Positions 1-64,000 are shown, numbered from the stretch's first letter. The stretch is 64,000 nt of DNA from Actinomycetes bacterium (GCA_021845725.1 JAJZVL010000009.1:878-64877); one strand, 5' to 3'. Numbers and translations: made by a program. The notes: a model not told the origin generated them from the sequence alone.

Positions 1-91
1 TGCGGGCTGGCAAAGTGTGCTTCCAGCAGCGTCGCAGTGCTGATGTGAATTTCCGGTTTTCTGGCCAGTGTGGTGACGGGGGGGTCGACCT

Positions 92-2068
92 ATGGCAGTC
101 ACGGAGCCAGTACAGGAGCAACCTGCGAGCGGTGCGGGGCGCGGAGAGGGCGGGCTCGCAAGCTACGAGATCACCGACCTGAAGCTCCGCAAGACGATGG
201 GCTTGACGCAGCTCACCGCGCTCTCACTCGGGGCGATCATCGGGTCCGGGTGGCTCTTCGCCGTGCTCGGTGCAGACGCCACCGCCGGTCCCGCGTCGAT
301 GTTCTCGTGGTTGATCGGCGGCGTCTGCGTGCTCTTCATCGCCTTCACCTACATGGAGATCTCCGGGATGCTCCCCCGGAGCGGGGCGCTGTCGCGCTAC
401 CCACAGCTCACCCACGGCGGTTACACCGGGATGGTGCTCGGCTGGGCGTACCTGCTGTCCGCCGTCACCGTCCCGACGATCGAGGCCGAAGCGTCAGTGA
501 CGTACCTCTCGAACAAATTTCCAGGCATCGGGCTCATCCCGCCACACAGCACGATCCTGTCGTAGCCCAAGGGCATCATGCTCGGCTATGGCTTCATGCT
601 CTTCTTCTTCGTGCTCAACTTCGTAGGCATCCGGCTCCTCTCGGAGGTCAATCGCTGGGTCGTCCTGTGGAAGCTCGTGATCCCGACGCTGACCTTCATC
701 TTCGTTTTCTTCGCATTTCGCGGATCGAACTACGGCTCCGCTGTCGGCGGCATCGCGCCACTGGGCGCCTCGCCCATCTTCGGCGCAGTGGCCACGACCG
801 GAATCGTCTTCAGCTTCCTCGGTTTTCGCCAGGCGCTCGAGTACGCGGGCGAGGCGCGCAATCCGCAGCGGGACGTCCCTCGCGCAACGATCATCTCCGT
901 CGGCATCGGGATCGTGCTCTACACGTTGCTCCAGGTCGCGTTCACCGGCGCCATCCGCTGGGGAGAATTGGGTGTCAAAGTGGGCGACTGGTCGGTGCTC
1001 GGTACGAGCAAGTGGGCGACCGGGCCGTTCTACAGCGAGCTCCACGCGGCGGGGATCGGGTTTCTTGCCGGGTTCGCGGCGCTGCTCATCTGGGACGCGG
1101 TCATCTCACCGGCTGGGACGGGCTACGTGTACATGGGCACGTCGACGCGAACCTTCTACGGGATGTCCGTCCAGCGTTTGTTCCCGCCAGGGCTGCAGAC
1201 GATGAACCAGTTCTCGATCCCCTGGCCGGCGTTGATCGCCTCGATCCTCGTCGGCGGGCTCTTCTTCGTGCGTCAGCCGAGCTGGTACAGCCTCGTCGGG
1301 TTCATCATGTCGACGACGGTCCTCACCTACGTGATGGGCGGCGCGGGGCTCATGGCCCTGCGACGGCTGGCGCCGACGTGGCGAAGGCCTGTACGCCTCC
1401 CGTACCCCTGGGTGCTGAGCGCGCTGAGCTTCATCGCTGCGACCGAGGTGGTGTACTGGAGCGGCTTCTCGGTCCTCGTCGAGGTGATGACCTTCGTCTT
1501 CATCTCGATCGCCATCTACCTCATGTACTACGCGCCGGCGAAAGGCTTCATGTCCTCCACCCAGGGCCTCACGCTCGGGCTCGTGTTCGTCGTCGCGTGG
1601 GTGTGGATCGCGGCGAAGGGGGGGTGGGTGCTGCGCAGTGGCACACTCCCGGTCCACGGCTCGTGGACCTTCGGCACCTATTTCGCTGCGTTCGCGGTGG
1701 CGCTCATGCTCGTGACCGTGGCGACGTGGCTGCTGTCGAACGAGGAGGGGCGCAAGCACGTCCAGGCGTCGTGGTGGTTCATCTTCTTCGCGGTCGCGAT
1801 CTTCCTCCTCTCGTACTACGGGAGCCTGGGGGCGAACGCGAAGAACCCGACGGTGCACTTCCCGTACGACTACCTGATCGCCGCCGGGATCGGCCTGTTC
1901 GCTTTCCTGTGGGCGGTTCGGAGCGCCTTCGAGACCGACGAGCTTCGAGAGCTGCACGTCGCCCTCGCCGAAGGTCGCCCGCTCGCGCCAGTACCGGAGA
2001 TGGAGGAGGCTTGGACGCCGCTGCACGGGGTGGGCCCGGCGACAGGGGGCGGGGCAACGGGGTCCTGA
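92..2068 (+). pseudogene. APC-family amino-acid permease interrupted by in-frame TAG
   Basis: The reading frame from ATG 92 encodes an APC-superfamily amino acid/polyamine permease. The hydrophilic N-terminus is followed by the typical first helix (TQLTALSLGAIIGSGWLF) and many further hydrophobic segments. A TAG at 563-565 stops the frame after 157 codons. The same frame resumes at once (PKGIMLGYGF, next ATG 578) and runs 496 more codons with normal permease sequence, so both parts belong to one ancestral gene of about 658 codons. No frame change is involved, only one nonsense codon, in the loop before a membrane helix. It may be an inactivated gene, a sequencing error, or two separately translated pieces; no strong ribosome binding site precedes ATG 578. 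A G-rich stretch precedes ATG 92. Family certain, specificity unknown. Confidence 0.85.
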
Positions 2069-2076
2069 ACGCTGCG

Positions 2077-2110
2077 GCGCCCCACGCGCCAGACCGGAGA
2101 TCTGGGGCGC
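2077..2110. terminator. Hairpin between convergent permease and M48 genes
   Basis: GCGCCCCA at 2077-2084 pairs with TGGGGCGC at 2103-2110. An alternative inner stem CCAGA/TCTGG spans 2089-2105. It lies in the 43-bp gap between two convergent genes, fitting a bidirectional terminator, but there is no T-run on either side. Confidence 0.45.
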
Positions 2111-2111
2111 G

Positions 2112-3125
2112 TCAGCTGTCCGAGTCCTGCTCGCCGTCGTCCGCCCCTGCGGGCGCTCGCGCCTTCAACCAGTCGCCGAACTGCCGGCCGAGCCGCTGCA
2201 CGTCCCCCGCCGTCCGCTCGAGGAACGCGGCGAACTTCGCACGGTAGGCGGCGACCGCCGCCTCGAACTCGGCCGACGGAGGCGACTCGTGTCCGCGGCG
2301 CGGGTATGACCCTGAGCGAATCCGGTCGTAGTCCCCTGACTGGACCCATTCCACGAGCTCCTTCACGCGGCGCACCGCGAAGGGGTGGTCCATCCGCAGC
2401 TCCGCCCAGAAGCGTGCGTTGCGCGAGAAGAGGTCATCTTCTTCTTGGTACTCGGTTGCCTGCTTCAAGAAGGCCTCGAAGTTCATGCCCGTGAGGGCGC
2501 CTCCCGCGAGCCGCATCATCACGCGGCAGGGGTCGAGCGGATCGGCGCGCACGAGCGCAGCCGCGCGGTCTGCGGAGAGCTCGGCCGCGCGGGCCCACTC
2601 CAACAGCGCGTAGTAGATGGCCCGCGCGGGGAGCCCCAGAAGGAGCGACTTCGGGAGTGCACCGTTCAGGAACTGTCCGAGCAGCACGAGGGCCGTCGTG
2701 TAGTAGTAATGCTCGGAGAGCACGTGTGCCGTCTCGTGCGCGAGGACCGTCTGCACCTCGTCGATCGAGTAGCCCGAGACGAGCGACGAGTTCATGACGA
2801 CGATCGGATGGTTGGCACCGATCGTCATCGCGTTCACCTCGGCACGGTTGTACACGTAGAGATCCGGGAGGGACGGAAGGTCGAGGATGGTCGCTGCCTG
2901 CACATAGCGCCGCCAGACCTCGTCCAGCTGCTCGGGCCCCACCTTCACGGCATTGCCCAGGACCATCTGGCGCAGTCGCTTCTCGTGCCCGAGATCGATG
3001 AGCCGCTTGATGACCTTGTCGAGCAACGGGACCGCATGCAGGGCGGAGGTCGCTGCCCGGTCGGCAGGGTGCTCGTAGGCCCTCGGGCTGATCTGCTCAT
3101 AGCGGTACGAGGTCTCGATGGTCAT
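2112..3125 (-). CDS. M48-family zinc metallopeptidase
   Basis: A 337-residue protein with the gluzincin signature HETAH at residues 130-134 and the downstream third-ligand segment AAELSADRAA, whose Glu is about residue 182. This is the M48 (Ste24/HtpX) arrangement in which two His and one Glu bind zinc. A moderately hydrophobic stretch at about 143-175 separates the two motifs. No N-terminal signal or multi-span membrane domain is visible, so this is the soluble or peripheral M48 type seen in many actinobacteria rather than HtpX. ATG 3125 is chosen because a GAGGGAGG ribosome binding site lies just upstream; the frame stays open to 3191. Substrate unknown. Confidence 0.88.
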   Translation of the reverse strand: MTIETSYRYEQISPRAYEHPADRAATSALHAVPLLDKVIKRLIDLGHEKRLRQMVLGNAVKVGPEQLDEVWRRYVQAATILDLPSLPDLYVYNRAEVNAMTIGANHPIVVMNSSLVSGYSIDEVQTVLAHETAHVLSEHYYYTTALVLLGQFLNGALPKSLLLGLPARAIYYALLEWARAAELSADRAAALVRADPLDPCRVMMRLAGGALTGMNFEAFLKQATEYQEEDDLFSRNARFWAELRMDHPFAVRRVKELVEWVQSGDYDRIRSGSYPRRGHESPPSAEFEAAVAAYRAKFAAFLERTAGDVQRLGRQFGDWLKARAPAGADDGEQDSDS

Positions 3126-3289
3126 CGCCCCTCCCTCATTGGTGGCACGATCGTCCCGCGCACCTGGCACGTGAGAGCGTACTGGTGGCATCGACGCTCA
3201 GACGGGCAGCCTGGCCCGGTGCGCCATGCGTTCCGCCCCGGGCATCACAGGTCTTTCATCCCGGGCATCGCAGATACTGCGAGCCGGGC

Positions 3290-4732
3290 ATGATGGGACC
3301 CATGGACGCGTCGCTCCGCCGTTCCCGCGCGGCCCGCGTCCAGGAGCCGCTGCCCCGCAGCGTGACCCGCCTCGTGCGGGTGCTGGCGCTCGCGATCGTC
3401 CTTCAGTGGGTGGGCGCCGGCGCGATCCTTCCCCTGCTCCCCCTCTACGTGAAGCTGCACAGCGGCTCCGACGCCATCGTCGGGGCAGTGATGGCCGCGT
3501 ACTTCGCCGCGGCGTTCTTCTTCCAGTACGGCTCGGGGCGGATCTCGGATCGCCTGGGACGGCTCCCTGTGCTCGTCGGAGGCCTGGTGGTGTACGCGGC
3601 GGGAAGCCTGCTCTTCCTCGTGCCAGGCCCCGCGGCGCTGGAGATCGTCTTCCGAGGACTCCAGGGCGCCGGCGCGGGCGCGGCGATCGTCGCGGCTCTT
3701 GCGATGGTGTCCCACGCGGTGCCGGTATCGTACCGAGGCCGCGCGAGCGGCCGGATCTACGGCGCCGAGCTCGGTGGTCTCGCAGTCGGGCCTGCGCTCG
3801 GCAGCATCGCCGGCGTCAGCGCAATGCGGTTCCTCTTCGTCGCGGCCGGCGTCGCCTCGATCACCGCCACCGTTGCTGTGCTGGTCGCCTGGCGCGCCGT
3901 ACGTGCGGCCGACGAGCGTGACGGGGCCGACGAGCGTCATGCGGCCGACGAGGGTGGTGGGGCCGAGGAGCAGCGTGCGGCCCCAGAAGCCTTGCCGCTC
4001 GAGGCAGAGGGCGCGGTGGCTCGACACGGCGGGTGGGAGGAGCGGGGCGAGGACGGCGATCTGCCGACTGCACGTGAGCGGCGAGGTGCCGCTGAGCGCT
4101 GGAGCGGTGGACGACGGCTTCCCAGGACGGCGTCGGAGCGAGCCGTATGGGGAGCGTTCCTCGCGGCAGCGTCGATGGGCGTCACTTCAGGTGTCTACGA
4201 GACGTGCTGGACGCTCCTCATGACGCGCCACGGGGCTGCCTCGTGGGAAGTGGGCGTCAGCTGGACCATGTTCGCGCTGCCCTTCGTGCTCATGTCACGT
4301 CCTGCGGGTTGGCTCGCGGACCATTTCGACCGGCGCTGGCTCGGGGTCGCGGCGCTGGTCTGGGCGCTCGCGTTCTGTGCTTCCTACCCGTTCGTACCGG
4401 GAGTCGTCCTCCTGATGATCTTGGGGATCTGGGAGTCCGCCGGCTACGCGGTGGCGCTCCCTGCCAGCCAGTCGCTCCTCGGCGAGGGAACCGATCCCGA
4501 GCACCATGGGCACGCACAAGGCCTCTTCGCCGCGTGCCAGACCGGGACGACGGCGATCGCGGCCGCGGCGGCTGGCGGCCTCTTCGGCATCGCGCCGTGG
4601 GTTCCCTTCGACGTCGCTGCCGCCTGCTGCGTCCCGCTCGTGGGGCTCGTGGTGTGGTGCTGGCGGGCGGTGCCGGGTCGTGTGAGGTCGACGCTCTCGG
4701 CACGCGTCACCCCTATGGACCTGCGGAGGTGA
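3290..4732 (+). CDS. MFS transporter
   Basis: About 480 residues with two six-helix halves of the major facilitator superfamily. The loop after helix 2 carries the family motif (GRISDRLGRLPVLVGG), and the corresponding loop of the second half reads GWLADHFDRRWLG. The central cytoplasmic loop is unusually long (about 80 residues), very charged and low in complexity, encoded by near-repeats of gccgacgag around 3905-3960. This looks like local repeat expansion in a linker. Start candidates are ATG 3290, 3293 and 3302, all in frame. Substrate cannot be read from the sequence; a drug or metabolite exporter is the usual guess. Confidence 0.85.
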   Translation: MMGPMDASLRRSRAARVQEPLPRSVTRLVRVLALAIVLQWVGAGAILPLLPLYVKLHSGSDAIVGAVMAAYFAAAFFFQYGSGRISDRLGRLPVLVGGLVVYAAGSLLFLVPGPAALEIVFRGLQGAGAGAAIVAALAMVSHAVPVSYRGRASGRIYGAELGGLAVGPALGSIAGVSAMRFLFVAAGVASITATVAVLVAWRAVRAADERDGADERHAADEGGGAEEQRAAPEALPLEAEGAVARHGGWEERGEDGDLPTARERRGAAERWSGGRRLPRTASERAVWGAFLAAASMGVTSGVYETCWTLLMTRHGAASWEVGVSWTMFALPFVLMSRPAGWLADHFDRRWLGVAALVWALAFCASYPFVPGVVLLMILGIWESAGYAVALPASQSLLGEGTDPEHHGHAQGLFAACQTGTTAIAAAAAGGLFGIAPWVPFDVAAACCVPLVGLVVWCWRAVPGRVRSTLSARVTPMDLRR

Positions 4733-4787
4733 CCGCTGTCGGCAGCCACTGTCGCGCGGCGCCAGGCGGATGGGCTACGAATAGTGC

Positions 4788-5456
4788 ATGGACGGCACCG
4801 TGTGGACCGACGTCGACGACTTCATCACCGGCACCTTGCTCCCGGACGACCCTGTCTTCGCGGAGACGCTGCGTGCAGCCGAGGAGGGCGGGCTTCCCCC
4901 GATCAGCGTTTCGGCGCCTCAGGGCATGCTGCTCCATCTCCTGGTGCGCGCCTTGGGTGCGCGGCGGGTGCTCGAGATCGGGACCCTGGCCGGCTACAGC
5001 ACCATCTGGATGGCGAGGGCGATCGTCGGCGGCGGCACCGTCGTGACCCTCGAGGTCGATCCTCACCACGCGGAGGTGGCCCGGCAGAACTTCGTGCGGG
5101 CCGGGGTGGACGGAGTCGTCGACCTGCGGCTGGGGCCTGCGCTGGACGCGCTTGGCGCGATCGAGAAGGAAGGCGGCCCTCCGTTCGACCTCGTGTTCGT
5201 CGACGCAGACAAGAAGACGTACCCCGAGTACCTCCTCGCCGCCTTGCGGCTCTCGAGGCCGGGGACCTTGCTGGTCGTCGACAACGTGGTGCGCGACGGC
5301 CAGGTCCTGGACTCGACGACGCAGGACCCCGACGTGGCCGGGACGCGCCGCGCGCTCGAGCTCCTGGGTGAGGAGCCCCGGGTCGTCGCGACGGCGATCC
5401 AGACCGTCGGATCCAAGGGCTACGACGGGTTCGCGTTGGCGCTCGTGACGAGCTGA
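4788..5456 (+). CDS. Class I SAM-dependent O-methyltransferase
   Basis: A 222-residue protein of the COMT/CCoAOMT-like family (O-methyltransferase family 3). It shows SAM motif I as VLEIGTLAGYST (about residues 65-76), the acidic ribose-binding residue in VVTLEVD, the metal-ligand region FVDADKKTY and the second ligand region LLVVDNVV. Length and motif order are complete, so it should be an active divalent-metal-dependent catechol-type methyltransferase. It lies 55 nt after the MFS gene on the same strand and may be co-transcribed. The acceptor is unknown. Confidence 0.88.
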   Translation: MDGTVWTDVDDFITGTLLPDDPVFAETLRAAEEGGLPPISVSAPQGMLLHLLVRALGARRVLEIGTLAGYSTIWMARAIVGGGTVVTLEVDPHHAEVARQNFVRAGVDGVVDLRLGPALDALGAIEKEGGPPFDLVFVDADKKTYPEYLLAALRLSRPGTLLVVDNVVRDGQVLDSTTQDPDVAGTRRALELLGEEPRVVATAIQTVGSKGYDGFALALVTS

Positions 5457-5550
5457 CCGACGGACCGGTCGAAGCCGGCGCCCGCCTGTGCGGCCGAGAC
5501 TGCGCCACCCGCCTATGCCGCAGAGACGTCCGATGTCTAGCGTGGGGGCA

Positions 5551-6045
5551 ATGACCAGCCCGACGAGCGGGGCGTCTGCCGCGTCGAAGGCTCCAGGGGT
5601 CACCTCGGTCGACGAGGTGCTCGCCTTGGTGCGCGCGCGTGGGGGACGCGCGACCGCCTCACGCCGGATCCTCCTCGAGGTCCTCTTCGAATCGAGTGAC
5701 CACCGCTCGGTCGAGGACCTGGCTTCCGATGTCCAAGCGCGGGCCCCCGAGGTCCATCTCTCCACGATCTACCGGAACCTGGAGGAGCTGGAGCGACTGG
5801 GAGTGATCGCCCACACCCATCTTGGTCACGGACCCGCGACCTACCAGCTGGCGACCAGCGCGCATTCCCATCTCGTGTGCGAGTGCTGTGGACGGCGCTT
5901 CGAGGCGCCCGATGAGCTCTTCGCCGAGCTGGCACGTCAGGCATCGCAGAGGTATGGCTTTTCGATCGACCCGCGCCATTTCGCGATCTTGGGCCGTTGT
6001 GCCAACTGCGTGCAGGAACAGGAAATGGCCAGTTCCGGCGGTTAG
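5551..6045 (+). CDS. Fur-family metal-responsive repressor
   Basis: Ferric-uptake-regulator fold of about 164 residues: N-terminal winged helix (ATASRRILLEVLFESSDHRSVEDLA, STIYRNLEELERLGVI) followed by the dimerisation/metal domain. HSHLVCECCGRRFEAP supplies His ligands and the first Cys pair; RCANC near the C-terminus supplies the second pair of the structural zinc site. Fur, Zur and related sensors share this layout, so the sensed metal is not decided. ATG 5551 is preferred since it follows a G-rich stretch; in-frame ATG 5533 and 5488 would add a poorly conserved leader. The next gene is a membrane protein that could be a partner or target. Confidence 0.85.
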   Translation: MTSPTSGASAASKAPGVTSVDEVLALVRARGGRATASRRILLEVLFESSDHRSVEDLASDVQARAPEVHLSTIYRNLEELERLGVIAHTHLGHGPATYQLATSAHSHLVCECCGRRFEAPDELFAELARQASQRYGFSIDPRHFAILGRCANCVQEQEMASSGG

Positions 6046-6110
6046 GGTTCGCACGGGATCTTGGGAAGCACGGAAGCACGGAAGGGCGAGGAAGGAGAGG
6101 TGAGCACGCT

Positions 6111-6629
6111 GTGCGTACGCTGTACCTGAGGCTGTTCAGCATGACCCTGTTGTTCGCGGGCGCGATGTCGTTCGCCACTCTCAGCGTGTACACGGATACC
6201 TGGTGGCCGGGGGTGGTCGCCGGAGGTCTGCTGGCGGTCTTTCTCGCGGTCGGTGCCGCGGTTCCCGCGTCGCTGCGCTCGCTCACGGGCGCGTACCGCC
6301 GGACCGCGCGGGCGGCGGTGATCATGTTCAGCTCGTGGTGGGGCCTCGCCTTCTTCTCGATGGCGCTCATCACCTGGATCCTGGGGAAGCGGTCGGTCGG
6401 CCCGAACAACGCCTACCTGACGCTCGGGCTCCTCATCTTCCTGGGGTTCGTCGGGATGGGCATCCAGGGCGCGATCGCCATGACCGCGTGGTTCGTGGAC
6501 GTGCGGAACCGATCGATCGTCGTGCCTGCCCGCCGCGCGCGTCTCGAGCGCGAGGCACAGCTCCATGCGGAGCCACCCGAGCAGCACGGGTCTTCGTTCG
6601 GTCGTACAGCATCGTTGTCCCAGGCGTAG
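6111..6629 (+). CDS. Four-helix membrane protein, function unknown
   Basis: A 172-residue integral membrane protein with four hydrophobic segments (about residues 7-26, 33-51, 68-90 and 104-126) and a hydrophilic basic/acidic tail. GTG 6111 follows a purine-rich ribosome binding site (GAAGGAGAGG, 6091-6100). It lies 65 nt downstream of the Fur-type gene, so it could be in the same transcript. No catalytic motif or known family recognised. Confidence 0.6.
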   Translation: MRTLYLRLFSMTLLFAGAMSFATLSVYTDTWWPGVVAGGLLAVFLAVGAAVPASLRSLTGAYRRTARAAVIMFSSWWGLAFFSMALITWILGKRSVGPNNAYLTLGLLIFLGFVGMGIQGAIAMTAWFVDVRNRSIVVPARRARLEREAQLHAEPPEQHGSSFGRTASLSQA

Positions 6630-6670
6630 ATCCAAGCGAGGCGTGGATCCAAGTGGGCCTGATGGCGCGC

Positions 6671-6865
6671 TCAGGGGCGCTGGCCGAAGAGATGCCAGCC
6701 GGCCTCCGCCCAGGCTGCGAGGGCGACGATCCGCCCGAGCCACGAACCGAGGAACGCGCGCACCACTGACTCGATCCCGGGCAGTGGCCGCACCGCCCGG
6801 GTCACGACCAGCCATACGAGCCATGCCGCACCGATTGCTGCCCACACGGCAGCACCGACCGTCAC
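6671..6865 (-). CDS. Small membrane protein, DUF6186-like
   Basis: A 64-residue protein starting at GTG 6865, which overlaps the stop of the upstream gene as GTGA. It has two hydrophobic segments joined by RAVRPLPGIESVVRAFL and ends in AAWAEAGWHLFGQRP. The C-terminal W..AGWHLF pattern resembles the small actinobacterial DUF6186 proteins. Last gene of a four-gene - strand operon headed by the sensor kinase half; translationally coupled. Role unknown. Confidence 0.6.
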   Translation of the reverse strand: MTVGAAVWAAIGAAWLVWLVVTRAVRPLPGIESVVRAFLGSWLGRIVALAAWAEAGWHLFGQRP

Positions 6866-7479
6866 CCGACCTCGTCCCCGTGGAGTCGCGGGGGAGCATG
6901 GGGCGCCGTGCCCGCTGTGACCGCAGGCTGTCGGGGGGCGCGCCCGTCCGTGCGCGGCCGCAGACCTCCACACCGCCAGCCCACGGCGAGGTAGAGGCCC
7001 AATGCGAGCCATGCGGCGAAGAGGAGAGCCCGACCCCAATCGTGGTCGGTGACCTCGCCGAAGAGACGGCTCAGCGTCGGAAGCGAGTGCCGTTGCATCG
7101 CGAAGCTGAAGCCATCCCAGGCTGCGGTGGCCGAGATCACCAGCACCCATCCGAGGGCGCCTACGGCCGCAGCGGTTCTCGCGCGTCGCCGGACCAGTTG
7201 CTCGCGTATGGAGCTCCGCGCGTCCCGCAGCCATGTCCTGCTCCGTCTGCGCTGGCGCCCTCTGCCGGCGGAGATCGCCAGCACGACCACTGCCAGGATC
7301 ACGGCGAGGATGCTCACGTGCGATGCCGTCGAATAGCGATCCTGCTGCCCCTCCCATGCGACGAAGGCGGCCACCGCGAGGGCGGCGAGGAGGCGGGGAA
7401 GCGGCCAGACCCAGCGGGAGAGGACCGGTCGGCGGGGGACCGTTCGGGGGAGCGGACGGCGCTCTTCGGGCATGGGCAC
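6862..7479 (-). CDS. Membrane protein in the kdp-like sensor operon
   Basis: A 205-residue protein with three or four membrane segments (about 27-43, 54-70, 104-122 and 147-167), a basic loop (RGRQRRRSRTWLRDAR) between the second and third, and a polar C-terminal tail. The segment SRLFGEVTDHDWGRALLFAAWLALGLYL resembles the end of the small DUF6186-like protein encoded next, so the two may be related. It starts 4 nt after the response-regulator stop and overlaps the next start by 4 nt. Function unknown; co-transcription with the two-component system suggests a membrane role tied to that signal. Confidence 0.65.
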   Translation of the reverse strand: MPMPEERRPLPRTVPRRPVLSRWVWPLPRLLAALAVAAFVAWEGQQDRYSTASHVSILAVILAVVVLAISAGRGRQRRRSRTWLRDARSSIREQLVRRRARTAAAVGALGWVLVISATAAWDGFSFAMQRHSLPTLSRLFGEVTDHDWGRALLFAAWLALGLYLAVGWRCGGLRPRTDGRAPRQPAVTAGTAPHAPPRLHGDEVG

Positions 7480-7483
7480 GAGG

Positions 7484-8173
7484 CTAGGGAATCTCGTCCA
7501 CGATCTGGTACCCGATCCCGGGTTGGGTGCGCAGCATGCCCCCCGCGGGGCCGAGCTTCCTCCTCAGGCGGTGGGCGTAGACGCGCAGGTAGTGGGCCTC
7601 CGTTCCGTAGGTGGAACCCCATACGTCGTGAAGGATCATCTGGTGCGTGCAGACCTTTCCTGCGTGCCGGACGAGGTAGGCGAGGAGGTCGAACTCCCTG
7701 CCGGTGAGATCGAGGTCCCTGCCGCCGAGCCTGGCCATGTGATGGACGAGATCGACCTCCAGCGCTCCGACGTCGAGGGTGCTCGGTGCATCGGCGGCGC
7801 TGTGCGAGTGGTGGCGGAGCGCGACGCGCAGGCGTGCCTCCAGCTCTGCCATGCCGAAGGGCTTGGTCACGTAGTCGTCGGCGCCTGCGTCGAGGGCCGT
7901 GACCTTCCGCGCCTCTGATGCGGCGGCGGAGAGGACGATCACCGGCACGAGGGTCCAATGGCGGACCCTTCGGACGACCTCTACACCGTCCATGTCGGGC
8001 AGGCCGAGGTCCAGGATCACGATGTCGGGGGTCGTGAGCGACACCTGGGAGATCCCATCGGCAGCCGTGCGTGCCATCACCACGTCGTGGCCCCGGGCCG
8101 CCAATGCGATCTCGAGTGCCCGAAGGAGTGACCGGTCATCGTCGACGACGAGGATGCGGGCCATGCCCTTCAC
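7484..8173 (-). CDS. kdpE: OmpR/KdpE-family response regulator
   Basis: A 229-residue DNA-binding response regulator. The receiver domain (about 5-118) has the acidic pocket VVDDD, the phospho-acceptor Asp55 in VILDLGLPD and the Lys of DYVTKPF. The C-terminal winged helix (about 130-227) has LTGREFDLLAYLVRHAGKV and LRVYAHRLRRKL. GTG 8173 overlaps the kinase stop (GTGA); ATG 8164 is an alternative. The partner is the KdpD-type kinase encoded immediately upstream. No kdpFABC potassium-pump genes lie in the window, so regulation of that pump is inferred from family only. Confidence 0.85.
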   Translation of the reverse strand: MKGMARILVVDDDRSLLRALEIALAARGHDVVMARTAADGISQVSLTTPDIVILDLGLPDMDGVEVVRRVRHWTLVPVIVLSAAASEARKVTALDAGADDYVTKPFGMAELEARLRVALRHHSHSAADAPSTLDVGALEVDLVHHMARLGGRDLDLTGREFDLLAYLVRHAGKVCTHQMILHDVWGSTYGTEAHYLRVYAHRLRRKLGPAGGMLRTQPGIGYQIVDEIP

Positions 8174-9651
8174 ATCTCCACGGGGACCGGTGCCGCAGGG
8201 AGCGTCACCACGAACCGGGCGCCGCCGCCCGGCGCATCGTCGACGTGAATGGTCTGGCCGTGTGCCTCGACAAAGGCCTTCGCGATGGCGAGTCCTAGGC
8301 CCGCCCGGCCCTGCGTCCCGAGGCGGCTGAACATCGTGAAGACGCGGTCCCGCTCGCTCATGGGTACGCCCGGCCCGCGATCGGTCACCGAGAGCTCCAC
8401 GACGTCACCGCGAGCGTGGGCCGACACGCTCACCGGCGTGCCGTCGGGGGAGTGCCGGACCGCGTTGTCCAAGAGGTTCGCGAGCACCTGCTCCATCAGC
8501 ACCACGTCGACGTCGACCGGGGGGACGTCCGATGATACGTCGACCGTCACCGTTTCGGGTGGGACGCCACTCGCACGGAGCCCTCCGTCGATCACCTCAG
8601 GGACGGGGGTGATCTCGCGGCGAAGCTCGAGCGTCCCGGACTGGATCCGCGTCATGTCGAGCAGGTTGGCGACGAGCCGGTCGAGGGCGTCGGAGCGGTT
8701 CTCGATGAGCGCGAGCAGCTCCTCACGATCGCCTGTGCTGAGCGAGCCCTGCCCGTCGCCGCGTCGCAGCGCGCTGACCGCCGTCTTCACCGAGGCAAGT
8801 GGAGTCCGAAGGTCGTGGGAGACCGCGCTGATGAGCGACGCACGAAGGGCGTCGACTTGCTCGAGCAGCTCGGTGCGCACCGCCTGCTCCCGCAGCTGGC
8901 TCGCCTCCAAGGCGAGCGCCGCCTGGTTCGCGTACGTCCGTACGAGGTCGAACGCGTGACGGTCGAGCGAGGCTCCGGCCATCGCCACGAGGCCGACCGG
9001 TCGGCCGCGCGCGGTGAGGGCGATGCGGACGACGCGCTCGCCCGGCCCCTGGGCGCCCTCCCTCGGCTGGAGCCGCTCAGCTCGCCCGCCTTCGGGGACG
9101 AGGGCGGGAAGCTCGTCGGCCGGAGGCTCCCCGGCCGTCGCAGCCACCGCGAGACGGTCGCCGTTCTCGGCCTCGGGGATGAGCACGGCAACCCATTGGG
9201 GGTCGAACGCCTGATGCAGGGTCCTCGCGACGACCTGGAGCACGCGGGTCACGGGTTGATCCCCGATCAAGAGGTCGGAGAGCTCGTAGAGACGCCGGAC
9301 CGTGTCCGCATCCCGACGGGCGTCGAGCCGGGCACGACGCAGGAAGGCGAAGATCCGGGCCACGATGAGCATGACGACCGCGTAGACGGCCAGAGCCGTC
9401 CAGTTCTGGGCTGCACCGACGTCGAGGGTGCCGTAGGGGGGGAGGAAGAGGGCGTCGTAGGTGACGAACCCCGCGGCCACTGCGAGAACACCGCTTGCCA
9501 GGCCGCCTACTGAGGCTCCCGCGACGACGGGGATGACCAACACGAGCGCAGGGGTGGCGGGAGAGAGGTGCGTCCGAAGGGGCACCATGGCTGCGCTGAG
9601 AGCACCGATCCCGGCGAACGCCACGAGCGCGCCGAGCATCCACCGCTTCAC
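8170..9651 (-). CDS. KdpD C-terminal half: membrane sensor histidine kinase
   Basis: 493 residues. Four hydrophobic segments in the first 100 residues match the KdpD membrane domain (DUF4118), followed by a GAF-like region (about 120-255), a DHp helix with phospho-acceptor His279 in SAVSHDLRTPL, and a HATPase domain with LLDNAVRHSPDGTPV, DRGPGVP and GRAGLGLAIAKAFV. It corresponds to the second half of a classical ~900-residue KdpD. The N-terminal sensor and USP domains are encoded separately on the opposite strand (9730-10923). GTG 9651 is chosen because GGGAGG lies 7 nt upstream and the protein then starts directly at the first membrane segment. Confidence 0.85.
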   Translation of the reverse strand: MKRWMLGALVAFAGIGALSAAMVPLRTHLSPATPALVLVIPVVAGASVGGLASGVLAVAAGFVTYDALFLPPYGTLDVGAAQNWTALAVYAVVMLIVARIFAFLRRARLDARRDADTVRRLYELSDLLIGDQPVTRVLQVVARTLHQAFDPQWVAVLIPEAENGDRLAVAATAGEPPADELPALVPEGGRAERLQPREGAQGPGERVVRIALTARGRPVGLVAMAGASLDRHAFDLVRTYANQAALALEASQLREQAVRTELLEQVDALRASLISAVSHDLRTPLASVKTAVSALRRGDGQGSLSTGDREELLALIENRSDALDRLVANLLDMTRIQSGTLELRREITPVPEVIDGGLRASGVPPETVTVDVSSDVPPVDVDVVLMEQVLANLLDNAVRHSPDGTPVSVSAHARGDVVELSVTDRGPGVPMSERDRVFTMFSRLGTQGRAGLGLAIAKAFVEAHGQTIHVDDAPGGGARFVVTLPAAPVPVEM

Positions 9652-9729
9652 GTCGAACCTCCCTGCCCTCGAAGTGTAGGGGCCCCTGAGGGCTCGCTCC
9701 TCTGACCGGCCCTCCGGCACAATGGTGCG
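9652..9729. promoter_or_regulatory. Divergent promoter region of split kdpD halves
   Basis: A 78-bp gap separates the divergent GTG starts of the kinase half and the KdpD-N/USP half. It must hold the starts of both transcripts. I see no clear -35/-10 pair or palindrome. Confidence 0.4.
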
Positions 9730-10923
9730 GTGGAGGAGCCGGTCGCAGTCGACGATGAGTCCGCGCAGGCGGTCCGCCCAGCCGGACGCTTCCGCCTCTA
9801 CATGGGTGCGGCCGCCGGGGTCGGCAAGACCGTCGCCATGCTCGACGAGGGATGGCGCCGACATGCACGCGGCACCGACGTGGTGATCGGCTTCGTCGAG
9901 ACGCACGGCAGGCCCAAGACCGCTGAGGGGATCCGGGACCTCGAGGTCGTTCCCCGAAAGGCGGTCGAGTACCGGGGGGCGACCTTCTACGAGATGGACC
10001 TCGAGGCCGTGCTGCGGCGTCGCCCGGAAGTGGCGCTGGTCGACGAGCTCGCGCACACGAACGTGCCCGGGTCGGGACCGCACGAGAAGCGCTGGGAGGA
10101 CGTCCTCGACCTGCTGCAGGCAGGCATCGCGGTGATCAGCACCGTCAACATCCAGCACCTCGAGAGTGTCGCGGACGCCGTGGAGGCCATCACGGGCGCT
10201 CGCATCCGAGAGCGTGTGCCCGACTGGGTGGTACGACGTGCAGACCAGCTCGAGCTCATCGACTCCTCTCCCGAGCAGCTCCGCCGGCGCATGCTGCACG
10301 GGAACATCTATCCCCCCGACAAGGTCCCCGCCGCGCTGAACGGCTTCTTCCGCACGGAGAACCTGGTCGCGCTGCGTGAGCTCGCGCTGCGCTTCGTCGC
10401 CGACGAGACCGAAGAGGAGCTGCTCCGGTTCCTCGAGAGCCACCGCCCCGCGACGGTATGGGACACCACCGAGCGCATCCTCGTCTCGGTCACGAGCGCA
10501 CCGGGGAGCGACGCAGTCGTGCGGCGGGCCGCCCGGATGGCCCAGCGGACCAAAGGGGAGCTCCTGGTGCTCCACGTGAGGGACCCCGAGCGCGAAGGGG
10601 CCGGTGACAAGGGCGCCCTCGACGTGCTGAGGCGGCTCGCAGAGGACGTCGGGGGACGGTGGATCGAGGTCGACGGGGACGATCCTGCTGCGACGATCGT
10701 CGAGATCGCCGCAGAGCACCAGGTGACCCAGATCGTCGTCGGCGCCACGCAGCGGAGCCGCTGGGACGAGCTCACCCGAGGCTCCGTCGTGCGAAGGGTG
10801 CTGCGCGCCGCTGCGCAGAGCGGGATCGACGTGCACGTCATCGCGCGCCGCGAGCTGCACGATGTCGGCGGCGGTGGCGACCGGATGGTCGGCGCCGGAG
10901 AGGGAGAGGAGCGCACCTCGTGA
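9730..10923 (+). CDS. KdpD N-terminal half: KdpD domain plus USP domain
   Basis: 397 residues matching only the cytoplasmic N-terminal part of KdpD. The KdpD domain (about 20-230) contains the Walker-A-like GAAAGVGKT, the switch VDELAHTNVPGSG and ISTVNIQHLES. A universal-stress-protein domain follows (about 245-375: ILVSVTSAPGSDAVVRRA, IVVGATQRSRWDEL, VHVI). It stops where the membrane domain would begin. In the classical protein this part binds nucleotides and senses K+ or ionic state. The rest of the kinase is divergently encoded from 9651, so signalling would need assembly in trans. Its stop overlaps the start of the acyl-CoA dehydrogenase gene (GTGA). Confidence 0.85.
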   Translation: MEEPVAVDDESAQAVRPAGRFRLYMGAAAGVGKTVAMLDEGWRRHARGTDVVIGFVETHGRPKTAEGIRDLEVVPRKAVEYRGATFYEMDLEAVLRRRPEVALVDELAHTNVPGSGPHEKRWEDVLDLLQAGIAVISTVNIQHLESVADAVEAITGARIRERVPDWVVRRADQLELIDSSPEQLRRRMLHGNIYPPDKVPAALNGFFRTENLVALRELALRFVADETEEELLRFLESHRPATVWDTTERILVSVTSAPGSDAVVRRAARMAQRTKGELLVLHVRDPEREGAGDKGALDVLRRLAEDVGGRWIEVDGDDPAATIVEIAAEHQVTQIVVGATQRSRWDELTRGSVVRRVLRAAAQSGIDVHVIARRELHDVGGGGDRMVGAGEGEERTS

Positions 10924-12167
10924 CCACGGGGACTTCCGGCCGTGGCGAACCCGGCAGTGAGCCTGGCAGTGAGACCCTCGAAGAGACGGTGGACGCGCTC
11001 GTCGACGACCTGCTCTCGGCTTTCCCCCCGGCGTCCACGCCCCCCGAACGCTTCCTCGGGGCCCAGTTCGACCGGGGGCTCGCGTGGGTGCACTTCCCCG
11101 AGGACCGGGGCGGGCTCGGATTTCCCCCCTCGCTCCACCAGCGGGTCCTCGCCCGGCTGGGTGGCGGCGGTGCGCCGACATCCGCGCTCCGCAACGTCAT
11201 CGGGTACGGCATGGTCGCGCCGACGCTGCTCGCGCACGGCACCGCGTCGCAGCTGGACCGCTACCTCCGGCCTCTGTTCACCGGCGAGGAGATCTGGTGC
11301 CAGCTCTTCAGCGAGCCTGGCGCAGGGTCGGACCTGGCGAGCCTGGCGACCCGAGCCGAGCGCGACGGCGACGAGTGGGTGATCAACGGGCAGAAGGTGT
11401 GGACGACCGCCGCGCATCTGGCAAGGTTCGGGCTGCTGCTCGCACGCAGTGACCCTGGCGTCCCGAAGCATGCAGGGCTCACCTGCTTTCTCGTAGACAT
11501 GCGAGCTGCCGGCGTCGACGTGCGACCGCTCTACCAGATGACCGGCGAGGCGGAGTTCAACGAGGTGTTCTTCACCGATGCCCGCGTGCCCGACTCGGCG
11601 CGCCTCGGCGGGGTGGGGGAGGGCTGGCGCGTGGCGCTCACGACGCTCATGCACGAGCGCGTCGCCATCGGGGGCGGCGTTGCCGAGCGCGGCGCAGGGC
11701 CCATCTCCGAAGCCGTGCGGCTGTGGCACGAGCGCTGGGCGGGCGACGCGTCGCCGCACGCCCTCGTGCTGCGCGACCGGCTCGTCCAGCGCTGGGTGGC
11801 CCACGAGGTCGCGCGCCTCACGAACCTCCGTGCCGCGCACAACCGGCGCGCCGGGATCCCAGGACCCGAGGGCTCCGTCGCGAAGCTTGCCTACGCGGAG
11901 GAGCGCAAGCGCGCGACGGAGCTCTGCGTGGACCTCATGGGTGCCGACGGCATGCTCTACGCCTCGGACTACCCCAGAGTTCTGCCGACGGAGCTCATGT
12001 CGTCTCCGACCGACGTGCGGCGGCTGTTCCTCCGGGCGAGGGCGAGCTCCATCGAAGGCGGCACGTCGGAGATCATGCGCAACATCCTCGGCGAGCGCGT
12101 GCTCGGCCTTCCCGCAGAGCCGAGGAACGACCGGGACCTGCCATGGAGAGACGTCCCGCGCAGCTGA
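10920..12167 (+). CDS. Acyl-CoA dehydrogenase family protein
   Basis: 415 residues with the FAD-dependent acyl-CoA dehydrogenase layout: helical N-terminal domain, middle beta domain with LFSEPGAGSDLASL and the flavin-contact segment WVINGQKVWTTAAHLA, and a C-terminal helical domain ending in RASSIEGGTSEIMRNILGER, the region holding family active-site and FAD contacts. GTG 10920 overlaps the previous stop and follows GGAGAGGGAGAGG. It would oxidise an acyl-CoA to the 2-enoyl-CoA with electrons passed to ETF. Chain specificity is not clear. Coupling to a KdpD half is odd and has no evident biochemical reason. Confidence 0.88.
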   Translation: MTTGTSGRGEPGSEPGSETLEETVDALVDDLLSAFPPASTPPERFLGAQFDRGLAWVHFPEDRGGLGFPPSLHQRVLARLGGGGAPTSALRNVIGYGMVAPTLLAHGTASQLDRYLRPLFTGEEIWCQLFSEPGAGSDLASLATRAERDGDEWVINGQKVWTTAAHLARFGLLLARSDPGVPKHAGLTCFLVDMRAAGVDVRPLYQMTGEAEFNEVFFTDARVPDSARLGGVGEGWRVALTTLMHERVAIGGGVAERGAGPISEAVRLWHERWAGDASPHALVLRDRLVQRWVAHEVARLTNLRAAHNRRAGIPGPEGSVAKLAYAEERKRATELCVDLMGADGMLYASDYPRVLPTELMSSPTDVRRLFLRARASSIEGGTSEIMRNILGERVLGLPAEPRNDRDLPWRDVPRS

Positions 12168-12205
12168 CGGGTGCACGCGGGGGCGACCGACGCCGAGCAG
12201 GCGGC

Positions 12206-14545
12206 TCAGGACGGATCGAGCGAAAGGGCGAGCAAGGCGACGTCGTCGCGGCGTTGCGAGGCGATCCCGGCGACGACCCGGTCGCACACGGCGACCGGGC
12301 TCCGCTCGCCGACGGCGGCGATCTCGGCCAGGTGCGCCATGCTCTCGTCGCTGCCCACGGTCCGCTCGTCGACGGCTCCGTCGGTGTAGGCGAGCAGCAC
12401 CTGGCCCGCTTCGATCTTCCCGCGCCACACGTCCGAGCGCGGCGCCTCGACGCCGAGCGGCGGGCCGGGGGGCACCGGGAGGAACGCCGCCCCCGACGCG
12501 CCGACGAGGAGCGGGGCGTAGTGGCCTGCAGAGCCGATGGCAAGCTCGCCGGAGGACGGGTCGAGCAGTCCGACGACCATGGTCACGATCCGCTCGAAGC
12601 CGAGGAGTCCCCACACCGAGCGCAGCGCGGAGATGAGGGCGGACGGTGTCGGTGAGCGGCCTGCCAGTGCGCGGGCGGCGCTGCGCAGGTGACCCATCTG
12701 CGCAGCGGCATCCCGGTCGTGACCCGCGACGTCGCCGACCATGAAGAGCACGTCCCCTGCCGGCAGCACGAGCAGGTCGTAGAAGTCGCCGCCGACCTCG
12801 AGGCCCTGATTGGCGGTGAGGTAGCGAGTGTCCACGACGACCCCGGGGGCTTCCGGCACGCGCGGGGGCAGGAGGCTCGACTGCAGGATCATCGACGTCC
12901 GGAACACCGACTCGTAGCGGCGGGCGCGCTCGACGACCGACGCGACGTGGGACGCCAGGTCTTCGGCGAAGATGATCTCGTCGCGACCGAAGCTGTGGCT
13001 CGTCGACACGGACGTCATCGCTCCGACGACGGTGCCGGACGCGGCGAGGGGGACCGTGACGAACGAGCGGAACCCGAGCGAGCGCGCGAGGGCGAAGTGC
13101 TCGTCGCTGAGCGTCATCGCTCGCAGGAGCGCCTCGGACATGTCCTCGGACCAAGTGGGCTCGCCGGTGGTGATCGCCCGGACCGCCGGGTGCTCCGATC
13201 GAGGATCGGGCGGGAACTCGGCGAGGAGCCGGTCGACGAGGGGCTGGAGGGCTGGGTCGCGGTGCTTCGCGGCCATGCGCGCGAGGTGCCCATCCTCGGC
13301 GACGACGTCGATGAGGCAGATCTCGCCGACCTTCGTGACCGCGAGGTCGGCGAGCCGGACGAGGGTCGCGGCAAGGTCGTCCGCCTCGGCCAGGACCTGC
13401 GCTGCCTGTGCGAAGAACGACGCGCGCTCTGCGGCCTGCCGTTCGGCCTCGACCAGACGGGCGCGTTCGAGCGCTTGGGCGGCTTGGCGGACGACGAGGG
13501 CGAGGAAGGCCCGTAGGTCCGGCGTGACCCGATCTGCTCCGCGCGCCACGAGCGCGAGCGCCCCGCGCGCGCCGTCATGCGTGACGATCGGCAGCACGGC
13601 CCAGCTGCTCTCGCCGGTGCTGGTGGTGGTGACCCCGTAGGTGACGGTTTGGCTGGCGATGGCGGCCGCGAGCGGGGAGCTGCTCTCGAGCTCAACGGTG
13701 TGCTCCCATCCGGGTTCCCAGCCAGGCGGCGCGTCTCCGGACTCGGCGCTGAGCTCGAGGTGCTTCTCCCCGAGCAGCCAGACGCCGCGCCAGGTGCCGT
13801 GCGCGGGGTCGAGCGATCGGACGACCGTGGCGGCGACCTCGTCCGACGAGCGCGTCGCGGCGAGCTCGGCGGTCACTCTTTGGATCCTGGCGATGCGGGT
13901 CGCGAGCTGCTCTGCCTCCCTGCGAGCGGCGCGCTCGCGCTCGAAGATCTCGATCCGGTCGAGCGCAGCTCCGAGGCGGTCCGCGACGAGCTGGAGGATG
14001 CCCTGGCCGACGAGGGCGAAACGCTCCGCTTCGCTGCTTGCCGCCCAGAACACCCCGATGGGGTGGTGGTCGTGGCCGAGGATCGGGGCCGCGGCCAAAG
14101 AGCGCGGGTGGCTGCCTTCTTGGACCGGGTCGACGGCGACCGCCGACGGCAGCTCGGCGACCATGAGCGGCTCGCTGCTCGCGAGCACCTTCGCGGCCGT
14201 CCGCTCCCCGGCGCGGGTTCCGGTACCGATGGTGAGCTCCTCGTCGAGCCCGGCTGCGGCGCGCGCGATCAGCTCGTCGCCGGCCCGGTTCGCCAGCTCG
14301 ATCGCGACGGCGTCGACGGACAGGAGGCGGCGCATCGCCATGAGCGCCTCTCGCAGGGCGGGGTCGAGCGAGCGAGGGACGACCGACGCGTCGGCGTCCG
14401 CTCGCACTGACCGCCACAGCCGGCTGAGAGGGTCGACGAGTGCGGCTGCGGCGCGCTCGATCGCCAGGAGGTTCTCGATCGTGAGCATCGGGCCCTGCGC
14501 TCCAGGCGACCTCTGCGCCTCCGCCCGAGCACCGCGCGCGGTCAT
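12206..14545 (-). CDS. Triple-GAF SpoIIE-type PP2C phosphatase
   Basis: 779 residues. Three GAF-like sensory domains occupy roughly residues 55-200, 215-365 and 385-545, separated by coiled-coil-like Arg/Glu/Ala-rich helices. The C-terminal SpoIIE/PP2C domain (about 560-775) has the metal-binding motifs EVGGDFYDLLVLP, MVGDVAGHD, IGSAGHYAPLLV and the final SQRRDDVALLAL. Such proteins dephosphorylate anti-sigma-factor antagonists in partner-switching stress pathways; no such partner is encoded nearby. ATG 14545 overlaps the nadC stop (ATGA), implying coupling to NAD synthesis genes; ATG 14488 is an alternative. Ligands of the GAF domains unknown. Confidence 0.85.
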   Translation of the reverse strand: MTARGARAEAQRSPGAQGPMLTIENLLAIERAAAALVDPLSRLWRSVRADADASVVPRSLDPALREALMAMRRLLSVDAVAIELANRAGDELIARAAAGLDEELTIGTGTRAGERTAAKVLASSEPLMVAELPSAVAVDPVQEGSHPRSLAAAPILGHDHHPIGVFWAASSEAERFALVGQGILQLVADRLGAALDRIEIFERERAARREAEQLATRIARIQRVTAELAATRSSDEVAATVVRSLDPAHGTWRGVWLLGEKHLELSAESGDAPPGWEPGWEHTVELESSSPLAAAIASQTVTYGVTTTSTGESSWAVLPIVTHDGARGALALVARGADRVTPDLRAFLALVVRQAAQALERARLVEAERQAAERASFFAQAAQVLAEADDLAATLVRLADLAVTKVGEICLIDVVAEDGHLARMAAKHRDPALQPLVDRLLAEFPPDPRSEHPAVRAITTGEPTWSEDMSEALLRAMTLSDEHFALARSLGFRSFVTVPLAASGTVVGAMTSVSTSHSFGRDEIIFAEDLASHVASVVERARRYESVFRTSMILQSSLLPPRVPEAPGVVVDTRYLTANQGLEVGGDFYDLLVLPAGDVLFMVGDVAGHDRDAAAQMGHLRSAARALAGRSPTPSALISALRSVWGLLGFERIVTMVVGLLDPSSGELAIGSAGHYAPLLVGASGAAFLPVPPGPPLGVEAPRSDVWRGKIEAGQVLLAYTDGAVDERTVGSDESMAHLAEIAAVGERSPVAVCDRVVAGIASQRRDDVALLALSLDPS

Positions 14546-15408
14546 GTCTCGCGCAGGTCCAACCCGAGGTCGAGGGCGGGGGCGGAGTGCGTGAGCGCGC
14601 CGATCGACAGCAGGTCGGCTCCGGCCGCCGCGAACGCCGGCGCGCTGGCCTCACTGAGACCCCCCGAGACCTCTACGAGCACGTTGGACCCATCCGCGCG
14701 CAGCGCGCGGACGGTGCTGGCGACCTCGTCGGGAGCCATGTTGTCGAGCATCACGACGTGGGCGCCGGCAGCCGCTGCCTCCATGGCCTGCTCCGGGCGG
14801 TCGCACTCGACCTCGACCATGCGCATCGGGAATTGCGCAAGGGCACGTGCGACTGCGTCGGCGATCGGCAGGCTGCCGAGGTGGTTGTCTTTCACCAAGA
14901 TGCCGTCGGACAGCGACCCGCGGTGGTTCCGTCCCCCGCCGGCGCGCACCGCGGCCTTCTGCAGCGCGCGCAGCCCGGGGATCGTCTTGCGGGTGTCCAC
15001 CACCCTCGTCGACGGGTTGGCTGCGGCGACCGCGTCGACGACGCGGCGCGTCGCGCTCGCCACCCCGGAGAGGTGGCAGAGGAAGTTGAGCGCCGTGCGC
15101 TCCGCGGTGAGGACCGAGCGGAGGGACCCCCTGACGTGAGCGACGACTGTGCCCGCGGCGACGGCGGTGCCGTCGGGGGCGTGCCAGTCCACCTCGACAT
15201 CGGGGTCGACCTGGAGGAACGACTCGAGCGCGCAGAGTCGTCCTGCCACGACGCCCGACGCCCGGGCCACGACCGCGGACGTGACGGTGCGTGACGCGTC
15301 GACCAGGGAGGCGGTCAGATCTCCGAGGGGGAGCCAGTCCTCGGCGAGCGCGAGGGCGACCGCCTGACGCACCGCGAGGGACGGCGGGTCGACCGGCGAG
15401 GACGGCAT
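14542..15408 (-). CDS. nadC: Quinolinate phosphoribosyltransferase (nicotinate-nucleotide pyrophosphorylase)
   Basis: A 288-residue enzyme of de novo NAD synthesis: quinolinate plus PRPP gives nicotinate mononucleotide, CO2 and PPi. Recognisable segments are ALAEDWLPLGDLTA at the N-terminus, ERTALNFLCHLSGVAS, the active-site run TRKTIPGLRALQKAAVRAGG with GGRNHRGSLSDGILVKDNH, and IEVSGG-type end (VEVSGGLSEASAPAFAAAGADLLSIG). Length is standard. It starts 7 nt after the M20 peptidase stop and its stop overlaps the next start, giving a three-gene operon. nadA and nadB are not in the window. Confidence 0.95.
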   Translation of the reverse strand: MPSSPVDPPSLAVRQAVALALAEDWLPLGDLTASLVDASRTVTSAVVARASGVVAGRLCALESFLQVDPDVEVDWHAPDGTAVAAGTVVAHVRGSLRSVLTAERTALNFLCHLSGVASATRRVVDAVAAANPSTRVVDTRKTIPGLRALQKAAVRAGGGRNHRGSLSDGILVKDNHLGSLPIADAVARALAQFPMRMVEVECDRPEQAMEAAAAGAHVVMLDNMAPDEVASTVRALRADGSNVLVEVSGGLSEASAPAFAAAGADLLSIGALTHSAPALDLGLDLRET

Positions 15409-15415
15409 GATCGCC

Positions 15416-16858
15416 TCAGCCGGCTTTGCCGGTCGATCTTGTCCCGGCGGCTTCGACGAGGCGGGCCGTGGCGACGGTCACGGCCTCTGCCATCGGGAGA
15501 TGCAAGAACTCGTTCGGCCCGTGGGCGTTGCTCCCGGGGCCGAGCACCCCGGTCGCCACCAGCGGGACGCCGGGGTAGCGCTCCGTGAGCATGGCGAGGA
15601 ACGGGATCGTCCCACCCTCCCCGAAGGAGCCGGGCGGCGTGCCGAACAGCTCCTCGGAGGCGCGGGTGAACGCCTGGTCGACCCAGCCATCCATCGGCGG
15701 CGCCGCCCAGCCGTCCGCAGCGCCGTCGACGCGGACCTCGACGCGTGCCCCAGAGGGCGGTTCCGCGCTCAAGACCGACTCGAGCGCTGCCTTGGCCGAC
15801 GCGGCGTCCACGGTCGGAGGGAGACGGAGGGAGATCTTGGCCGTGGTGCAGGGGCGCAGGACGTTCCCGCCGTCACGGACTGCCGGGATGCCGTCCATGC
15901 CGGTGACCGCGAGCACTGGTGTCCAGGCGCGGCGCACCAGGCGGTCTTCGTCGGACGCGCCCTCGAGCTCGAGTCCCGGGACGATGGGGAAGGCCGCGGT
16001 GGCGTCCCACCCCGGGGGCATCCTCTGCACCGCCGGCCGGTTGCCAGCGTGGAGCGCGGCGAGCCGCACCTCTCCGGTGCGCGGGTCCTCGAGCCGATCG
16101 AGCAGGAGGCGGAGCAGCCGGAAGGATGTCGGGACGATGCCGCCGGCGCTGCCGCTGTGGACCCCTTCGGAGAGCACCTGCACCGAGACGGTGGCCACGA
16201 GGTTGCCGCGCAGGGAAGAGGTGAGCCACAGGCGGTCGTAGCTGAGGCACCCCGAGTCGAGGCATACGACGAGGTCGGGAGCTCCAAGCGTTGCGCTCGC
16301 GGCATCGAGGTGCCCGGGGAGGTCGGGGCTCCCGCTCTCCTCGCTGGCTTCGACGAGCACGACGACACGCGGTCGGGGAATGCTGGCGGCATCGAGGATC
16401 TCCACGGCCGTCACCGCGGCGAACAGCGCGTACCCGTCGTCCGCGGTTCCCCTGCCGTAGAGGCGGTCGTCTTGCCGCACCGGGGTGAACGGCCCCAGGC
16501 CGTCCCGCCACTCGCCGAGAGCGGGCTGCTTGTCCAAGTGCCCGTAGACGAGCACCGTGCCGGTCCGCCCGCCGGTCGCTGGGGCGTCGACGAGCAGGAG
16601 CGGGGTCCTCCCGCTGTCGCCGAGCACCTCTGCGTGCAACCCGTCGACCGCCCTGTCTCTGGACCACTCCTGGAGCAGCGACGCGGCCTCGGCGAGATGG
16701 CCCGCCGCTTCCCAGTCCTCGTCGAAGTCAGGGGACAGGCACGGGATGGCCGTATAGCGCTCGAGCGCCGGAAGGACGTCGTCTTCCCAGCTCCGGTGCG
16801 CCCGACCGCGCAGGTCGCCGCCGACGGGGGGGACCGAGAGGCTTGCGTTCCTTGACAT
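15416..16858 (-). CDS. M20-family metallopeptidase (dipeptidase-like)
   Basis: 480 residues of the M20/M25/M40 family. Metal ligand and catalytic motifs are VLVYGHLDKQP (His and Asp), LYGRGTADDGYAL (bridging Asp), VLVEASEESGSPD (Glu-Glu) and the late His region NAHGPNEF. The dimerisation/lid domain is at about 200-330. The length and D-G-Y variant fit the carnosinase/dipeptidase branch rather than DapE. ATG 16858 is chosen; the frame extends to 16915 with unconserved residues. First gene of an operon with nadC and the GAF-SpoIIE phosphatase. Substrate not determined. Confidence 0.88.
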   Translation of the reverse strand: MSRNASLSVPPVGGDLRGRAHRSWEDDVLPALERYTAIPCLSPDFDEDWEAAGHLAEAASLLQEWSRDRAVDGLHAEVLGDSGRTPLLLVDAPATGGRTGTVLVYGHLDKQPALGEWRDGLGPFTPVRQDDRLYGRGTADDGYALFAAVTAVEILDAASIPRPRVVVLVEASEESGSPDLPGHLDAASATLGAPDLVVCLDSGCLSYDRLWLTSSLRGNLVATVSVQVLSEGVHSGSAGGIVPTSFRLLRLLLDRLEDPRTGEVRLAALHAGNRPAVQRMPPGWDATAAFPIVPGLELEGASDEDRLVRRAWTPVLAVTGMDGIPAVRDGGNVLRPCTTAKISLRLPPTVDAASAKAALESVLSAEPPSGARVEVRVDGAADGWAAPPMDGWVDQAFTRASEELFGTPPGSFGEGGTIPFLAMLTERYPGVPLVATGVLGPGSNAHGPNEFLHLPMAEAVTVATARLVEAAGTRSTGKAG

Positions 16859-16960
16859 CGTCCTGACGCTACCGCCAACGTTGGCTGCCGGGCGGCGGGA
16901 CGCGTTGACGGGCACTCACCCGGCGAGGCGGCGCGTCCACGACACTCGAGCGGGTGTGGT

Positions 16961-17155
16961 TCAGCAGGCCGGCGGCGAGGTCCTCTGCGGGTCGCGAGCC
17001 GCGTCGTGCGGAGGCACGACGCGGGCGTGACGATGCTCGACCCGACTGCGCCTCGCGCGATCCTTGCGATGGCGGGGGCGAAGGCCTCCCTCCAGTATCC
17101 AGGCGCCTGCCGCCCAGCACGAGAAACCCACGACTACCACGATCAAGAGCCTCAT
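16961..17155 (-). CDS. Possible small single-span membrane protein
   Basis: A 64-codon frame beginning MRLLIVVVVGFSCWAAGAWI, a clean single membrane helix or uncleaved signal, followed by an Arg/His-rich tail. GAGCGAGG lies 6 nt before the ATG. Little else supports it. The rest of the 448-bp interval between the M20 and tldE genes (16859-17306) holds no other convincing gene. Confidence 0.35.
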   Translation of the reverse strand: MRLLIVVVVGFSCWAAGAWILEGGLRPRHRKDRARRSRVEHRHARVVPPHDAARDPQRTSPPAC

Positions 17156-17306
17156 CGGGTGCCTCGCTCATCCGTCCTTCGCAATGCCATCGCAGGCCTG
17201 GCGTCATCGATGTCGGCGGTCCGGCCTACGCCATGTCGTGGCCACCTGCGCAGCTACGAGTCTGCCCCATCTCGCGCCTCGCTTGCCAGACCAGAGGGGC
17301 GGCGGC

Positions 17307-18689
17307 TCAGATCGCTTGGCTCGCCGTCGACATGTTCCAGCCCGGCACGTGCAGCGCCGGCATCGCGGTCCGGTTCATCCACGACCCGCCCTCGCGCGCG
17401 AAGGTGCGCACCGCCGACGACGCGTGGGTCGCGCGGACCAGCACGTCGACGGGGCTCTCGTTGAAGCGGAAATTGCCCGTCGCACCGACCACCTGGCCGT
17501 CCTCGACGACGTAGACCCCGTCACGGGTGAGCCCGGTGAGCAGCAGCGTCTTCGGGTCGACCTCCCGGATGTACCACAGACAGGTGACGAGGAGGCCCCG
17601 CTCCATAGCCCCGACCAGGTCTTCGAGCGATCCCTCGGCGCCGGCGAGCGCGAGCGAGAGGTTGTCGGCGCCAGCCGCGGGCCTTGCGTGCGACCGCACG
17701 GCACCCGCGCGGTGGTAGCGGAGGGACTCGAGCCGGCCTTTGCGGAGCCAGTCGGTCCGGCCGAGGGGCAGCCCGTTGTCGAAAACGGAGGCATCCGCCG
17801 AGGACACGCTCGTGACGAAGAAGGGCGCGCACTCGAGACCGGGCTCGGCGGGGTCGCTCCACAGGTCGAAGCCCAGAGGCGTCAGCGGCTCGCCGAGGCG
17901 CGTGCCACCGCCCGGCTTCGAGAAGACCGTGCGGCCCTCCTCGGACTCGCGGCCGCTGGCTGCGCCGGCCAAGAAGAGCATGAGATCGGCGACCGCGCTC
18001 GGTGCCAGGAGCACGTCGTGACGGCCGGGCGCCACGTCGATGCGCCGGGCGGCCCACCGAAGGCCCCGGCGAACCGTCTCTTCGAGCGACTCGAGCTCGA
18101 CGTCGAGAAAGTCCGCAGTGCCCGCACCGGCCCACGCCGAGGCACCGCCGCCGCGCCCGACGAGCTGCAGCGCGCCGGTCGGCTGGGCGTGGCGGCGCCG
18201 GAGCCCGGTCGACGTTGCGAGATAGGTGGTGGTCATGCGGTGCTCCGCGAAGCCGGAGAGGACGGCGTCCGTCGCGTCGGCCCGTGCGAACGCGCCAACG
18301 AGACCGCGGACGACGGGCGCGAGGTGCTCGAGCTCGGTCACGCCCGCGTCCTCGCCGAAGTCCGGATCCTCGCCGCCTTCCATGAGCGGAGCCGCGTCGT
18401 CCACCGCGGTCTTGGAGCCGGCCGCCTCGGCGACCAACTCGTCGACGTCGACCTCGCCGCTTCGGCGCGCCACGCCGGCCGTCCCGGGCCCCCCTGGCGT
18501 GTCCGGCGGCTCGACGACGATCGCGGTCACGCGTCGGTCCACGCGGACGCCGTCGGTCGTCAACGTGTTGGTGGCGAAGCGCACCTCCGCCTCGTGGCGC
18601 TCCTCCACGATGGCGATGCACGGCCCTCGTGCCGCCCGCACGACGCGTTCGGCCACCTCCGACGGGGGTGCCAGGCCCGTCGCGCTCAC
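17307..18689 (-). CDS. tldE: TldE/PmbA-type metalloprotease subunit
   Basis: 460 residues of the TldD/PmbA family lacking the HExxH motif, as expected for TldE. Typical segments are the N-terminal domain with [63 protein letters not shown] and the Cys/His-containing end ([32 protein letters not shown]). With TldD it forms a heterodimeric zinc protease that degrades unfolded peptides and matures some peptide precursors. GTG 18689 overlaps the tldD stop (GTGA), so the pair is coupled. No RiPP precursor is visible close by. Confidence 0.9.
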
Positions 18690-20182
18690 CGCCCCGACTC
18701 CTGGCGCGCGTTGAGCACCCGGACGCCCCGCACGAGGACGCTAGGGCAGCCGTGGCTCACCGGGGCGATCTGCTCGGGCTGGCCCTTCCCGCAGTTGAAG
18801 GCACCGCCGAGCAGGTAGGTCGACGTGCCCCCCACGGCTTCCATCTGCCGCCAGAAATCCGTCGTCGTCGCCTGGTAGGCGACGTCGCGGACCTGCCCCG
18901 TGAGCCTCCCGCCGCGGATCTCGTAGAACCGCTGGCCCGTGAATTGGAAGTTCATCCGCTGCATGTCGATGGACCAGCTCTTGTCGCCGACGACGTAGAT
19001 GCCGTGGTCGACGCCGGACACCAGTTCCTCGGTCGACGGGCCCGTCCCCTTCGCGGGCTGCAGCGAGACGTTGGCCATCCGCTGGATCGGCACGTGCAGC
19101 GGGGAGTCGGCGAACGCGCACCCGTTGGAGTGTCCGAAACCGCCGGACGCGGCGATCGGACGGTCGAGCTGGTACCCGACCAAGATTCCGTCGCGGACGA
19201 TGTCGAAGGACTGCGCGGCGACACCCTGGTCGTCGATCGCGACCGTGGCCAGACCGTGCTCGGCGGTCCGGTCACCGACCACGTGCATGAGCGGAGAGCC
19301 GTAGCGGAGGGTGCCCAGCCCGTCAGGCGTCGCGAACGAGGTCCCGGCAAAGGCTGCCTCGTAGCCCATTGCCCTGTCGAGCTCCGTCGCGTGCCCGATC
19401 GACTCGTGGATGGTGAGCCAGAGATTCGTCGGGTCGATCACGAGGTCGTAGGTTCCTGCTCGCACAGACGGTGCGCGGAGCTTCTCTCCGAGGAGGTCGG
19501 GGAGCCGTGCGAGCTCGCCGTCGACGTCCCAGCCGTCGCCCTCCACGTACTCCCAGCCTCGGCCGACGGGCGGTGCGAGGGTGCGCATGTCCTCGAAGTC
19601 GCCCGCTTCGGTGACCGAGGCGACTTCTACCTGCGGGTGGATCCGCACCCGACGCTGCAGCGCGATCGTCCCGGAGAGATCGGCGAGGTACTTGTCCTCT
19701 TGGACCGCGACGACCGACGCGCTGACGTGGTCGACGTGCGCCGACGCCATGAGCTGCCCGCTCCATTCCCCGAGGAGGGCGACCTTGTCGGCGAGGGGCA
19801 CGTCGATCGGATTGCGCCGGAACGGCGACGACCACTCGACGCGGCCGTGCGGCGGCTCCTCGGCGAAGAGGACCGGGCGCCGCCGCGCCGGCGCAGTCAC
19901 GCGTGCGGCGCGGATGGCCTCGAGGGCGAGCGCCGCCGCGGGGTCGACGCCCAGCGCCACGCTGCCCGCGAAGCCGAACGAGCCCGAGCGCACGACCTCG
20001 ACTCCCATGCCCACCTCGGTGTCGTCGAGAGCGGTCTCGAGCCGTCCGTCACGCAGCGCGACCACCTGGGTCCGGACCCGTTCGACTCGCACGGAGGCGT
20101 GGGTCGCTCCAGCGGCGCTCGTGGCACCGAGCGCCGCGTCGGTCATGCGGGCGAGGAGGTCGCCGTCGGCGGGGCCTTCCAC
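18686..20182 (-). CDS. tldD: TldD zinc metalloprotease subunit
   Basis: About 498 residues with the catalytic motif HESIGHATELDRAMGYE (HExxxH) and the C-terminal GGAFNCGKGQPEQIAPVSHG segment that carries the last ligand region. Partner of the TldE protein encoded downstream with overlap. GTG 20182 is preferred over ATG 20146 because it completes the N-terminal helix (GDLLARMTDAALGAT) of the family; the upstream LysR gene ends at 20194. The open frame further upstream is a shadow of the LysR gene. Confidence 0.9.
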   Translation of the reverse strand: MEGPADGDLLARMTDAALGATSAAGATHASVRVERVRTQVVALRDGRLETALDDTEVGMGVEVVRSGSFGFAGSVALGVDPAAALALEAIRAARVTAPARRRPVLFAEEPPHGRVEWSSPFRRNPIDVPLADKVALLGEWSGQLMASAHVDHVSASVVAVQEDKYLADLSGTIALQRRVRIHPQVEVASVTEAGDFEDMRTLAPPVGRGWEYVEGDGWDVDGELARLPDLLGEKLRAPSVRAGTYDLVIDPTNLWLTIHESIGHATELDRAMGYEAAFAGTSFATPDGLGTLRYGSPLMHVVGDRTAEHGLATVAIDDQGVAAQSFDIVRDGILVGYQLDRPIAASGGFGHSNGCAFADSPLHVPIQRMANVSLQPAKGTGPSTEELVSGVDHGIYVVGDKSWSIDMQRMNFQFTGQRFYEIRGGRLTGQVRDVAYQATTTDFWRQMEAVGGTSTYLLGGAFNCGKGQPEQIAPVSHGCPSVLVRGVRVLNARQESGR

Positions 20183-20193
20183 CGCCTGGCACC

Positions 20194-21135
20194 CTACCGA
20201 CGCGCCAGCGAGCGCGCCGAGACGGTCGCGGGGTGGAGCCCTTCGGGCGCCACGGTCGGGTCGCGGATCGTCGCGTGGAGGAGCTCGATGACCACGCGCG
20301 TCGGGGCGGAGGGCGCGCCGCGCAGGCGCACCGCGATCCCCACCCGCCTGGGCGGCAGGCCCGCGATGCGCACCAGGCAGAAGTCCGAGCGAAGGTGCCC
20401 GGGGACGGCCGACGCGGGGAGGATCGACGGACCGTAGCCGTCGAACGTGAGCGACGCGATCATCCGCAGCCCGTCCACCTCCATCGACGGTCGGAGCTCG
20501 ACCCCTGCAGCGCGCGCCGCGGCGTCCATCTCCTCGCGCAGCGCGGTGCCTGGCGCGGGGAGCAGCAGCTCCATGTCGGCGAGCTCGCCGAGCGGCAGCG
20601 GGGCGCTGCGATGGGCGAGCGGGTGCGTGGCGGGGACGACGAGGGCCAGGTCCTCTTCGAAGAGCGGGGAGGCGATGAGCTCGTCGGTGTGCAGCGGCAA
20701 CGACAAGGCGGCGACGTCCAGCTGACCCGAGGCGAGCTGGGTCTCCAAGGTGGTGTTGGTGCCGTCGGTCACGGCGAGCCGGATCTGGGGATGGCTGGCG
20801 CGTAGCCCGGCGAAGATGCGGGGAGCGACCCAGCGCCCGGTGGTCCCGATCATGCCGAGCCGCACTTTGCCCCGAACCTCGTGGCGCATGGACACCACGT
20901 CGGCCACCATGGCGTCCACCTCGGCGATCATCCTGCGGGCTCGGGAGACGACCACCTCTCCTTCCTCGGTCAGGCGGCCCGTCGAGCGGTCGACCAGTAC
21001 GACCTCGAGCTCGCGTTCGAGCCTGGCGACGTGGGAGGAGACGTTCGACTGGACCGTGCCGAGGGCTGCCGCAGCGGCTGAGAAGCTGCCCGTGTCGGCG
21101 ATGCCGACGATGGCCTGGAGGTGCCGCAGGTCCAT
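20194..21135 (-). CDS. LysR-family transcriptional regulator
   Basis: 313 residues: N-terminal winged HTH (MDLRHLQAIVGIADTGSFSAAAAALGTVQSNVSSHVARLERELEVVLVDR, residues 1-50 region) and a periplasmic-binding-protein-like effector domain (KVRLGMIGTTGRWVAPRIFAGLRASHP onwards). It sits 11 nt upstream of tldD on the same strand and faces murT across 339 bp. LysR proteins often act on the divergent gene, so murT-gatD control is possible but not shown. Effector unknown. Confidence 0.88.
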   Translation of the reverse strand: MDLRHLQAIVGIADTGSFSAAAAALGTVQSNVSSHVARLERELEVVLVDRSTGRLTEEGEVVVSRARRMIAEVDAMVADVVSMRHEVRGKVRLGMIGTTGRWVAPRIFAGLRASHPQIRLAVTDGTNTTLETQLASGQLDVAALSLPLHTDELIASPLFEEDLALVVPATHPLAHRSAPLPLGELADMELLLPAPGTALREEMDAAARAAGVELRPSMEVDGLRMIASLTFDGYGPSILPASAVPGHLRSDFCLVRIAGLPPRRVGIAVRLRGAPSAPTRVVIELLHATIRDPTVAPEGLHPATVSARSLARR

Positions 21136-21474
21136 CCGGACGTCTCCTTTCCTCGTGTTTCCTGTGCCTCGTCCGCTGCTCGTCCATCGCTCGACGGCGG
21201 TGGAGGAGGTGTCCTTGCGAGGTGATCGAGTCTATCTCTAATATTGATTATAAACATCTCATAAAGCTCATTGACAGATCGATCCAGATCCTGCAGAATA
21301 GGTACAGACCTCAGGGAAACCGGATCCCCCCTCCGTTCCTGGTTGGTCGTGCGAAGGGACCGCCATCCCCCCCGGCGGTCCCTTCGTCGCGTCCGGGGTC
21401 GGGTCCGAGTCGCGCTTCGGGACCCCCGGCTTCGGGGAACATCGTGCGCCCCGGGAGATCGCTAACCTCCCGGC
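21136..21474. promoter_or_regulatory. LysR-murT intergenic region with AT-rich block and strong hairpin
   Basis: The 339-bp gap between divergent LysR and murT contains an unusually AT-rich block at about 21226-21300 (TAATATTGATTATAAAC region) of the kind expected for promoters and LysR sites. Downstream, CGAAGGGACCGCC at 21352-21364 pairs perfectly with GGCGGTCCCTTCG at 21374-21386 (13-bp stem, 9-nt loop atccccccc). It lies in the probable murT leader about 90 nt before the start and has no T-run. No ORF is supported here. Confidence 0.55.
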
Positions 21475-22851
21475 GTGACCGGGAACCCCTCGTGTCGGGC
21501 GGTGCGCGCCGATCTCGACCCGACACTGCCAGCGCGGGCACGGGCCGCCGTGGTGGCCACGCGGGTTGTCAACGCGCTGTCCCGTCGTCTGGGCGCGGGG
21601 AGCGGAACGGTCGCGGGGGGGCACGTGGGGCTTGCAGTGGACCCGAGGCTGCTCGAGCACCTCGCCGCCGGTCGCCGCGTGGCGCTGGTGAGCGGCACCA
21701 ACGGCAAGACCACGACGACTCGGCTCCTCGCCGTGGCGCTCGAGGGCAGCCTCGGACGTGTCGCGACCAACGCCACCGGATCCAACATGCCCACCGGGCA
21801 CGTGACGGCGCTCGCAGTCGCCCCTCCGGGTACGTCCGCCGTCCTCGAAGTCGACGAGGGCTACCTGCCGGGTCTCGTGGGGACGCTCGTTCCCGAGGCC
21901 GTCGTCCTGCTGAACCTGTCACGCGACCAGCTCGACCGCACCAACGAGGTCCGCATGGTGTCGAACCGCTGGCGAAGAGCCCTCGCCGGCTCGCACACGA
22001 CGGCCGTTGTGGCGAACGCCGACGACCCGCTCGTCGTCTGGGCGGCGCTGCCGTCGGCCAAGCCGATCTGGGTCGCCGCAGGGTTGTCGTGGCGAAGGGA
22101 CGCGGTCGGGTGCCCCGCGTGTGCGGGGCGTGTCGAGTTCTCCGGTGCCGAGGGGGGTGGCTGGGCGTGTGCGTGCGGGTTCGCCCGACCGCGTGTCGAC
22201 GTCGCTCTCGATGGCGACGAGATCGTGCTTTCCGATGGCCGCCGGCACCGCCTCGTGCTCGCGCTCCCGGGCCGGTTCAACCGGGCGAACGCCGCGATGG
22301 CGGCCGCGGCCGCGGCCACGATGGGGGTCGGATGGGAAGAGTCCCTCCGGCAGATCGCGGCGGTGGGCGAGGTGGCGGGACGCTTCTCCGTCGTCGAGGT
22401 GGGGGGGTGCTCGGCGCGCGTGATGCTCGCCAAGAACCCCGCGGGCTGGCGCGAGCTCCTCGACCTGGTCGCCCCGGGTGAACGTCCGGTGGTTGTTGGC
22501 ATCAACGCGCGTGTCGCGGATGGCAAGGACCCGTCGTGGCTCTGGGACGTGCCCTTCGAGCGGCTGCGTGGCAGGCAGGTGGTCGCGACCGGCGAGCGCT
22601 GCCGCGATCTGTCGGTTCGCCTGCACTACGCCGATGTCGCCCACCGCACCGTGCGCGATGAGGTGGCGGCCGTGCGCGCCGCCTGGATGGCGTACGGAGG
22701 AAGGACGCCGGGCGGTCGGGCGGCCGATGACGGCGCCGCATTCGGTTCCGCGGACGTCGGGAACGCCGGCGCTGCGGACGTGGACTTCATCGGGAACTAC
22801 ACCGCCTTCACCGGCGTGATGTCCCGTGCGACGGAGAGGACGTGCGCGTGA
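21475..22851 (+). CDS. murT: Lipid II isoglutaminyl synthase, MurT subunit
   Basis: 458 residues of the Mur-ligase-like MurT family. The ATP site is VSGTNGKTTTTRLLA (P-loop at about 74-81). The central domain has the zinc ribbon characteristic of MurT (GCPACAGRVEF and WACACGF). The C-terminal domain carries the D..W motif KDPSWLWDVPFERL, whose Asp completes the catalytic site with GatD. The complex amidates the D-Glu of lipid II to isoglutamine. GTG 21475; gatD overlaps the 3' end. The C-terminal 45 residues are Gly/Ala/Asp-rich. Confidence 0.95.
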   Translation: MTGNPSCRAVRADLDPTLPARARAAVVATRVVNALSRRLGAGSGTVAGGHVGLAVDPRLLEHLAAGRRVALVSGTNGKTTTTRLLAVALEGSLGRVATNATGSNMPTGHVTALAVAPPGTSAVLEVDEGYLPGLVGTLVPEAVVLLNLSRDQLDRTNEVRMVSNRWRRALAGSHTTAVVANADDPLVVWAALPSAKPIWVAAGLSWRRDAVGCPACAGRVEFSGAEGGGWACACGFARPRVDVALDGDEIVLSDGRRHRLVLALPGRFNRANAAMAAAAAATMGVGWEESLRQIAAVGEVAGRFSVVEVGGCSARVMLAKNPAGWRELLDLVAPGERPVVVGINARVADGKDPSWLWDVPFERLRGRQVVATGERCRDLSVRLHYADVAHRTVRDEVAAVRAAWMAYGGRTPGGRAADDGAAFGSADVGNAGAADVDFIGNYTAFTGVMSRATERTCA

Positions 22852-23609
22852 GCTTGAGGGTGGTCGTGGTCCATCCCGACCTCCTCGGCACCTACGGTGA
22901 CGGGGGCAACGGCGTGGTCCTCGCCCAGCGCGCGCGCTGGCGGGGCATCGGCGCGGAGCTCCTCGAAGCGACGTCCGATGGTCCCCTCCCCGCCGGCGAC
23001 ATGTACTGCCTCGGCGGTGGTGAGGATGCCGCGCAGGCGGCATCTGCCGAGCGTCTGCGCGCGGACGGCACCCTCGCACGAGCCGTCGAGCGAGGGTCGC
23101 CGGTGCTGGCCGTGTGCGCGGGCTACCAGATCCTCGGGCGCACCTTTGCGGCGGCGGATGGCCGGCCACTGGCCGGGGTCGGGTTGCTCGACGTGTCGAC
23201 CGCGAAGGGAACCGGGCGCAGGGCGGTGGGGGAGATCCTGGCCGAGCCGCTCTTCGCTGACCTGCCGGTCCTGACGGGGTTCGAGAACCACGGCGGCCTG
23301 ACCGTCCGGGGTCCGAATGTCGATCCGCTCGCCCGGGTCGAGTCCGGTGTGGGCAACGGGGACGGCACCGACGGAGCCGTCACGGGGAGAGTCGTAGGGA
23401 CCTACCTCCATGGCCCGGTGCTGGCGCGCAACCCCGCGCTCGCCGACCTCCTGCTGTCCTGGGCGACGGGCCTCTCGCTCGAGCCGCTCGACGATGCCGA
23501 GGAGGCGGCGCTGCGTGACGAACGGATCTCCGCGGTGCGAGCCCGCCACGCCGGACGCGGGCTCTTGTGCCTCGGGCGCTATGCGCGCTCTGTTCTTGGG
23601 CGGTCGTAG
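22848..23609 (+). CDS. gatD: Lipid II isoglutaminyl synthase, GatD glutamine amidotransferase subunit
   Basis: About 253 residues of the class I glutamine amidotransferase fold. The nucleophile Cys sits in LAVCAGYQILG and the catalytic His in GTYLHGPVLARNPALAD; ENHGG is also conserved. It releases ammonia from glutamine for MurT. GTG 22848 overlaps the murT stop (GTGA) and follows GGAGAGG by 9 nt; GTG 22842 is the other option. The 3' end overlaps the convergent glycosyltransferase gene by 31 nt. Confidence 0.95.
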   Translation: MSLRVVVVHPDLLGTYGDGGNGVVLAQRARWRGIGAELLEATSDGPLPAGDMYCLGGGEDAAQAASAERLRADGTLARAVERGSPVLAVCAGYQILGRTFAAADGRPLAGVGLLDVSTAKGTGRRAVGEILAEPLFADLPVLTGFENHGGLTVRGPNVDPLARVESGVGNGDGTDGAVTGRVVGTYLHGPVLARNPALADLLLSWATGLSLEPLDDAEEAALRDERISAVRARHAGRGLLCLGRYARSVLGRS

Positions 23610-24346
23610 GAGCCGGAGAAGCGCAAGCGGTAGAAGATGGCGAAGAGGTCTGCGAGCATGCCTGCAATCGCGCGCGGAGATACGGTGCTCCCGAAGCGCT
23701 GGCGGATGTGCACGGGAACCTCGACGAAGCGCCGGTACCCGAGCCGGCTGGCGACCACGAGCAGCTCGAGGTCGAAAGCGAAGCGTTTCTCGAGCATGCG
23801 TGGAAGCACCTCGGCAAGCACGTCGCGCCGCACCAGCTTCAATCCCGTCTGCGTGTCACTCACGTGAAGGCCGAAGAGCGCGAGCACGAGCTGCTGCCAA
23901 ACCCAGGAGTACAAGCGGCGGAGCGGGGGGTAGACGACGTGGGATGTCGGGTGCCGCTTGGAGCCGAGCACGACGTCGGGTGCCGGACGGCCGGTTTGAC
24001 GCGTGATGGCGGCGAGGGTCGCCACCTGCTCGGGGGGAAGGTCGCCGTCCCCGTCGATGAACCCGAGGAACCTCCCCTGCCCCATCGTGAAGCCGACACG
24101 CAGGGCCTCACCCTTGCCGCAGTTGTGCTGGAGTCGGACCGTGCGGACCAGGTCGGAGGAAAGGTCGGCCAGCGCCCGTTCGCTGCCGTCGGTCGATCCG
24201 TCCGACACGGCGATCACCTCGAAGCTGGTGCCGGTGGCCGAGAGGGCTCGGACCAGCTCTTCGACGGTCTCGCGGACACGGTCACCGGGGTTGAAGTACG
24301 GGACGACCACCGTGAGGTCGAGCGTGGGACCGTCACCAAGGGTCAC
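23579..24346 (-). CDS. Family 2 glycosyltransferase (DPM/DPG synthase-like)
   Basis: 255 residues with a GT-A fold: LDLTVVVPYFNPGDRV, FEVIAVSDGSTDGSE, the metal-binding FIDGDGDLPPEQ and the dolichyl-phosphate-sugar-synthase-like segment GSKRHPTSHVVYPPLRRLYSW, then DTQTGLKLVRRDV. No C-terminal membrane domain beyond a hydrophobic helix (IAGMLADLFAIFYRL). It probably transfers a sugar from a nucleotide donor to a lipid phosphate or glycan. Last gene of the - strand lipid operon, 18 nt after the acyltransferase gene. Confidence 0.82.
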   Translation of the reverse strand: MTLGDGPTLDLTVVVPYFNPGDRVRETVEELVRALSATGTSFEVIAVSDGSTDGSERALADLSSDLVRTVRLQHNCGKGEALRVGFTMGQGRFLGFIDGDGDLPPEQVATLAAITRQTGRPAPDVVLGSKRHPTSHVVYPPLRRLYSWVWQQLVLALFGLHVSDTQTGLKLVRRDVLAEVLPRMLEKRFAFDLELLVVASRLGYRRFVEVPVHIRQRFGSTVSPRAIAGMLADLFAIFYRLRFSGSYDRPRTERA

Positions 24347-24364
24347 GCCCGAATGTGTAGCTGC

Positions 24365-25249
24365 TCAGATGCTCGGCCAGGCGTCGCGGTCTGTCTCGGG
24401 TCGCGGGCCGAGTGCCCAGGATCTGCGCCAGGGGGCGACGTCGGGCCCTTGGAGCGAGGGCGTGTCGCCACGGAACGACCGCTTGCGTGCGCTCCACCAG
24501 TCGCTCGAGGCCTCGTCCGCGAGGACCCCAACCGCCTTCTCGATGCGAGCGGCGAGGCGCGGAGCCTTTTCGCCGTCTACTGGAGAGATTGGTATGCCGA
24601 AGACCACGGAGACATGTGCGCGCCGCGGCAACCTCCCCTGGGCGCCCTTCGGGAGCACGTGCCGGGTCCCGTCGAGGTGGACCGGAACGACCGGGCGACC
24701 CGTGCGGCGCGCCAGGTAGGCCGCACCGCCGTGGAAGGGCTGCGCCCACCCGTCGGGTGAGCGCCCCCCCTCGGGGAAGATGACGAGGTTCCACCCTTCG
24801 TCGAGGAGCCCGGCCGCGACGTCGGCGGAGCGCCGGTTCACCCGGGTGCGTTCGATGGGGATGGCCGCGAGCCCGAAGGACCACAGCGCCGCCTTCCATC
24901 GGCGGTCGAAGAAGTAGTCGGCGGCTGCGGCGACCACGGTGTGATGGCGGAACCGGACGGGCAGCGTGGTGAGGAGGATCGGCGTGTCGAGGTGGCTCGC
25001 GTGGTTCGCGGCGAAGATCACCGGCGGGCCCAGGTGCTCGAGATGCTCACGCCCGCGCACGGTGGTCGGTGCGACGAGGCGCGCTGCAGGACGGGTCACG
25101 TTGTCGAGGACGACCGCGCGGGCCAGGCGCACCGCGTAGCGGCGCGACCACGAGTGGTCGTAGTCGAGACCGACATGGCGCTCGGGCTCCGGGCGCGGCA
25201 CCGCCGTCGGCCAGCTGGGCTTGGCGAAGGGAAACCCCTCGGGGGTCAT
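24365..25249 (-). CDS. PlsC-family acyltransferase
   Basis: 294 residues with a lysophosphatidate-acyltransferase-type domain: catalytic NHASHLD (HX4D) in VIFAANHASHLDTPIL, the IPIERTRVNRRS block and FPEGGRSPDGWAQPFHGG. It should transfer a fatty acyl group onto a lysophospholipid or similar acceptor at the membrane. ATG 25249 overlaps the stop of the LarA-like gene (ATGA). Extra segments at both ends (about 45 and 60 residues) make it longer than minimal PlsC proteins. Position between a LarA-like protein and a GT2 suggests synthesis of a specific lipid. Confidence 0.85.
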   Translation of the reverse strand: MTPEGFPFAKPSWPTAVPRPEPERHVGLDYDHSWSRRYAVRLARAVVLDNVTRPAARLVAPTTVRGREHLEHLGPPVIFAANHASHLDTPILLTTLPVRFRHHTVVAAAADYFFDRRWKAALWSFGLAAIPIERTRVNRRSADVAAGLLDEGWNLVIFPEGGRSPDGWAQPFHGGAAYLARRTGRPVVPVHLDGTRHVLPKGAQGRLPRRAHVSVVFGIPISPVDGEKAPRLAARIEKAVGVLADEASSDWWSARKRSFRGDTPSLQGPDVAPWRRSWALGPRPETDRDAWPSI

Positions 25250-26835
25250 CGCACGTCCGCGAGGAGCAGCGGCGGGGTGTGGATGTGGGTGAGGCTCGGG
25301 GACCTCCCCACGACGTCGGAAGCCATCTCGAGCGCGTCGTCGAGGCTCGTGGCGGGGGAGAAGCCCATTCGGCGCACCGCTGCGGGATCTCCGCCGACGA
25401 CGATCACGCGTCCGAGGTGGTCGAGCGCGTGCGCGCACCAATACCACATGTAGAAGGGGTGCACCCCGTGGTAGGCGTGCCCGGTGCGGTAGAGATGCAC
25501 GTACCAGGGATCCGTCGCGAAGGACTCCTCGTAGGACTTGGCCATCTCGACGGGGTCCGTCGTGACGCTCAGCACCTCCTCGAAGAAATCGATGTAGCTC
25601 GGGTGGTGCCCCGGGTGGAACTCCCAGGGGGTCGGGTGGTGCATGATCACCACTCCGCCCTTCCTCACGAGGGGTCGCCCGCGGTAGAGGTTGAAGAAGT
25701 ACCCGAGGCCGAGACACGCGACGAGCACCGGGTTCATGATCGAGTTCACGTTGTAGGGGGAGATGTAGGGCAGCCCCATGGTGAGGATGTCGGCCTGTCC
25801 GTCCACCTCCACACCCTGCTGCTTCCAGACGTTGGCCGTCGTGACGGCATGGACCGCCTCGACCTCGCCTGCCTGGACCGAGACGAGCGCGTGAGGCGCT
25901 CGGATCGAGTGGAAGATCTGCCGGGCCAGGCGAGGTGGCGTCCGGTCGAGTGCGCCGGCAGTGGCCACGTAGGCCGCACGGTCGCGCAGGCTCCACTCCC
26001 ATTCCCTGCGCTGGAGGAAGCCGAACTGTCGAGGGAACGTGTCGGTGTTGAGCGTCGTCTCGATCTGGAAGATCTTCACCCCGCTCGCCGCGATGAGGCG
26101 GCCCATGCGCCAGTTCGACGAGTGAAGCTCGGAGGAGGGGGCGTCCATGAACGACCGGCTGTGGACCATGGTCGCAGGGTTGTGGTGATGGCGCAGGCTG
26201 CGGTAGCTGGCGAGTCCGGTCGCCACGCTCTTGTGCCCGCCGTCCATCGCGACGAGGTTGATGTTGACGTACACGACGAGGTCGCTGGTCGCCGCGCGCT
26301 TGTTGATCTCGACGTCTTCTCCCATGTCGGTGGTCCCCAGGTGCACCAGGTTCGAGGGGTCTTCAGCATCGTGCTGGGTGAGGAGGCCGTGAGGGGCGAA
26401 GGCGTCGTAGATCCGATCTCCGAGGGCATGGCGCAGCTCCGCCTCGGTCATTCGCCGGTGGAGCGCGAGTGCGGCGACGAGGACCACGTCGTCGACGCCT
26501 GCCTCGGCGGCCATGTCCAGCACCTGCTCGACGACGAGCTGGCGGACGTCGGGCGCGCGCATCGGCGGAAGTGGCAGGGAGACGTCGTCGAAGCAGATCG
26601 TGAGCCGCATGCCCGGGTGGAGCAATGCCGGCAGGGGCTCCCGGTCGCCATGAGGGTGGAGGAGCGCGTAGCGGATCTCGGCACTGGGATCCTCGAGAGC
26701 GGGCAAGGGCTCGGGTGCGTAGACGACCCGGCTCCCCTCCGGCAGCCGCTCGAGGACGAAGCGCTCGCCGTGCCAGAAGAGGGTGGGCGGGGTGGAGCGG
26801 TCCACCTCCAAGACGAGCCCTGGTCGGGGCGTCAT
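25246..26835 (-). CDS. LarA-like nickel-pincer racemase family protein (DUF2088)
   Basis: 529 residues. The N-terminal DUF2088/LarA domain shows the substrate-loop segment LTICFDDVSLPLPPM, alternating helices with ALALHRRMTEAELRHALG, and NLVAMDGGHKSVATG, where the GG.KS motif supplies the Lys that anchors the nickel-pincer nucleotide in LarA. His-rich segments follow (HHHNPATMVHS, FHPGHHPSY). It is about 100 residues longer than lactate racemase, so the substrate may differ. AGGAGG lies 7 nt before ATG 26835; the start overlaps the dehydrogenase stop. Family known from lactate racemase; the role in this lipid-like operon is inference. A larB gene lies at 46181; larC and larE are not in the window. 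Confidence 0.75.
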   Translation of the reverse strand: MTPRPGLVLEVDRSTPPTLFWHGERFVLERLPEGSRVVYAPEPLPALEDPSAEIRYALLHPHGDREPLPALLHPGMRLTICFDDVSLPLPPMRAPDVRQLVVEQVLDMAAEAGVDDVVLVAALALHRRMTEAELRHALGDRIYDAFAPHGLLTQHDAEDPSNLVHLGTTDMGEDVEINKRAATSDLVVYVNINLVAMDGGHKSVATGLASYRSLRHHHNPATMVHSRSFMDAPSSELHSSNWRMGRLIAASGVKIFQIETTLNTDTFPRQFGFLQRREWEWSLRDRAAYVATAGALDRTPPRLARQIFHSIRAPHALVSVQAGEVEAVHAVTTANVWKQQGVEVDGQADILTMGLPYISPYNVNSIMNPVLVACLGLGYFFNLYRGRPLVRKGGVVIMHHPTPWEFHPGHHPSYIDFFEEVLSVTTDPVEMAKSYEESFATDPWYVHLYRTGHAYHGVHPFYMWYWCAHALDHLGRVIVVGGDPAAVRRMGFSPATSLDDALEMASDVVGRSPSLTHIHTPPLLLADVR

Positions 26836-28100
26836 TGCGTGCCTCCTGTCGTCGTTGGACCCCCGGCATGAGCGGGGCGGCGTTCGCTCCCTCGGCGCAG
26901 GTCGAAGGCGATCTTCACCGCGCCCCGTCGTCCGGCGGCCCCTGCGTGCTGTACCGCCTCTTCGAATCGTTCGATCGGGTAGGCGGCCGAGACCAGCCGG
27001 CCCAGGCCGTGGGCACGGACCACCTCGAAGGCGAGGTCGAAGGTCCGGACGCGTTCGCCCGAGACGAGCACTTCGATCCCGTACGCGTAGGCGCCGGTGA
27101 GGCGGACCTCGCGTTGCCAGAGTGATGCGAGGTCCACATGGACGCGTCCGGGCATGCCGACGAGCACCACACGGCCGCGCGGACGGACCATCTCGAGGCA
27201 CTGGGCGATCGAGTCGGCGGATCCGACGCAGTCGAAGACGACGTGGGCACCGCCCGTCAACGGGCCGCCTGGGTTCCCTGGCCGCGGGTCGGACAAGGAG
27301 AGCGAGCCGCTCTGCCGGCGGACCGCTCGTACGAGCTGGTCCGGCGAGAGCGCTGACGCCGCCCCGAGCTCGGTGGCCAGGCGACGCTGGTGCGGGTAGC
27401 GCGCTCCCACCAGCAGCGTGCCGGGCACCGCGATGCGACCCGCGGCCGACAAGGTGGTCACCGCGGCGACGACGGCGAGCCCGAGGGTCCCCGCACCGAG
27501 AACCGCGACGATCTCTGTTCCTTGCAATCCAGCGTCACAGACGGCGTGCACGGCGCACGCGACGGGCTCGACCACCACCGCGTCCTCGTCGCTGAAGGCG
27601 TCGGGCACCGCGTGGAGCTGGCTGGGGTGGGCGACGAGGCCGGCATGTGACCACCCGCCGCCCGTATCGGCGCAGTAGCCGGTCTGGAGGCCTGGCGCGA
27701 GATCGCCGAACGCGACGCGCTCGCAGTCGCCGAGCATCCCGCGCCTGCAGGCGTCGCACGGCGGGTCGATGCCGCGTGCGACGCAGCCGAGCACCGGCTC
27801 GAGGACCACGCGGCCGCCGGTCTCCAGCTCCCCCAGAACTTCGTGGCCCGGGACGAACGGGAAGCTCACGATGTGCTCGAAGTAGCGAGAGCTCCTGGCG
27901 TCGAGGGTGGCGAGGTCGGACCCGCAGATCCCTGAGAGCAGCGGCGTCACCCGAACCCAGTCAGGAGCCGGCAGCTCAGGCGGGTCCGTCTCGACGAGCC
28001 GCAGCGGTCCGATCGCGGCGCCCTTCCCCGAGCCCAGCGTCGACACGAGCCTGGACGCTGCGAACCTCGGGAGGTTCCGCTCGAAGAGGAGCGCCTTCAC
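26832..28100 (-). CDS. Zinc-binding medium-chain alcohol dehydrogenase
   Basis: 422 residues of the MDR superfamily. The catalytic zinc region is GICGSDLATLDARSS and PFVPGHEVLGEL; a structural-zinc lobe is seen as Cys residues in LEPVLGCVARGIDPPCDACRRGMLGDC; EPVACAVHAV provides the further catalytic ligand; and the Rossmann motif is VAVLGAGTLGLAVVAA. GTG 28100 overlaps the stop of the reductase-HAD gene (GTGA), and its own stop overlaps the LarA-like gene (ATGA). Likely oxidises or reduces an alcohol or aldehyde made by the pathway of this operon. Confidence 0.85.
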   Translation of the reverse strand: MKALLFERNLPRFAASRLVSTLGSGKGAAIGPLRLVETDPPELPAPDWVRVTPLLSGICGSDLATLDARSSRYFEHIVSFPFVPGHEVLGELETGGRVVLEPVLGCVARGIDPPCDACRRGMLGDCERVAFGDLAPGLQTGYCADTGGGWSHAGLVAHPSQLHAVPDAFSDEDAVVVEPVACAVHAVCDAGLQGTEIVAVLGAGTLGLAVVAAVTTLSAAGRIAVPGTLLVGARYPHQRRLATELGAASALSPDQLVRAVRRQSGSLSLSDPRPGNPGGPLTGGAHVVFDCVGSADSIAQCLEMVRPRGRVVLVGMPGRVHVDLASLWQREVRLTGAYAYGIEVLVSGERVRTFDLAFEVVRAHGLGRLVSAAYPIERFEEAVQHAGAAGRRGAVKIAFDLRRGSERRPAHAGGPTTTGGTQ

Positions 28101-30451
28101 GGCTGCCTCTTGGCGTGCGAGAGCGGGCGCACGTCGAGCGGTCCGATCGGCAGCGGGCGTGCCGCACCGCCGGCGGCCCGCGACCAGTGCTCGACGTGCC
28201 AGCCTCGGCGCCTGGCGATCGCCGCGAGACGCGATTCGGGGTTGACGGCGACGGGGAAGCCGACCGCCTCGAGCATCGCGAGGTCGCTCGCAGAGTCCGC
28301 GTACGCGACCGACTCTTTCAGCTCGAGACCGTGCGCATCGGCATATTCGGCGAGGAGCTGCGCGCGTGCCTCGCCGATGGGTGGGAGCTCGTCCAGCCTC
28401 CCGGTGAAGCGTCCTTTGGACTGGGCCATGTGGGCGCAGACGATGTCGTCGAAGAGTGGGCGTAGGGGAGCGATCACGAAGTCGAGCGCCCCGGTGATGA
28501 GCAGCGTGCGGTGGCCGAGCCTTCTGTGCTCGCGGACCCTCGCGATCCCGGCGGGAAACGCGCGTGGGAGGAGCTGGCGGTGGAACAGCTCCCACGCGTC
28601 CTCCTCGAGCTGGGCGACCGGGGCACCGTCGTAACGACGGTAGAAGAGTCGGAGGAAGTCGCCACGATCTCGCCGGTCGAGGGCGAGGAGCGCTGGGCCC
28701 TGGGCGAGCAGCTCTCCGACGAGCTTCGGGCGCCGCGCTGCGGAGAGGTGGCGCGAGGCCAGCCACGCATAGCTGTCGACGACGTTCGCAGCGATGAGCG
28801 TGTGCTCGAGGTCGAACGCAGCCAAGTGACGGTCCTGGGAGAGGATCGCCCGGCGGGCGCGCTCGGGACGGCTGGCGAGCATGGGGCGCGCGGGGGTGGT
28901 CTTGACGCGGGCGTGCGCGACCACCGAAGGCAGGTGGATGTCGTGGACGTAGTGGTCCCAGTCGATGACCGAGGGGTCGAAGCAGAAGGTCTCGCGGTCG
29001 TGATCGTCGAGGTTGCGCCACATCTCGAGAAGACGGTCGACCCGGTAGCGCGCCTCGGTCTCGGTGTACGCGCCGTAGAGCTCGACGTAGCCGAGGGCGC
29101 GCTTTGCGAGCGTGTTGCGCTCCTCGACGGTGGCAGAGAAGGACGCCTGCCTGCCGCGCAGAGGGAGGGCCCTCAGCACCCGTTCCGCCGCATCCATGGC
29201 TCTCGTCGCGTGCTGGAGCTGACGCTGCACGCGACCTCGGCCCGGGAACGACCACTCGGGAAGGCTGATCGGCTGGCCACGGTCGTCGTAGATCGGGTGC
29301 AGCGCGAACCACTCTTGGATCAGCTCGACGAGCCTGCCGTAGCGCAGCGGGTTGGCGACCCCGGACGCGACGTGGTAAACGGCAGGGCTTTCGGGCGCCG
29401 TCGCTGCGGCGATCGCCAAGATGGCAGCCACCACCATGTCCACGGGGATGACGTCGACCACGCCTTCGGGTACTCCGGGGAATTCCCGTAGCAGCCCGCG
29501 GGCGAAAGAGATGATGATCGGCTCGGCCATGCGAAAGCCGCGGATCCACCCCGGCAGCGGCTCGGCGAGTGCCGACTCGATGATGGACGGCCGGACGATG
29601 CTGAGCGGCACTTCGACGTTCTCGATGAGCGCTCGCTCCCCCATCGCCTTCGTGAAGGGGTACGCGTCGGGCCAGCCGAGGGACCGGGCGCGCGCGGTGC
29701 CCGCGTCGACGAGGCGGTCCGTGACCCACTCGTCGCGCAGCCGCTCGGCGCGTGCGGCAAGGAGATGCTCACCCGCGGCGCCAAGCTCCTCGCGAGCCTT
29801 CTTCGAGAACGTGGCAAGGGTGTCGGGGCGCCGTGATCGGTCTTCGAGGTCCTGACGCAGCCGGCGGGCGTGAGCCACTTCTGCGCGCCAGTCGACGTCG
29901 AGCGAGAAGCGGTTGGCGCTGAGGAGCTCTTCTCTTGCCTCTCCGTGGTGGGTGCCCGCGACGTACGCGGTGGAGACGGCGATCAGATGGACCGGCGCCG
30001 CCTGCCCTGCCTCGGCGCGGGCCGACGCGAGCGTGGTTGCCACCCGCGAGGGCCCGAGCAGGTTGATCTCGACGGCCTGGTCCAGCGGAGCATCGAAGCT
30101 GACCGTGGCTGCCGAGTGCACGACGACGTCGCACGAGGCGAGAAGGCGGTGCCCCTCGGCGTCCAGGCCGAGGCCGTCGCGGCTCACGTCTCCTGCGACG
30201 GCGACCAGCCGGTCAGCCATCTGGTCGAACCCGTCGCCGAGCTCGTCTCGGAGCCGGTCGAAGCAGTCGTTGCGGAGGATCTCGCGTACCGCGCGCTCGC
30301 GCGCGTTGGCCCTCCGGCCCGGGCGCACGAGCGCCACGACCTCGGCGCCAGGCACGGTGCGCAGGATCCGCTCGATGAGTGCGGTACCGAGGAAACCGGT
30401 CCCACCGGTGACGAAGAACCGCTTGCCCGCGAGCCCAGCAGGGATCGGCAT
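28097..30451 (-). CDS. Fatty-acyl-reductase-like SDR fused to HAD-IB phosphatase
   Basis: 784 residues with two catalytic modules. Residues 1-about 400 are an extended SDR of the male-sterility/acyl-CoA reductase type: NAD(P) motif FVTGGTGFLGTALIERIL, VVVHSAATVSFD, VSTAYVAG and the active-site YPFTKAMGE (YxxxK). From about 535 a HAD-superfamily IB hydrolase follows: AFDLEHTLIAANVV (motif I), LLITGALDFV (motif II) and YADSASDLAMLEAVGFPVAVNPE (motif IV). Motif I reads DLE where most HAD enzymes have DxD. The fusion suggests reduction of an activated acyl group and dephosphorylation of an intermediate in one protein. First gene of a five-gene overlapping operon; the TetR operators lie in its promoter. 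Confidence 0.88.
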   Translation of the reverse strand: MPIPAGLAGKRFFVTGGTGFLGTALIERILRTVPGAEVVALVRPGRRANARERAVREILRNDCFDRLRDELGDGFDQMADRLVAVAGDVSRDGLGLDAEGHRLLASCDVVVHSAATVSFDAPLDQAVEINLLGPSRVATTLASARAEAGQAAPVHLIAVSTAYVAGTHHGEAREELLSANRFSLDVDWRAEVAHARRLRQDLEDRSRRPDTLATFSKKAREELGAAGEHLLAARAERLRDEWVTDRLVDAGTARARSLGWPDAYPFTKAMGERALIENVEVPLSIVRPSIIESALAEPLPGWIRGFRMAEPIIISFARGLLREFPGVPEGVVDVIPVDMVVAAILAIAAATAPESPAVYHVASGVANPLRYGRLVELIQEWFALHPIYDDRGQPISLPEWSFPGRGRVQRQLQHATRAMDAAERVLRALPLRGRQASFSATVEERNTLAKRALGYVELYGAYTETEARYRVDRLLEMWRNLDDHDRETFCFDPSVIDWDHYVHDIHLPSVVAHARVKTTPARPMLASRPERARRAILSQDRHLAAFDLEHTLIAANVVDSYAWLASRHLSAARRPKLVGELLAQGPALLALDRRDRGDFLRLFYRRYDGAPVAQLEEDAWELFHRQLLPRAFPAGIARVREHRRLGHRTLLITGALDFVIAPLRPLFDDIVCAHMAQSKGRFTGRLDELPPIGEARAQLLAEYADAHGLELKESVAYADSASDLAMLEAVGFPVAVNPESRLAAIARRRGWHVEHWSRAAGGAARPLPIGPLDVRPLSHAKRQP

Positions 30452-30460
30452 TGCACTGGT

Positions 30461-30498
30461 CTACCACCTGGTAGGCGCTGTTGTCTACCGAGTGGTAG
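30461..30498. promoter_or_regulatory. Paired palindromic operators between lipid operon and TetR gene
   Basis: Two matching 14-bp palindromes, CTACCACCTGGTAG at 30461-30474 and CTACCGAGTGGTAG at 30485-30498, each flanked by gt and gg, with centres 24 bp apart. They fill the gap between divergent genes and are the obvious sites for the adjacent TetR repressor, controlling both its own gene and the acyl-reductase operon. Confidence 0.75.
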
Positions 30499-30527
30499 GG
30501 ATGGGCTAGCCTTCGGAGGTGCCCACC

Positions 30528-31121
30528 GTGGCGCGCATCTCGACGCGCGAACGCATCCTCGACGCGGCGCTGACGGCGTGGGGGACCCGTGGCTACGAGG
30601 CCACGTCGCTCGACGCGCTGGCTGCCGATCTGGGGATCACGAAGCAGTCGATCCTCTACTGGTTCCCGAGCAAGGAGGCGCTCCTCGATGCGTTGATCGC
30701 CCGCAGCGCGGAGGAGCTTGCCGGAGCGATGGAGACCGGGCTCGATGGCGCGGCAGACGGATGGGCGAAGGTGGAGGCCGTCGTCCGCTCGGTCTTCCGG
30801 CTCGCGTCGCGCCGCCCTCAGCTGCTTGGTCTCGTCCGCGAGGTGTCCCGCCTGGGCCCTCCCGCCTCGACGCGTATGACCGTCGAGCTCCAGCCCCTGC
30901 TGCGCCGAGCGGCGGACTTCCTCGAAGCGGAGATGGACGCAGGGCACATGCGGCGGCATGATCCGAACCTGCTGCTGCTCGCGATCTACTCGACGGTGAT
31001 CGGGATGGTGACGGAGGTCGACGTGCTACGAGCACTCGGAGAGGAGCCTACGGCGAGATCGCTCGTTCGCCGCCGTGCCGACGTCCTGCAGTTGCTGCGC
31101 TCGGCGCTCGTGACCAGCTGA
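30528..31121 (+). CDS. TetR-family repressor
   Basis: About 197 residues. N-terminal TetR HTH (STRERILDAALTAWGTRGYEATSLDALAADLGITKQSILYWFPSKEALLDAL region, residues 5-57) followed by an all-helical ligand domain. GTG 30528 is preferred because GGAGG lies 8 nt upstream; GTG 30519 would overlap that site. Divergent from the lipid operon, with paired palindromes between them, so local repression relieved by a fatty-acyl-type ligand is likely by family precedent. Ligand unknown. Confidence 0.88.
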   Translation: MARISTRERILDAALTAWGTRGYEATSLDALAADLGITKQSILYWFPSKEALLDALIARSAEELAGAMETGLDGAADGWAKVEAVVRSVFRLASRRPQLLGLVREVSRLGPPASTRMTVELQPLLRRAADFLEAEMDAGHMRRHDPNLLLLAIYSTVIGMVTEVDVLRALGEEPTARSLVRRRADVLQLLRSALVTS

Positions 31122-31156
31122 GGGCGGCCCGCGTTCGACGCCGAGACGCCAGCCGC

Positions 31157-31936
31157 TCAGTTGTTCGGCGGAGCAACCTTCTTCTTCGGTGGAGACTTCG
31201 GCGTGTAGCGCTTGTTCGCTGCGGGTGGCTTTCGCGTTGTGGACATGGTCGCTTCTTTTCCCTTCCGCCCGCGCGGAGCGCTTGCCCGGGCTCGGCGCGT
31301 CGTACCACGCGGCGGCGGCGCCACCCAGCCTGTCATCGCCGTCCTGGCCGTGGGCGATCCGTACTTCTGCGTCCGCCATGCCCGCAGCATGATCCAGCCC
31401 CCCGCGACGCCGTAGGGAACGAGCACGAGCAAGGAGCCGAATGCCAGGCCCGTCATCACGATCGTGAAGGCGAGCGGCGCCCGGCGCCTGATCAGCACGG
31501 TGACGTAGATGGCGATGGCAAGGACCAGCGACACGATGAGCGGAAGCACGTAGTGGCTCGCGGAGTAGATGCCATCGCATGAGCTCGTCGACGCCACGTA
31601 GTGGAGGTCCGTGATCCCGAGGACCGGGCTGCACGTCTTGCCGTTGGGCTTGACCGTCGTGACGACAGAGGTCTTGGACACCATGTAGGGCACGTTGGCG
31701 TAGATGGCCAACGCGATCCCCAACAGGGACGCCGCGATGCCGATCTTCCTCTCGGTCGGGTCGACACCAACGATGAGCGCCCGCTTCTCCTCGTCGGTCA
31801 TGCGAGAGAAGTCGACATGTTCGTCGCGGGCGGTCTTCGGGGCTGGCGGCCGGAGGAAGATCTGGGAAATCCGCTCCCACACGGTCGGCTGGCCGAAGTT
31901 GCCCGATGTGGTTGGTTCTGTGGCGCCTGGCGGCAT
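31157..31936 (-). CDS. Four-helix membrane protein with basic tail, function unknown
   Basis: 259 residues. Cytoplasmic N-terminus of about 65 residues (with DFSRMTDEEKRALIVGVDPTERKIG), then a membrane helix at about 66-85, an extracellular loop with two Cys (KTCSPVLG and SSCDGI, possible disulfide), three further helices (about 125-190), and a Lys/Arg/Pro-rich tail (ANKRYTPKSPPKKK). This layout recurs in actinobacterial proteins of unknown role. Convergent with the TetR gene. Confidence 0.65.
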   Translation of the reverse strand: MPPGATEPTTSGNFGQPTVWERISQIFLRPPAPKTARDEHVDFSRMTDEEKRALIVGVDPTERKIGIAASLLGIALAIYANVPYMVSKTSVVTTVKPNGKTCSPVLGITDLHYVASTSSCDGIYSASHYVLPLIVSLVLAIAIYVTVLIRRRAPLAFTIVMTGLAFGSLLVLVPYGVAGGWIMLRAWRTQKYGSPTARTAMTGWVAPPPRGTTRRARASAPRGRKGKEATMSTTRKPPAANKRYTPKSPPKKKVAPPNN

Positions 31937-31980
31937 ACGTCCGACAGGCTACCTGTCAGGATCGCCCGCAGCCGTCGGGG

Positions 31981-32022
31981 TGCCAGCCGCAGCCAGCCGT
32001 CGCGCTGCCAGCCGCAGCCAGC
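31981..32022 (+). repeat. Two direct 17-bp repeats upstream of tRNA-Val
   Basis: tgccagccgcagccagc occurs at 31981-31997 and again at 32006-32022, offset by 25 nt, in the 177-bp gap before the tRNA gene. It could be simple expansion or a protein-binding repeat. Confidence 0.6.
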
Positions 32023-32113
32023 GGGCGCTCCCCGGCGGGAGGGAAGGGAGCAGCTGGCAGCCCCCCCGGCCGCGCTATGGTCGTCGTGCCGCTGGCGGCA
32101 CCAGCGTGCTTCC

Positions 32114-32190
32114 GGGCGCTTAGCTCAGTTGGTTAGAGCGCAGCCTTCACACGGCTGAGGTCGGAGGTTCGAGTCCTCTAGCGCCCACCA
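32114..32190 (+). tRNA. tRNA-Val(CAC), CCA encoded, integration target
   Basis: A full cloverleaf: acceptor GGGCGCT/AGCGCCC (32114-32120 and 32180-32186), D-stem GCTC/GAGC, anticodon stem CAGCC/GGCTG around loop TTCACAC with anticodon CAC at 32148-32150, T-arm GGAGG-TTCGAGT-CCTCT. Discriminator A is 32187 and CCA follows in the DNA (32188-32190). The anticodon CAC reads GUG (Val). The 3' half is overlapped on the opposite strand by the end of the serine recombinase ORF, and the 3' end starts the 18-bp repeat found again at 39589. Confidence 0.95.
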
Positions 32191-33706
32191 CATCGCCGTA
32201 TTCGAACTTCGGCGAAGAGAAGAGCAGGTCGAAGGGCTCTTTGTAGGCGGCCTCGGCCACGTGTCCGTTGCGCACATGAACCTCGTCAAGCACGGCGGCG
32301 TTGAGGAGTCTCCTCGTCCGGTCGCTGCCGCGCCGGTAGGCGGTGGCGCAGCGCGTCGAGAACCGGAGGGCGAGGTCCATGACCTCCCGCCAGTCGTCGA
32401 GGCTGGCGTCGAGGGTTTCCTGGCGGGAGTCGATGGCCCGTAGCTCGGCGCCGATGCGTTCTTGCTCGCGTCGGAGCATGGTGACATCGATGGCGTTGGC
32501 GTAGTACGCCTCCATCAGTTTGAAGCGCTCGGCCTCGGCATGCTCGCGGCGGTGGGCCAGCAGCTCGCGCTCAGCGGTGTTGTCCTCGTGGTGGGTGGCC
32601 ACCTCGGTGGCGATCGCTTCTCGAAGGCCCTCGGCCCAGTCGTCTGGCACTTCGATGCGCGCGTAGAGGTCCTCGACTTCGGCTTCGAGCTGGTCGGCGG
32701 CGACGTAGCGCTCCTGGCAGCCCGTGCCGTTGCGGCGGTCTTTCTGCCCGAGACAGTAGAAGTACGTGTACGTGCCCTTCGAGTGCTGGATCGAAAGCCG
32801 CCGCCCGCACACCCCGCACACGAGGACGCCCTTCAGGTAGTGATGGTGCCGGCGCTCGCGCGTCCCTCGTATGGCCCGGGCAGCCAGCAACTCCTGGACC
32901 TTGTCGAAGGTGGCACGATCGACGAGCGGCTCGTGGCTGCCCTCGTACTCGACGCCGTCCCAATCGACGACGCCGACGTAGGCCCGATGCCCGAGCAGAC
33001 GGGCGAGACCCGAGACGGTGAGTGCCTTGGCCGGGTAGTGCCCATTCCGGCCCCGGTTGCGAAGCCCGCGATGGGCCATCTCCTGGGCCAGGCGCTCGAC
33101 CGTCCATTCGCCGGTGGCGTACAGCTCGAAGGCCGCCCGGACCAGCGGGGCGCGTTCGGGATCGGGGACGATGTGGGCAACCTGGCGACCGCCGATGGGC
33201 TCGCGGACGTTCAGGTAACCCAGGGGCGCCTTGTGCGGGTAGCCACCGAGCTTGGCCTTCTGGCCCATGCCCTTTCTGACCTCGTTCGCCAGGTTGGCCG
33301 AGTAGAACTCGGCCATGAGGGCGTGGATGCCCTCGACCAACCTTCCCGAGGCGGTCTCGTCGAGGTTCTCGGTCACCGACACGAGCGCAACGCCGCGCCG
33401 GCGCAAGAGTGCCCGAATGGCGACATGATCCTCCATGTTCCGTGCCAGCCGGTCGATCTTGTGGACGACGACCGCCTCGACGTCGCTCTCCTCGCCGATC
33501 CGCGTCAGCATCGCTCGCAGTTGCGGCCGGTCGGCCGTCCGCGCCGACTCGCCCTTGCCGACGTACTCGTCGAGGAGCTCCCAGCCCTCGTCGCGGATGC
33601 GCCGGACGCACGCTTCGCGTTGGGCGGCGATGGAGAAGCCGTCCTCGGTGAGGTCCTTCTCGGCCTGTTCCTTGGTCGAGACCCGCAGGTAGATCACACA
33701 GCGCAC
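32147..33706 (-). CDS. Large serine recombinase / integrase
   Basis: 519 residues. Resolvase domain at about 1-150 with catalytic Ser10 in YLRVSTKEQAEKD and KIDRLARN; recombinase domain at about 165-290; zinc ribbon with GVLVCGVCGRRLS and a later Cys; C-terminal coiled coil (about 365-445). This is the architecture of large serine integrases. The last ~12 codons (GARGLEPPTSAV) are the antisense of the tRNA-Val gene, and the TGA stop (32149-32147) overlaps the tRNA anticodon loop. The native C-terminus is therefore replaced or extended by host tRNA sequence at the junction. It presumably inserted the element to its right. Confidence 0.92.
   Translation of the reverse strand: MRCVIYLRVSTKEQAEKDLTEDGFSIAAQREACVRRIRDEGWELLDEYVGKGESARTADRPQLRAMLTRIGEESDVEAVVVHKIDRLARNMEDHVAIRALLRRRGVALVSVTENLDETASGRLVEGIHALMAEFYSANLANEVRKGMGQKAKLGGYPHKAPLGYLNVREPIGGRQVAHIVPDPERAPLVRAAFELYATGEWTVERLAQEMAHRGLRNRGRNGHYPAKALTVSGLARLLGHRAYVGVVDWDGVEYEGSHEPLVDRATFDKVQELLAARAIRGTRERRHHHYLKGVLVCGVCGRRLSIQHSKGTYTYFYCLGQKDRRNGTGCQERYVAADQLEAEVEDLYARIEVPDDWAEGLREAIATEVATHHEDNTAERELLAHRREHAEAERFKLMEAYYANAIDVTMLRREQERIGAELRAIDSRQETLDASLDDWREVMDLALRFSTRCATAYRRGSDRTRRLLNAAVLDEVHVRNGHVAEAAYKEPFDLLFSSPKFEYGDVVGARGLEPPTSAV
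32183..32200 (+). repeat. Left junction repeat (putative attL core)
   Basis: gcccaccacatcgccgta includes the last bases and CCA of tRNA-Val. Identical at 39589-39606. The following bases, ttcgaa (32201-32206), extend a second match (18 of 20 from 32187) to 42727-42746. Confidence 0.7.
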
Positions 33707-34178
33707 CGGCCACCTCCTCTGCTAATCGGTCCATGAGACCTCTTTCCGCCCGGAAGGGCAAGGCCCTCGGCCCTCACCTCCAGGGCGAGGATGACGATCG
33801 CCCGCGCGTAGGGCCCGAATGCTTCGAGTGGGGGGACCAGACGTGTGGTCCCGCCATCCGCGAGGTCGTGGTGGGACCTCGATGCGGGGAGTCCCGCGAC
33901 CGGGACCTGCCTCCTGCGTTGTGGTTGTGCACCTCGCGGATGATGATGGACTTCCGAGCCCGGTTCTCCCGCCTGCTGGACCTCGGCCCGAGTCCGCTTG
34001 CGAGCATCTCGCGGGTGGTGGGGTGGGTTCCCCGCGTGTGGGGGACCGCCGACCCGGCCGCCACCCGGACCTCGCGGATGGCGGGGGACCACCGCGGCGC
34101 CCGACCCGGCGCCCTCGTGCTCGACCGTGCCCCGGCGCCCCCGGCGCCGTGGCTGGGTTTCCCGCCCTGATGCCCCGC
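33707..34178. repeat. 472-bp intergenic region with inverted copies of ATCCGCGAGGT
   Basis: No convincing gene. The 11-mer ATCCGCGAGGT or its complement occurs at about 33857 (+), 33936 (-) and 34069 (-), each in a G/C-rich context with short flanking inverted repeats such as GGTCCC/GGGACC around the first copy. The outer copies share a longer match (cccgccatccgcgaggtc, inverted). A further copy pair lies at 35954-35984. Spacing and both orientations suggest protein-binding sites or structured single-stranded DNA/RNA of the mobile element. Confidence 0.5.
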
Positions 34179-35843
34179 TCATCGGCGGTCCCAGAGACGG
34201 GTTCGGCGGGAAGCGATCCGTTCGAGCGATTCGGCCAGAGTCGGCGGGAGCACCGGCGCGTCGACCAGGCGAACGAGCGCCCCGCTGCAGCACCGGCAGG
34301 CGAGCACGTGGTAGCTGCGGCCGGGCGGTTCCTCGTCGTTGCGGGGCACGGCGCAGGTTGGGCAGACAAGCAGGTGCTCAGCGTCGTGGGCGGCCTCGAG
34401 CTCCGCCCGTTCGGTTCGCAGGCGTCGGTGGAGCGGGAGGTCCCGGAGCGCCCGGGCCACGGCCGCCGAGCGCCGCCGCTCGTGCTCGGCCATCGCCTCG
34501 TCCACGACAGCCCGGCCGTCGATCGGCGATCCCGGCTGGAGGTCCCGATCATCGACGAGCGCGCCGGCGGCCAGCGCGGCAGCCGGCCGGCACAGCCGCG
34601 GGTCGGCGGAGCGGACCGCCTCGTTGCCCGAGAGCAGCACGTCGGCCTGGGCGCTCCAGCACTGCCGGTAGAGGGCACGCCAGGCGCTGACGACCGCCGA
34701 CGGTGCCGGCGTGCCGGCCCAGGTCCTCGCCTCCGCCCACCAGGTGGCGGTCTGCTCCACGAGGGCAAGGTGCTCCAAGCCCCACTGCTCCCTGGGGTTG
34801 AGCACGCTGAGCGGCCCGGCGAAGAGGTAGCGGATCACCGCCGCCGCCTCCTCGTCGCCGATGGCGTCGGCCAGCGCGTGGGCGTTGCGGTGGAGGTTGT
34901 GGACCAGCTGGCGCCGCCGGTGCTCGTCGTGGCGGCGCTGGGCCACCTCGACGCGTGCCACCACTTGGCGGTACTGGCGCACGTCGGGCGAGATCAGCTG
35001 GGACAGCGTGCTCGGTGCGTCGCCCACGGCTTGGCGCCACACGGGCGCAACGACGGCGTCCTCGGGCGAAGTCACGGCCGCACACGCCGCCACCAGCTCG
35101 TCGTAGTGGGCGGGGTTGTCACTCGGGTAGATCGAGGGCCGGGGCCGGTCCTTCTCGACGCCGGCCAAGAACCGGTTCACCCGCGCCTCCGAGGTCGTCA
35201 CCAGCAGCAGCGCCGGACAGCACGGATGGCGGTCCCACCAGATCGTGTCGGTGCAGTAGCTGCGGTGCCGGGCGACCTTGGCCCGCAGGCGCGCCTGGTC
35301 CATGGTGGCGAAGTCCACCTCCACGAACGCCCCGGCCGCGCCGTCTTGGCCGTCGACGTCGAGGTGGACCTCGGCGTAGGCGTCGGGGCGGATGCGCCCG
35401 GTGCCCCGATAGCCCGACCAGTCCTCCCAGGCATCCTCGTCTCGGCGCCACTCGCTGAGCGTGAGACCGACGCTCGGGCCGATATCGCACAGGGCGACGT
35501 AGAGGCCGGCGATTGCCGCGGTGTGGCGGAGGAACAGCGGGTTCGGCGTGCCCTTCCCCGGAGCGGGCGAGGTGCCCTCGACCAGGCGCGCGCCGGCCCG
35601 GGTCAGCCACCAGTAGAACGGCGCCGAGCCCGACGCCGCGTACGGGCGGGTCCGATCGACGAGCGAGCGATCCCGCAACCGGGTGAGGCGATAGTCGATG
35701 GTCCGCTCCGGACGCTCGGTCAGCATGATGAGCTGTGGCGTGGTGAGCACCCGGTGGAGCTGGAGCAGTCCGAGGATGTCGTGGTCGATGGCGCAGAGTC
35801 GATCGATCCTCGTCCTCGTCGCTACGCTGCGGCCCCCGTTCAT
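34179..35843 (-). CDS. Replication-relaxation family protein of mobile element
   Basis: 554 residues. The N-terminal ~230 residues match the replication-relaxation family found on actinobacterial plasmids and integrative elements: winged-helix start (IDHDILGLLQLHRVLTTPQLIMLT, RTIDYRLTRLRDRSLVDR) followed by a nuclease-like beta region with RIRPDAYAEVHLDVDG and FVEVDFATMDQARLRAKVARH, which may carry the D...E.D residues of a restriction-endonuclease-like core. The C-terminal part is helical and ends in a zinc-ribbon-like CPTCAVPRNDE with ACRCCSGAL. Exact role unproven; supports the element being plasmid- or ICE-derived. Confidence 0.78.
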   Translation of the reverse strand: MNGGRSVATRTRIDRLCAIDHDILGLLQLHRVLTTPQLIMLTERPERTIDYRLTRLRDRSLVDRTRPYAASGSAPFYWWLTRAGARLVEGTSPAPGKGTPNPLFLRHTAAIAGLYVALCDIGPSVGLTLSEWRRDEDAWEDWSGYRGTGRIRPDAYAEVHLDVDGQDGAAGAFVEVDFATMDQARLRAKVARHRSYCTDTIWWDRHPCCPALLLVTTSEARVNRFLAGVEKDRPRPSIYPSDNPAHYDELVAACAAVTSPEDAVVAPVWRQAVGDAPSTLSQLISPDVRQYRQVVARVEVAQRRHDEHRRRQLVHNLHRNAHALADAIGDEEAAAVIRYLFAGPLSVLNPREQWGLEHLALVEQTATWWAEARTWAGTPAPSAVVSAWRALYRQCWSAQADVLLSGNEAVRSADPRLCRPAAALAAGALVDDRDLQPGSPIDGRAVVDEAMAEHERRRSAAVARALRDLPLHRRLRTERAELEAAHDAEHLLVCPTCAVPRNDEEPPGRSYHVLACRCCSGALVRLVDAPVLPPTLAESLERIASRRTRLWDRR

Positions 35844-36489
35844 CGCCGCCCGCCGAGTAGGCGGTGAAGCTTGACTGCCAACCTTCCCCTACAGTCGGGG
35901 TCTCGGCCAACCGCCCGACTGCTGGCCTGAGCGGCGTCTTTGCGCCCGCGAGGCTCGCGGATCGGAGGTAGGGCGATCCGCGAGGTCCCCCGCTTCCGAC
36001 TGGTCCGGGACCTCCCCGGGCAGGGCACTCGCTCCCGACCATCGGGTCCACCACGGCGGTGGGCTCGACAGTGCCGGGCGGCAGTGTGCTGGTGGCATCG
36101 GGGAGCGTGGCAACGGTGTCGCATGGACCTCCTCGGACGACGACCTCCATAGAAGAACAGGGGGGAATGCGCCGAAAACCAACGAAATCGCTGAAACAGT
36201 CGCCTGACCAGCAGCTCCGCACGTGGGGACTGGAGCGGGCTGAGGTGGCCGCCGTTCGGCGGCGCGGGCGCGGCAGGGCGCGGGCGGTCGACCGGTGTCA
36301 TCGGGGAGTTCAGGTTCGTCATGGGCTGGCCCACGACCGGACAAGCGCGCCAGGGAGCGGAGATGAGACCTCGATCCGCCCGCGATGTCAAGGGGTTTCG
36401 CAAAAAATCTTCCCCTTGCCCTTGAAGCGCACCCGTGGAGGGTGTAGATTTCGTTACATATCGGTGCGTTGTTCTGCAGGGTACCGACG
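35844..36489. other. Noncoding leader region of the element with an 11-bp hairpin
   Basis: About 650 bp between the replication-relaxation gene and the riboswitch, without a supported gene. ctcgcggatcg at 35954-35964 pairs with cgatccgcgag at 35974-35984 (9-nt loop), containing the same ATCCGCGAG word repeated near the integrase. The promoter for the riboswitch transcript must lie toward the right end; TTTCGCAAAAAATC near 36398 is the only AT-rich spot. Confidence 0.45.
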
Positions 36490-36556
36490 AAAAGGCAAAC
36501 CCTCCGCGACGAGGGGACGCAAAGTCACGGGGCTCCCTGAGCCAGCCGGACTGCCC
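36490..36556 (+). ncRNA. Cyclic di-GMP-I (GEMM-I) riboswitch
   Basis: The conserved GEMM-I core is present in order: GGCAAACC at 36494-36501, the P1b hairpin CCCTC/GAGGG, GGGACGCAAAG at 36514-36524, a second hairpin GGCTC-CCT-GAGCC (36531-36543), and the closing AGCCGGACTGCC (36544-36555), whose TGCC pairs with the initial GGCA. This matches the c-di-GMP-binding aptamer (Rfam RF01051 family). It precedes the short ORF and the lysozyme-like gene on the same strand, so these are probably switched by c-di-GMP. Expression platform not evident. Confidence 0.88.
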
Positions 36557-36636
36557 ATTTGGATGGCTCATGCTGTCCTCCTTCCGCAGTTCTTCGCAGT
36601 GCGTCATCGAGTCCCAACGAGAGGGGATGACGACGC

Positions 36637-36747
36637 ATGGAAGGGCGCACCGGCAACGACGACCATTGGTCGCCGCTCGACTCCGTGAAGGAGTGCGCAT
36701 CGCGCGTCGGCGAAGCCAGCGACGCATTCCGATCCGACGGGAGGTGA
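36637..36747 (+). CDS. Possible 36-codon ORF ahead of lysozyme-like gene
   Basis: ATG 36637 follows GAGAGGGGATGA. The frame encodes a short, charged, potentially helical peptide with one Cys and stops at TGA 36745, only 6 nt before the next ATG in the same frame; its last codons contain the ribosome binding site of the next gene. It may be a small protein or a translational coupler between riboswitch and enzyme. Confidence 0.4.
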   Translation: MEGRTGNDDHWSPLDSVKECASRVGEASDAFRSDGR

Positions 36748-36753
36748 GCTGCA

Positions 36754-37332
36754 ATGGCCTGCAGCGCGACGGACTCTGAGGCACGCTCGGAGATAGGAAC
36801 GGCATATTCAGCATGGCCGGCGATCACGACTGCCGAAATCGTGTACGCATTGCCACCGTGGTACTTGTACTGTATCGGCGTCCAAGAGACCAATCTTAGC
36901 GGTTATGGACCCGTCGATAGCCCGAGCAGTTCGAATGGCTGGGGGCTGTTCCAGCAGACCAGTACGGTATCAGTTCAGCTGCCAGGGGTGCTCCATCCGC
37001 TACCGAATGAGCCGTGCAAGACAATCGGGCAGAGTTGCGGGACATCTTCCAGTAACGCAGCCAAAACTCACTACACGTATCGGCCGCTTCTCTGCGCAAT
37101 GGTCGCCGCGCGACAGCTCAAGACATACTACAACGAGGCCGTTGCCAACGGGTTGTCGGGGAACAACGCCTGGGAATGGGCAGCCTGCAGGTACAACGGA
37201 AGCGAGAGTGGCTACACACCCAGCTGCGAGTACGGCTCGTGCGTCATGGGTTACTTGAGCTACGTCCAGACCAACGGAGTGCCATTCAACGGTTCGACGT
37301 TGTCTGGCACGGAGTACCCCTCCCAACGATGA
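36754..37332 (+). CDS. Lysozyme/transglycosylase-like protein under c-di-GMP riboswitch
   Basis: 192 residues. CIGVQETNLSGYG gives a putative catalytic Glu (QETN), SSSNGWGLFQQ matches the GLMQ-type substrate loop of SLT/goose-lysozyme folds, and WAACRYNGSESGY resembles the AAYNAG block of lytic transglycosylases. Several Cys residues suggest disulfides, but no classical signal peptide is visible, so export would need another route. GGGAGGTGA lies just upstream of the ATG. Base composition is clearly less GC-rich than the flanking genes, as expected for recently acquired DNA. Probably cleaves peptidoglycan; homology is motif-level only. Confidence 0.6.
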   Translation: MACSATDSEARSEIGTAYSAWPAITTAEIVYALPPWYLYCIGVQETNLSGYGPVDSPSSSNGWGLFQQTSTVSVQLPGVLHPLPNEPCKTIGQSCGTSSSNAAKTHYTYRPLLCAMVAARQLKTYYNEAVANGLSGNNAWEWAACRYNGSESGYTPSCEYGSCVMGYLSYVQTNGVPFNGSTLSGTEYPSQR

Positions 37333-37390
37333 CTCCACACAGACACTCCAACGTCAGTTTTTATGGTCTCTACTACAAGGAGGTTTGACC

Positions 37391-37657
37391 ATGGCACCGC
37401 AAACCGGCACGGTTACGATCTCAACGGACGATCACGGCAATGGCTGGACCGAACTTACCATTGGTGCCCAGCCAACGTTTGCTATTCAGGCAGAAGTCGC
37501 GAATCCGGTAACAGCTGGAGGCTACCCTGTAATCCCCAAGATCGCCACGAGCGGGAAGGGCAAGGGCACGGCGACAACACCACGTAAGGAAGTCTTGGTT
37601 GTCACGGAGGGTCCGGCGACATCATCGGTCACGGTTCAATACGTGTACACATTGTGA
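37391..37657 (+). CDS. 88-residue beta-rich protein of unknown function
   Basis: Starts at ATG 37391 after a perfect AAGGAGG ribosome binding site (7-nt spacing). The sequence is rich in Thr, Val and Gly with alternating polarity (GTVTISTDDHGNGWTELTIG at the start, VTVQYVYTL at the end), fitting a small beta-sandwich. No signal peptide or catalytic motif. It follows the lysozyme-like gene by 58 nt and has the same lower GC content, so they likely share the riboswitch transcript. Not recognised. Confidence 0.6.
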   Translation: MAPQTGTVTISTDDHGNGWTELTIGAQPTFAIQAEVANPVTAGGYPVIPKIATSGKGKGTATTPRKEVLVVTEGPATSSVTVQYVYTL

Positions 37658-37741
37658 CTTCTACGCCAACACTTGCGCTGCGCACGACAAACAAGGACCA
37701 AAGGCAGTAATGGAAACCCCCCACCGTCGCGTGGTTCTCGA

Positions 37742-39484
37742 TCAGAGCCCCACTTCGGAGGGAGTGACCGCACGTGAGCAGATCACGACGTCGGCACCTG
37801 CGAGGTGCAGCACGCGGCTAGGGATGCTGAGGCGGTGGAGGTCGTCGATGAAGGTGGTTTCCGGCAGACCGGAAGGACCTTCGATGATCACTGTCGGTGC
37901 GTACTCAGTCCGCGCCGTGAGCGTCGGGGGCACGAAGATCCACGCCTGATGGCGCGCCCGCGTGGCTCGCAGAGTGGCACGGACTGACGGCAGGCGATCC
38001 GGGCTCGGCGGCGTGTCGGCGATGGAGAGCCCCCCGTCGCTCAAGAAGTCGAGCTTGTACGCCACCCAGTAGTCCGCATAACCGGCCGTGATGCCGTTCT
38101 GCTCGAGCGCGTGCACCAGCTCCTGTGCCGGCGCGTCTGGAGATCCCGCACGTAGGTGCGCCCCGGCGGGATCGTTGATGGAGCCCCAGACTCCGAACGC
38201 CACGACGCTCAGTGCGAGCACCATCCCGAGCGCGCTTGCGATGGCAAGCGATGCGCTCCAGCCGAGGTGCCGCCGTCGGAAACGGCGCGCAGGGCTGACG
38301 AGCTTGTCCGTCGTCACCACAAGGAGCAGGAGGACGAGCGGGACGAAGAAGTTTGTGTACCGGGCCGACTGCCAGTCGGCGCCGGCGGGCGCAACCGCAA
38401 GGATGAAGGGATAGGCCAAGACCGCGCAGCCGAGCGCCGCCCCCTTTGTCCGGTCGAGGAGACACCAGACGGCCGATCCCACGATGACGATCCCTGCCAA
38501 GAGCGTCAGGGCGATCGCGAGCGAAGCCGGAAGGTCGAACGCCCCAGATCTCGGAACGCGAAGGTCGAGGGTCATCGGGAACGAGTAGTGCACGAACGTG
38601 CTGACACGTGTGAGGTACGGCAGCGGATGGGCAGGCGCGTCGTACCGCGACACGGCGAGCGAGGGGAAGCCGACACCTACGTTGTCCCAGAGCCACGGCA
38701 TGGCACCGACCCCTGCCCCGATCATGGCAACTCCGATGTGCCGATAGGTCGTCGAAGCTCGCCGTGTGTGCCAAGCCCAGCTGAGGAGCCAAAGGACCGC
38801 GGGTACTGCGAAGTAGGCGATCTCGGGAGACGACCACCAGCCGACTCCTGCGACCAGCCCAAGCATTGGCGCGTCGACGCGGGAGGCATCTCCCTGGGTG
38901 ATGCGCAGGGCGAGGAGGAGCATTGCGACGCCACAGACGAGCGTCACCCCTCGGAAGCCGTACTCGAGGGTCGAGTTCCACACTGCTGACTGCGGGGCCG
39001 CCCACATTGCCGCCGCGGCTACCAGCGCGATCGCGGGTCTCGCGACGAGGCGTCGCCCCACTCTCCACACGAGCACGCAGGCGACGGCGTCGAGCACGAC
39101 GACCGGGACCTGGAGCGTGATCGGCGACGAGCCGAAGGCGCCGAACAGGGCTGCCACAACATAGGGTTCGACTCCGCCGTAGGGCTGCCCGAGAAGGAAG
39201 GCGTTGGCGTGCCCGGCGAGGAGGTGGCGTGCGAGGATGCCCACGAGGGCCTCATCCGAATTGATCGGGTCGTGTCGCAGATACCAGACGCGCTCGAAGA
39301 TCCCGATCCCCAGGGCAGCCCCGACGGTCAGCACCAGCGGGAGCTGGCGAGCGAGGTCCCAGCGGCGGATGTCACGTCGATCGCCGCTCGACGTCGCCTG
39401 GTTCTGGCCGAACGTCCTCGTATCCGGTGCAGCCTGCCCGACACTCACGTCCCTCTCGGCTCCTTGCTCTGCGGCGCCGTTCAC
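37742..39484 (-). CDS. GT-C fold membrane glycosyltransferase-like protein
   Basis: 580 residues with about 10-12 membrane helices. After the first helix comes the acidic loop RHDPINSDEALVGILARHLLAGH, the D-E type catalytic loop of GT-C enzymes (PMT/ArnT/mycobacterial Emb-like family 39 and 87 relatives), followed by PYGGVEPYVVAALF. A soluble C-terminal domain of about 130 residues follows. Such enzymes use polyprenyl-phosphate sugars on the outer membrane face. Located inside the tRNA-borne island beside the right 18-bp repeat. Substrate unknown. Confidence 0.75.
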   Translation of the reverse strand: MNGAAEQGAERDVSVGQAAPDTRTFGQNQATSSGDRRDIRRWDLARQLPLVLTVGAALGIGIFERVWYLRHDPINSDEALVGILARHLLAGHANAFLLGQPYGGVEPYVVAALFGAFGSSPITLQVPVVVLDAVACVLVWRVGRRLVARPAIALVAAAAMWAAPQSAVWNSTLEYGFRGVTLVCGVAMLLLALRITQGDASRVDAPMLGLVAGVGWWSSPEIAYFAVPAVLWLLSWAWHTRRASTTYRHIGVAMIGAGVGAMPWLWDNVGVGFPSLAVSRYDAPAHPLPYLTRVSTFVHYSFPMTLDLRVPRSGAFDLPASLAIALTLLAGIVIVGSAVWCLLDRTKGAALGCAVLAYPFILAVAPAGADWQSARYTNFFVPLVLLLLVVTTDKLVSPARRFRRRHLGWSASLAIASALGMVLALSVVAFGVWGSINDPAGAHLRAGSPDAPAQELVHALEQNGITAGYADYWVAYKLDFLSDGGLSIADTPPSPDRLPSVRATLRATRARHQAWIFVPPTLTARTEYAPTVIIEGPSGLPETTFIDDLHRLSIPSRVLHLAGADVVICSRAVTPSEVGL

Positions 39485-39588
39485 TCTACGGGTTCTCCCT
39501 GGCGACGGGAGTCACCGATCACGATCTCGGAGGTGAGCAGCTGGACGCGTTTCCGCATGTCACCGAGGTTCGGATACGAGTGCCTACG

Positions 39589-39606
39589 GCCCACCACATC
39601 GCCGTA
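39589..39606 (+). repeat. Right copy of 18-bp junction repeat (putative attR)
   Basis: gcccaccacatcgccgta identical to 32183-32200. The preceding bases (gaggttcggatacgagtgcctacg) still resemble the T-arm and 3' end of the tRNA with an insertion and changes, as expected for a displaced tRNA fragment. The 303-bp gap here (39485-39787) holds no gene. Confidence 0.65.
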
Positions 39607-39787
39607 GAGAAGGCAAGAGACGACCCACCACCACGGCCACACGGGGGGGACACCAACCGGGACACGACGCCGGGACCAGGGCAAACGGACGAACGGACCA
39701 CCGGCCCACGGGGCGCCCGCCACCAGGCCCCGAAAGGGGACGTTGCCGCTCGGGTGTCCCGGTTCGTGTACCCGGTCTCGTGCAGGG

Positions 39788-40198
39788 CTACCGGCGGGGA
39801 TGCCGGCGGGTAGGCGGCGGGGCGGCGCCACAGACGCCGAAGCGCTCGCGGGAGCCGGCCTGGCGGCAGGGCTCGACGACGGGACACGTGGAGCAGAGGG
39901 CCAGGGCGGGGCCGTAGTCGACGTGGCCGTGCTCGACGTCGGGGAACATGAGAGCGGTCTGACCACGGCAGGCGGCACGGGAGCGCCAGGGAGCCTCACG
40001 GGCGGCCGCCAGCTCCACGAGCCACGCCGGCCCGACGGGTGCAGGCGACGTCGGCGGTGGCCGGTCCTCGACGCCTGCCCGTAGGTGCTTCTGTGCAAGC
40101 AGGTGGTCCTCGCAGAGACCGTCGTCGGTGGCCGGTGCCGAGCATCCTCCACGGCGGCAGACAGGCGCCCTCGTGGGCCGGGCGGTGGCGAGGGTCAC
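39788..40198 (-). CDS. WhiB-like iron-sulfur regulator, divergent
   Basis: 136 residues. The C-terminal Wbl domain has SRAACRGQTALMFPD, ALALCSTCPVVEPCRQAG and RERFGVCGAAPPPTRR: the four cluster Cys (C, CxxC, C) are present, but the usual GVWGG turn reads GVCGA and the basic tail is short. N-terminal to it is a zinc-binding-looking CRRGGCSAPATDDGLCEDHL. GTG 40198 overlaps the stop of the upstream gene (GTGA), so three genes are coupled. Wbl proteins bind a 4Fe-4S cluster and partner with the primary sigma factor; with the altered turn that interaction may be changed. Confidence 0.75.
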   Translation of the reverse strand: MTLATARPTRAPVCRRGGCSAPATDDGLCEDHLLAQKHLRAGVEDRPPPTSPAPVGPAWLVELAAAREAPWRSRAACRGQTALMFPDVEHGHVDYGPALALCSTCPVVEPCRQAGSRERFGVCGAAPPPTRRHPRR

Positions 40199-40722
40199 GG
40201 GCAGAGGCGCACGGTGGTCGTCACGCTGTGAGTGTGCCCTGCCGGTGCTCGCAGCCGGTGGAGGCGACCGGCGCCGGTGCTCCACGCCGCCAGAGGGCCA
40301 GGATCACCCCCGCCAGCCACGCTCAGAGGCGCCGGAACGCCGGGGGTGGCACCAGGGGCCGGGGTTGGCGCTCGCGGGGAAGATCGTGGCCGGTGAGCGA
40401 GCTGATCGACCTCGGCCTCACGAAGTGCCCGCTCGAGCGACTCGGCCACCTCGTCCACGTCGACGATGGCCAGCTTGGCCAGAGCGAGACGTTCGGCCTC
40501 GGCGACCTGCTCGGGATGGGCAACGAGCAGTTCGCCCAGTAGCTGGCCTCGCTCGTCATCCGTGAGCCGCTCGAGGTGGATGGACGGCGAGGTCTGCTCA
40601 TGGGTCGGGCCATGCCCAACCCGAGGGACGTTCCGTGGGGAACGGTGGGAGGCAGAGCCAGGTCCGGTAGGCGGCGTGAAGCCATCCGGCGACCGTGTTC
40701 GGTCCGAAGTGAACGTCGGCAA
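40195..40722 (-). CDS. Small conserved partner of WhiB gene, start uncertain
   Basis: The informative part is LERLTDDERGQLLGELLVAHPEQVAEAERLALAKLAIVDVDEVAESLERALREAEVD, a two-helix repeat-like segment recurring in actinobacterial proteins encoded next to the protein at 40598-40951. In this frame no start codon lies between that gene's stop and the conserved part; the nearest natural start (ATG at about 40613) is in another frame, so a small indel may have damaged the N-terminus. The C-terminal 70 residues are low complexity. Stop overlaps the WhiB start. Confidence 0.5.
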   Translation of the reverse strand: MPTFTSDRTRSPDGFTPPTGPGSASHRSPRNVPRVGHGPTHEQTSPSIHLERLTDDERGQLLGELLVAHPEQVAEAERLALAKLAIVDVDEVAESLERALREAEVDQLAHRPRSSPRAPTPAPGATPGVPAPLSVAGGGDPGPLAAWSTGAGRLHRLRAPAGHTHSVTTTVRLCP

Positions 40723-40951
40723 GGGATAGGGCGTCTTCGGTCTCCTGGTGCCGGCAGTGGGCCACCAGGCCCCGCCGTTCGTCTCCCTCCAAGTCGAACC
40801 CGGTGACCTCTACGGCCACGCCGAGCACGGTCGCAGCAACGGGGACGGCCACCTCGTCTTGGAAGACCTGGAGGAACCCCGACATCTGCTCGTCGGTGTC
40901 GTAGGCATCGACGGTGATCTCCTCGGTGAGCCGGGCGAGGGACTGCACCAT
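40598..40951 (-). CDS. Small conserved protein upstream of WhiB module
   Basis: About 117 residues from ATG 40951 (frame open to 41053). Contains LARLTEEITVDAYDTDEQMSGFLQVFQDEVAVPVAATVLGVAVEVTGFDL and LVAHCRHQ, ending WLHAAYRTWLCLPPFP. The D-AYD..EQ..GF, P....VLGV and aYR.W pattern is shared with a family of small bacterial proteins of unknown function often paired with the next gene. Acidic residues near AYDTDEQ suggest metal binding, unproven. First gene of a three-gene coupled unit ending in whiB. Confidence 0.55.
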   Translation of the reverse strand: MVQSLARLTEEITVDAYDTDEQMSGFLQVFQDEVAVPVAATVLGVAVEVTGFDLEGDERRGLVAHCRHQETEDALSLADVHFGPNTVAGWLHAAYRTWLCLPPFPTERPSGWAWPDP

Positions 40952-41124
40952 GGCGGGGACGGCACTGCCTCGACAGGACGCTGTGACGAATGCCCTTGTG
41001 TTCGAGCGGGCCTTGCTTTGGGACGGGGCCGGCGGGCTGGGCTGGGAGATCATCGCCAGTGCCGCTGGAGCCTATAAACTGCTAATCTGAACCGTAATTA
41101 GCATGTTTAGCGGAAGGTTGGCAG

Positions 41125-42174
41125 ATGCGGAGCTTCGCCGAGGTTGATTCCTTGATCGGCACAGTGCCAGCGGGTGTTGTCACGCGCCTGAGTGTCGTTG
41201 ATGCCGGGCGCGGCTCCGAGGCACTCTATGCCGACCAGCTCCCCGGGCTGCTGAAAGAGCTGGCCGACGCGGCGAGGGTCGAATCGGTGATCACCTCTTC
41301 GGCCATCGAGGGGATCGTGGTCGAACAGGCCCGGGCGGAACGGATCGTCCGAGGTGCTGACCAACGACTCCGCGTCCGCAACGAGAAGGAGCTGGCTGGC
41401 TACCGTGACGCTCTCGACTACCTGTTCCACGACCGACCGGGTGATCTCTCCGTCGGTCTCGTCCTCCATCTCCACCGACTCCTCTTTGGTCGGACGGGTG
41501 GTGGAGGAGGTCAGTTCAAGACCGTCGACAACCTCGTCGTGGACCGCCACCCCGACGGGACGTCGAGCGTTCGGTTCGTCCCGACGTCGCACCAGGACAC
41601 GCCGTTCTTCATGTCCGAGCTCGTCGATCGGTATCGCGCTGAACAAGGCTCCGGGCGTCACCACCGTGCGCTGCTCGTGGGACTGTTCGCACTCGACTTC
41701 CTCACGATTCACCCTTTTGTCGACGGCAACGGGCGGCTCTCTCGCCTGCTCGGCACGCGCCTGCTGTCCGAGGTCGGCTACGGCGTCGGGCGTTACGTCT
41801 CCCTCGAGGGGCTCATCTACGAACGACGCGACGCCTACTACGACGCCCTGGCGGCATCGACCGTCGGCTGGCAAGACGGTATCCACGACCCCTGGCCATG
41901 GCTCAGCTTCTTCGTCGAGGTGATCGCCCATGCGTATGAGACCTTCGCGGCTCGTGCCGCTGATCATCGTTCGGGCGTCACTAAGCAGGACCGGGTCCGG
42001 AACTACGTGCTCAACCACGCCGGAACGTCTTTCGAGATGGCGGACGTGAGACGAGCCGTGCCTGGAGTGAGCGATCAGACTGTCCGCCTCGTGCTGCGGG
42101 AGTTAAAGAACGAGGGGCTCGTACGTCCTAGCGGTGTCGGCCGGGGAACGAGGTGGGTGCACGTTGGCCAGTAG
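41125..42174 (+). CDS. Fic-family protein (class II-type autoinhibited)
   Basis: 349 residues. The Fic catalytic motif is IHPFVDGNGRLSR (HPFxDGNGRxxR). The inhibitory helix motif SSAIEG near residue 58 matches (S/T)xxxE(G/N), placed N-terminally as in class II Fic proteins, where its Glu blocks ATP binding. The C-terminal ~75 residues form a winged helix (FEMADVRRAVPGVSDQTVRLVLRELKNEGLV). It should transfer AMP from ATP to Tyr, Ser or Thr of a target, or remove it. The upstream 70 bp includes an AT-rich stretch (AACTGCTAATCTGAACCGTAATTAGCAT) suitable as promoter. Target unknown. Confidence 0.9.
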   Translation: MRSFAEVDSLIGTVPAGVVTRLSVVDAGRGSEALYADQLPGLLKELADAARVESVITSSAIEGIVVEQARAERIVRGADQRLRVRNEKELAGYRDALDYLFHDRPGDLSVGLVLHLHRLLFGRTGGGGGQFKTVDNLVVDRHPDGTSSVRFVPTSHQDTPFFMSELVDRYRAEQGSGRHHRALLVGLFALDFLTIHPFVDGNGRLSRLLGTRLLSEVGYGVGRYVSLEGLIYERRDAYYDALAASTVGWQDGIHDPWPWLSFFVEVIAHAYETFAARAADHRSGVTKQDRVRNYVLNHAGTSFEMADVRRAVPGVSDQTVRLVLRELKNEGLVRPSGVGRGTRWVHVGQ

Positions 42175-42720
42175 CCGGGCCGAGCCCGAGCCTTTGCTCC
42201 GCGATGTCCAACGGAGAGACAGCGTCCTGTCATCTCGCCGTTGCCGTCCTCCAGGCCGCATGGTGACGCCAGCCTCCTTCAGGGCACGCCGGACCGTGCT
42301 CGCCCCCACCCCCAACTGGGCGGTTACGCAGTCCGCGGACTCACCTCCGGCGTAGAGCCGGGCAGCCCGATCCACCTCGTCGCCCTGGAGCGCCCGGCGG
42401 TCCCGCTTCGGGACGCCGTGGCGTCGGACATGGCCGAGGACCGTCGTCCGGTTGATCCGGAACGACTCGGCGAGCTCCGCCACCGGGACTCCTCGGCGGT
42501 AGGCGGCGATCAGGTCGGCCACCTCGTCGGGTACAAGGCGCCGCTGGACCGGGAACGAGGCGACGATCGGGTCGGTCGGGTGAACAGGAGTCTCGCCGCG
42601 GTTCTGCCGTAGCACCGTCCCAAGGGCAGGCAAGCAGAGCAAAGGGCCATCTACCTGGGCAAACGCACTACCACCCGCCGTCGAAGGTGGTCTCGTACTG
42701 TGACAAGATAAGACCACCAC
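42103..42720 (-). CDS. Double helix-turn-helix protein, recombinase-like HTHs
   Basis: Two HTH motifs in tandem: LIAAYRRGVPVAELAESFRINRTTVLGHVRRHGV and AARLYAGGESADCVTAQLGVGASTVRRALKEAGV. These resemble the Hin/resolvase-type HTH and are common in short proteins of actinobacterial mobile elements. The 3' end overlaps the convergent Fic gene by 72 nt. The true start is probably inside the frame (for example GTG 42615), because 42686-42718 contains an 8-bp inverted repeat (GGTGGTCT/AGACCACC) better read as control DNA. Confidence 0.55.
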   Translation of the reverse strand: MVVLSCHSTRPPSTAGGSAFAQVDGPLLCLPALGTVLRQNRGETPVHPTDPIVASFPVQRRLVPDEVADLIAAYRRGVPVAELAESFRINRTTVLGHVRRHGVPKRDRRALQGDEVDRAARLYAGGESADCVTAQLGVGASTVRRALKEAGVTMRPGGRQRRDDRTLSLRWTSRSKGSGSARLLANVHPPRSPADTARTYEPLVL

Positions 42721-42726
42721 AATGGG

Positions 42727-42746
42727 ACCAGATCTCCGTATTCGAA
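42727..42746 (+). repeat. Third att-like site, imperfect copy of left junction
   Basis: accagatctccgtattcgaa matches 32187-32206 at 18 of 20 positions. On the opposite strand both would encode a similar peptide (FEYGD), as in the end of the serine recombinase. Possible far boundary of a 10.5-kb element. Confidence 0.5.
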
Positions 42747-42756
42747 GTGGCGGGCG

Positions 42757-43065
42757 TCAGCAGCCGAGCGCGTAGCTGAGCGCTGAGCACACTCTGCGCA
42801 TGGTGTCCTCGCTGACCCGCCCGACGGGACCGGAGAGGGTTCCCTGGGCGATGGTGTGAAGTCCGTCGCAGTTGATCACTGACGGCCGGTCGAGGCCGAC
42901 CTCGACATAGTCGATGTCGACTTCTGCAGTGAGGCCCCTGATGGTGGTGGTGATCTCGGCGACCGTGACCAGGCTGCGCGCGTCTAGCACCTCGGATCGG
43001 GTGAGCAGCAGGACGGGACGCCTCTTTCGACCTACCTCGGCCAGCCAGAGCTCGCCGCGTCTCAT
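42757..43065 (-). CDS. MazF/PemK-type toxin
   Basis: 102 residues: MRRGELWLAEVGRKRRPVLLLTRSEVLDARSLVTVAEIT, the first strand block and R-P-VLL motif of MazF, then EVDIDYVEVGLDRPSVINCDGLHTIAQGTL, matching the NLD-type second block, and VSEDTMRRVCSAL. Probable mRNA-cleaving toxin. ATG 43065 overlaps the antitoxin stop (ATGA), as in classical toxin-antitoxin pairs. Confidence 0.85.
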   Translation of the reverse strand: MRRGELWLAEVGRKRRPVLLLTRSEVLDARSLVTVAEITTTIRGLTAEVDIDYVEVGLDRPSVINCDGLHTIAQGTLSGPVGRVSEDTMRRVCSALSYALGC

Positions 43066-43271
43066 TGCTCGCCCCATGCTTCGACGTCGGCCCACGAGGT
43101 GTCTACGCGTTCGGGATGTCGCAGGTACGCCTCCCGATCTGCGCGCGCGATGGCGGCACGTACTGCATCAGCGACTCCTTGGCGAGCGGCGGCCGAGATG
43201 TTGACGCCGAGTCGACGAGCTCGCTCAGCCAACTCTTCGTCCAACGTGAAGGTCGTCCTCGGTGAAGCCAT
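43062..43271 (-). CDS. CcdA/RHH-like antitoxin
   Basis: 69 residues: TTFTLDEELAERARRLGVNISAAARQGVADAVRAA is a ribbon-helix-helix of the CcdA type, followed by a flexible acidic C-terminus (HPERVDTSWADVEAWGEQ) that would wrap the toxin. Upstream, catacgagtatg (about 43269-43280) is a small palindrome that could be its operator. CcdA-type antitoxin with a MazF-type toxin is a mixed pair. Confidence 0.8.
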   Translation of the reverse strand: MASPRTTFTLDEELAERARRLGVNISAAARQGVADAVRAAIARADREAYLRHPERVDTSWADVEAWGEQ

Positions 43272-43306
43272 ACGAGTATGCTACCAGGAAGTGATAGCAC
43301 CGAGAG

Positions 43307-43540
43307 CTACCACATCCTGCCACCGGCGGGCGGCACACACGGCGGGTCGTCGAAGATGACGGTGCCGCGGGTCGCCGGCTCCCCGGCAGCCCGGCAGGGA
43401 TCGCGCACCGTGCAGTGCGGCCATTCGCCGCCAGCCCCATCCTCTGTGCCGGCACTTGGTCGACACGGTGCCACAGTCAAGAGATCGAGCACGAAGGTGC
43501 CCGCGTCGGGGCGGACGCGCTCAGCTGAGTCCAACATCAT
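43307..43540 (-). CDS. Doubtful 77-residue ORF
   Basis: ATG 43540 overlaps the stop of the upstream fragment (ATGA). The product is Cys- and Pro-rich in its second half (WPHCTVRDPCRAAGEP, DDPPCVPPAGG). No family recognised; overlap is the only support. The rest of the 43272-43732 interval holds no full gene. Confidence 0.25.
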   Translation of the reverse strand: MMLDSAERVRPDAGTFVLDLLTVAPCRPSAGTEDGAGGEWPHCTVRDPCRAAGEPATRGTVIFDDPPCVPPAGGRMW

Positions 43541-43701
43541 CGACTGGCCAGATCGCGGCTGGTGAGTACCCACGTCTGTCCAGTGCTCCCGCCCCGGCGA
43601 TCCGGGTGTTCAAGAAGGCCGAAGGCGATCGAGTCGTCGACGAGCCGCCTGGTGGCCGGGAAGCCCAGCGTTCTGGCATTCGCCAACAGGTCCTCTGGCG
43701 T
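43537..43701 (-). pseudogene. C-terminal fragment of a winged-helix-like protein
   Basis: About 54 codons: TPEDLLANARTLGFPATRRLVDDSIAFGLLEHPDRRG resembles the wing region of small actinobacterial HTH proteins (LGFPATRRLVDDWV.LGLLDRPERRG). No start or N-terminal half is visible in frame, so it looks like a remnant. Confidence 0.35.
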
Positions 43702-43732
43702 CCCCGGTTCGTCGGCGTTGGTTCCGCTGCTT

Positions 43733-44686
43733 CTACGGGTTGCAGTACGGGCATTCACCTGGGTCGGCGCGATCCTCGGGGGAGACGACAGCCCGGGTCT
43801 CTCGGTGCTCACAGGCCGGGCACCCGTCGATCTCGGATCGTGGACGGGCCACCTCCGTGCCGCACCAAGCACAGGGCACGCCGAAGATCACGTCTATGCA
43901 TCCCCAGCCAGGTGCGCCGCAGGCCGGGCAGCGTGCGGCGATCCGGCCGGCGAGACGCTGCGCGGCGGCGGCTATGACATCCCGACGCGAGGGACAGGCG
44001 TGAGCCCGCAGGTCGGTCTCGACGCGGGCCAGGTTGTCGGTGGCGACGGAGGCGCACTCAGCGATGGCGGCCGTCAGCTTGTCGATGCTGGAGATCCCCT
44101 TGTGGATCGGATGCACCGCGCCGATGTTCGGCCGGACGATGAGCTGGTGGTCGGGAAAGCCCGCCTCGGCGAGGAATGGTCCGAGGTCGTCATCGGCAGT
44201 CACGTTCGTTGCCGCCGCAATGACATCCCAGCTGGAGTGGCTCTCCCATACGACGATCCCGTTGTCGTCATCGACGAGCACGACGATCTCGCGGTCGACA
44301 ATGACAAATGGCATCGCGGGATCGGGGCCAATGCTTCCCTCAGAGGCCAAGCCGAGCGGCCGTCCCACTGCGCTCATCCCCAGGCGCGCCTTTGCAATCG
44401 CAGTGTCGAGTGGCGGCCCCTGGCGGGGGATGTCACCGGTGAAGGTTCCGAGCGCATCGGTGTCGACTGCCACCGTTTCGACCCGCAACCCGACGGCCTC
44501 CTCCAGCGGGGGAGCGATCAGGGGAAGCTTTCCATGCTTGGTGGCGAGGACTGCAACCAAGTCGGTGTAGGGATGGTCTGCCCGCTCCCACCTGCGGGAC
44601 GGGGGGAGCGCAGCAACCGGGTGCCTGGTCCGCCCCTTTGACACCGGGGCGTCAGCTGTTCGCCGTCGTCGCAACATGCCTGTCAA
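43733..44686 (-). CDS. DUF6671-like protein with C-terminal zinc ribbons
   Basis: 317 residues. N-terminal ~200 residues include LVAVLATKHGKLPLIAPPLEEAVGLRVETVAVDTDALGTFTGDIPR and HLPIHKG-type segment (AVHPIHKGISSIDKL), a pattern I associate with the DUF6671 family. The C-terminus has two Cys pairs for zinc: CPACGAPGWG with CAWCGTEV, and CPACEHRE with CPYCNP. The enzymatic or binding role is unknown. Upstream bases (about 44700-44735) are AT-rich. Confidence 0.65.
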   Translation of the reverse strand: MTGMLRRRRTADAPVSKGRTRHPVAALPPSRRWERADHPYTDLVAVLATKHGKLPLIAPPLEEAVGLRVETVAVDTDALGTFTGDIPRQGPPLDTAIAKARLGMSAVGRPLGLASEGSIGPDPAMPFVIVDREIVVLVDDDNGIVVWESHSSWDVIAAATNVTADDDLGPFLAEAGFPDHQLIVRPNIGAVHPIHKGISSIDKLTAAIAECASVATDNLARVETDLRAHACPSRRDVIAAAAQRLAGRIAARCPACGAPGWGCIDVIFGVPCAWCGTEVARPRSEIDGCPACEHRETRAVVSPEDRADPGECPYCNP

Positions 44687-44785
44687 CTGTAGCAGACGAC
44701 AGAATTCATCTTCGTGTATTAGTGTTCGCAGCGAAAGGTCTCAACTTGCCGGCTGGGCATGCGTGACAGAAAGGAGATGTCGAGA

Positions 44786-45586
44786 GTGCTGAGCGGGAAG
44801 CGGCTGCTTGTCAGCGGCGTCGCGACTAGCGACAGCATCGCTGCCGCGGTAATGGAGCGTGCCCTTCGAGCCGGTGCCGAGGTGGTGGTCGCCGCCTATC
44901 CGAGAGATGTGCCCGCCGTGCAGGAACTGCTGTCGGACGTGCCCGGACCGCCGGCAGTGCTGGCGCTGGACGCCACGAATGAAGGCGACCTGAGCGCGTT
45001 GGAGGAGGAATTGCGCCATCGCTGGGGGCGGCTCGATGGCGCGCTGCACGCCATAGCGTTCGCACCGCGAGCTGCGCTCACCAGCGTGATGGAGGCCCCG
45101 GCTGGCGACGTGGAGAGGGCGATGCGCACGAGCGTCTGGACCTATGCGGCGTTCGGGCGGCTGCTCTCTCGAATGGCCCCGCCGTCGGGTGCGAGCTTGG
45201 TAGGTCTGGACTTCGATAGCGCCCGTGCATGGCCGGTGTACAACTGGATGGGTCCGTGCAAGGCCGCGTTGCGCTCTCTGAACGGGTACCTTGCCCGGGA
45301 CCTCGGTCCGATGGGCGTTCGGGCGAACCTGGTCGCGGCCGGGCCGCTTCGGACCCGGGCGGCCTCGGGGATCCCCGATTTCGAGTTGCTGGTGGATCGT
45401 TGGAAGCGCCAGTCGCCCCTGGCGTGGGACCCGACGGATGCGTCATCGGTGGCCGACGGCGTCTGTTTCCTGCTGTCGGACCTTGCCCGGGCAATCACCG
45501 GCGAGGTGCTCCATGTGGACGGCGGAGCCCACGCGATGGCCACCTGGTTGCAGGATCCTCCGGCTGAGATGCAGGGGAAGGCCTGA
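44786..45586 (+). CDS. FabI-like enoyl-ACP reductase (SDR)
   Basis: 266 residues of the divergent SDR group that contains FabI/InhA: KRLLVSGVATSDSIAAAVMERALRAGAEVVVAAY (NAD site lacking the classical GxxxGxG), ALDATNEGD, LDGALHAIAFAPR, YNWMGPCKAALRSLNGYLARDLG giving Y-x6-K, and VRANLVAAGPLRTRAASGI. It should reduce trans-2-enoyl-ACP with NADH in fatty-acid elongation. GTG 44786 is chosen: AAGGAG lies 9 nt upstream and the product then aligns with normal FabI starts. No fabG directly upstream. Confidence 0.85.
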   Translation: MLSGKRLLVSGVATSDSIAAAVMERALRAGAEVVVAAYPRDVPAVQELLSDVPGPPAVLALDATNEGDLSALEEELRHRWGRLDGALHAIAFAPRAALTSVMEAPAGDVERAMRTSVWTYAAFGRLLSRMAPPSGASLVGLDFDSARAWPVYNWMGPCKAALRSLNGYLARDLGPMGVRANLVAAGPLRTRAASGIPDFELLVDRWKRQSPLAWDPTDASSVADGVCFLLSDLARAITGEVLHVDGGAHAMATWLQDPPAEMQGKA

Positions 45587-45619
45587 AGGGTCGGCTCAGG
45601 AAGCGTCCGATCTCGGAGG

Positions 45620-45815
45620 CCGCGGCGGCGCGGGCCCGGCGATGAGCTGGACGAGCTCGCCGGTGCTGTGGGGCTGTTCGACTGGGCGGCACGCTCGGTG
45701 ATCTGATCACGCCGACACGGGCAGCGATCTCCCGGCAGCGGACCCCGGGTTCCCTGGCGGTACACGCGAGCGCGTGGACGTGGCTGGTGAGGAACGACCA
45801 AGTCCGCCTCGCCGG
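45620..45815 (-). pseudogene. Decayed ArsR/MarR-like winged-helix regulator
   Basis: In one frame RTWSFLTSHVHALACTAREPGVRCREIAARVGV is clearly the start of a small HTH regulator (compare FLTNHARVLLCIARDP..RLRDIA..VGI). The continuation ITERAAQS appears only in another frame after an extra run (gtgatcag) near 45712, and the rest is scrambled. The 45587-46180 interval otherwise shows only fragments. Confidence 0.5.
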
Positions 45816-46037
45816 GTCCCCCGGTTCTTCGTCCGGGTTCGCCGTGTGCCCAACGACAGTGCACTTCGTGAAATAGCAGTGCCGTTCCAGCCACGGGCTG
45901 GCCGAGAGGTCACTTGCCGAGCAACCAAGCGACGTTCTATAAATCACGATGTGATAATCGTAGCTGAGCGGAGCCCGTTGCCGAGCCCGTTGCCAGGCGC
46001 GAGCTGCCGACGCTCGGCGAGAAGGGGCAGTGAGGGA

Positions 46038-46184
46038 AATGCCGGGCTGCATCGTTTCGACCCTGGCAGCTTCCCGTATCGTCGCAGCCTTGCCTGGTTG
46101 GACGACGTCGATCAGATCGACCCGGTGACCTCGCCTGAGGACCTCGTCGCCTTGCTCGCTCTCCTGCACGAGGAGCTGCGGTGA
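46038..46184 (+). pseudogene. C-terminal gene fragment fused ahead of larB
   Basis: About 48 codons (RFDPGSFPYRRSLAWLDDVDQIDP, then VTSPEDLVALLALLHEELR) read like a real C-terminus, and its TGA overlaps the larB GTG (GTGA) as in genuine operons. Upstream sequence in frame does not look coding. Probably the surviving end of a gene once coupled to larB. Confidence 0.4.
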
Positions 46185-46999
46185 GCGGCTCCGAGGGTGG
46201 TGGTACCGGCTTGGTCGTCACAGCGGGCGCAGGCTCAGAGCCGTGGCCGAACCTGCTCGGGCTCCTGCACAAGGTAGCCGCCGGCGAGGTGACCCCTGGC
46301 GAGGCTGACAACGCATTGCGGCGTCTGCCATTCAGTCATCTCGGGTTTGCCCGAATCGATCACCACCGTTGGGTCCGCACCGGGCTCGCGGAAGCGGTCT
46401 ACGGGCCGGGCAAGACGCCGGAGCAGTGCGCGGCGGTTGTTGCCGGCTTCCTCTCCTCGCCGATCTCCGCGCCCATTCTGCTCACGCGCGCCGACGAGCA
46501 CCAGATTGCCGCGGCATTGGCACGCAATCCCGGAGGCCACGTTGTGAACTCGATGGTGGTCTGGAACGCGCAGCCGCAGCGCTCTGGTCGAATCGTCGTT
46601 GTCAGCGCAGGGACGGGCGACCTCGCCGTGGCTGAGGAGTGCGAAGCGACCCTCGTCGCCTACGGCTACCGCCCAGAGCTCGTCGTCGACGTCGGCGTGG
46701 CAGGGCTGCATCGCCTCCTGGAGGTTGCGGACATGCTCCAGGACGTCGATGTGATCGTGGTCGTCGCCGGAATGGAGGGGACGCTTCCCAGCGCTGTTGG
46801 GGGATTGACCGCCGCGCCGATCATCGCCGTGCCCACGAGCGTCGGCTACGGCTCGAGCCTGGGTGGGCACACGGCGCTGCTCGGGATGCTGGCCTCGTGT
46901 GCTCAGGGGATCACGGTGATGGGCATCGACAATGGTTTTGGCGCGGCGTGCGCGGCGGAACGGATCCTCGCGCGGATCGGACGCACCGCGGAGCCGTGA
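46181..46999 (+). CDS. larB: Nickel-pincer cofactor biosynthesis protein LarB
   Basis: 272 residues with the PurE/AIR-carboxylase-like domain of LarB: N-terminal LLHKVAAGEVTPGEADNALRRLPFSHLGFARIDHHR, then FGPGK-type KTPEQCAAVVAGFL and the C-terminal GTGDLAVAEECEATLVAYGYRPELVVDVGVAGLHRLL, VVAGMEGTLPSAVGGLTAAPIIAVPTSVGYGSSLGG. LarB carboxylates nicotinate adenine dinucleotide as the first step to the nickel-pincer nucleotide used by LarA. LarC and LarE are absent from the window; a LarA-like protein is encoded at 25246. Confidence 0.92.
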   Translation: MSGSEGGGTGLVVTAGAGSEPWPNLLGLLHKVAAGEVTPGEADNALRRLPFSHLGFARIDHHRWVRTGLAEAVYGPGKTPEQCAAVVAGFLSSPISAPILLTRADEHQIAAALARNPGGHVVNSMVVWNAQPQRSGRIVVVSAGTGDLAVAEECEATLVAYGYRPELVVDVGVAGLHRLLEVADMLQDVDVIVVVAGMEGTLPSAVGGLTAAPIIAVPTSVGYGSSLGGHTALLGMLASCAQGITVMGIDNGFGAACAAERILARIGRTAEP

Positions 47000-47015
47000 C
47001 CGCCGGGAGGTCGCA

Positions 47016-47039
47016 TCCGGACTCCGCAGCTGGTCCGGA
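47016..47039. terminator. Hairpin between convergent larB and ilvD
   Basis: TCCGGAC at 47016-47022 pairs with GTCCGGA at 47033-47039 around a 10-nt loop. It lies in the 106-bp gap between convergent genes; no T-run follows. Confidence 0.45.
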
Positions 47040-47105
47040 CAATGAGCTGGGGAGGCACGCACGAGGTCCTGTCGGCTGTGGTGGGCTCGGCCGCGGGTGG
47101 TCTGG

Positions 47106-48791
47106 TCAGGTACCAACCAGGGCGCCATCGGCAGCGCTGCCGACCAGGCGTGCGTACTTGGCCAAGAAGCCGTTTCCCGCCGGCAGAGCAGGTGCGCTCC
47201 ACAGCTCGCGTCGACGGGCGAGCTCGGCTGAGTCGACTTGGAGGTCAAGACGGCGTTGCTCGATGTCGACGAGGATCTGGTCGCCGTCGGCAACGAGCCC
47301 GATGGGCCCTCCGACGGCGGCTTCGGGGGAGACGTGGCCGATGGAGAGGCCGGTGGTGGCCCCGGAGAAGCGACCGTCGGTGATCAGCGCGACATCCTGA
47401 CCGTGCCCGCTCCCGTTGACGGCAGCCGTCACGGACAGCATCTCGGGCATTCCGGGACCGCCGCGAGGCCCCTCGTGGCGGATGATGAGGGCATCACCTG
47501 GGCGCAGCGCGCCGGAGCGAACATAGGCCATCGCCGGCTCCTCATCGTCGAAGACGCGAGCCAGGCCCGCGAACCGGCTGACCTTCATCCCGGCCACCTT
47601 CACCACAGCGCCATCCGGAGCGAGCGAGCCGCGTAGGATCGCCAGTCCGCCTTCTTCGTGCAAGGGAAGGTCGATCGGATGGACGACCCGGCCGTCTGGG
47701 CGAGGGGGGGCGAGAGCAGCGAGGTTGTCGGCGAGGGTCATACCGGTCACGGTCAGGCAGTCCCCGTGGAGCAACCCAGCATCGAGGAGCACATCGAGCA
47801 CCACCGCCACGCCGCCCACGCGGTCGAGGTCCGCCATCACGTACTGGCCGCCAGGACGGAGGTTCGCAAGGTGGGGAACTCGCCGCCCGATCCGGTCGAA
47901 GTCATCGAGTGAGAGCTCCACCCTGGCCTCGTGGGCGATGGCCAGGAGGTGGAGCACGGCATTGGTGGACCCGCCGAGGGCCATCACGGCCGTGATCGCG
48001 TTCTCGAACGCGGCTCGAGTGAGGATCTGGCGGGGACGTATGCCCGCGTGAAGGAGATGAACAGCGGCTGCGCCGCTTCGGTATGCGATATCCGCACGGC
48101 GAGGATCGCTCGCTGCCGGCGTCGCCGACCCTGGCAACGCCATGCCGAGCGCCTCGGCCTCGGCTGCGACCGTGTTCGCGGTGTACATGCCTGCGCACGA
48201 CCCCTCGCCCGGGCAGGCCACGCGTTCCATCTCCTCGAGCTCATCGGCCGACATGCGTCTCGCGCTCAGTGCCCCGACCCCTTCGAAGACATCCTGGACG
48301 GTGATCGGGCGGCCGCGGTAGGAGCCGGGCAGACTGCTGCCCCCGTAGACGAACACCGAAGGAATATCCAGTCGAGCCGCGGCCATCAGCATCGCGGGGA
48401 GGCTCTTGTCGCAACCAGCCAAGGTGACGAGCGCGTCGAAGCGTTCCGCCTGCGCCATGCACTCCACGGAGTCGGCGATGAGGTCCCTGCTGGGCAGTGA
48501 CGCCCGCATCCCGGCATGCCCCATCGCGATTCCGTCGGACACCGCGATCGTCGAGAACCCGAGTCCAACGGCGCCGCTGTCGGTGACCCCTCGCCGTGCA
48601 ACAGCAGCAAGCCGCGACAGCGCCATGTTGCACGGGGTCACATCGTTCGCCGCAGCGGCGATCCCGACCTGGGGCTTGTCGAAGTCGTCGTCGTTGAGCC
48701 CAACCGCCCTGAGCATCGCCCGCGCCGGTGCTCTCTCGGCACCAACGGTGACCTCTCTGCTCCTCCAACCTGGGTCCGACATGGTAGACAT
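47106..48791 (-). CDS. ilvD: Dihydroxy-acid dehydratase
   Basis: 561 residues, standard length. Iron-sulfur cluster Cys residues are in [21 protein letters not shown] and [44 protein letters not shown] and [24 protein letters not shown] complete the IlvD signature. It dehydrates 2,3-dihydroxy-isovalerate or -methylvalerate in branched-chain amino acid synthesis. ATG 48791 or 48782. No other ilv genes nearby. Divergent from folC with a very short gap. Confidence 0.95.
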
Positions 48792-48823
48792 ACGGTGACG
48801 ATATCATGAAGGAGACTTCTCCG

Positions 48824-50206
48824 ATGATCGGAGAGATAGGCCGAGTCGACGACGTCGAGCGGGGGGTCAGCTCGCTTGCTGCCCCTGAGGGAGGTGGCTG
48901 GCGTCGATGGCTCGATGCCCATACCAACCACGAGCTGGGAGTAGGCGCGCCTCGAGGTGGCTGGCGTGATCCTCCGAGCCGCGCCGCGATGGACGCCCTC
49001 CTCGGAGAGCTCGGCCAGCCTCAGCGCCGTTACAGCACCATCCTCGTTGCCGGCACGAACGGGAAGACGACTGCGGCCCGGGCCGCATCCGCGCTGCTGC
49101 GCGCAGTCGGCCTTCGAGTCGGCACCTACACGAGCCCTCACCTCCATCGCCTCAACGAGCGCATTGTCGTCGACGACGTTTCGATCCCCGATCAGGTGCT
49201 CGCAGGCTTGTGCGCTCGCATCGCAGCGGTCGAGACGAAGACCTCCGTGACGCTGAGCTGGTTCGAGATCGTGACCGCAGCGGCCATGATGTGGTTCGCC
49301 TGCCAGGAGGTGGATTTCGCCGTCATCGAAGTCGGTCTCGGCGGGGAACACGATGCCACGGCCGCGGCCACGCCCGCTCTCGTTGCATTCACCAATGTCG
49401 ACCTCGACCACACCGAGGTGTTTGGGGCCACCCGACCGCAGGTCGCGTCCGCGGAGGCCACCATCGTCACCGCTGGCCATGGCTTGGTGCTCGGCGAACC
49501 TGACCCCTCGCTTCGCAACGCCTTCGTCCGACGACAGCCGTACCCTCTGTGGGTTCGTGGCGTCGATTTCGGGGTCTCTGAGCGCACCTCGACCCCAGAG
49601 GGGCAGGTGATCACCCTGGAGACCCCTGCTGGCGTCTACCGCGACGTGCCGGTCACGCTGAGGGGCCCCCAGCACGCCGAGAACATGAGCCTCGCACTCA
49701 TGGTCGCGGAGTGTGCTGCGCGGCCCGTTGCCGATCCGCTCGTGCGCCAGGCGCTGTCGGCGCTGCGCTCTCCCGGGCGCGCCGAGCTCGTCTGTTCCAA
49801 GCCGGCGGTGCTTCTCGACGGCGCGCACAATCCCGCTGGAGCCCGCGCTCTTGCGGTGACCCTCGGTGAATCCTTTCCTGTCGACCGCAGGGCTTTCGTC
49901 GTCGGTATCTCCGTCGACAAGCCAGCGGCTGAGATCGTCACGGCGCTAGAAGTTCGTCCGCACGACGTGGTCGTGTGCTGCGCCGCGGACAGTTCACGCG
50001 CCATGGCCGCGGCCGATCTCGCTGCGATCGTCCGTGCAGTGGTGCCCTCCGCCGTCGTCGAAGTGGCGCGCAGCGTACGCGATGGGGTGTGCCGCGCGAT
50101 CGCCGCACGTCACCGACCCGAGCTCGTCGTCGTCACCGGGTCGCTGTATGTCGTCGGCCAAGCTCGGGACTTGTTTCGCGGTCTCTTGGATCCGGGGCTC
50201 TGGTGA
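48824..50206 (+). CDS. folC: Folylpolyglutamate/dihydrofolate synthase
   Basis: 460 residues of the Mur-ligase-like FolC family: ATP site VAGTNGKTTAARAAS, the substrate loop TYTSPHLHRLNERI, VIEVGLGGEHDATAAATP, TNVDLDHTEVFG and DGAHNPAGARAL linking to the C-terminal domain. It adds glutamate to folates. ATG 48824 is preferred (AAGGAG at 48809-48814, 9-nt spacing); ATG 48806 upstream overlaps that site. The insert of about 40 N-terminal residues before the conserved core is acidic and Gly-rich. Confidence 0.92.
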   Translation: MIGEIGRVDDVERGVSSLAAPEGGGWRRWLDAHTNHELGVGAPRGGWRDPPSRAAMDALLGELGQPQRRYSTILVAGTNGKTTAARAASALLRAVGLRVGTYTSPHLHRLNERIVVDDVSIPDQVLAGLCARIAAVETKTSVTLSWFEIVTAAAMMWFACQEVDFAVIEVGLGGEHDATAAATPALVAFTNVDLDHTEVFGATRPQVASAEATIVTAGHGLVLGEPDPSLRNAFVRRQPYPLWVRGVDFGVSERTSTPEGQVITLETPAGVYRDVPVTLRGPQHAENMSLALMVAECAARPVADPLVRQALSALRSPGRAELVCSKPAVLLDGAHNPAGARALAVTLGESFPVDRRAFVVGISVDKPAAEIVTALEVRPHDVVVCCAADSSRAMAAADLAAIVRAVVPSAVVEVARSVRDGVCRAIAARHRPELVVVTGSLYVVGQARDLFRGLLDPGLW

Positions 50207-50414
50207 GGAACCCGTCGAGCCCGCTCGTGCGCTGCCAGTCGTCCCGCCCTCACGACCAGTACCCCAGCAACGCCTGACGGAGGTTGGGAATGCGTCTGCT
50301 GGGGCGCGGTACCGGCCAGGGGTGCCCGTGAGAGACCCCTGGAAGATTGCCGGAATCGCCGGCCTTATACGGCCACGGACTCATGTGGTAGAGTTCGTGT
50401 AAAGGAGATGTGCG

Positions 50415-50528
50415 ATGCTGAACGTCAAGGAGCCCAGCAGTCAAGTGAGCAATGCTCCATGCCCGCGTCGGAGCGCGTTGGGGAGCGACGTGTCGGTGAG
50501 ACGCCCATCCACGAGGGCGGGGTCGTGA
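50415..50528 (+). pseudogene. VapB-like antitoxin remnant
   Basis: A perfect AAAGGAG 8 nt before ATG and the start MLNVKEP match VapB antitoxins (MLNVKDP...), but the frame then degenerates and stops after 37 codons. The remaining 50207-50631 interval has no other gene. Confidence 0.4.
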
Positions 50529-50631
50529 CTGACACCCAGCCGGCGGCGAGGGCCAGTCACCTACGCCGTGCGGCTGCGACGGTAGACGAGCCCGACGAAG
50601 CATCGGTACGACTGCGACCAAGGAAGAAAAG

Positions 50632-52086
50632 ATGAGCATTGACACCGGTGGACCCGCTCCGATCACTGTCGCGTACGGCGACGGCATCGGACCGGAGATC
50701 ATGGACGCTACGCTTCGCATCATCACCGCCGGCGGCGCCCACCTCGATGTGGAGACGATCCGGATCGGCGAGGCAGTCTACGCACAGGGGAACACCGCTG
50801 GCATCGACCCAGAAGCCTGGGAATCGTTGCGGCGAACCCAGGTCTTCCTGAAGGCTCCCGTCACCACCCCGCAGGGGGGCGGCTTCAAGAGCCTGAACGT
50901 GACCGTCCGCAAGGCATTCGGCCTGTTCGCGAACGTGAGATCCTGCCCGTCGTACTTCCCGTTCGTCGCGACCAAGCATCCCGGCATGGACGTCGTGATC
51001 ATCCGCGAGAACGAGGAGGACCTCTACGGCGGGATCGAGCACCGCCAGACCGAAGATGTCACCCAGTGCCTGAAGCTCATCACCCGGCCGGGCACCGAAC
51101 GTGTGGTCAGGTATGCCTTCGAGTACGCGCGCCGCTACCGGCGTGCCAAGGTGACCTGCTTCACCAAGGACAACATCATGAAGATGACCGACGGGCTGTT
51201 CCACCGGGTGTTCGACGAGGTGGCTTCGGAGTACCCGGACCTGGAGTCCGAGCATTGGATCGTGGACATCGGCGCTGCCAAGCTCGCCGACACCCCGGAG
51301 GCCTTCGACGTGATCGTCCTGCCGAACCTCTACGGCGACATCTTGTCGGACGTGGCAGCGCAGATCGCAGGCTCGATCGGGTTGGCAGGTAGCGCCAACA
51401 TCGGCAGCAAGGTCGCGATGTTCGAGGCGATCCACGGCTCTGCCCCTCGGTTGGCCGGCCAGGACGTAGCCAACCCGTCGGGCTTGCTCCTCGGGGCAGT
51501 CCAGATGCTCGTCCACATCGGCCAGGGCGAGGCAGCCGAGCGGGTGCACAACGCCTGGTTGCGCGCGATCGAGGATGGCGTGCACACCGAGGACATCTAC
51601 AACCCGGCAGTCTCCAGAGTGAAGGTCGGGACGGCCGGTTTCGCGGATGCGGTCATCGCCCGGTTGGGGGAGAGGCCACAGACGCTCGAGCCCGCAAGCT
51701 ACCCGGCCATCTCGGAACGGATCGCCGTCACGGTCTCAGAGCGTCGACCTGAACGAAAGGAGCTGGTGGGAATCGACGTGTTCGTCGAGTCGCGCCAGCC
51801 GGTCGAAGCGCTCGCGAAGTCTCTCGAAGATGTCGCGGAGCCGTTGGAGCTGGTCATGATCACCAACAGGGGCCAAAAGGTGTATCCGGGTGGGCTTCCC
51901 GAGACCTTCTGCGTGGATCACTGGCGATGCCGTTTCCAAGGCAGGCACCCTGAGCGACCCCTGCCGTACGAAGAAGTCGTCGCCCTGCTGGGTCGGCTGG
52001 TCACTGCAGGACTTCCCTTCATCAAGAGCGAAGGACTGTTCAGCTTTGACGGCCAAGCCGGCTTCTCCCTTGGACAAGGGCAATGA
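50632..52086 (+). CDS. icd: NADP-type isocitrate dehydrogenase, long form
   Basis: 484 residues. The first ~335 residues are the isocitrate/isopropylmalate dehydrogenase fold: PITVAYGDGIGPEIMDA, the substrate loop FKSLNVTVRKAFGLFANVR, ENEEDLYGGIEH, TKDNIMKMTDGLFHRV, LPNLYGDILSDVAAQIAGSIGLAGSANIG and AIHGSAPRLAGQDVANP. A further ~145-residue C-terminal domain (VGIDVFVESRQPVEALAKSLEDVAEP onward) is like that of Thermus-type enzymes. SLNVT in the phosphorylation-site loop supports isocitrate as substrate. AAGGAAGAAAAG precedes the ATG. Confidence 0.88.
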   Translation: MSIDTGGPAPITVAYGDGIGPEIMDATLRIITAGGAHLDVETIRIGEAVYAQGNTAGIDPEAWESLRRTQVFLKAPVTTPQGGGFKSLNVTVRKAFGLFANVRSCPSYFPFVATKHPGMDVVIIRENEEDLYGGIEHRQTEDVTQCLKLITRPGTERVVRYAFEYARRYRRAKVTCFTKDNIMKMTDGLFHRVFDEVASEYPDLESEHWIVDIGAAKLADTPEAFDVIVLPNLYGDILSDVAAQIAGSIGLAGSANIGSKVAMFEAIHGSAPRLAGQDVANPSGLLLGAVQMLVHIGQGEAAERVHNAWLRAIEDGVHTEDIYNPAVSRVKVGTAGFADAVIARLGERPQTLEPASYPAISERIAVTVSERRPERKELVGIDVFVESRQPVEALAKSLEDVAEPLELVMITNRGQKVYPGGLPETFCVDHWRCRFQGRHPERPLPYEEVVALLGRLVTAGLPFIKSEGLFSFDGQAGFSLGQGQ

Positions 52087-52191
52087 CCGTGGTCCCAGAC
52101 CAGCTGGCCCGTGCCGACGGGCCGCGCAAGCAGGTACATCGCGTCGGCGTTGGCCGCCCACGTGGCCTACAGATCGCATCTGCCAGACGGT

Positions 52192-52395
52192 ATGGCACAC
52201 GTTGGTCGTGAGAACGACCTTGGAGCTCTGGGCGAGACGGCGGCACGTCTCCGAGAGCGCGGGGAAACCATCGCTCTGAGCAACATCGAGATCGCTGTTG
52301 CTGCGGTCGACTCCTCCTCCCGGCTCTGGACGCGGGATTCCGACTTCAAGCGAGCTCGAGGTGCTCTGCCCGCCCTTCGGTTCTTCGATCCTTGA
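52192..52395 (+). pseudogene. VapC-like PIN toxin remnant
   Basis: The last ~50 codons (LRERGETIALSNIEIAVAAV, DSSSRLWTRDSDFKRA, ALPALRFFDP) match the C-terminal third of PIN toxins, including the LWTRDSDF motif with conserved Asp. The N-terminal two thirds with the first acidic residues are missing and no start fits. The rest of 52087-52852 holds nothing convincing. Confidence 0.5.
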
Positions 52396-52852
52396 TCAGG
52401 AGGGCACCTTCACCGAGCGGACCGTGAAGCCGAGAGCTCTGCTCGTGCACCCAGGGACCGTCACCGATGTCGCCTGTTCTTGGTCCGCCGGCACGATCTC
52501 AGGGTCGAGGAGGACGAGTGATCCCCGCCGGCACACCCGACGACGGTGTTGCGAAGCGGCGAGCACGAGGCCCGGGTCGCGAACGTGCCCGACCCTGACG
52601 ACCGCTCTGCGGTCGGCGACACTCCTCATGAAGCCGTCTTTGACATCGAGATGACGACGGAAACGTGCCTCGAGGCGATCCGTTCGAGCCGTTGGCCGAT
52701 CCCGTCGACATCCACAGGCGCCGGGTGACGCGCACGATCATGACCTGGCCGCTCGTTCCACGGATGTCCGCCCACCGACGGCCCCAGGGTGATGTCCGGC
52801 CACCGGGAGGAGAGGCGAGACTTCTGCAGATGCCTCGCGCCGCACGAACCCG

Positions 52853-54142
52853 GTGAGCGAGCTGGTCGCACAGCCACGCTCTCGTGGCTACCTGCGGCTG
52901 CTGCTCGCGCTCTTGGTCCCTTCCGCCTTGTTCAACTCGTACGACGCGGAACTGCGCGCGGTCCTCCTCACCCAGCTGAAGGCGTCGTTCCACGTGGGGA
53001 CCGCTGCCATCGGCATCGCCAACATCCCGATCGGCTCCGGGCAGTTCGTCGCCTTCCTGGTGGTCCTGGCTGCCGACCGGATCGGCAGGCGACCCATCCT
53101 CATGTGGTCCATCCTCGGCTACACGGTCTTCACGACGCTCACCGCGGTGTCGTGGAACCTGTGGTCGTTCGCCGCCTTCCAGTTCGGTGCTCAGGTGTTC
53201 ATCGGAGCCGAGTTCGGCGTCGCGGTGACGCTGCTGGCCGAGGAGGTCCCGCCCGAGCGGCGCGGTCGCTTCCTGTCGTGGCTGCTCCTCGTCAGCCCTC
53301 TCGGCGCAGTGCTTGCGGGCCTGCTGGTCGCAGTGGGTTTCCTCGACAACCCGATCGGCTGGCGGGCGTTCTTCCTTCTCGCAGCCATTCCCTTGCTCGT
53401 GGTCGCGTTCGCGAGGCGCCGATTGCAAGAGAGCCACGCGTACCTGCTCGCCGCGCAAGCTCGCGCTGGGCTCCCGCGACGGTCGGCTCGCCAGGTGGTC
53501 GCAGGTGCGTTCACGATCTGGCGCGGCGCGCCGCGTCCGCGCGCGCTCGCGGTCGGCTCCATCGCCTTCCTCCAGGGGCTGGCGTCGGCCGCTGCCGTCG
53601 GATGGTGGACCTACTACGCCGAGCACGAACGTCACTTCGGCACCGGTACCGCCGGGACCTTCTTCGCCGTCGCAGCCCTCGTCAGCGTGACCGGCTACCT
53701 GGCCTGCGGTCGGATGATGGATCGCCTCGGACGGCGACCTACGAGCATCGTCTACACGCTGGGTGCGGTCGGCTGTGCGGTGGTCACCTTCGAGGTGGCT
53801 GACCGCTGGGTGATGCTGCCGTTCCTCATCGGGACTGCGTTCTTCGGCGTGGGCATTGCGCCCGTGCTCTCCGCGTTCGCCACCGAGCTGTTCTCGACTG
53901 ATGTCCGGGCACAGGCCTCCGCGTGGATCAGGAACGGATTCGGCAACACGGGCTCGGTCCTCGGACCCGCCCTCGTCGGGATCCTCGGGGCGAGCACGGC
54001 ACCGCTTCACAGCATCGGCACCGCCGTCATTGCCCTTGCACTGCTCTTCCTCGTGGCTGTGCCGATCGTGATCTGGGCAATCCCCGAGACGCGGGATGAG
54101 TCGCTCGACAGGCCCGTCTCGACGTGCGAGCAGAGGGCGTGA
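52853..54142 (+). CDS. MFS transporter, sugar/aromatic-acid porter type
   Basis: 429 residues and 12 membrane helices. The loop 2-3 motif is ADRIGRRPILMWSI and its repeat RMMDRLGRRPTSIVYT; EEVPPERRGRFLSW after helix 4 and ELFSTDVRAQASAWIRNGFGNTGSVLGP after helix 10 are typical of the metabolite:H+ symporter and sugar porter branches. GTG 52853. No neighbouring catabolic genes suggest a substrate. Convergent with the PglY-PglZ fusion gene. Confidence 0.85.
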   Translation: MSELVAQPRSRGYLRLLLALLVPSALFNSYDAELRAVLLTQLKASFHVGTAAIGIANIPIGSGQFVAFLVVLAADRIGRRPILMWSILGYTVFTTLTAVSWNLWSFAAFQFGAQVFIGAEFGVAVTLLAEEVPPERRGRFLSWLLLVSPLGAVLAGLLVAVGFLDNPIGWRAFFLLAAIPLLVVAFARRRLQESHAYLLAAQARAGLPRRSARQVVAGAFTIWRGAPRPRALAVGSIAFLQGLASAAAVGWWTYYAEHERHFGTGTAGTFFAVAALVSVTGYLACGRMMDRLGRRPTSIVYTLGAVGCAVVTFEVADRWVMLPFLIGTAFFGVGIAPVLSAFATELFSTDVRAQASAWIRNGFGNTGSVLGPALVGILGASTAPLHSIGTAVIALALLFLVAVPIVIWAIPETRDESLDRPVSTCEQRA

Positions 54143-54330
54143 TGCGTTCGCTCGGGGTGTGAGACGAACAGGGCGCCCGGTGCCTGGGAGGGGGTGAACC
54201 CGACGCTCCTTGGCACAGTGGCTCGCACGATCGGCGGCCAGACCGTCCACCAGGTCACCTACGCCGGCTGGCCGCCCTGCCGTTTCTCGCTCGGCGAGGT
54301 GGCGGGCGATACCGCTGACCCACCCGGGCG

Positions 54331-57300
54331 CTACGGCGCCCTGTGGGGCCGCTGGCGGGCTCCGGCGACGATGACGGGCACCACGCACTCTTCGAGCGAC
54401 GTTCCGCCGTGCACGTACCGGCCCTCTGGCCCGCGACCCCACGAGAGGTTCTCGCGGAACCCGTGGTCGGCGAGGACCACGAAGGGAACGTCGTCGGGGA
54501 GCGCTGCGAGGGAGGGGAGCACGCGGCGCTCCAGACCTGACACGGCGTCGGCCAGGAGCGCTGCAAGCTCGGCCGAGGTGCGATGCAGTCGTTCGTCGAC
54601 GGCGGTCGCCACCGCGATGGAGAGCGGGGGACCGCCGCTCCACAGCTCTCGCAGCGCGCTTGCGTGGTAGTCGCGGTCTGCCCCCGAGAGCACGGCCGTC
54701 TCGTACCCGAGGTGCGCGAACGGCGCGCACGCGTTGGGCTGTCCGGCGATGTCCGAGGGAGATGAGGGCCCCGTCCCCCGCACCGACCCCGTCCCCCGCG
54801 CCGACCCCGTCCCCCGCGCCGACCCTGCCGAGCCTGCCGGGGCGGGCACCCCCGACGCCATGGCGGCAAGTGCCTCGGCGGTCCGGGTCGGCGCAGGCAC
54901 GACCGCCCAGTGGCGGGTGATCACCCGGCCCGGCAGCACCCCTGCCAGGCGCGCGGCCAGCTCTGCACCGAGGTCGGCTCGCAGCGCGTCGACGAGGAGG
55001 ACCGCGACGCGCCCGTGCGTGCGCAGCAGCGGCTCGACCACGCGGCGGCCGACGTCCCACACCATGAGGCATCCCGGGAAGCCGCTTGCCGCGTAGCGGT
55101 CGAACGCCTCGTTCGCCTGGGCGAGGAGCCGCGCGGCGCCGTCTCGCACCTGCGCGACGGCGGCAGGGTCGGCGAGCGACCCCGACGATGCGGCGAGCTC
55201 GGCTCTGCTCACCAGCCAGGGAACGCACACGGCGTGCGACGCGTACACGTCCTCGACGAGCTCGGCGGCGGATGCGGTCGGGAGCCGCCGCTCCACCTCT
55301 GCCAAGTGCTCCGCCGCCTCGAGCACGTAGGACAGGGCAGCGAGCTCTGTTGCGTCGACGAGCGCGTGTGCAGCGGCGACGGCTCCTACGTCGAGGCAGC
55401 CGAGACGCGTCACGAGCTGCCAGTCGCCGGCTATACGGCGCACCAGCGCGTCGGTAGCGAGCCGGAGCGGGTAGCGGAGCAGTGCCTCGGAACGCAGGAG
55501 GTCGAGTGCGTCTCGAGCGCTGGAATGCTCGAGGTCCAGCGCGGTGGCGATCTGGTTACCGAGGACGGTGCCTTCGCTCGCGCGCCGATCGAGCTCGGCG
55601 AGCTCGGCGAGCGCGCCAGGATCGCCCAGCGCGGCGCGTGCGGCTTCTCGGACGCGCACGGGGTCGGCCAGGAGGGCGGCGGGCAACCACGGTGGCGGCG
55701 CGGGCCGGCCCGCCCACCACGCCGCCAGCCACAACGTGTCGGCGCCTTGCGCCGCGGGGAGGAGCGCTGCGACCGAAGGCCACCGTTCGGCCACGAGCGC
55801 GACGGTGCTCGACGGGTCGCTCCGCGTGCTCCTACCCACAGCGTCCCCGAATCCTGGTTCTCGGGCCCCGAACGCGGCGGTCTCGTCGGCCTTGTGCGCG
55901 GTGGGCCCGGGGGTGTGCCCAAGCCCTCCGAAGAGCGCCTCGGCGCTGTCGCGCACCTCGACGAACCCGCTGGGCGGGACGTCGCCAGCAGGGTCCACCC
56001 ATGCTTCGAGCAGTTCGAGAAGCCGGCGTTTCGGGTAGCGCCGGCCGATCAGGTCTTCGCGCAGCGCCGCCAGGTCACGGGTGACGACGAGCTGGCTCCC
56101 GGCGAGCACGTCGCGGATCGTTCGCTGGAGCTCGTGTTCGAGCAGGCCGGCGATGGTGCCGAGCGCGGCGTCGTCTCCTGGTGCATTGCCTGGCGCGCCG
56201 TCGCCTGGCGCGCGGTCGCCTGGCGGCGTGCCTTCTGCCCAGCGCGCGGCCAGGGAGAGGAGCTGGCGCAGGTCGGCGGCGAGCTCGGCGCGCCCGATGG
56301 ACTCGAGGTCGGTGGCCGCGGCCTCCAGCCGGTCCCGGCGCTCGGCGGCCGAGAGCTCGGCGAGGTGCTCCGCCACGCCACGCTCGGCGAGAGCCACGAG
56401 GCCCGCCTGGTCGACGACCGGTGCGGGTTCCCCCAGGCGCAACCCGCACGAGCACACGGGGCGCCACAGCAGCTCCTGGTCGAGGCGACGAGTGCAAGGC
56501 GTCGGCACCGCAACAGCCAGCGCCCGGTCGATCTTCACCCGGTCGTCGGGGACCGCCACGGCTCCGATCGACGAGAGCGCGCTGAGTGCACGGTAGGCGG
56601 GAGTGGAGCGGACTGCCTGGACGTGCGCGGGTCCTGCTGCGGCGTAGTGGCGCTCGTGGGCCTCCTGGTACACGGCGAGGTACGCGCTGCGCAGCTCGCG
56701 CACCGCGCTGAACAGCTCGGCGGTCCTGTCCTCGGCGGCGAGGCGGAGCACGTCGCCGAGCAGCTCGCGCGCGCTGGCGTGCAGGGTGAGCAGCGCCGTG
56801 TGGTCGTCTGGGAGCTGCAGGTCGGGATGGGTCAGGTACGCCGCGGCCTCGTTCACGCGACGCAGGTCATCTCGGAAGAAGCGAGCCAGCCGGGTGATCC
56901 GGCGCGAGGCAGCGAGCAGGGACTCGGGGGTGTCGACGGCGGCGACGAGCGCGCGCAGCCCGGCCGCCGCGGACGGCACCCCGCTGGTTGCCTCCACGAC
57001 ATCACGGATCTCGGCTGCATCTGCGAGCACGGGCGCCATGTCGGCCTCTCCGAGGGCAGGGATCTCCGCGACGGCACGCAGCCCTTCGGCGACCTGGGCC
57101 AGCTCTTCCCGGCGCGCCTCCAGCCATGCCTGCGCGTATTGCCACGCGACCCGCTGGGTCGCCGCGGTCCACGGGTCGAGCGGTCCCGGTCCGATGACCG
57201 GTCCCAGCTGGGCGGCCATGTCGCGCACCGCCTGCTCGACGAGCTCGCCCGCAGCGAGACGGTCGCTCGGGGTGACCGCGAGGAAGGGGTCAACGAGCCG

Positions 57301-59775
57301 CTTGCGTCCCCGGAGCACCTCGACGAGGCCGGTTGCCGCACAGGCGTTGAGAACGAGCACCGACTCAGGTGCGCTGAGCCCCAGAGGGCCGGCGGCCAGC
57401 TCGGAGACCGCGTCTGCTGCGAGGACCATCTCTCCGTCGCCGACGATCCGGAGCAGCTCGGCGACAGCAGGGCTGCGCACCGGGTCGGGCGCGATCGTCG
57501 CCCCGTCGCGGCGCGAGCGGGCGAGCCCGAGTGGCACCAGGTACCCGTCGACGAGCGGCCGCAGCTGGCTCATGGCTGCGGGCGGAACCCGTCCGAGCGG
57601 GATGACCTCGTGCACCAGGCGCTGGAGCAGCCGCTCGCCGACGAGCTCGCCGCGCGGGGCGACCTCGGCGTGCAACGGGTGCAGGCGCGACAGCAGCGGG
57701 TCGGCGAGCCGCGGCAGCTGCCGTTCGAAGGCGAGGCCGGCGAGGGAGGGCAGGTCGAGGTCGGGCGACCCCAGGAGGTCGCCGTCCCGAGGCGGCGGGT
57801 AGACGAGAGACCCGTCGAAGTAGAGGCGCCGGAGCAGCTCGCGCGCGATGGCGGCGTCTGCCTCGCATGCCTGCTCGCCGGCGGTGACGAGATCGGCGAG
57901 CCCCGCTCGGCGAGCCTCTTCGAGCACCTGACGGCGGGCGTGGAGATCGAGCAGGGTGTCGTGCTCGGCGTCGGTCGGACAGGCGGGGACCCACACGGCG
58001 ATCCGGCGCGTGCTGGCGGCAGCCGCCTCGGCTGCGCCTGCCGCTTCGGCCGCGTCGACTGCGCTGAGCTCTGGCTCGGCCACGACGAGGCAGCCCTCGG
58101 CACCCGCGGCAACCGCGTGGGTCGCCATCGTCTCGGCGTCGCCGGCCGAGAGCTCGGTGAGCCGGGCCGTCTCGACGACCAGCGACCGCAAGGTGTTCTG
58201 CCAGAGCAGCTCTCGCCGGGAGGGCCCGAGCTGGCCGAGGGTGTCGAGCGGGAGCGTCGGGGTCGAGCCGAGGTCCGCGAGGGTCGCGACGAGCCGTCGG
58301 TCCGAGCGGTGCACCTCTGCTCGCGCCTCAGCGACGCGTGCGGCGAACACCAGTCCGGCGTCGGCTCCTGCGTCGGCTTCGTACGTACGCGGCGGACCAG
58401 GATGGGTGACGACGTAGGCGCCTCGCTCGACGGTCGCCCGCAGGACGGCCGTCTCGAGGTAGGCGGCGTTCAGGGAGGGGTCCACGTCGCTGACCCGGGC
58501 TTGGAGCATGTCTGCCAGCTCGGCAGCGCTGCGAGGCCGCTCGAGGGGCGACGCGGCGAGGAGCACGAGGAGCTTCACCGTCCGCAATGCGAGCTCGCGG
58601 TCATCGGGCTCGAACAGCTCGTCGAGCGAGCGCTCGTAGTAGGGGACGACCGTGCCTGCGAGGCGCGCCGTCTCCTGGCGCTCGTGGAGACGGGATGTGA
58701 AGTGGTCGTAGACGAGGTCGGGCGTGACCAGCTCGAGGCACGATCTGTCGAGTGCTGCGCGGACGCTCCGGCACACGAAGTCCACGACGCCGCGTTGCTG
58801 GGAGAGCAGGAAGCGGAGCCCCTCGAGCAGCCGCAGGGTCTCGGGGTGCAACGGGTAGCAGCGGGCGAAGGTCTCGTAGCCCACCGGGCTCGAGGGGAAG
58901 GCGGTGCACAGGGCTTCGTGCGCTGCGCGGACCCACTGCTCGGCACCCGGCCGGAGCCGGATGAGGCGCCCGTGCACGAGATCTTCGACGTGGCGCATGG
59001 AGAGCGTGAGGCTCGGCCGGTAGCGGTCGCGGATGCGGCCGAGCTCGCGCTGGCTGATGTTCGCCACCTCCTCGATGCTCTCCTGGAGCGCACCGACGAC
59101 CGTCACGGGGTGCTGGCGGGTCCACTCGCCGATGAACTGGAGGAAGCGGAGGTCCTCGGTCAGCTCCGGACCCTGCTTCGCGCGGAGGAACTCACTCAGC
59201 TCGTCGATCAGGAGGACCAGCCCGGCGTGGCCCGCGCGACGCGCGGCGTCGAAGAGGTCTTCCCACGCGGCCGCACGGTCGTCGGCCGGTGCTGGCGGTG
59301 CCATGCCGAGAGCGCGCCAGGCGCGTTCGGCCACGACGTCCTCGAGACGCGCCTGGGCTCGGTACTCGACGAGCGGCACTGCGACTGCGAGCGAGGGCGC
59401 GACCGACGCGGCGCGTCGCCGGAGATCCTCGTCCCAGCCCGCAAGCCCGGAGGCCATGGCCCTGTGCGGATCGGCGAGGAGCTCGGCCAGTGCGGCGAGG
59501 AAGTGCGACTTGCCCGACCCGAAAGGGCCAACGACGAAGAACCCCGCGCCGGCCGCCGCTCGATCACCGGCCGCGTCACCGGCCGCGTCGAGCACTGCAG
59601 CCAAGCTGCCTGCGACGTCGCCGGTGAGGACCAGCTCGGCCAGGCGGCCAGGTCTGCCGTCGAGCCGCACGACGGTCTCCGTGTCGGCGACCTCGATGAC
59701 GCCGTCGAGGACGGGCACTCCCGTGGGAACGGCCGCGCCTGGCGTCTTCAGTCCAGCCGCCCGCCCAGCGGTCAT
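54331..59775 (-). CDS. PglY/BrxC-like ATPase fused to PglZ phosphatase domain
   Basis: 1,814 residues. N-terminus: large P-loop ATPase of the BrxC/PglY (DUF6079-like) kind, with Walker A VVGPFGSGKSHFLAAL (83-90), Walker B LVLLIDELSEFL (187-197), VVGALQESIEEVA as sensor region, then a long helical region and a CxC element (RPVCSCGLRLGEP). C-terminus (about 1560-1814): PglZ alkaline-phosphatase-like domain, with LLVDALRADLGAEL, APTRTAEALAAM, FVVLADHGF and RYVHGGTSLEECVVPVIV, which supply the metal ligands and catalytic Thr. Gly/Arg- and Pro/Gly-rich linkers occur, encoded by 15-18-bp tandem repeats. In BREX/Pgl these are separate subunits. ATG 59775 lies 10 nt after the TPR gene stop. No pglX, pglW or brxA is present. 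A defence role is inferred. Confidence 0.85.
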   Translation of the reverse strand: MTAGRAAGLKTPGAAVPTGVPVLDGVIEVADTETVVRLDGRPGRLAELVLTGDVAGSLAAVLDAAGDAAGDRAAAGAGFFVVGPFGSGKSHFLAALAELLADPHRAMASGLAGWDEDLRRRAASVAPSLAVAVPLVEYRAQARLEDVVAERAWRALGMAPPAPADDRAAAWEDLFDAARRAGHAGLVLLIDELSEFLRAKQGPELTEDLRFLQFIGEWTRQHPVTVVGALQESIEEVANISQRELGRIRDRYRPSLTLSMRHVEDLVHGRLIRLRPGAEQWVRAAHEALCTAFPSSPVGYETFARCYPLHPETLRLLEGLRFLLSQQRGVVDFVCRSVRAALDRSCLELVTPDLVYDHFTSRLHERQETARLAGTVVPYYERSLDELFEPDDRELALRTVKLLVLLAASPLERPRSAAELADMLQARVSDVDPSLNAAYLETAVLRATVERGAYVVTHPGPPRTYEADAGADAGLVFAARVAEARAEVHRSDRRLVATLADLGSTPTLPLDTLGQLGPSRRELLWQNTLRSLVVETARLTELSAGDAETMATHAVAAGAEGCLVVAEPELSAVDAAEAAGAAEAAAASTRRIAVWVPACPTDAEHDTLLDLHARRQVLEEARRAGLADLVTAGEQACEADAAIARELLRRLYFDGSLVYPPPRDGDLLGSPDLDLPSLAGLAFERQLPRLADPLLSRLHPLHAEVAPRGELVGERLLQRLVHEVIPLGRVPPAAMSQLRPLVDGYLVPLGLARSRRDGATIAPDPVRSPAVAELLRIVGDGEMVLAADAVSELAAGPLGLSAPESVLVLNACAATGLVEVLRGRKRLVDPFLAVTPSDRLAAGELVEQAVRDMAAQLGPVIGPGPLDPWTAATQRVAWQYAQAWLEARREELAQVAEGLRAVAEIPALGEADMAPVLADAAEIRDVVEATSGVPSAAAGLRALVAAVDTPESLLAASRRITRLARFFRDDLRRVNEAAAYLTHPDLQLPDDHTALLTLHASARELLGDVLRLAAEDRTAELFSAVRELRSAYLAVYQEAHERHYAAAGPAHVQAVRSTPAYRALSALSSIGAVAVPDDRVKIDRALAVAVPTPCTRRLDQELLWRPVCSCGLRLGEPAPVVDQAGLVALAERGVAEHLAELSAAERRDRLEAAATDLESIGRAELAADLRQLLSLAARWAEGTPPGDRAPGDGAPGNAPGDDAALGTIAGLLEHELQRTIRDVLAGSQLVVTRDLAALREDLIGRRYPKRRLLELLEAWVDPAGDVPPSGFVEVRDSAEALFGGLGHTPGPTAHKADETAAFGAREPGFGDAVGRSTRSDPSSTVALVAERWPSVAALLPAAQGADTLWLAAWWAGRPAPPPWLPAALLADPVRVREAARAALGDPGALAELAELDRRASEGTVLGNQIATALDLEHSSARDALDLLRSEALLRYPLRLATDALVRRIAGDWQLVTRLGCLDVGAVAAAHALVDATELAALSYVLEAAEHLAEVERRLPTASAAELVEDVYASHAVCVPWLVSRAELAASSGSLADPAAVAQVRDGAARLLAQANEAFDRYAASGFPGCLMVWDVGRRVVEPLLRTHGRVAVLLVDALRADLGAELAARLAGVLPGRVITRHWAVVPAPTRTAEALAAMASGVPAPAGSAGSARGTGSARGTGSVRGTGPSSPSDIAGQPNACAPFAHLGYETAVLSGADRDYHASALRELWSGGPPLSIAVATAVDERLHRTSAELAALLADAVSGLERRVLPSLAALPDDVPFVVLADHGFRENLSWGRGPEGRYVHGGTSLEECVVPVIVAGARQRPHRAP
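54773..54826 (-). repeat. 18-bp tandem repeat in PglZ-domain linker
   Basis: Three units of gtcccccgcgccgacccc (54773-54790, 54791-54808, 54809-54826; one or two changes) encode the GSxRGT repeats inside the PglZ domain. A similar 15-bp repeat at about 56190-56230 encodes PGDRAPGDGAPG in the ATPase part. Confidence 0.8.
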
Positions 59776-59785
59776 CGATGCCGCC

Positions 59786-60817
59786 TCACGGCGTGCCGGG
59801 CGTCGAGCCGGCGTCGGCGACGGGAGGAGCGCCGGCGTCACCAGCGGCATCGGGGGCGGGCACCGGTAGCTTGCGCAGCTCCGCGTAGACGGCGCCGCGG
59901 CGGCTCCCCGCATGAGGCAGGAGTCCTTCGAGCGTCCGGCGCAGCTCCTCGAGCGCCCCCCGGCGGTGCTGGAGGTGCACGTAGGTCTTGAAGAGGACGA
60001 GGTCGTGGGGGTCCTCGAGCAGGCACGACCCGAGCACCGCTGCCGCCTCGTCCAGCCTGCCGGCCCGACGGAGCGCGAAGCCCTGCATCTTGCGTGCGTA
60101 CCGGTCGCCGGTGCGCCCGGCCCGCTCCTGCCATGCGGCGGCCGCAGCGTCTTCGTCGCCCGCCTCCGAGCGCAGCCGCGCGAGCACCGCGGTGAGGTGC
60201 GGGTTGGCGGCTCCAGCGCTCTTGTGGAGCACCGCCGCTTCCTTCGCCCGCCGCTCGGGAGGCAGCCGGAGCAGGCGAACCTCGCAGAGCTTGGCGTACG
60301 CCCACTGGTCTTCCCCCGAGCGCTCGAGGGCGCGGGCGTACATGGTCTCCGCGACGTCCAGTCGCCCTTCGCGCCGCTCGATGTCCCCGAGGAGCGTCCA
60401 GGCTGCCGTGGCGGCGTCGTCGCGCTCGATCGCCTGCGCTGCAGCGCCCCGGGCGCCGGTGACGTCGCCGAGCCGGAGGCGCGCCCGCCCGAGCTGGACC
60501 AGGGTCCACGTCCCGCGGTCGCCGAGCGCGTCGGCATCCTGGTAGCTGCGCGCCGCATCGCGGAAGCGGCCCTCGCGGTAGGCGAGGTCGCCTCGGAGCC
60601 GCGCAGTGAAGGCGGTCGTCCCCGCCTCTGCTTCTGCGCGGTCGAGCGCCGCGGCGGCCTCCTCGAAGCGTCCCCGCCGCAGCTGGACGTCTGCCAGCTG
60701 AGCCAACGCGGCCGGGTGCGGGTGCGCGCCGAGGATCCCCTCGAGCGCGATGACCGCGGCATCGAGGTCGCCGGCTCGCTTCAGCTGGAGCACGTGACCG
60801 AGATCCGGCGCTGGCAC
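59786..60817 (-). CDS. TPR-repeat protein, partner of PglY-PglZ fusion
   Basis: About 343 residues made almost wholly of tetratricopeptide-like helix pairs (ALAQLADVQLRRGRFEEAAAALDRAEAEAG, LRGDLAYREGRFRDAARSYQDA, WTLLGDIERREGRLDVAETMYARALE, GFALRRAGRLDEAAAVLGSCL, VHLQHRRGALEELRRTLEGLL), with a Pro/Ala/Asp-rich tail. No signal peptide. It is 10 nt upstream of the fusion gene and surely co-transcribed, suggesting a scaffold or regulatory subunit. GTG 60817 (or 60823) has no ribosome binding site; a TACACT -10-like box ends just before it, so a leaderless transcript is likely. Confidence 0.78.
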   Translation of the reverse strand: MPAPDLGHVLQLKRAGDLDAAVIALEGILGAHPHPAALAQLADVQLRRGRFEEAAAALDRAEAEAGTTAFTARLRGDLAYREGRFRDAARSYQDADALGDRGTWTLVQLGRARLRLGDVTGARGAAAQAIERDDAATAAWTLLGDIERREGRLDVAETMYARALERSGEDQWAYAKLCEVRLLRLPPERRAKEAAVLHKSAGAANPHLTAVLARLRSEAGDEDAAAAAWQERAGRTGDRYARKMQGFALRRAGRLDEAAAVLGSCLLEDPHDLVLFKTYVHLQHRRGALEELRRTLEGLLPHAGSRRGAVYAELRKLPVPAPDAAGDAGAPPVADAGSTPGTP

Positions 60818-60824
60818 GCACACG

Positions 60825-60830
60825 AGTGTA
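60825..60830 (-). promoter_or_regulatory. -10-like box for leaderless TPR-pglYZ transcript
   Basis: On the - strand TACACT occupies 60830-60825, followed by c-GTG-TGC-GTG. Transcription starting 6-7 nt downstream would begin at or near GTG 60817, consistent with the missing ribosome binding site. Confidence 0.35.
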
Positions 60831-60885
60831 CGGGGCACGAGCAGGGACCAGGGGCAGGGCTGGATGTGTGGGAAGTCGTGGTACC

Positions 60886-60902
60886 ATACCACATGGGGGT
60901 AT
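60886..60902. promoter_or_regulatory. CsoR-like operator between TPR gene and copZ
   Basis: ATACCACATGGGGGTAT is an imperfect palindrome of the TACC...GGTA type bound by copper-sensing CsoR repressors. An overlapping perfect repeat GTGGTA-CCA-TACCAC covers 60878-60892. It lies 36 bp before copZ in the 120-bp divergent gap; csoR is the third gene of that operon. Confidence 0.6.
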
Positions 60903-60937
60903 TGATCGAGCCACAGCAGCAGACCAAGGAGCGCACC

Positions 60938-61141
60938 ATGCCGGAGACCGCCACGTTCACCGTGCCGGGGATGTCCTGTGAGCACTGCACGAGGGCGGTG
61001 AGCGACGCCCTCTCGTCGGTACCGGGCGTGCACTCGGTCGAGGTCGACCTCGACACGAAGCTCGTCAGGGTCCAAGGAGATGGTCTCGACGACCCGGCAC
61101 TGCGGGCCGCCATCGAAGAAGCCGGGTACGAGGCACAGTGA
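60938..61141 (+). CDS. copZ: Copper chaperone CopZ (HMA domain)
   Basis: 67 residues: a single heavy-metal-associated domain with the copper-binding motif GMSCEHCT (CxxC) and ferredoxin-like strands ([38 protein letters not shown]). It carries Cu(I) to the CopA ATPase encoded next. AAGGAG lies 6 nt before ATG 60938. First gene of copZ-copA-csoR. Confidence 0.92.
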
Positions 61142-61151
61142 CGGAGATCTG

Positions 61152-63365
61152 ATGACGGTCGACACGGGCACGAAGGACACCAAGGACGCCAGGGACCACG
61201 CGCAAGCCCGTGACCGCGTGGAGCTGGCAATCGGCGGCATGACCTGCGCGTCGTGCGCCGCGCGCATCGAGAAGCGTCTCAACAAGCTCCCCGGTGTCGA
61301 CGCCACGGTGAACTTCGCATCCGAGCACGCGACGGTGGTGTTCGACCCGGCGGAGGCGAGCGTCGACCAGCTGATCGGCGCCGTCGAGGCAGCCGGGTAC
61401 GAGGCCAGTCTTCCCGAGGCCGTCACGGAGGAGGACCCCGCCCGTCCCTACCGTCTGAGGCTGGTCCTCGCCATCGCGTTGAGCATCCCCCTGGCGATCT
61501 TCGCCTGGGCACCGGCGGCCCGGCCGCCAGGCTGGGAATGGGTCTCCCTCGCTTTGGCGACCCCGGTGGTCTTCTACGCCGGTTGGCCGTTCCACCGTGC
61601 GGCGGTCCAGAACGCGCGCCATGGCGCGGTGACCATGGACACGCTCATCTCGGTCGGCACGCTCTCGGCGTGGCTGTGGTCGACGGTCGTCGTGGCGGCG
61701 AGCATCTCGACGAGCGTCTACTTCGACACCGCCGGGGCGATCACCGCGTTGATCCTGCTCGGCCGCTACCTGGAGGCGAAGGCGAAGCGGCGGTCGGGTG
61801 AGGCGATCAGGAAGCTCCTCGAGCTCGGGGCGAAGGATGCCCACCTGCTTCGCGACGGCGAAGAGGTGCTGGTGCCCGTCGAGGCGCTCGCAGTGGGGGA
61901 CCGCTTCATTGTCCGACCCGGTGAGCGGATCCCCACCGACGGCGTGGTCGTGTCCGGCACCTCTTCCGTCGACGAGGCGATGCTCACCGGCGAGCCGGTC
62001 CCTGTGGACGTGGGGCCGGGCGATGCCGTGGTCGGGGCGACCGTCAATACCTCGGGGCGTCTGGTGGTCGAGGCGACGCGGGTCGGCTCCTCCACTGCGC
62101 TCGCGGAGATCACCCGCCTCGTCGCCGAGGCGCAGGCGGGCAAGGCACCCGTCCAACGGCTCGCGGACCGGGTGTCGGCGGTGTTCGTGCCAATCGTCAT
62201 CGGCGTCTCTCTCCTCACCCTCATCGGTTGGCTGCTCATCGGCGGGGCGGCACCCACGGCGGCGTTCACTGCCGCGGTTGCCGTGATCGTCATCGCCTGC
62301 CCCTGCGCGCTCGGGCTGGCCACCCCGACCGCCCTGATGGTCGGCACGGGCAGAGGTGCGGAGCTCGGCATCGTGATCAGGGGCCCCGAGGTGCTCGAGC
62401 AGACGCGCCAGGTGACCACGATCGTGCTCGACAAGACCGGCACGTTGACGGAGGGGAAGATGGTCGTATCTGGGCTGGTCCCAGCCGACGACGTCGAAGA
62501 GGACGAGCTCTTGCGCCTTGCCGCGGCCGCAGAGGACCCGAGCGAGCACCCCATCGCCCGGGCTGTGGTCGCCTTGGGCCGGGAGCGTTTCGGTGCCTTG
62601 CCGCATGCCGAGGAGTTCTCGGCGCGGACTGGCCTCGGGGTCGAGGCGGTCGTCGACGGCCGCGCGGTCGTGGTCGGACGCCTATCGATGCTCGAGGACT
62701 GGGCGATCGCACTGCCTGATCGTCTCGGCGAGATCGCCGCGAGCCTCGAGTCGAGTGGGTCGACCGTGGTGGCGGTGGCCGCAGATGGTGGCGTCGTCGG
62801 GCTCGTGGCGGTGAGCGATCGCATCAAGGCGACGAGCCGCAAGGCGGTTGCCGAGCTGCGAGAGCTGGGGCTCGACCCGGTGCTCCTCACCGGGGACAAC
62901 GAGCGGGCGGCACAGGCGGTCGCCCGCGAGGTGGGTATCGACCGAGTGCTTGCCGGTGTCCTCCCCGGCGAGAAGGCGGCCGAGATCGCGCGTCTTCAGG
63001 AGATGGGCGAGGTGGTGGCCATGGTCGGCGACGGCGTGAACGACGCGCCTGCGCTCGCCCAGGCCGATCTCGGTCTGGCGATCGGGACCGGTACGGACGT
63101 CGCGATCGAGGCCTCGGACCTGACCTTGGTCGCAGGCGACCTCCGCGCCGCCGCCGACGCCATCCGGCTGTCGCGCCGGACGCTGCGCACGATCAAGGGG
63201 AACCTGCTCTGGGCGTTCGCCTACAACGTCGCCGCGATCCCCCTCGCAGTGGCAGGCATCGTGAACCCGATCATCGCGGCCGGCGCCATGGCGTTCTCGA
63301 GCGTCTTCGTCGTCACGAACTCGCTGCGCTTGCGCCGCTTCTCCCCGCTCGAGGACCGCCGATGA
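61152..63365 (+). CDS. copA: Copper-exporting P1B-type ATPase
   Basis: 737 residues. One N-terminal HMA domain ([15 protein letters not shown]), eight membrane segments, the Cu(I) site [17 protein letters not shown] (CPC), phosphorylation motif [15 protein letters not shown] for nucleotide binding, LLTGDN and [11 protein letters not shown]. The pattern is that of a P1B-1 copper exporter. It uses ATP to pump Cu(I) out of the cytoplasm. ATG 61152 follows GGAG; the stop overlaps csoR (ATGA). Confidence 0.95.
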
Positions 63366-63745
63366 CTCCTGGCTCCCATGGCCGAGGCCTCGACGACCAC
63401 GTGGAGCAGGGCGACCACGTCGAGCAGAGCGACCACGTCGAGCAGAGCGACGCCCACGGCTACATCGCCCACGGCGACAAGGACGCGCTCATCAAGCGGA
63501 TGCGCCGGATCGAAGGCCAGGCGCGCGGGATCGAGAAGATGATCGCTGAAGAGCGCTACTGCATCGACATCCTCACGCAGATCGCGGCGATCGACACCGC
63601 GCTCGAGGCGGTGGCGTTCAAGATCCTCGAGGACCACGTCAACCACTGTGTGAAGCGGGCGCTTTCCTCGGGAGACGAGGTCGTGGCCGCAGAGAAGAGC
63701 AAGGAGCTGCTCGAGGCGGTCCACCGTTTCGCCCGGACGAGGTGA
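63362..63745 (+). CDS. csoR: CsoR-type copper-sensing repressor with repeat-built N-terminus
   Basis: 127 residues, longer than the usual ~90-120. The core [54 protein letters not shown] has the Cys-His-Cys copper ligands (YCIDIL, DHVNHC). Copper binding releases the repressor from its operator. The N-terminal ~40 residues contain three near-identical DHVEQxD units from an 18-bp tandem repeat, adding His and acidic residues. ATG 63362 overlaps the copA stop. Confidence 0.92.
63395..63448 (+). repeat. 18-bp tandem repeat in csoR N-terminus
   Basis: Three units of gaccacgtcgagcagagc at 63395-63412, 63413-63430 and 63431-63448 (first unit with two changes) encode His/Glu/Asp-rich repeats. Confidence 0.85.
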
Positions 63746-63761
63746 GCGCGCCGGGTGGCGC

Positions 63762-64000
63762 TCAGATGGTCGGCCGCGGCTCGTCGGAGAGCGGTCCGTC
63801 GGCAGCGGGTGGGTGCATCCCGGGCGGGCACTCGTCGCCGTCTGCCGACTGATCCGCCAAGAGCGGATCCAGACGTCCGTGCACGCGGGCGATCCCCTCG
63901 GTGACTGCGTCGCCGAGGGCTGCGAGGGCCTCCTTGCTCTGTCCGGCTTCGAGCATCCAGCGGGCTGCAGCCACCTGCTGGACCACCGAGTCGCTGGCCT
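63762..64000 (-). CDS. Partial gene cut by the window end, possibly kinase-like helix
   Basis: The frame is open to the window edge and encodes a C-terminal stretch: SDSVVQQVAAARWMLEAGQSKEALAALGDAVTEGIARV, then a Pro/Asp-rich tail. The DSVVQQ...A..LEAG pattern resembles the dimerisation helix of NarL-type sensor proteins but lacks the His and any ATPase domain after it. Function not assigned. Confidence 0.4.
   Translation of the reverse strand, partial: ASDSVVQQVAAARWMLEAGQSKEALAALGDAVTEGIARVHGRLDPLLADQSADGDECPPGMHPPAADGPLSDEPRPTI

Follow-up and report, generated by a model that had tools for sequence, protein, structure and literature searches.

A BrxC-type ATPase and a PglZ catalytic module joined in a single chain, encoded directly behind a TPR protein, look like a new, pared-down relative of BREX that occurs in two distant bacterial groups without the BREX DNA-marking enzyme beside it. 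The pair was found in a stretch of 64,000 nucleotides from an Actinomycetes bacterium (GCA_021845725.1, JAJZVL010000009.1:878-64877), which is referred to here as the window and in which positions are counted from the first letter. A first-pass annotation made from the sequence alone had proposed a compact, methylation-independent PglZ defence system at this position.

The fusion gene occupies 54331..59775 on the minus strand and encodes 1,814 residues from an ATG codon to a stop at 54331. The TPR gene (59786..60817, minus strand, 343 aa) starts with GTG at 60817, an in-frame GTG at 60823 being an alternative start, and its product matches TPR models with E values down to 1.2e-16. The TGA of the TPR gene is followed by 10 nt and then by the ATG of the fusion gene; the TPR gene is the upstream member and both are probably carried on one transcript. 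Gene structure and TPR models agree with the order of the two genes given in the first-pass annotation, and the motifs that it had listed for the 1,814-residue frame (GPFGSGKS, LLIDELSEF, LLVDALRADL, ADHGF and VHGGTSLEE) were all located. The longest mechanically called frame (2,143 aa from 60762) was rejected, as its additional N-terminus is a wrong-frame reading of the TPR gene. Antisense to the fusion gene, a 1,693-aa frame stays open (54910..59991, plus strand), probably as a high-GC shadow ORF. A fusion by chance or by assembly error was ruled out because independent assemblies from two phyla carry the same architecture.

The N-terminal half of the fusion was compared with BrxC by profile, alignment and fold. 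A BrxC/PglY-type ATPase is present: the DUF6079 profile matched at 3.6e-29, and the PADLOC profiles for BrxC/PglY, SspC and PglZ matched at 5.7e-23, 4.9e-11 and 8.7e-10, respectively. The NCBIfam models gave 1.3e-12 for BrxC and 5.6e-8 for PglZ_1_B, both far under the NCBI naming cut-offs. Judged by these profiles, the fusion is no standard BREX protein but a distant relative. The AAA+ (ORC/Cdc6-like, BrxC-type) ATPase domain covers residues ~20-360 (58696..59718, minus strand; DUF6079 match 67-359), with Walker A (GPFGSGKS) at residues 83-90 and D191 and E192 in the Walker B motif LLIDELSEF. The rest of the BrxC body (56446..58695, minus strand), delimited by hhalign against BREX-3 BrxC, continues to a cysteine hook, C1094...C1108-x-C1110, the cysteines of which are invariant among the aligned fusions and have a counterpart in BREX-3 BrxC (C1090...C1104-x2-C1107); the names given to the domains of this body (wHTH, alpha/beta, wHTH, helical tail) were assigned by analogy with BrxC. 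Residues 27-1106 of the fusion were aligned by hhalign to positions 3-1110 of a BREX-3-type BrxC alignment over 1,008 columns (E 1.3e-26). When residues 1-1120 were modelled with AlphaFold2 (mean pLDDT 82), the top two structural matches were BrxC, with Z scores of 23.7 (9zll_D, model residues 21-468) and 23.5, and archaeal ORC2 was the next family (Z 14.2). Alignment and model thus indicate that the N-terminal part amounts to a nearly complete BrxC and to more than a P-loop.

The tail past the hook and a low-complexity linker (residues ~1111-1312; 55840..56445, minus strand), delimited by model pLDDT and alignments, are highly variable and short in Gammaproteobacteria; pLDDT is mostly below 50 for residues 72-207 of the model calculated for 1112-1814. 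The PglZ module follows at residues ~1312-1811 (54343..55839, minus strand), as delimited by structural matches and ligand conservation, and consists of a helical linker (~1313-1580) and an alkaline-phosphatase-superfamily core (~1581-1805). For residues 1112-1814, the AlphaFold2 model (mean pLDDT 76) matched PorX best (Z 24.0), followed by BREX PglZ (9zn5_B, Z 17.6 over 434 residues; 9nv3_C, Z 14.3), the next family being the nucleotide pyrophosphatases (Z 12.5). The metal-ligand and nucleophile positions expected for the PglZ family (D1596, T1630/T1632, D1727, H1731, D1770, H1771 and H1789) are conserved in the alignment in every complete member from both phyla, apart from one gammaproteobacterial member that has Ser at 1630 and retains T1632. 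The fold and the ligands of an alkaline-phosphatase core are therefore both in place.

The description of this region in the first-pass annotation as a complete PglZ-like C-terminus holds for the catalytic core and fails for the domains that flank it in BREX PglZ. In the model the alpha/beta N-terminal domain, through which BREX PglZ docks to BrxB, is absent from the fusion, because no beta-strand precedes model residue 479 (fusion residue ~1590) and the alignment to 9zn5_B starts only at chain residue 176. At the other end, the fusion stops at the point where the Ig-like C-terminal domain of BREX PglZ would start. In BREX, it is residues 1-98 of PglZ that bind BrxB (PMC13326643). Metal-dependent nuclease/phosphodiesterase activity was demonstrated for the PglZ of E. 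fergusonii, and BREX PglZ cuts DNA and has a part in the defence against phage (PMC12205998); the PglZ part of the fusion would be a metal-dependent nuclease or phosphodiesterase.

Relatives were sought with seeds in 84,980 species genomes. Twelve loci were recovered, nine of them in MAGs of Actinomycetota and three in MAGs of Gammaproteobacteria; distant relatives are under-represented in this count, since the seeds came from one protein. The actinobacterial fusions share 52-72% identity in the best long segment. The gammaproteobacterial fusions are ~1,432-1,440 aa long where complete and are ~21-26% identical across the whole alignment; conservation is among the highest in the ATPase (33-38%) and in the PglZ core (21-30%). 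Whole-genome samples contained the fusion in two of 198 genomes of the window's class and in four of 274 Gammaproteobacteria. A search of 396 genomes of the phylum at 1e-20 returned only the window's own fusion besides BrxC-sized matches, and 398 Pseudomonadota genomes contained no fusion besides that of G335. BrxC matches at ~1e-25 to 1e-31 in further genomes lie in frames of roughly BrxC length and cover the ATPase part only, and these were not counted. A tree of the ATPase had very long branches and singled out no BREX type as the source, and no phylogenetic origin is claimed. An NCBIfam scan of large proteins in BREX-like loci named few PglZ partners, and an alignment of three PglZ proteins was of too low quality for use.

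The TPR protein was the sole constant partner found across the loci. A homologous TPR gene lies directly upstream at every well-preserved actinobacterial fusion locus (51-77% protein identity where intact), and at the gammaproteobacterial loci L010, L011, L012, L057 and L058 a divergently oriented TPR gene adjoins the fusion; in G551 the TPR gene is ~26 kb from the fusion on one contig. The actinobacterial and gammaproteobacterial TPR profiles aligned with an hhalign E value of 1.2e-8, a type of score that TPR repeats inflate. The two groups nevertheless look homologous at the sequence level: a common LPPE...E...L segment and a C-terminal segment are found in both, and the alignment covers most of their length. 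The TPR profile hit four of the 274 Gammaproteobacteria, which are exactly the fusion genomes, and in the class sample it hit the two fusion genomes among 198 at E <1e-160 together with one generic match at 5e-9; the agreement holds even for the genome in which the two genes are ~26 kb apart. The odds of such agreement between TPR and fusion sets by random matching are ~4e-9 and ~5e-5, both values being too small owing to the relatedness of the genomes. The pair of fused architecture and TPR partner is thus conserved across phyla. The TPR repeats themselves point to no specific function.

Purifying selection acts on the fusion: dN/dS by NG86 lies at 0.24-0.37 over the whole frame, with ~0.19-0.22 for the PglZ core. 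Of the 13 genomes in the genus, three hold intact fusions, and the genes on either side differ in each. In the sister genome G255 (locus L013, 9300-11450) the pair sits at the window's own CopA/MFS site, where the flanking proteins are 94% identical, and has been disrupted by several deletions and frame changes. We argue that this decay is real because the deletions and frame changes are several and separate, although MAG assembly error could contribute in part. Small fragments of the fusion gene (L034 3528-3785 and L033 7142-7386) persist in G259 and G205, neither of which has an intact copy; one corresponds to the Walker B region (85% DNA identity) and the other to the C-terminal end. An empty-site comparison within the genus showed that the CopA-CsoR pair is common and that the fusion and the adjoining MFS gene are absent at those CopA copies; no clean empty site was recovered from this comparison. 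Presence is patchy, the flanks differ and a decayed copy exists, and the module is therefore accessory and has been gained or lost repeatedly. The decayed copy and the fragments could also suggest that the module is a BREX remnant in decay and has no function in its own right. Intact frames of ~1,430-1,870 aa in two phyla, the retained catalytic residues, the dN/dS values and the constant TPR partner stand against such a remnant, which was already unlikely from the selection and conservation results and is considered highly improbable.

In the window the pair is neighboured by a copper ATPase gene (CopA) with CsoR and by an MFS transporter gene. The neighbours of the relatives are mostly metabolic and include radical-SAM, PLP, luciferase-like, aldehyde dehydrogenase, subtilase and glucodextranase genes and similar, together with others that we take from their translations to be Pst/phoU genes. 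PADLOC gave nothing consistent on these neighbourhoods. Defence-island enrichment was absent from the actinobacterial loci and not clear in the gammaproteobacterial loci of this small sample. With the fusion as query, searches of viral contigs, plasmids and phages gave no relative; with the gammaproteobacterial fusion as query, the plasmid matches were BREX-3 or Ssp-type ATPases, apart from a single weak one. Proximity to defence islands was not borne out, as no classical island was seen at any locus, and the mostly metabolic neighbours and the lack of relatives in viral contigs, phages and plasmids also count against the defence role first suggested for the pair. Some defence genes sit outside islands. 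The context speaks, weakly, against a classical system carried on an island. A single housekeeping context conserved in all relatives was likewise not found, the contexts differing even within the genus.

Several further genes were recorded around the loci. The gammaproteobacterial locus L011 is alone among the loci in having genes for a type III restriction-like protein (10574-13264) and HipA (14941-16182), at ~4 and ~8 kb downstream of its fusion, and proteins of 1,174 and 881 aa without a Pfam or PADLOC match adjoin the fusion loci at L008 15397-18921 and L036 10440-13082. In the window, the end of a tRNA-Val gene and a few bases beyond it form an 18-bp exact direct repeat (32183-32200 and 39589-39606), and a Replic_Relax (relaxase-like) gene lies between the two copies at 34179-35843; the region 32114-39606 is probably an integrated mobile element. 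Carriage of the fusion locus on this element was rejected, as the repeats enclose 32.2-39.6 kb only. A gene for a Fic-domain protein (41125-42174, plus strand; SoFic-type PADLOC match 6.2e-32) is situated just past the repeat at 39.6 kb and ~12 kb from the fusion.

Metabolic surroundings raise the possibility, which we hold to be real but on the doubtful side, that the fusion is a non-defence chromosomal ATP-gated phosphodiesterase resembling PorX and controls, with its TPR partner, a second messenger, chromosome maintenance or a stress response. The loci show no association with mobile elements or defence islands, some local synteny is retained inside sub-lineages, and PorX is the nearest solved structure to the PglZ half; that PglZ-type domains also serve non-defence signalling, as in PorX, counts against a defence reading. 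Such a role accords poorly with the very patchy distribution (two of 198 in the class, four of 274 Gammaproteobacteria), with the dispensability of the pair within a genus where one copy has decayed and the flanking genes differ, and with an N-terminal half that is near-full-length BrxC, which is not known outside BREX-like systems.

Among the neighbours examined, in the window as at the related loci, no BREX methyltransferase (PglX), phosphorothioation gene, BrxB or BrxL was found, and profile searches of these neighbours gave no match of BrxB/BrxF or BrxA type. The absence of a methyltransferase from the locus, as first annotated, was thus upheld at this range. BREX components act jointly and both BrxC and PglZ parts are present, and the absence of PglX and BrxL is established for locus neighbours only; the fusion could accordingly cooperate with a methyltransferase and further Brx proteins whose genes lie in another part of the genome. 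This dispersed arrangement is regarded as improbable: no locus has a BREX methyltransferase, BrxB or BrxL among its examined neighbours, the TPR protein is the only constant partner found, and the BrxB-docking domain of PglZ is missing.

The arrangement that we favour is a two-gene BREX-related module in which a TPR scaffold or sensor serves a chain of near-full-length BrxC and the PglZ catalytic module, and the prospects that it works as set out below are evenly balanced. In BREX, BrxC, BrxB and PglZ form one core complex in which BrxB joins BrxC and PglZ (PMC13326643). Because of this joining role of BrxB (PMC13326643), and because the fusion is without the BrxB-binding domain of PglZ, it is reasonable to suppose that ATPase and nuclease act in cis, as the first-pass annotation had suggested; the absence of the docking domain fits a direct coupling of both enzymes. 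By its likeness to BrxC, the N-terminal part would bind ATP and DNA and self-associate, and the PglZ part, a putative metal-dependent nuclease/phosphodiesterase, would be kept near DNA in cis. The TPR protein would stand in for BrxB and for any sensor, holding the effector idle until a signal derived from an invader arrives. Self and non-self would not be distinguished by a BREX-type mark made by the locus; since no methyltransferase lies alongside, control would have to come from the trigger. The outcome would be local DNA damage or abortive infection, and the role an anti-phage one. The fuller proposal, that of a self-contained, methylation-independent two-gene immune system with BrxC and PglZ in one chain and a TPR invader sensor replacing BrxB, spread thinly over at least two phyla, is put forward tentatively, as its chances seem to us somewhat short of even.

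We know of no settled account of how BREX stops phage. That BrxC and PglZ occur naturally as one chain, with neither a methyltransferase nor BrxB as a neighbour, points to ATPase and PglZ as a working unit that cannot be reduced further, and a two-gene system could allow the restriction step to be examined separately from methylation. Two possibilities become testable: a PglZ effector that separates self from non-self with no mark on the DNA to rely on, or a BREX core with a role outside immunity.

Neither a BrxC-PglZ fusion nor the TPR partner was found in the literature searched (open-licence papers). BREX-Related Capture (BRC) and Type-3 BR systems were described in a survey by Rakesh and Krishnan (2026; PMC12839542); searching its text turned up neither a BrxC-PglZ fusion nor a TPR partner, and an unlabelled listing in its supplement is possible. 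According to the survey (PMC12839542), these systems employ PglZ outside canonical BREX, and BRC has a DUF6079 ATPase as the fusion does; unlike the fusion, they consist of separate proteins with several more components (HerA/FtsK, STAND and DUF4007 in BRC). SspC of the Ssp phosphorothioate system has a related N-terminal ATPase, but it is not fused to PglZ and Ssp acts with SspB/SspD. PorX, a response regulator with a PglZ-domain phosphodiesterase, resembles the C-terminal half, whereas it has a receiver domain, a role in type IX secretion and no BrxC-type ATPase. BREX PglZ (PDB entries 9zn5 and 9nv3; PMC12205998) and the fusion both contain the helical linker and the catalytic core with its metal-binding motifs, but the N-terminal alpha/beta and C-terminal Ig-like domains of BREX PglZ have no counterpart in the fusion. 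BrxC/PglY (DUF6079), compared here for type 3 BREX, aligns over nearly its full length and has the cysteine hook and the ATPase fold in common with the fusion. In BREX, BrxC is separate from PglZ and in type 3 ends at ~1,240 aa, whereas the fusion, with no methyltransferase, BrxB/BrxF or BrxL alongside, continues to 1,814 aa and joins PglZ at its C-terminus.
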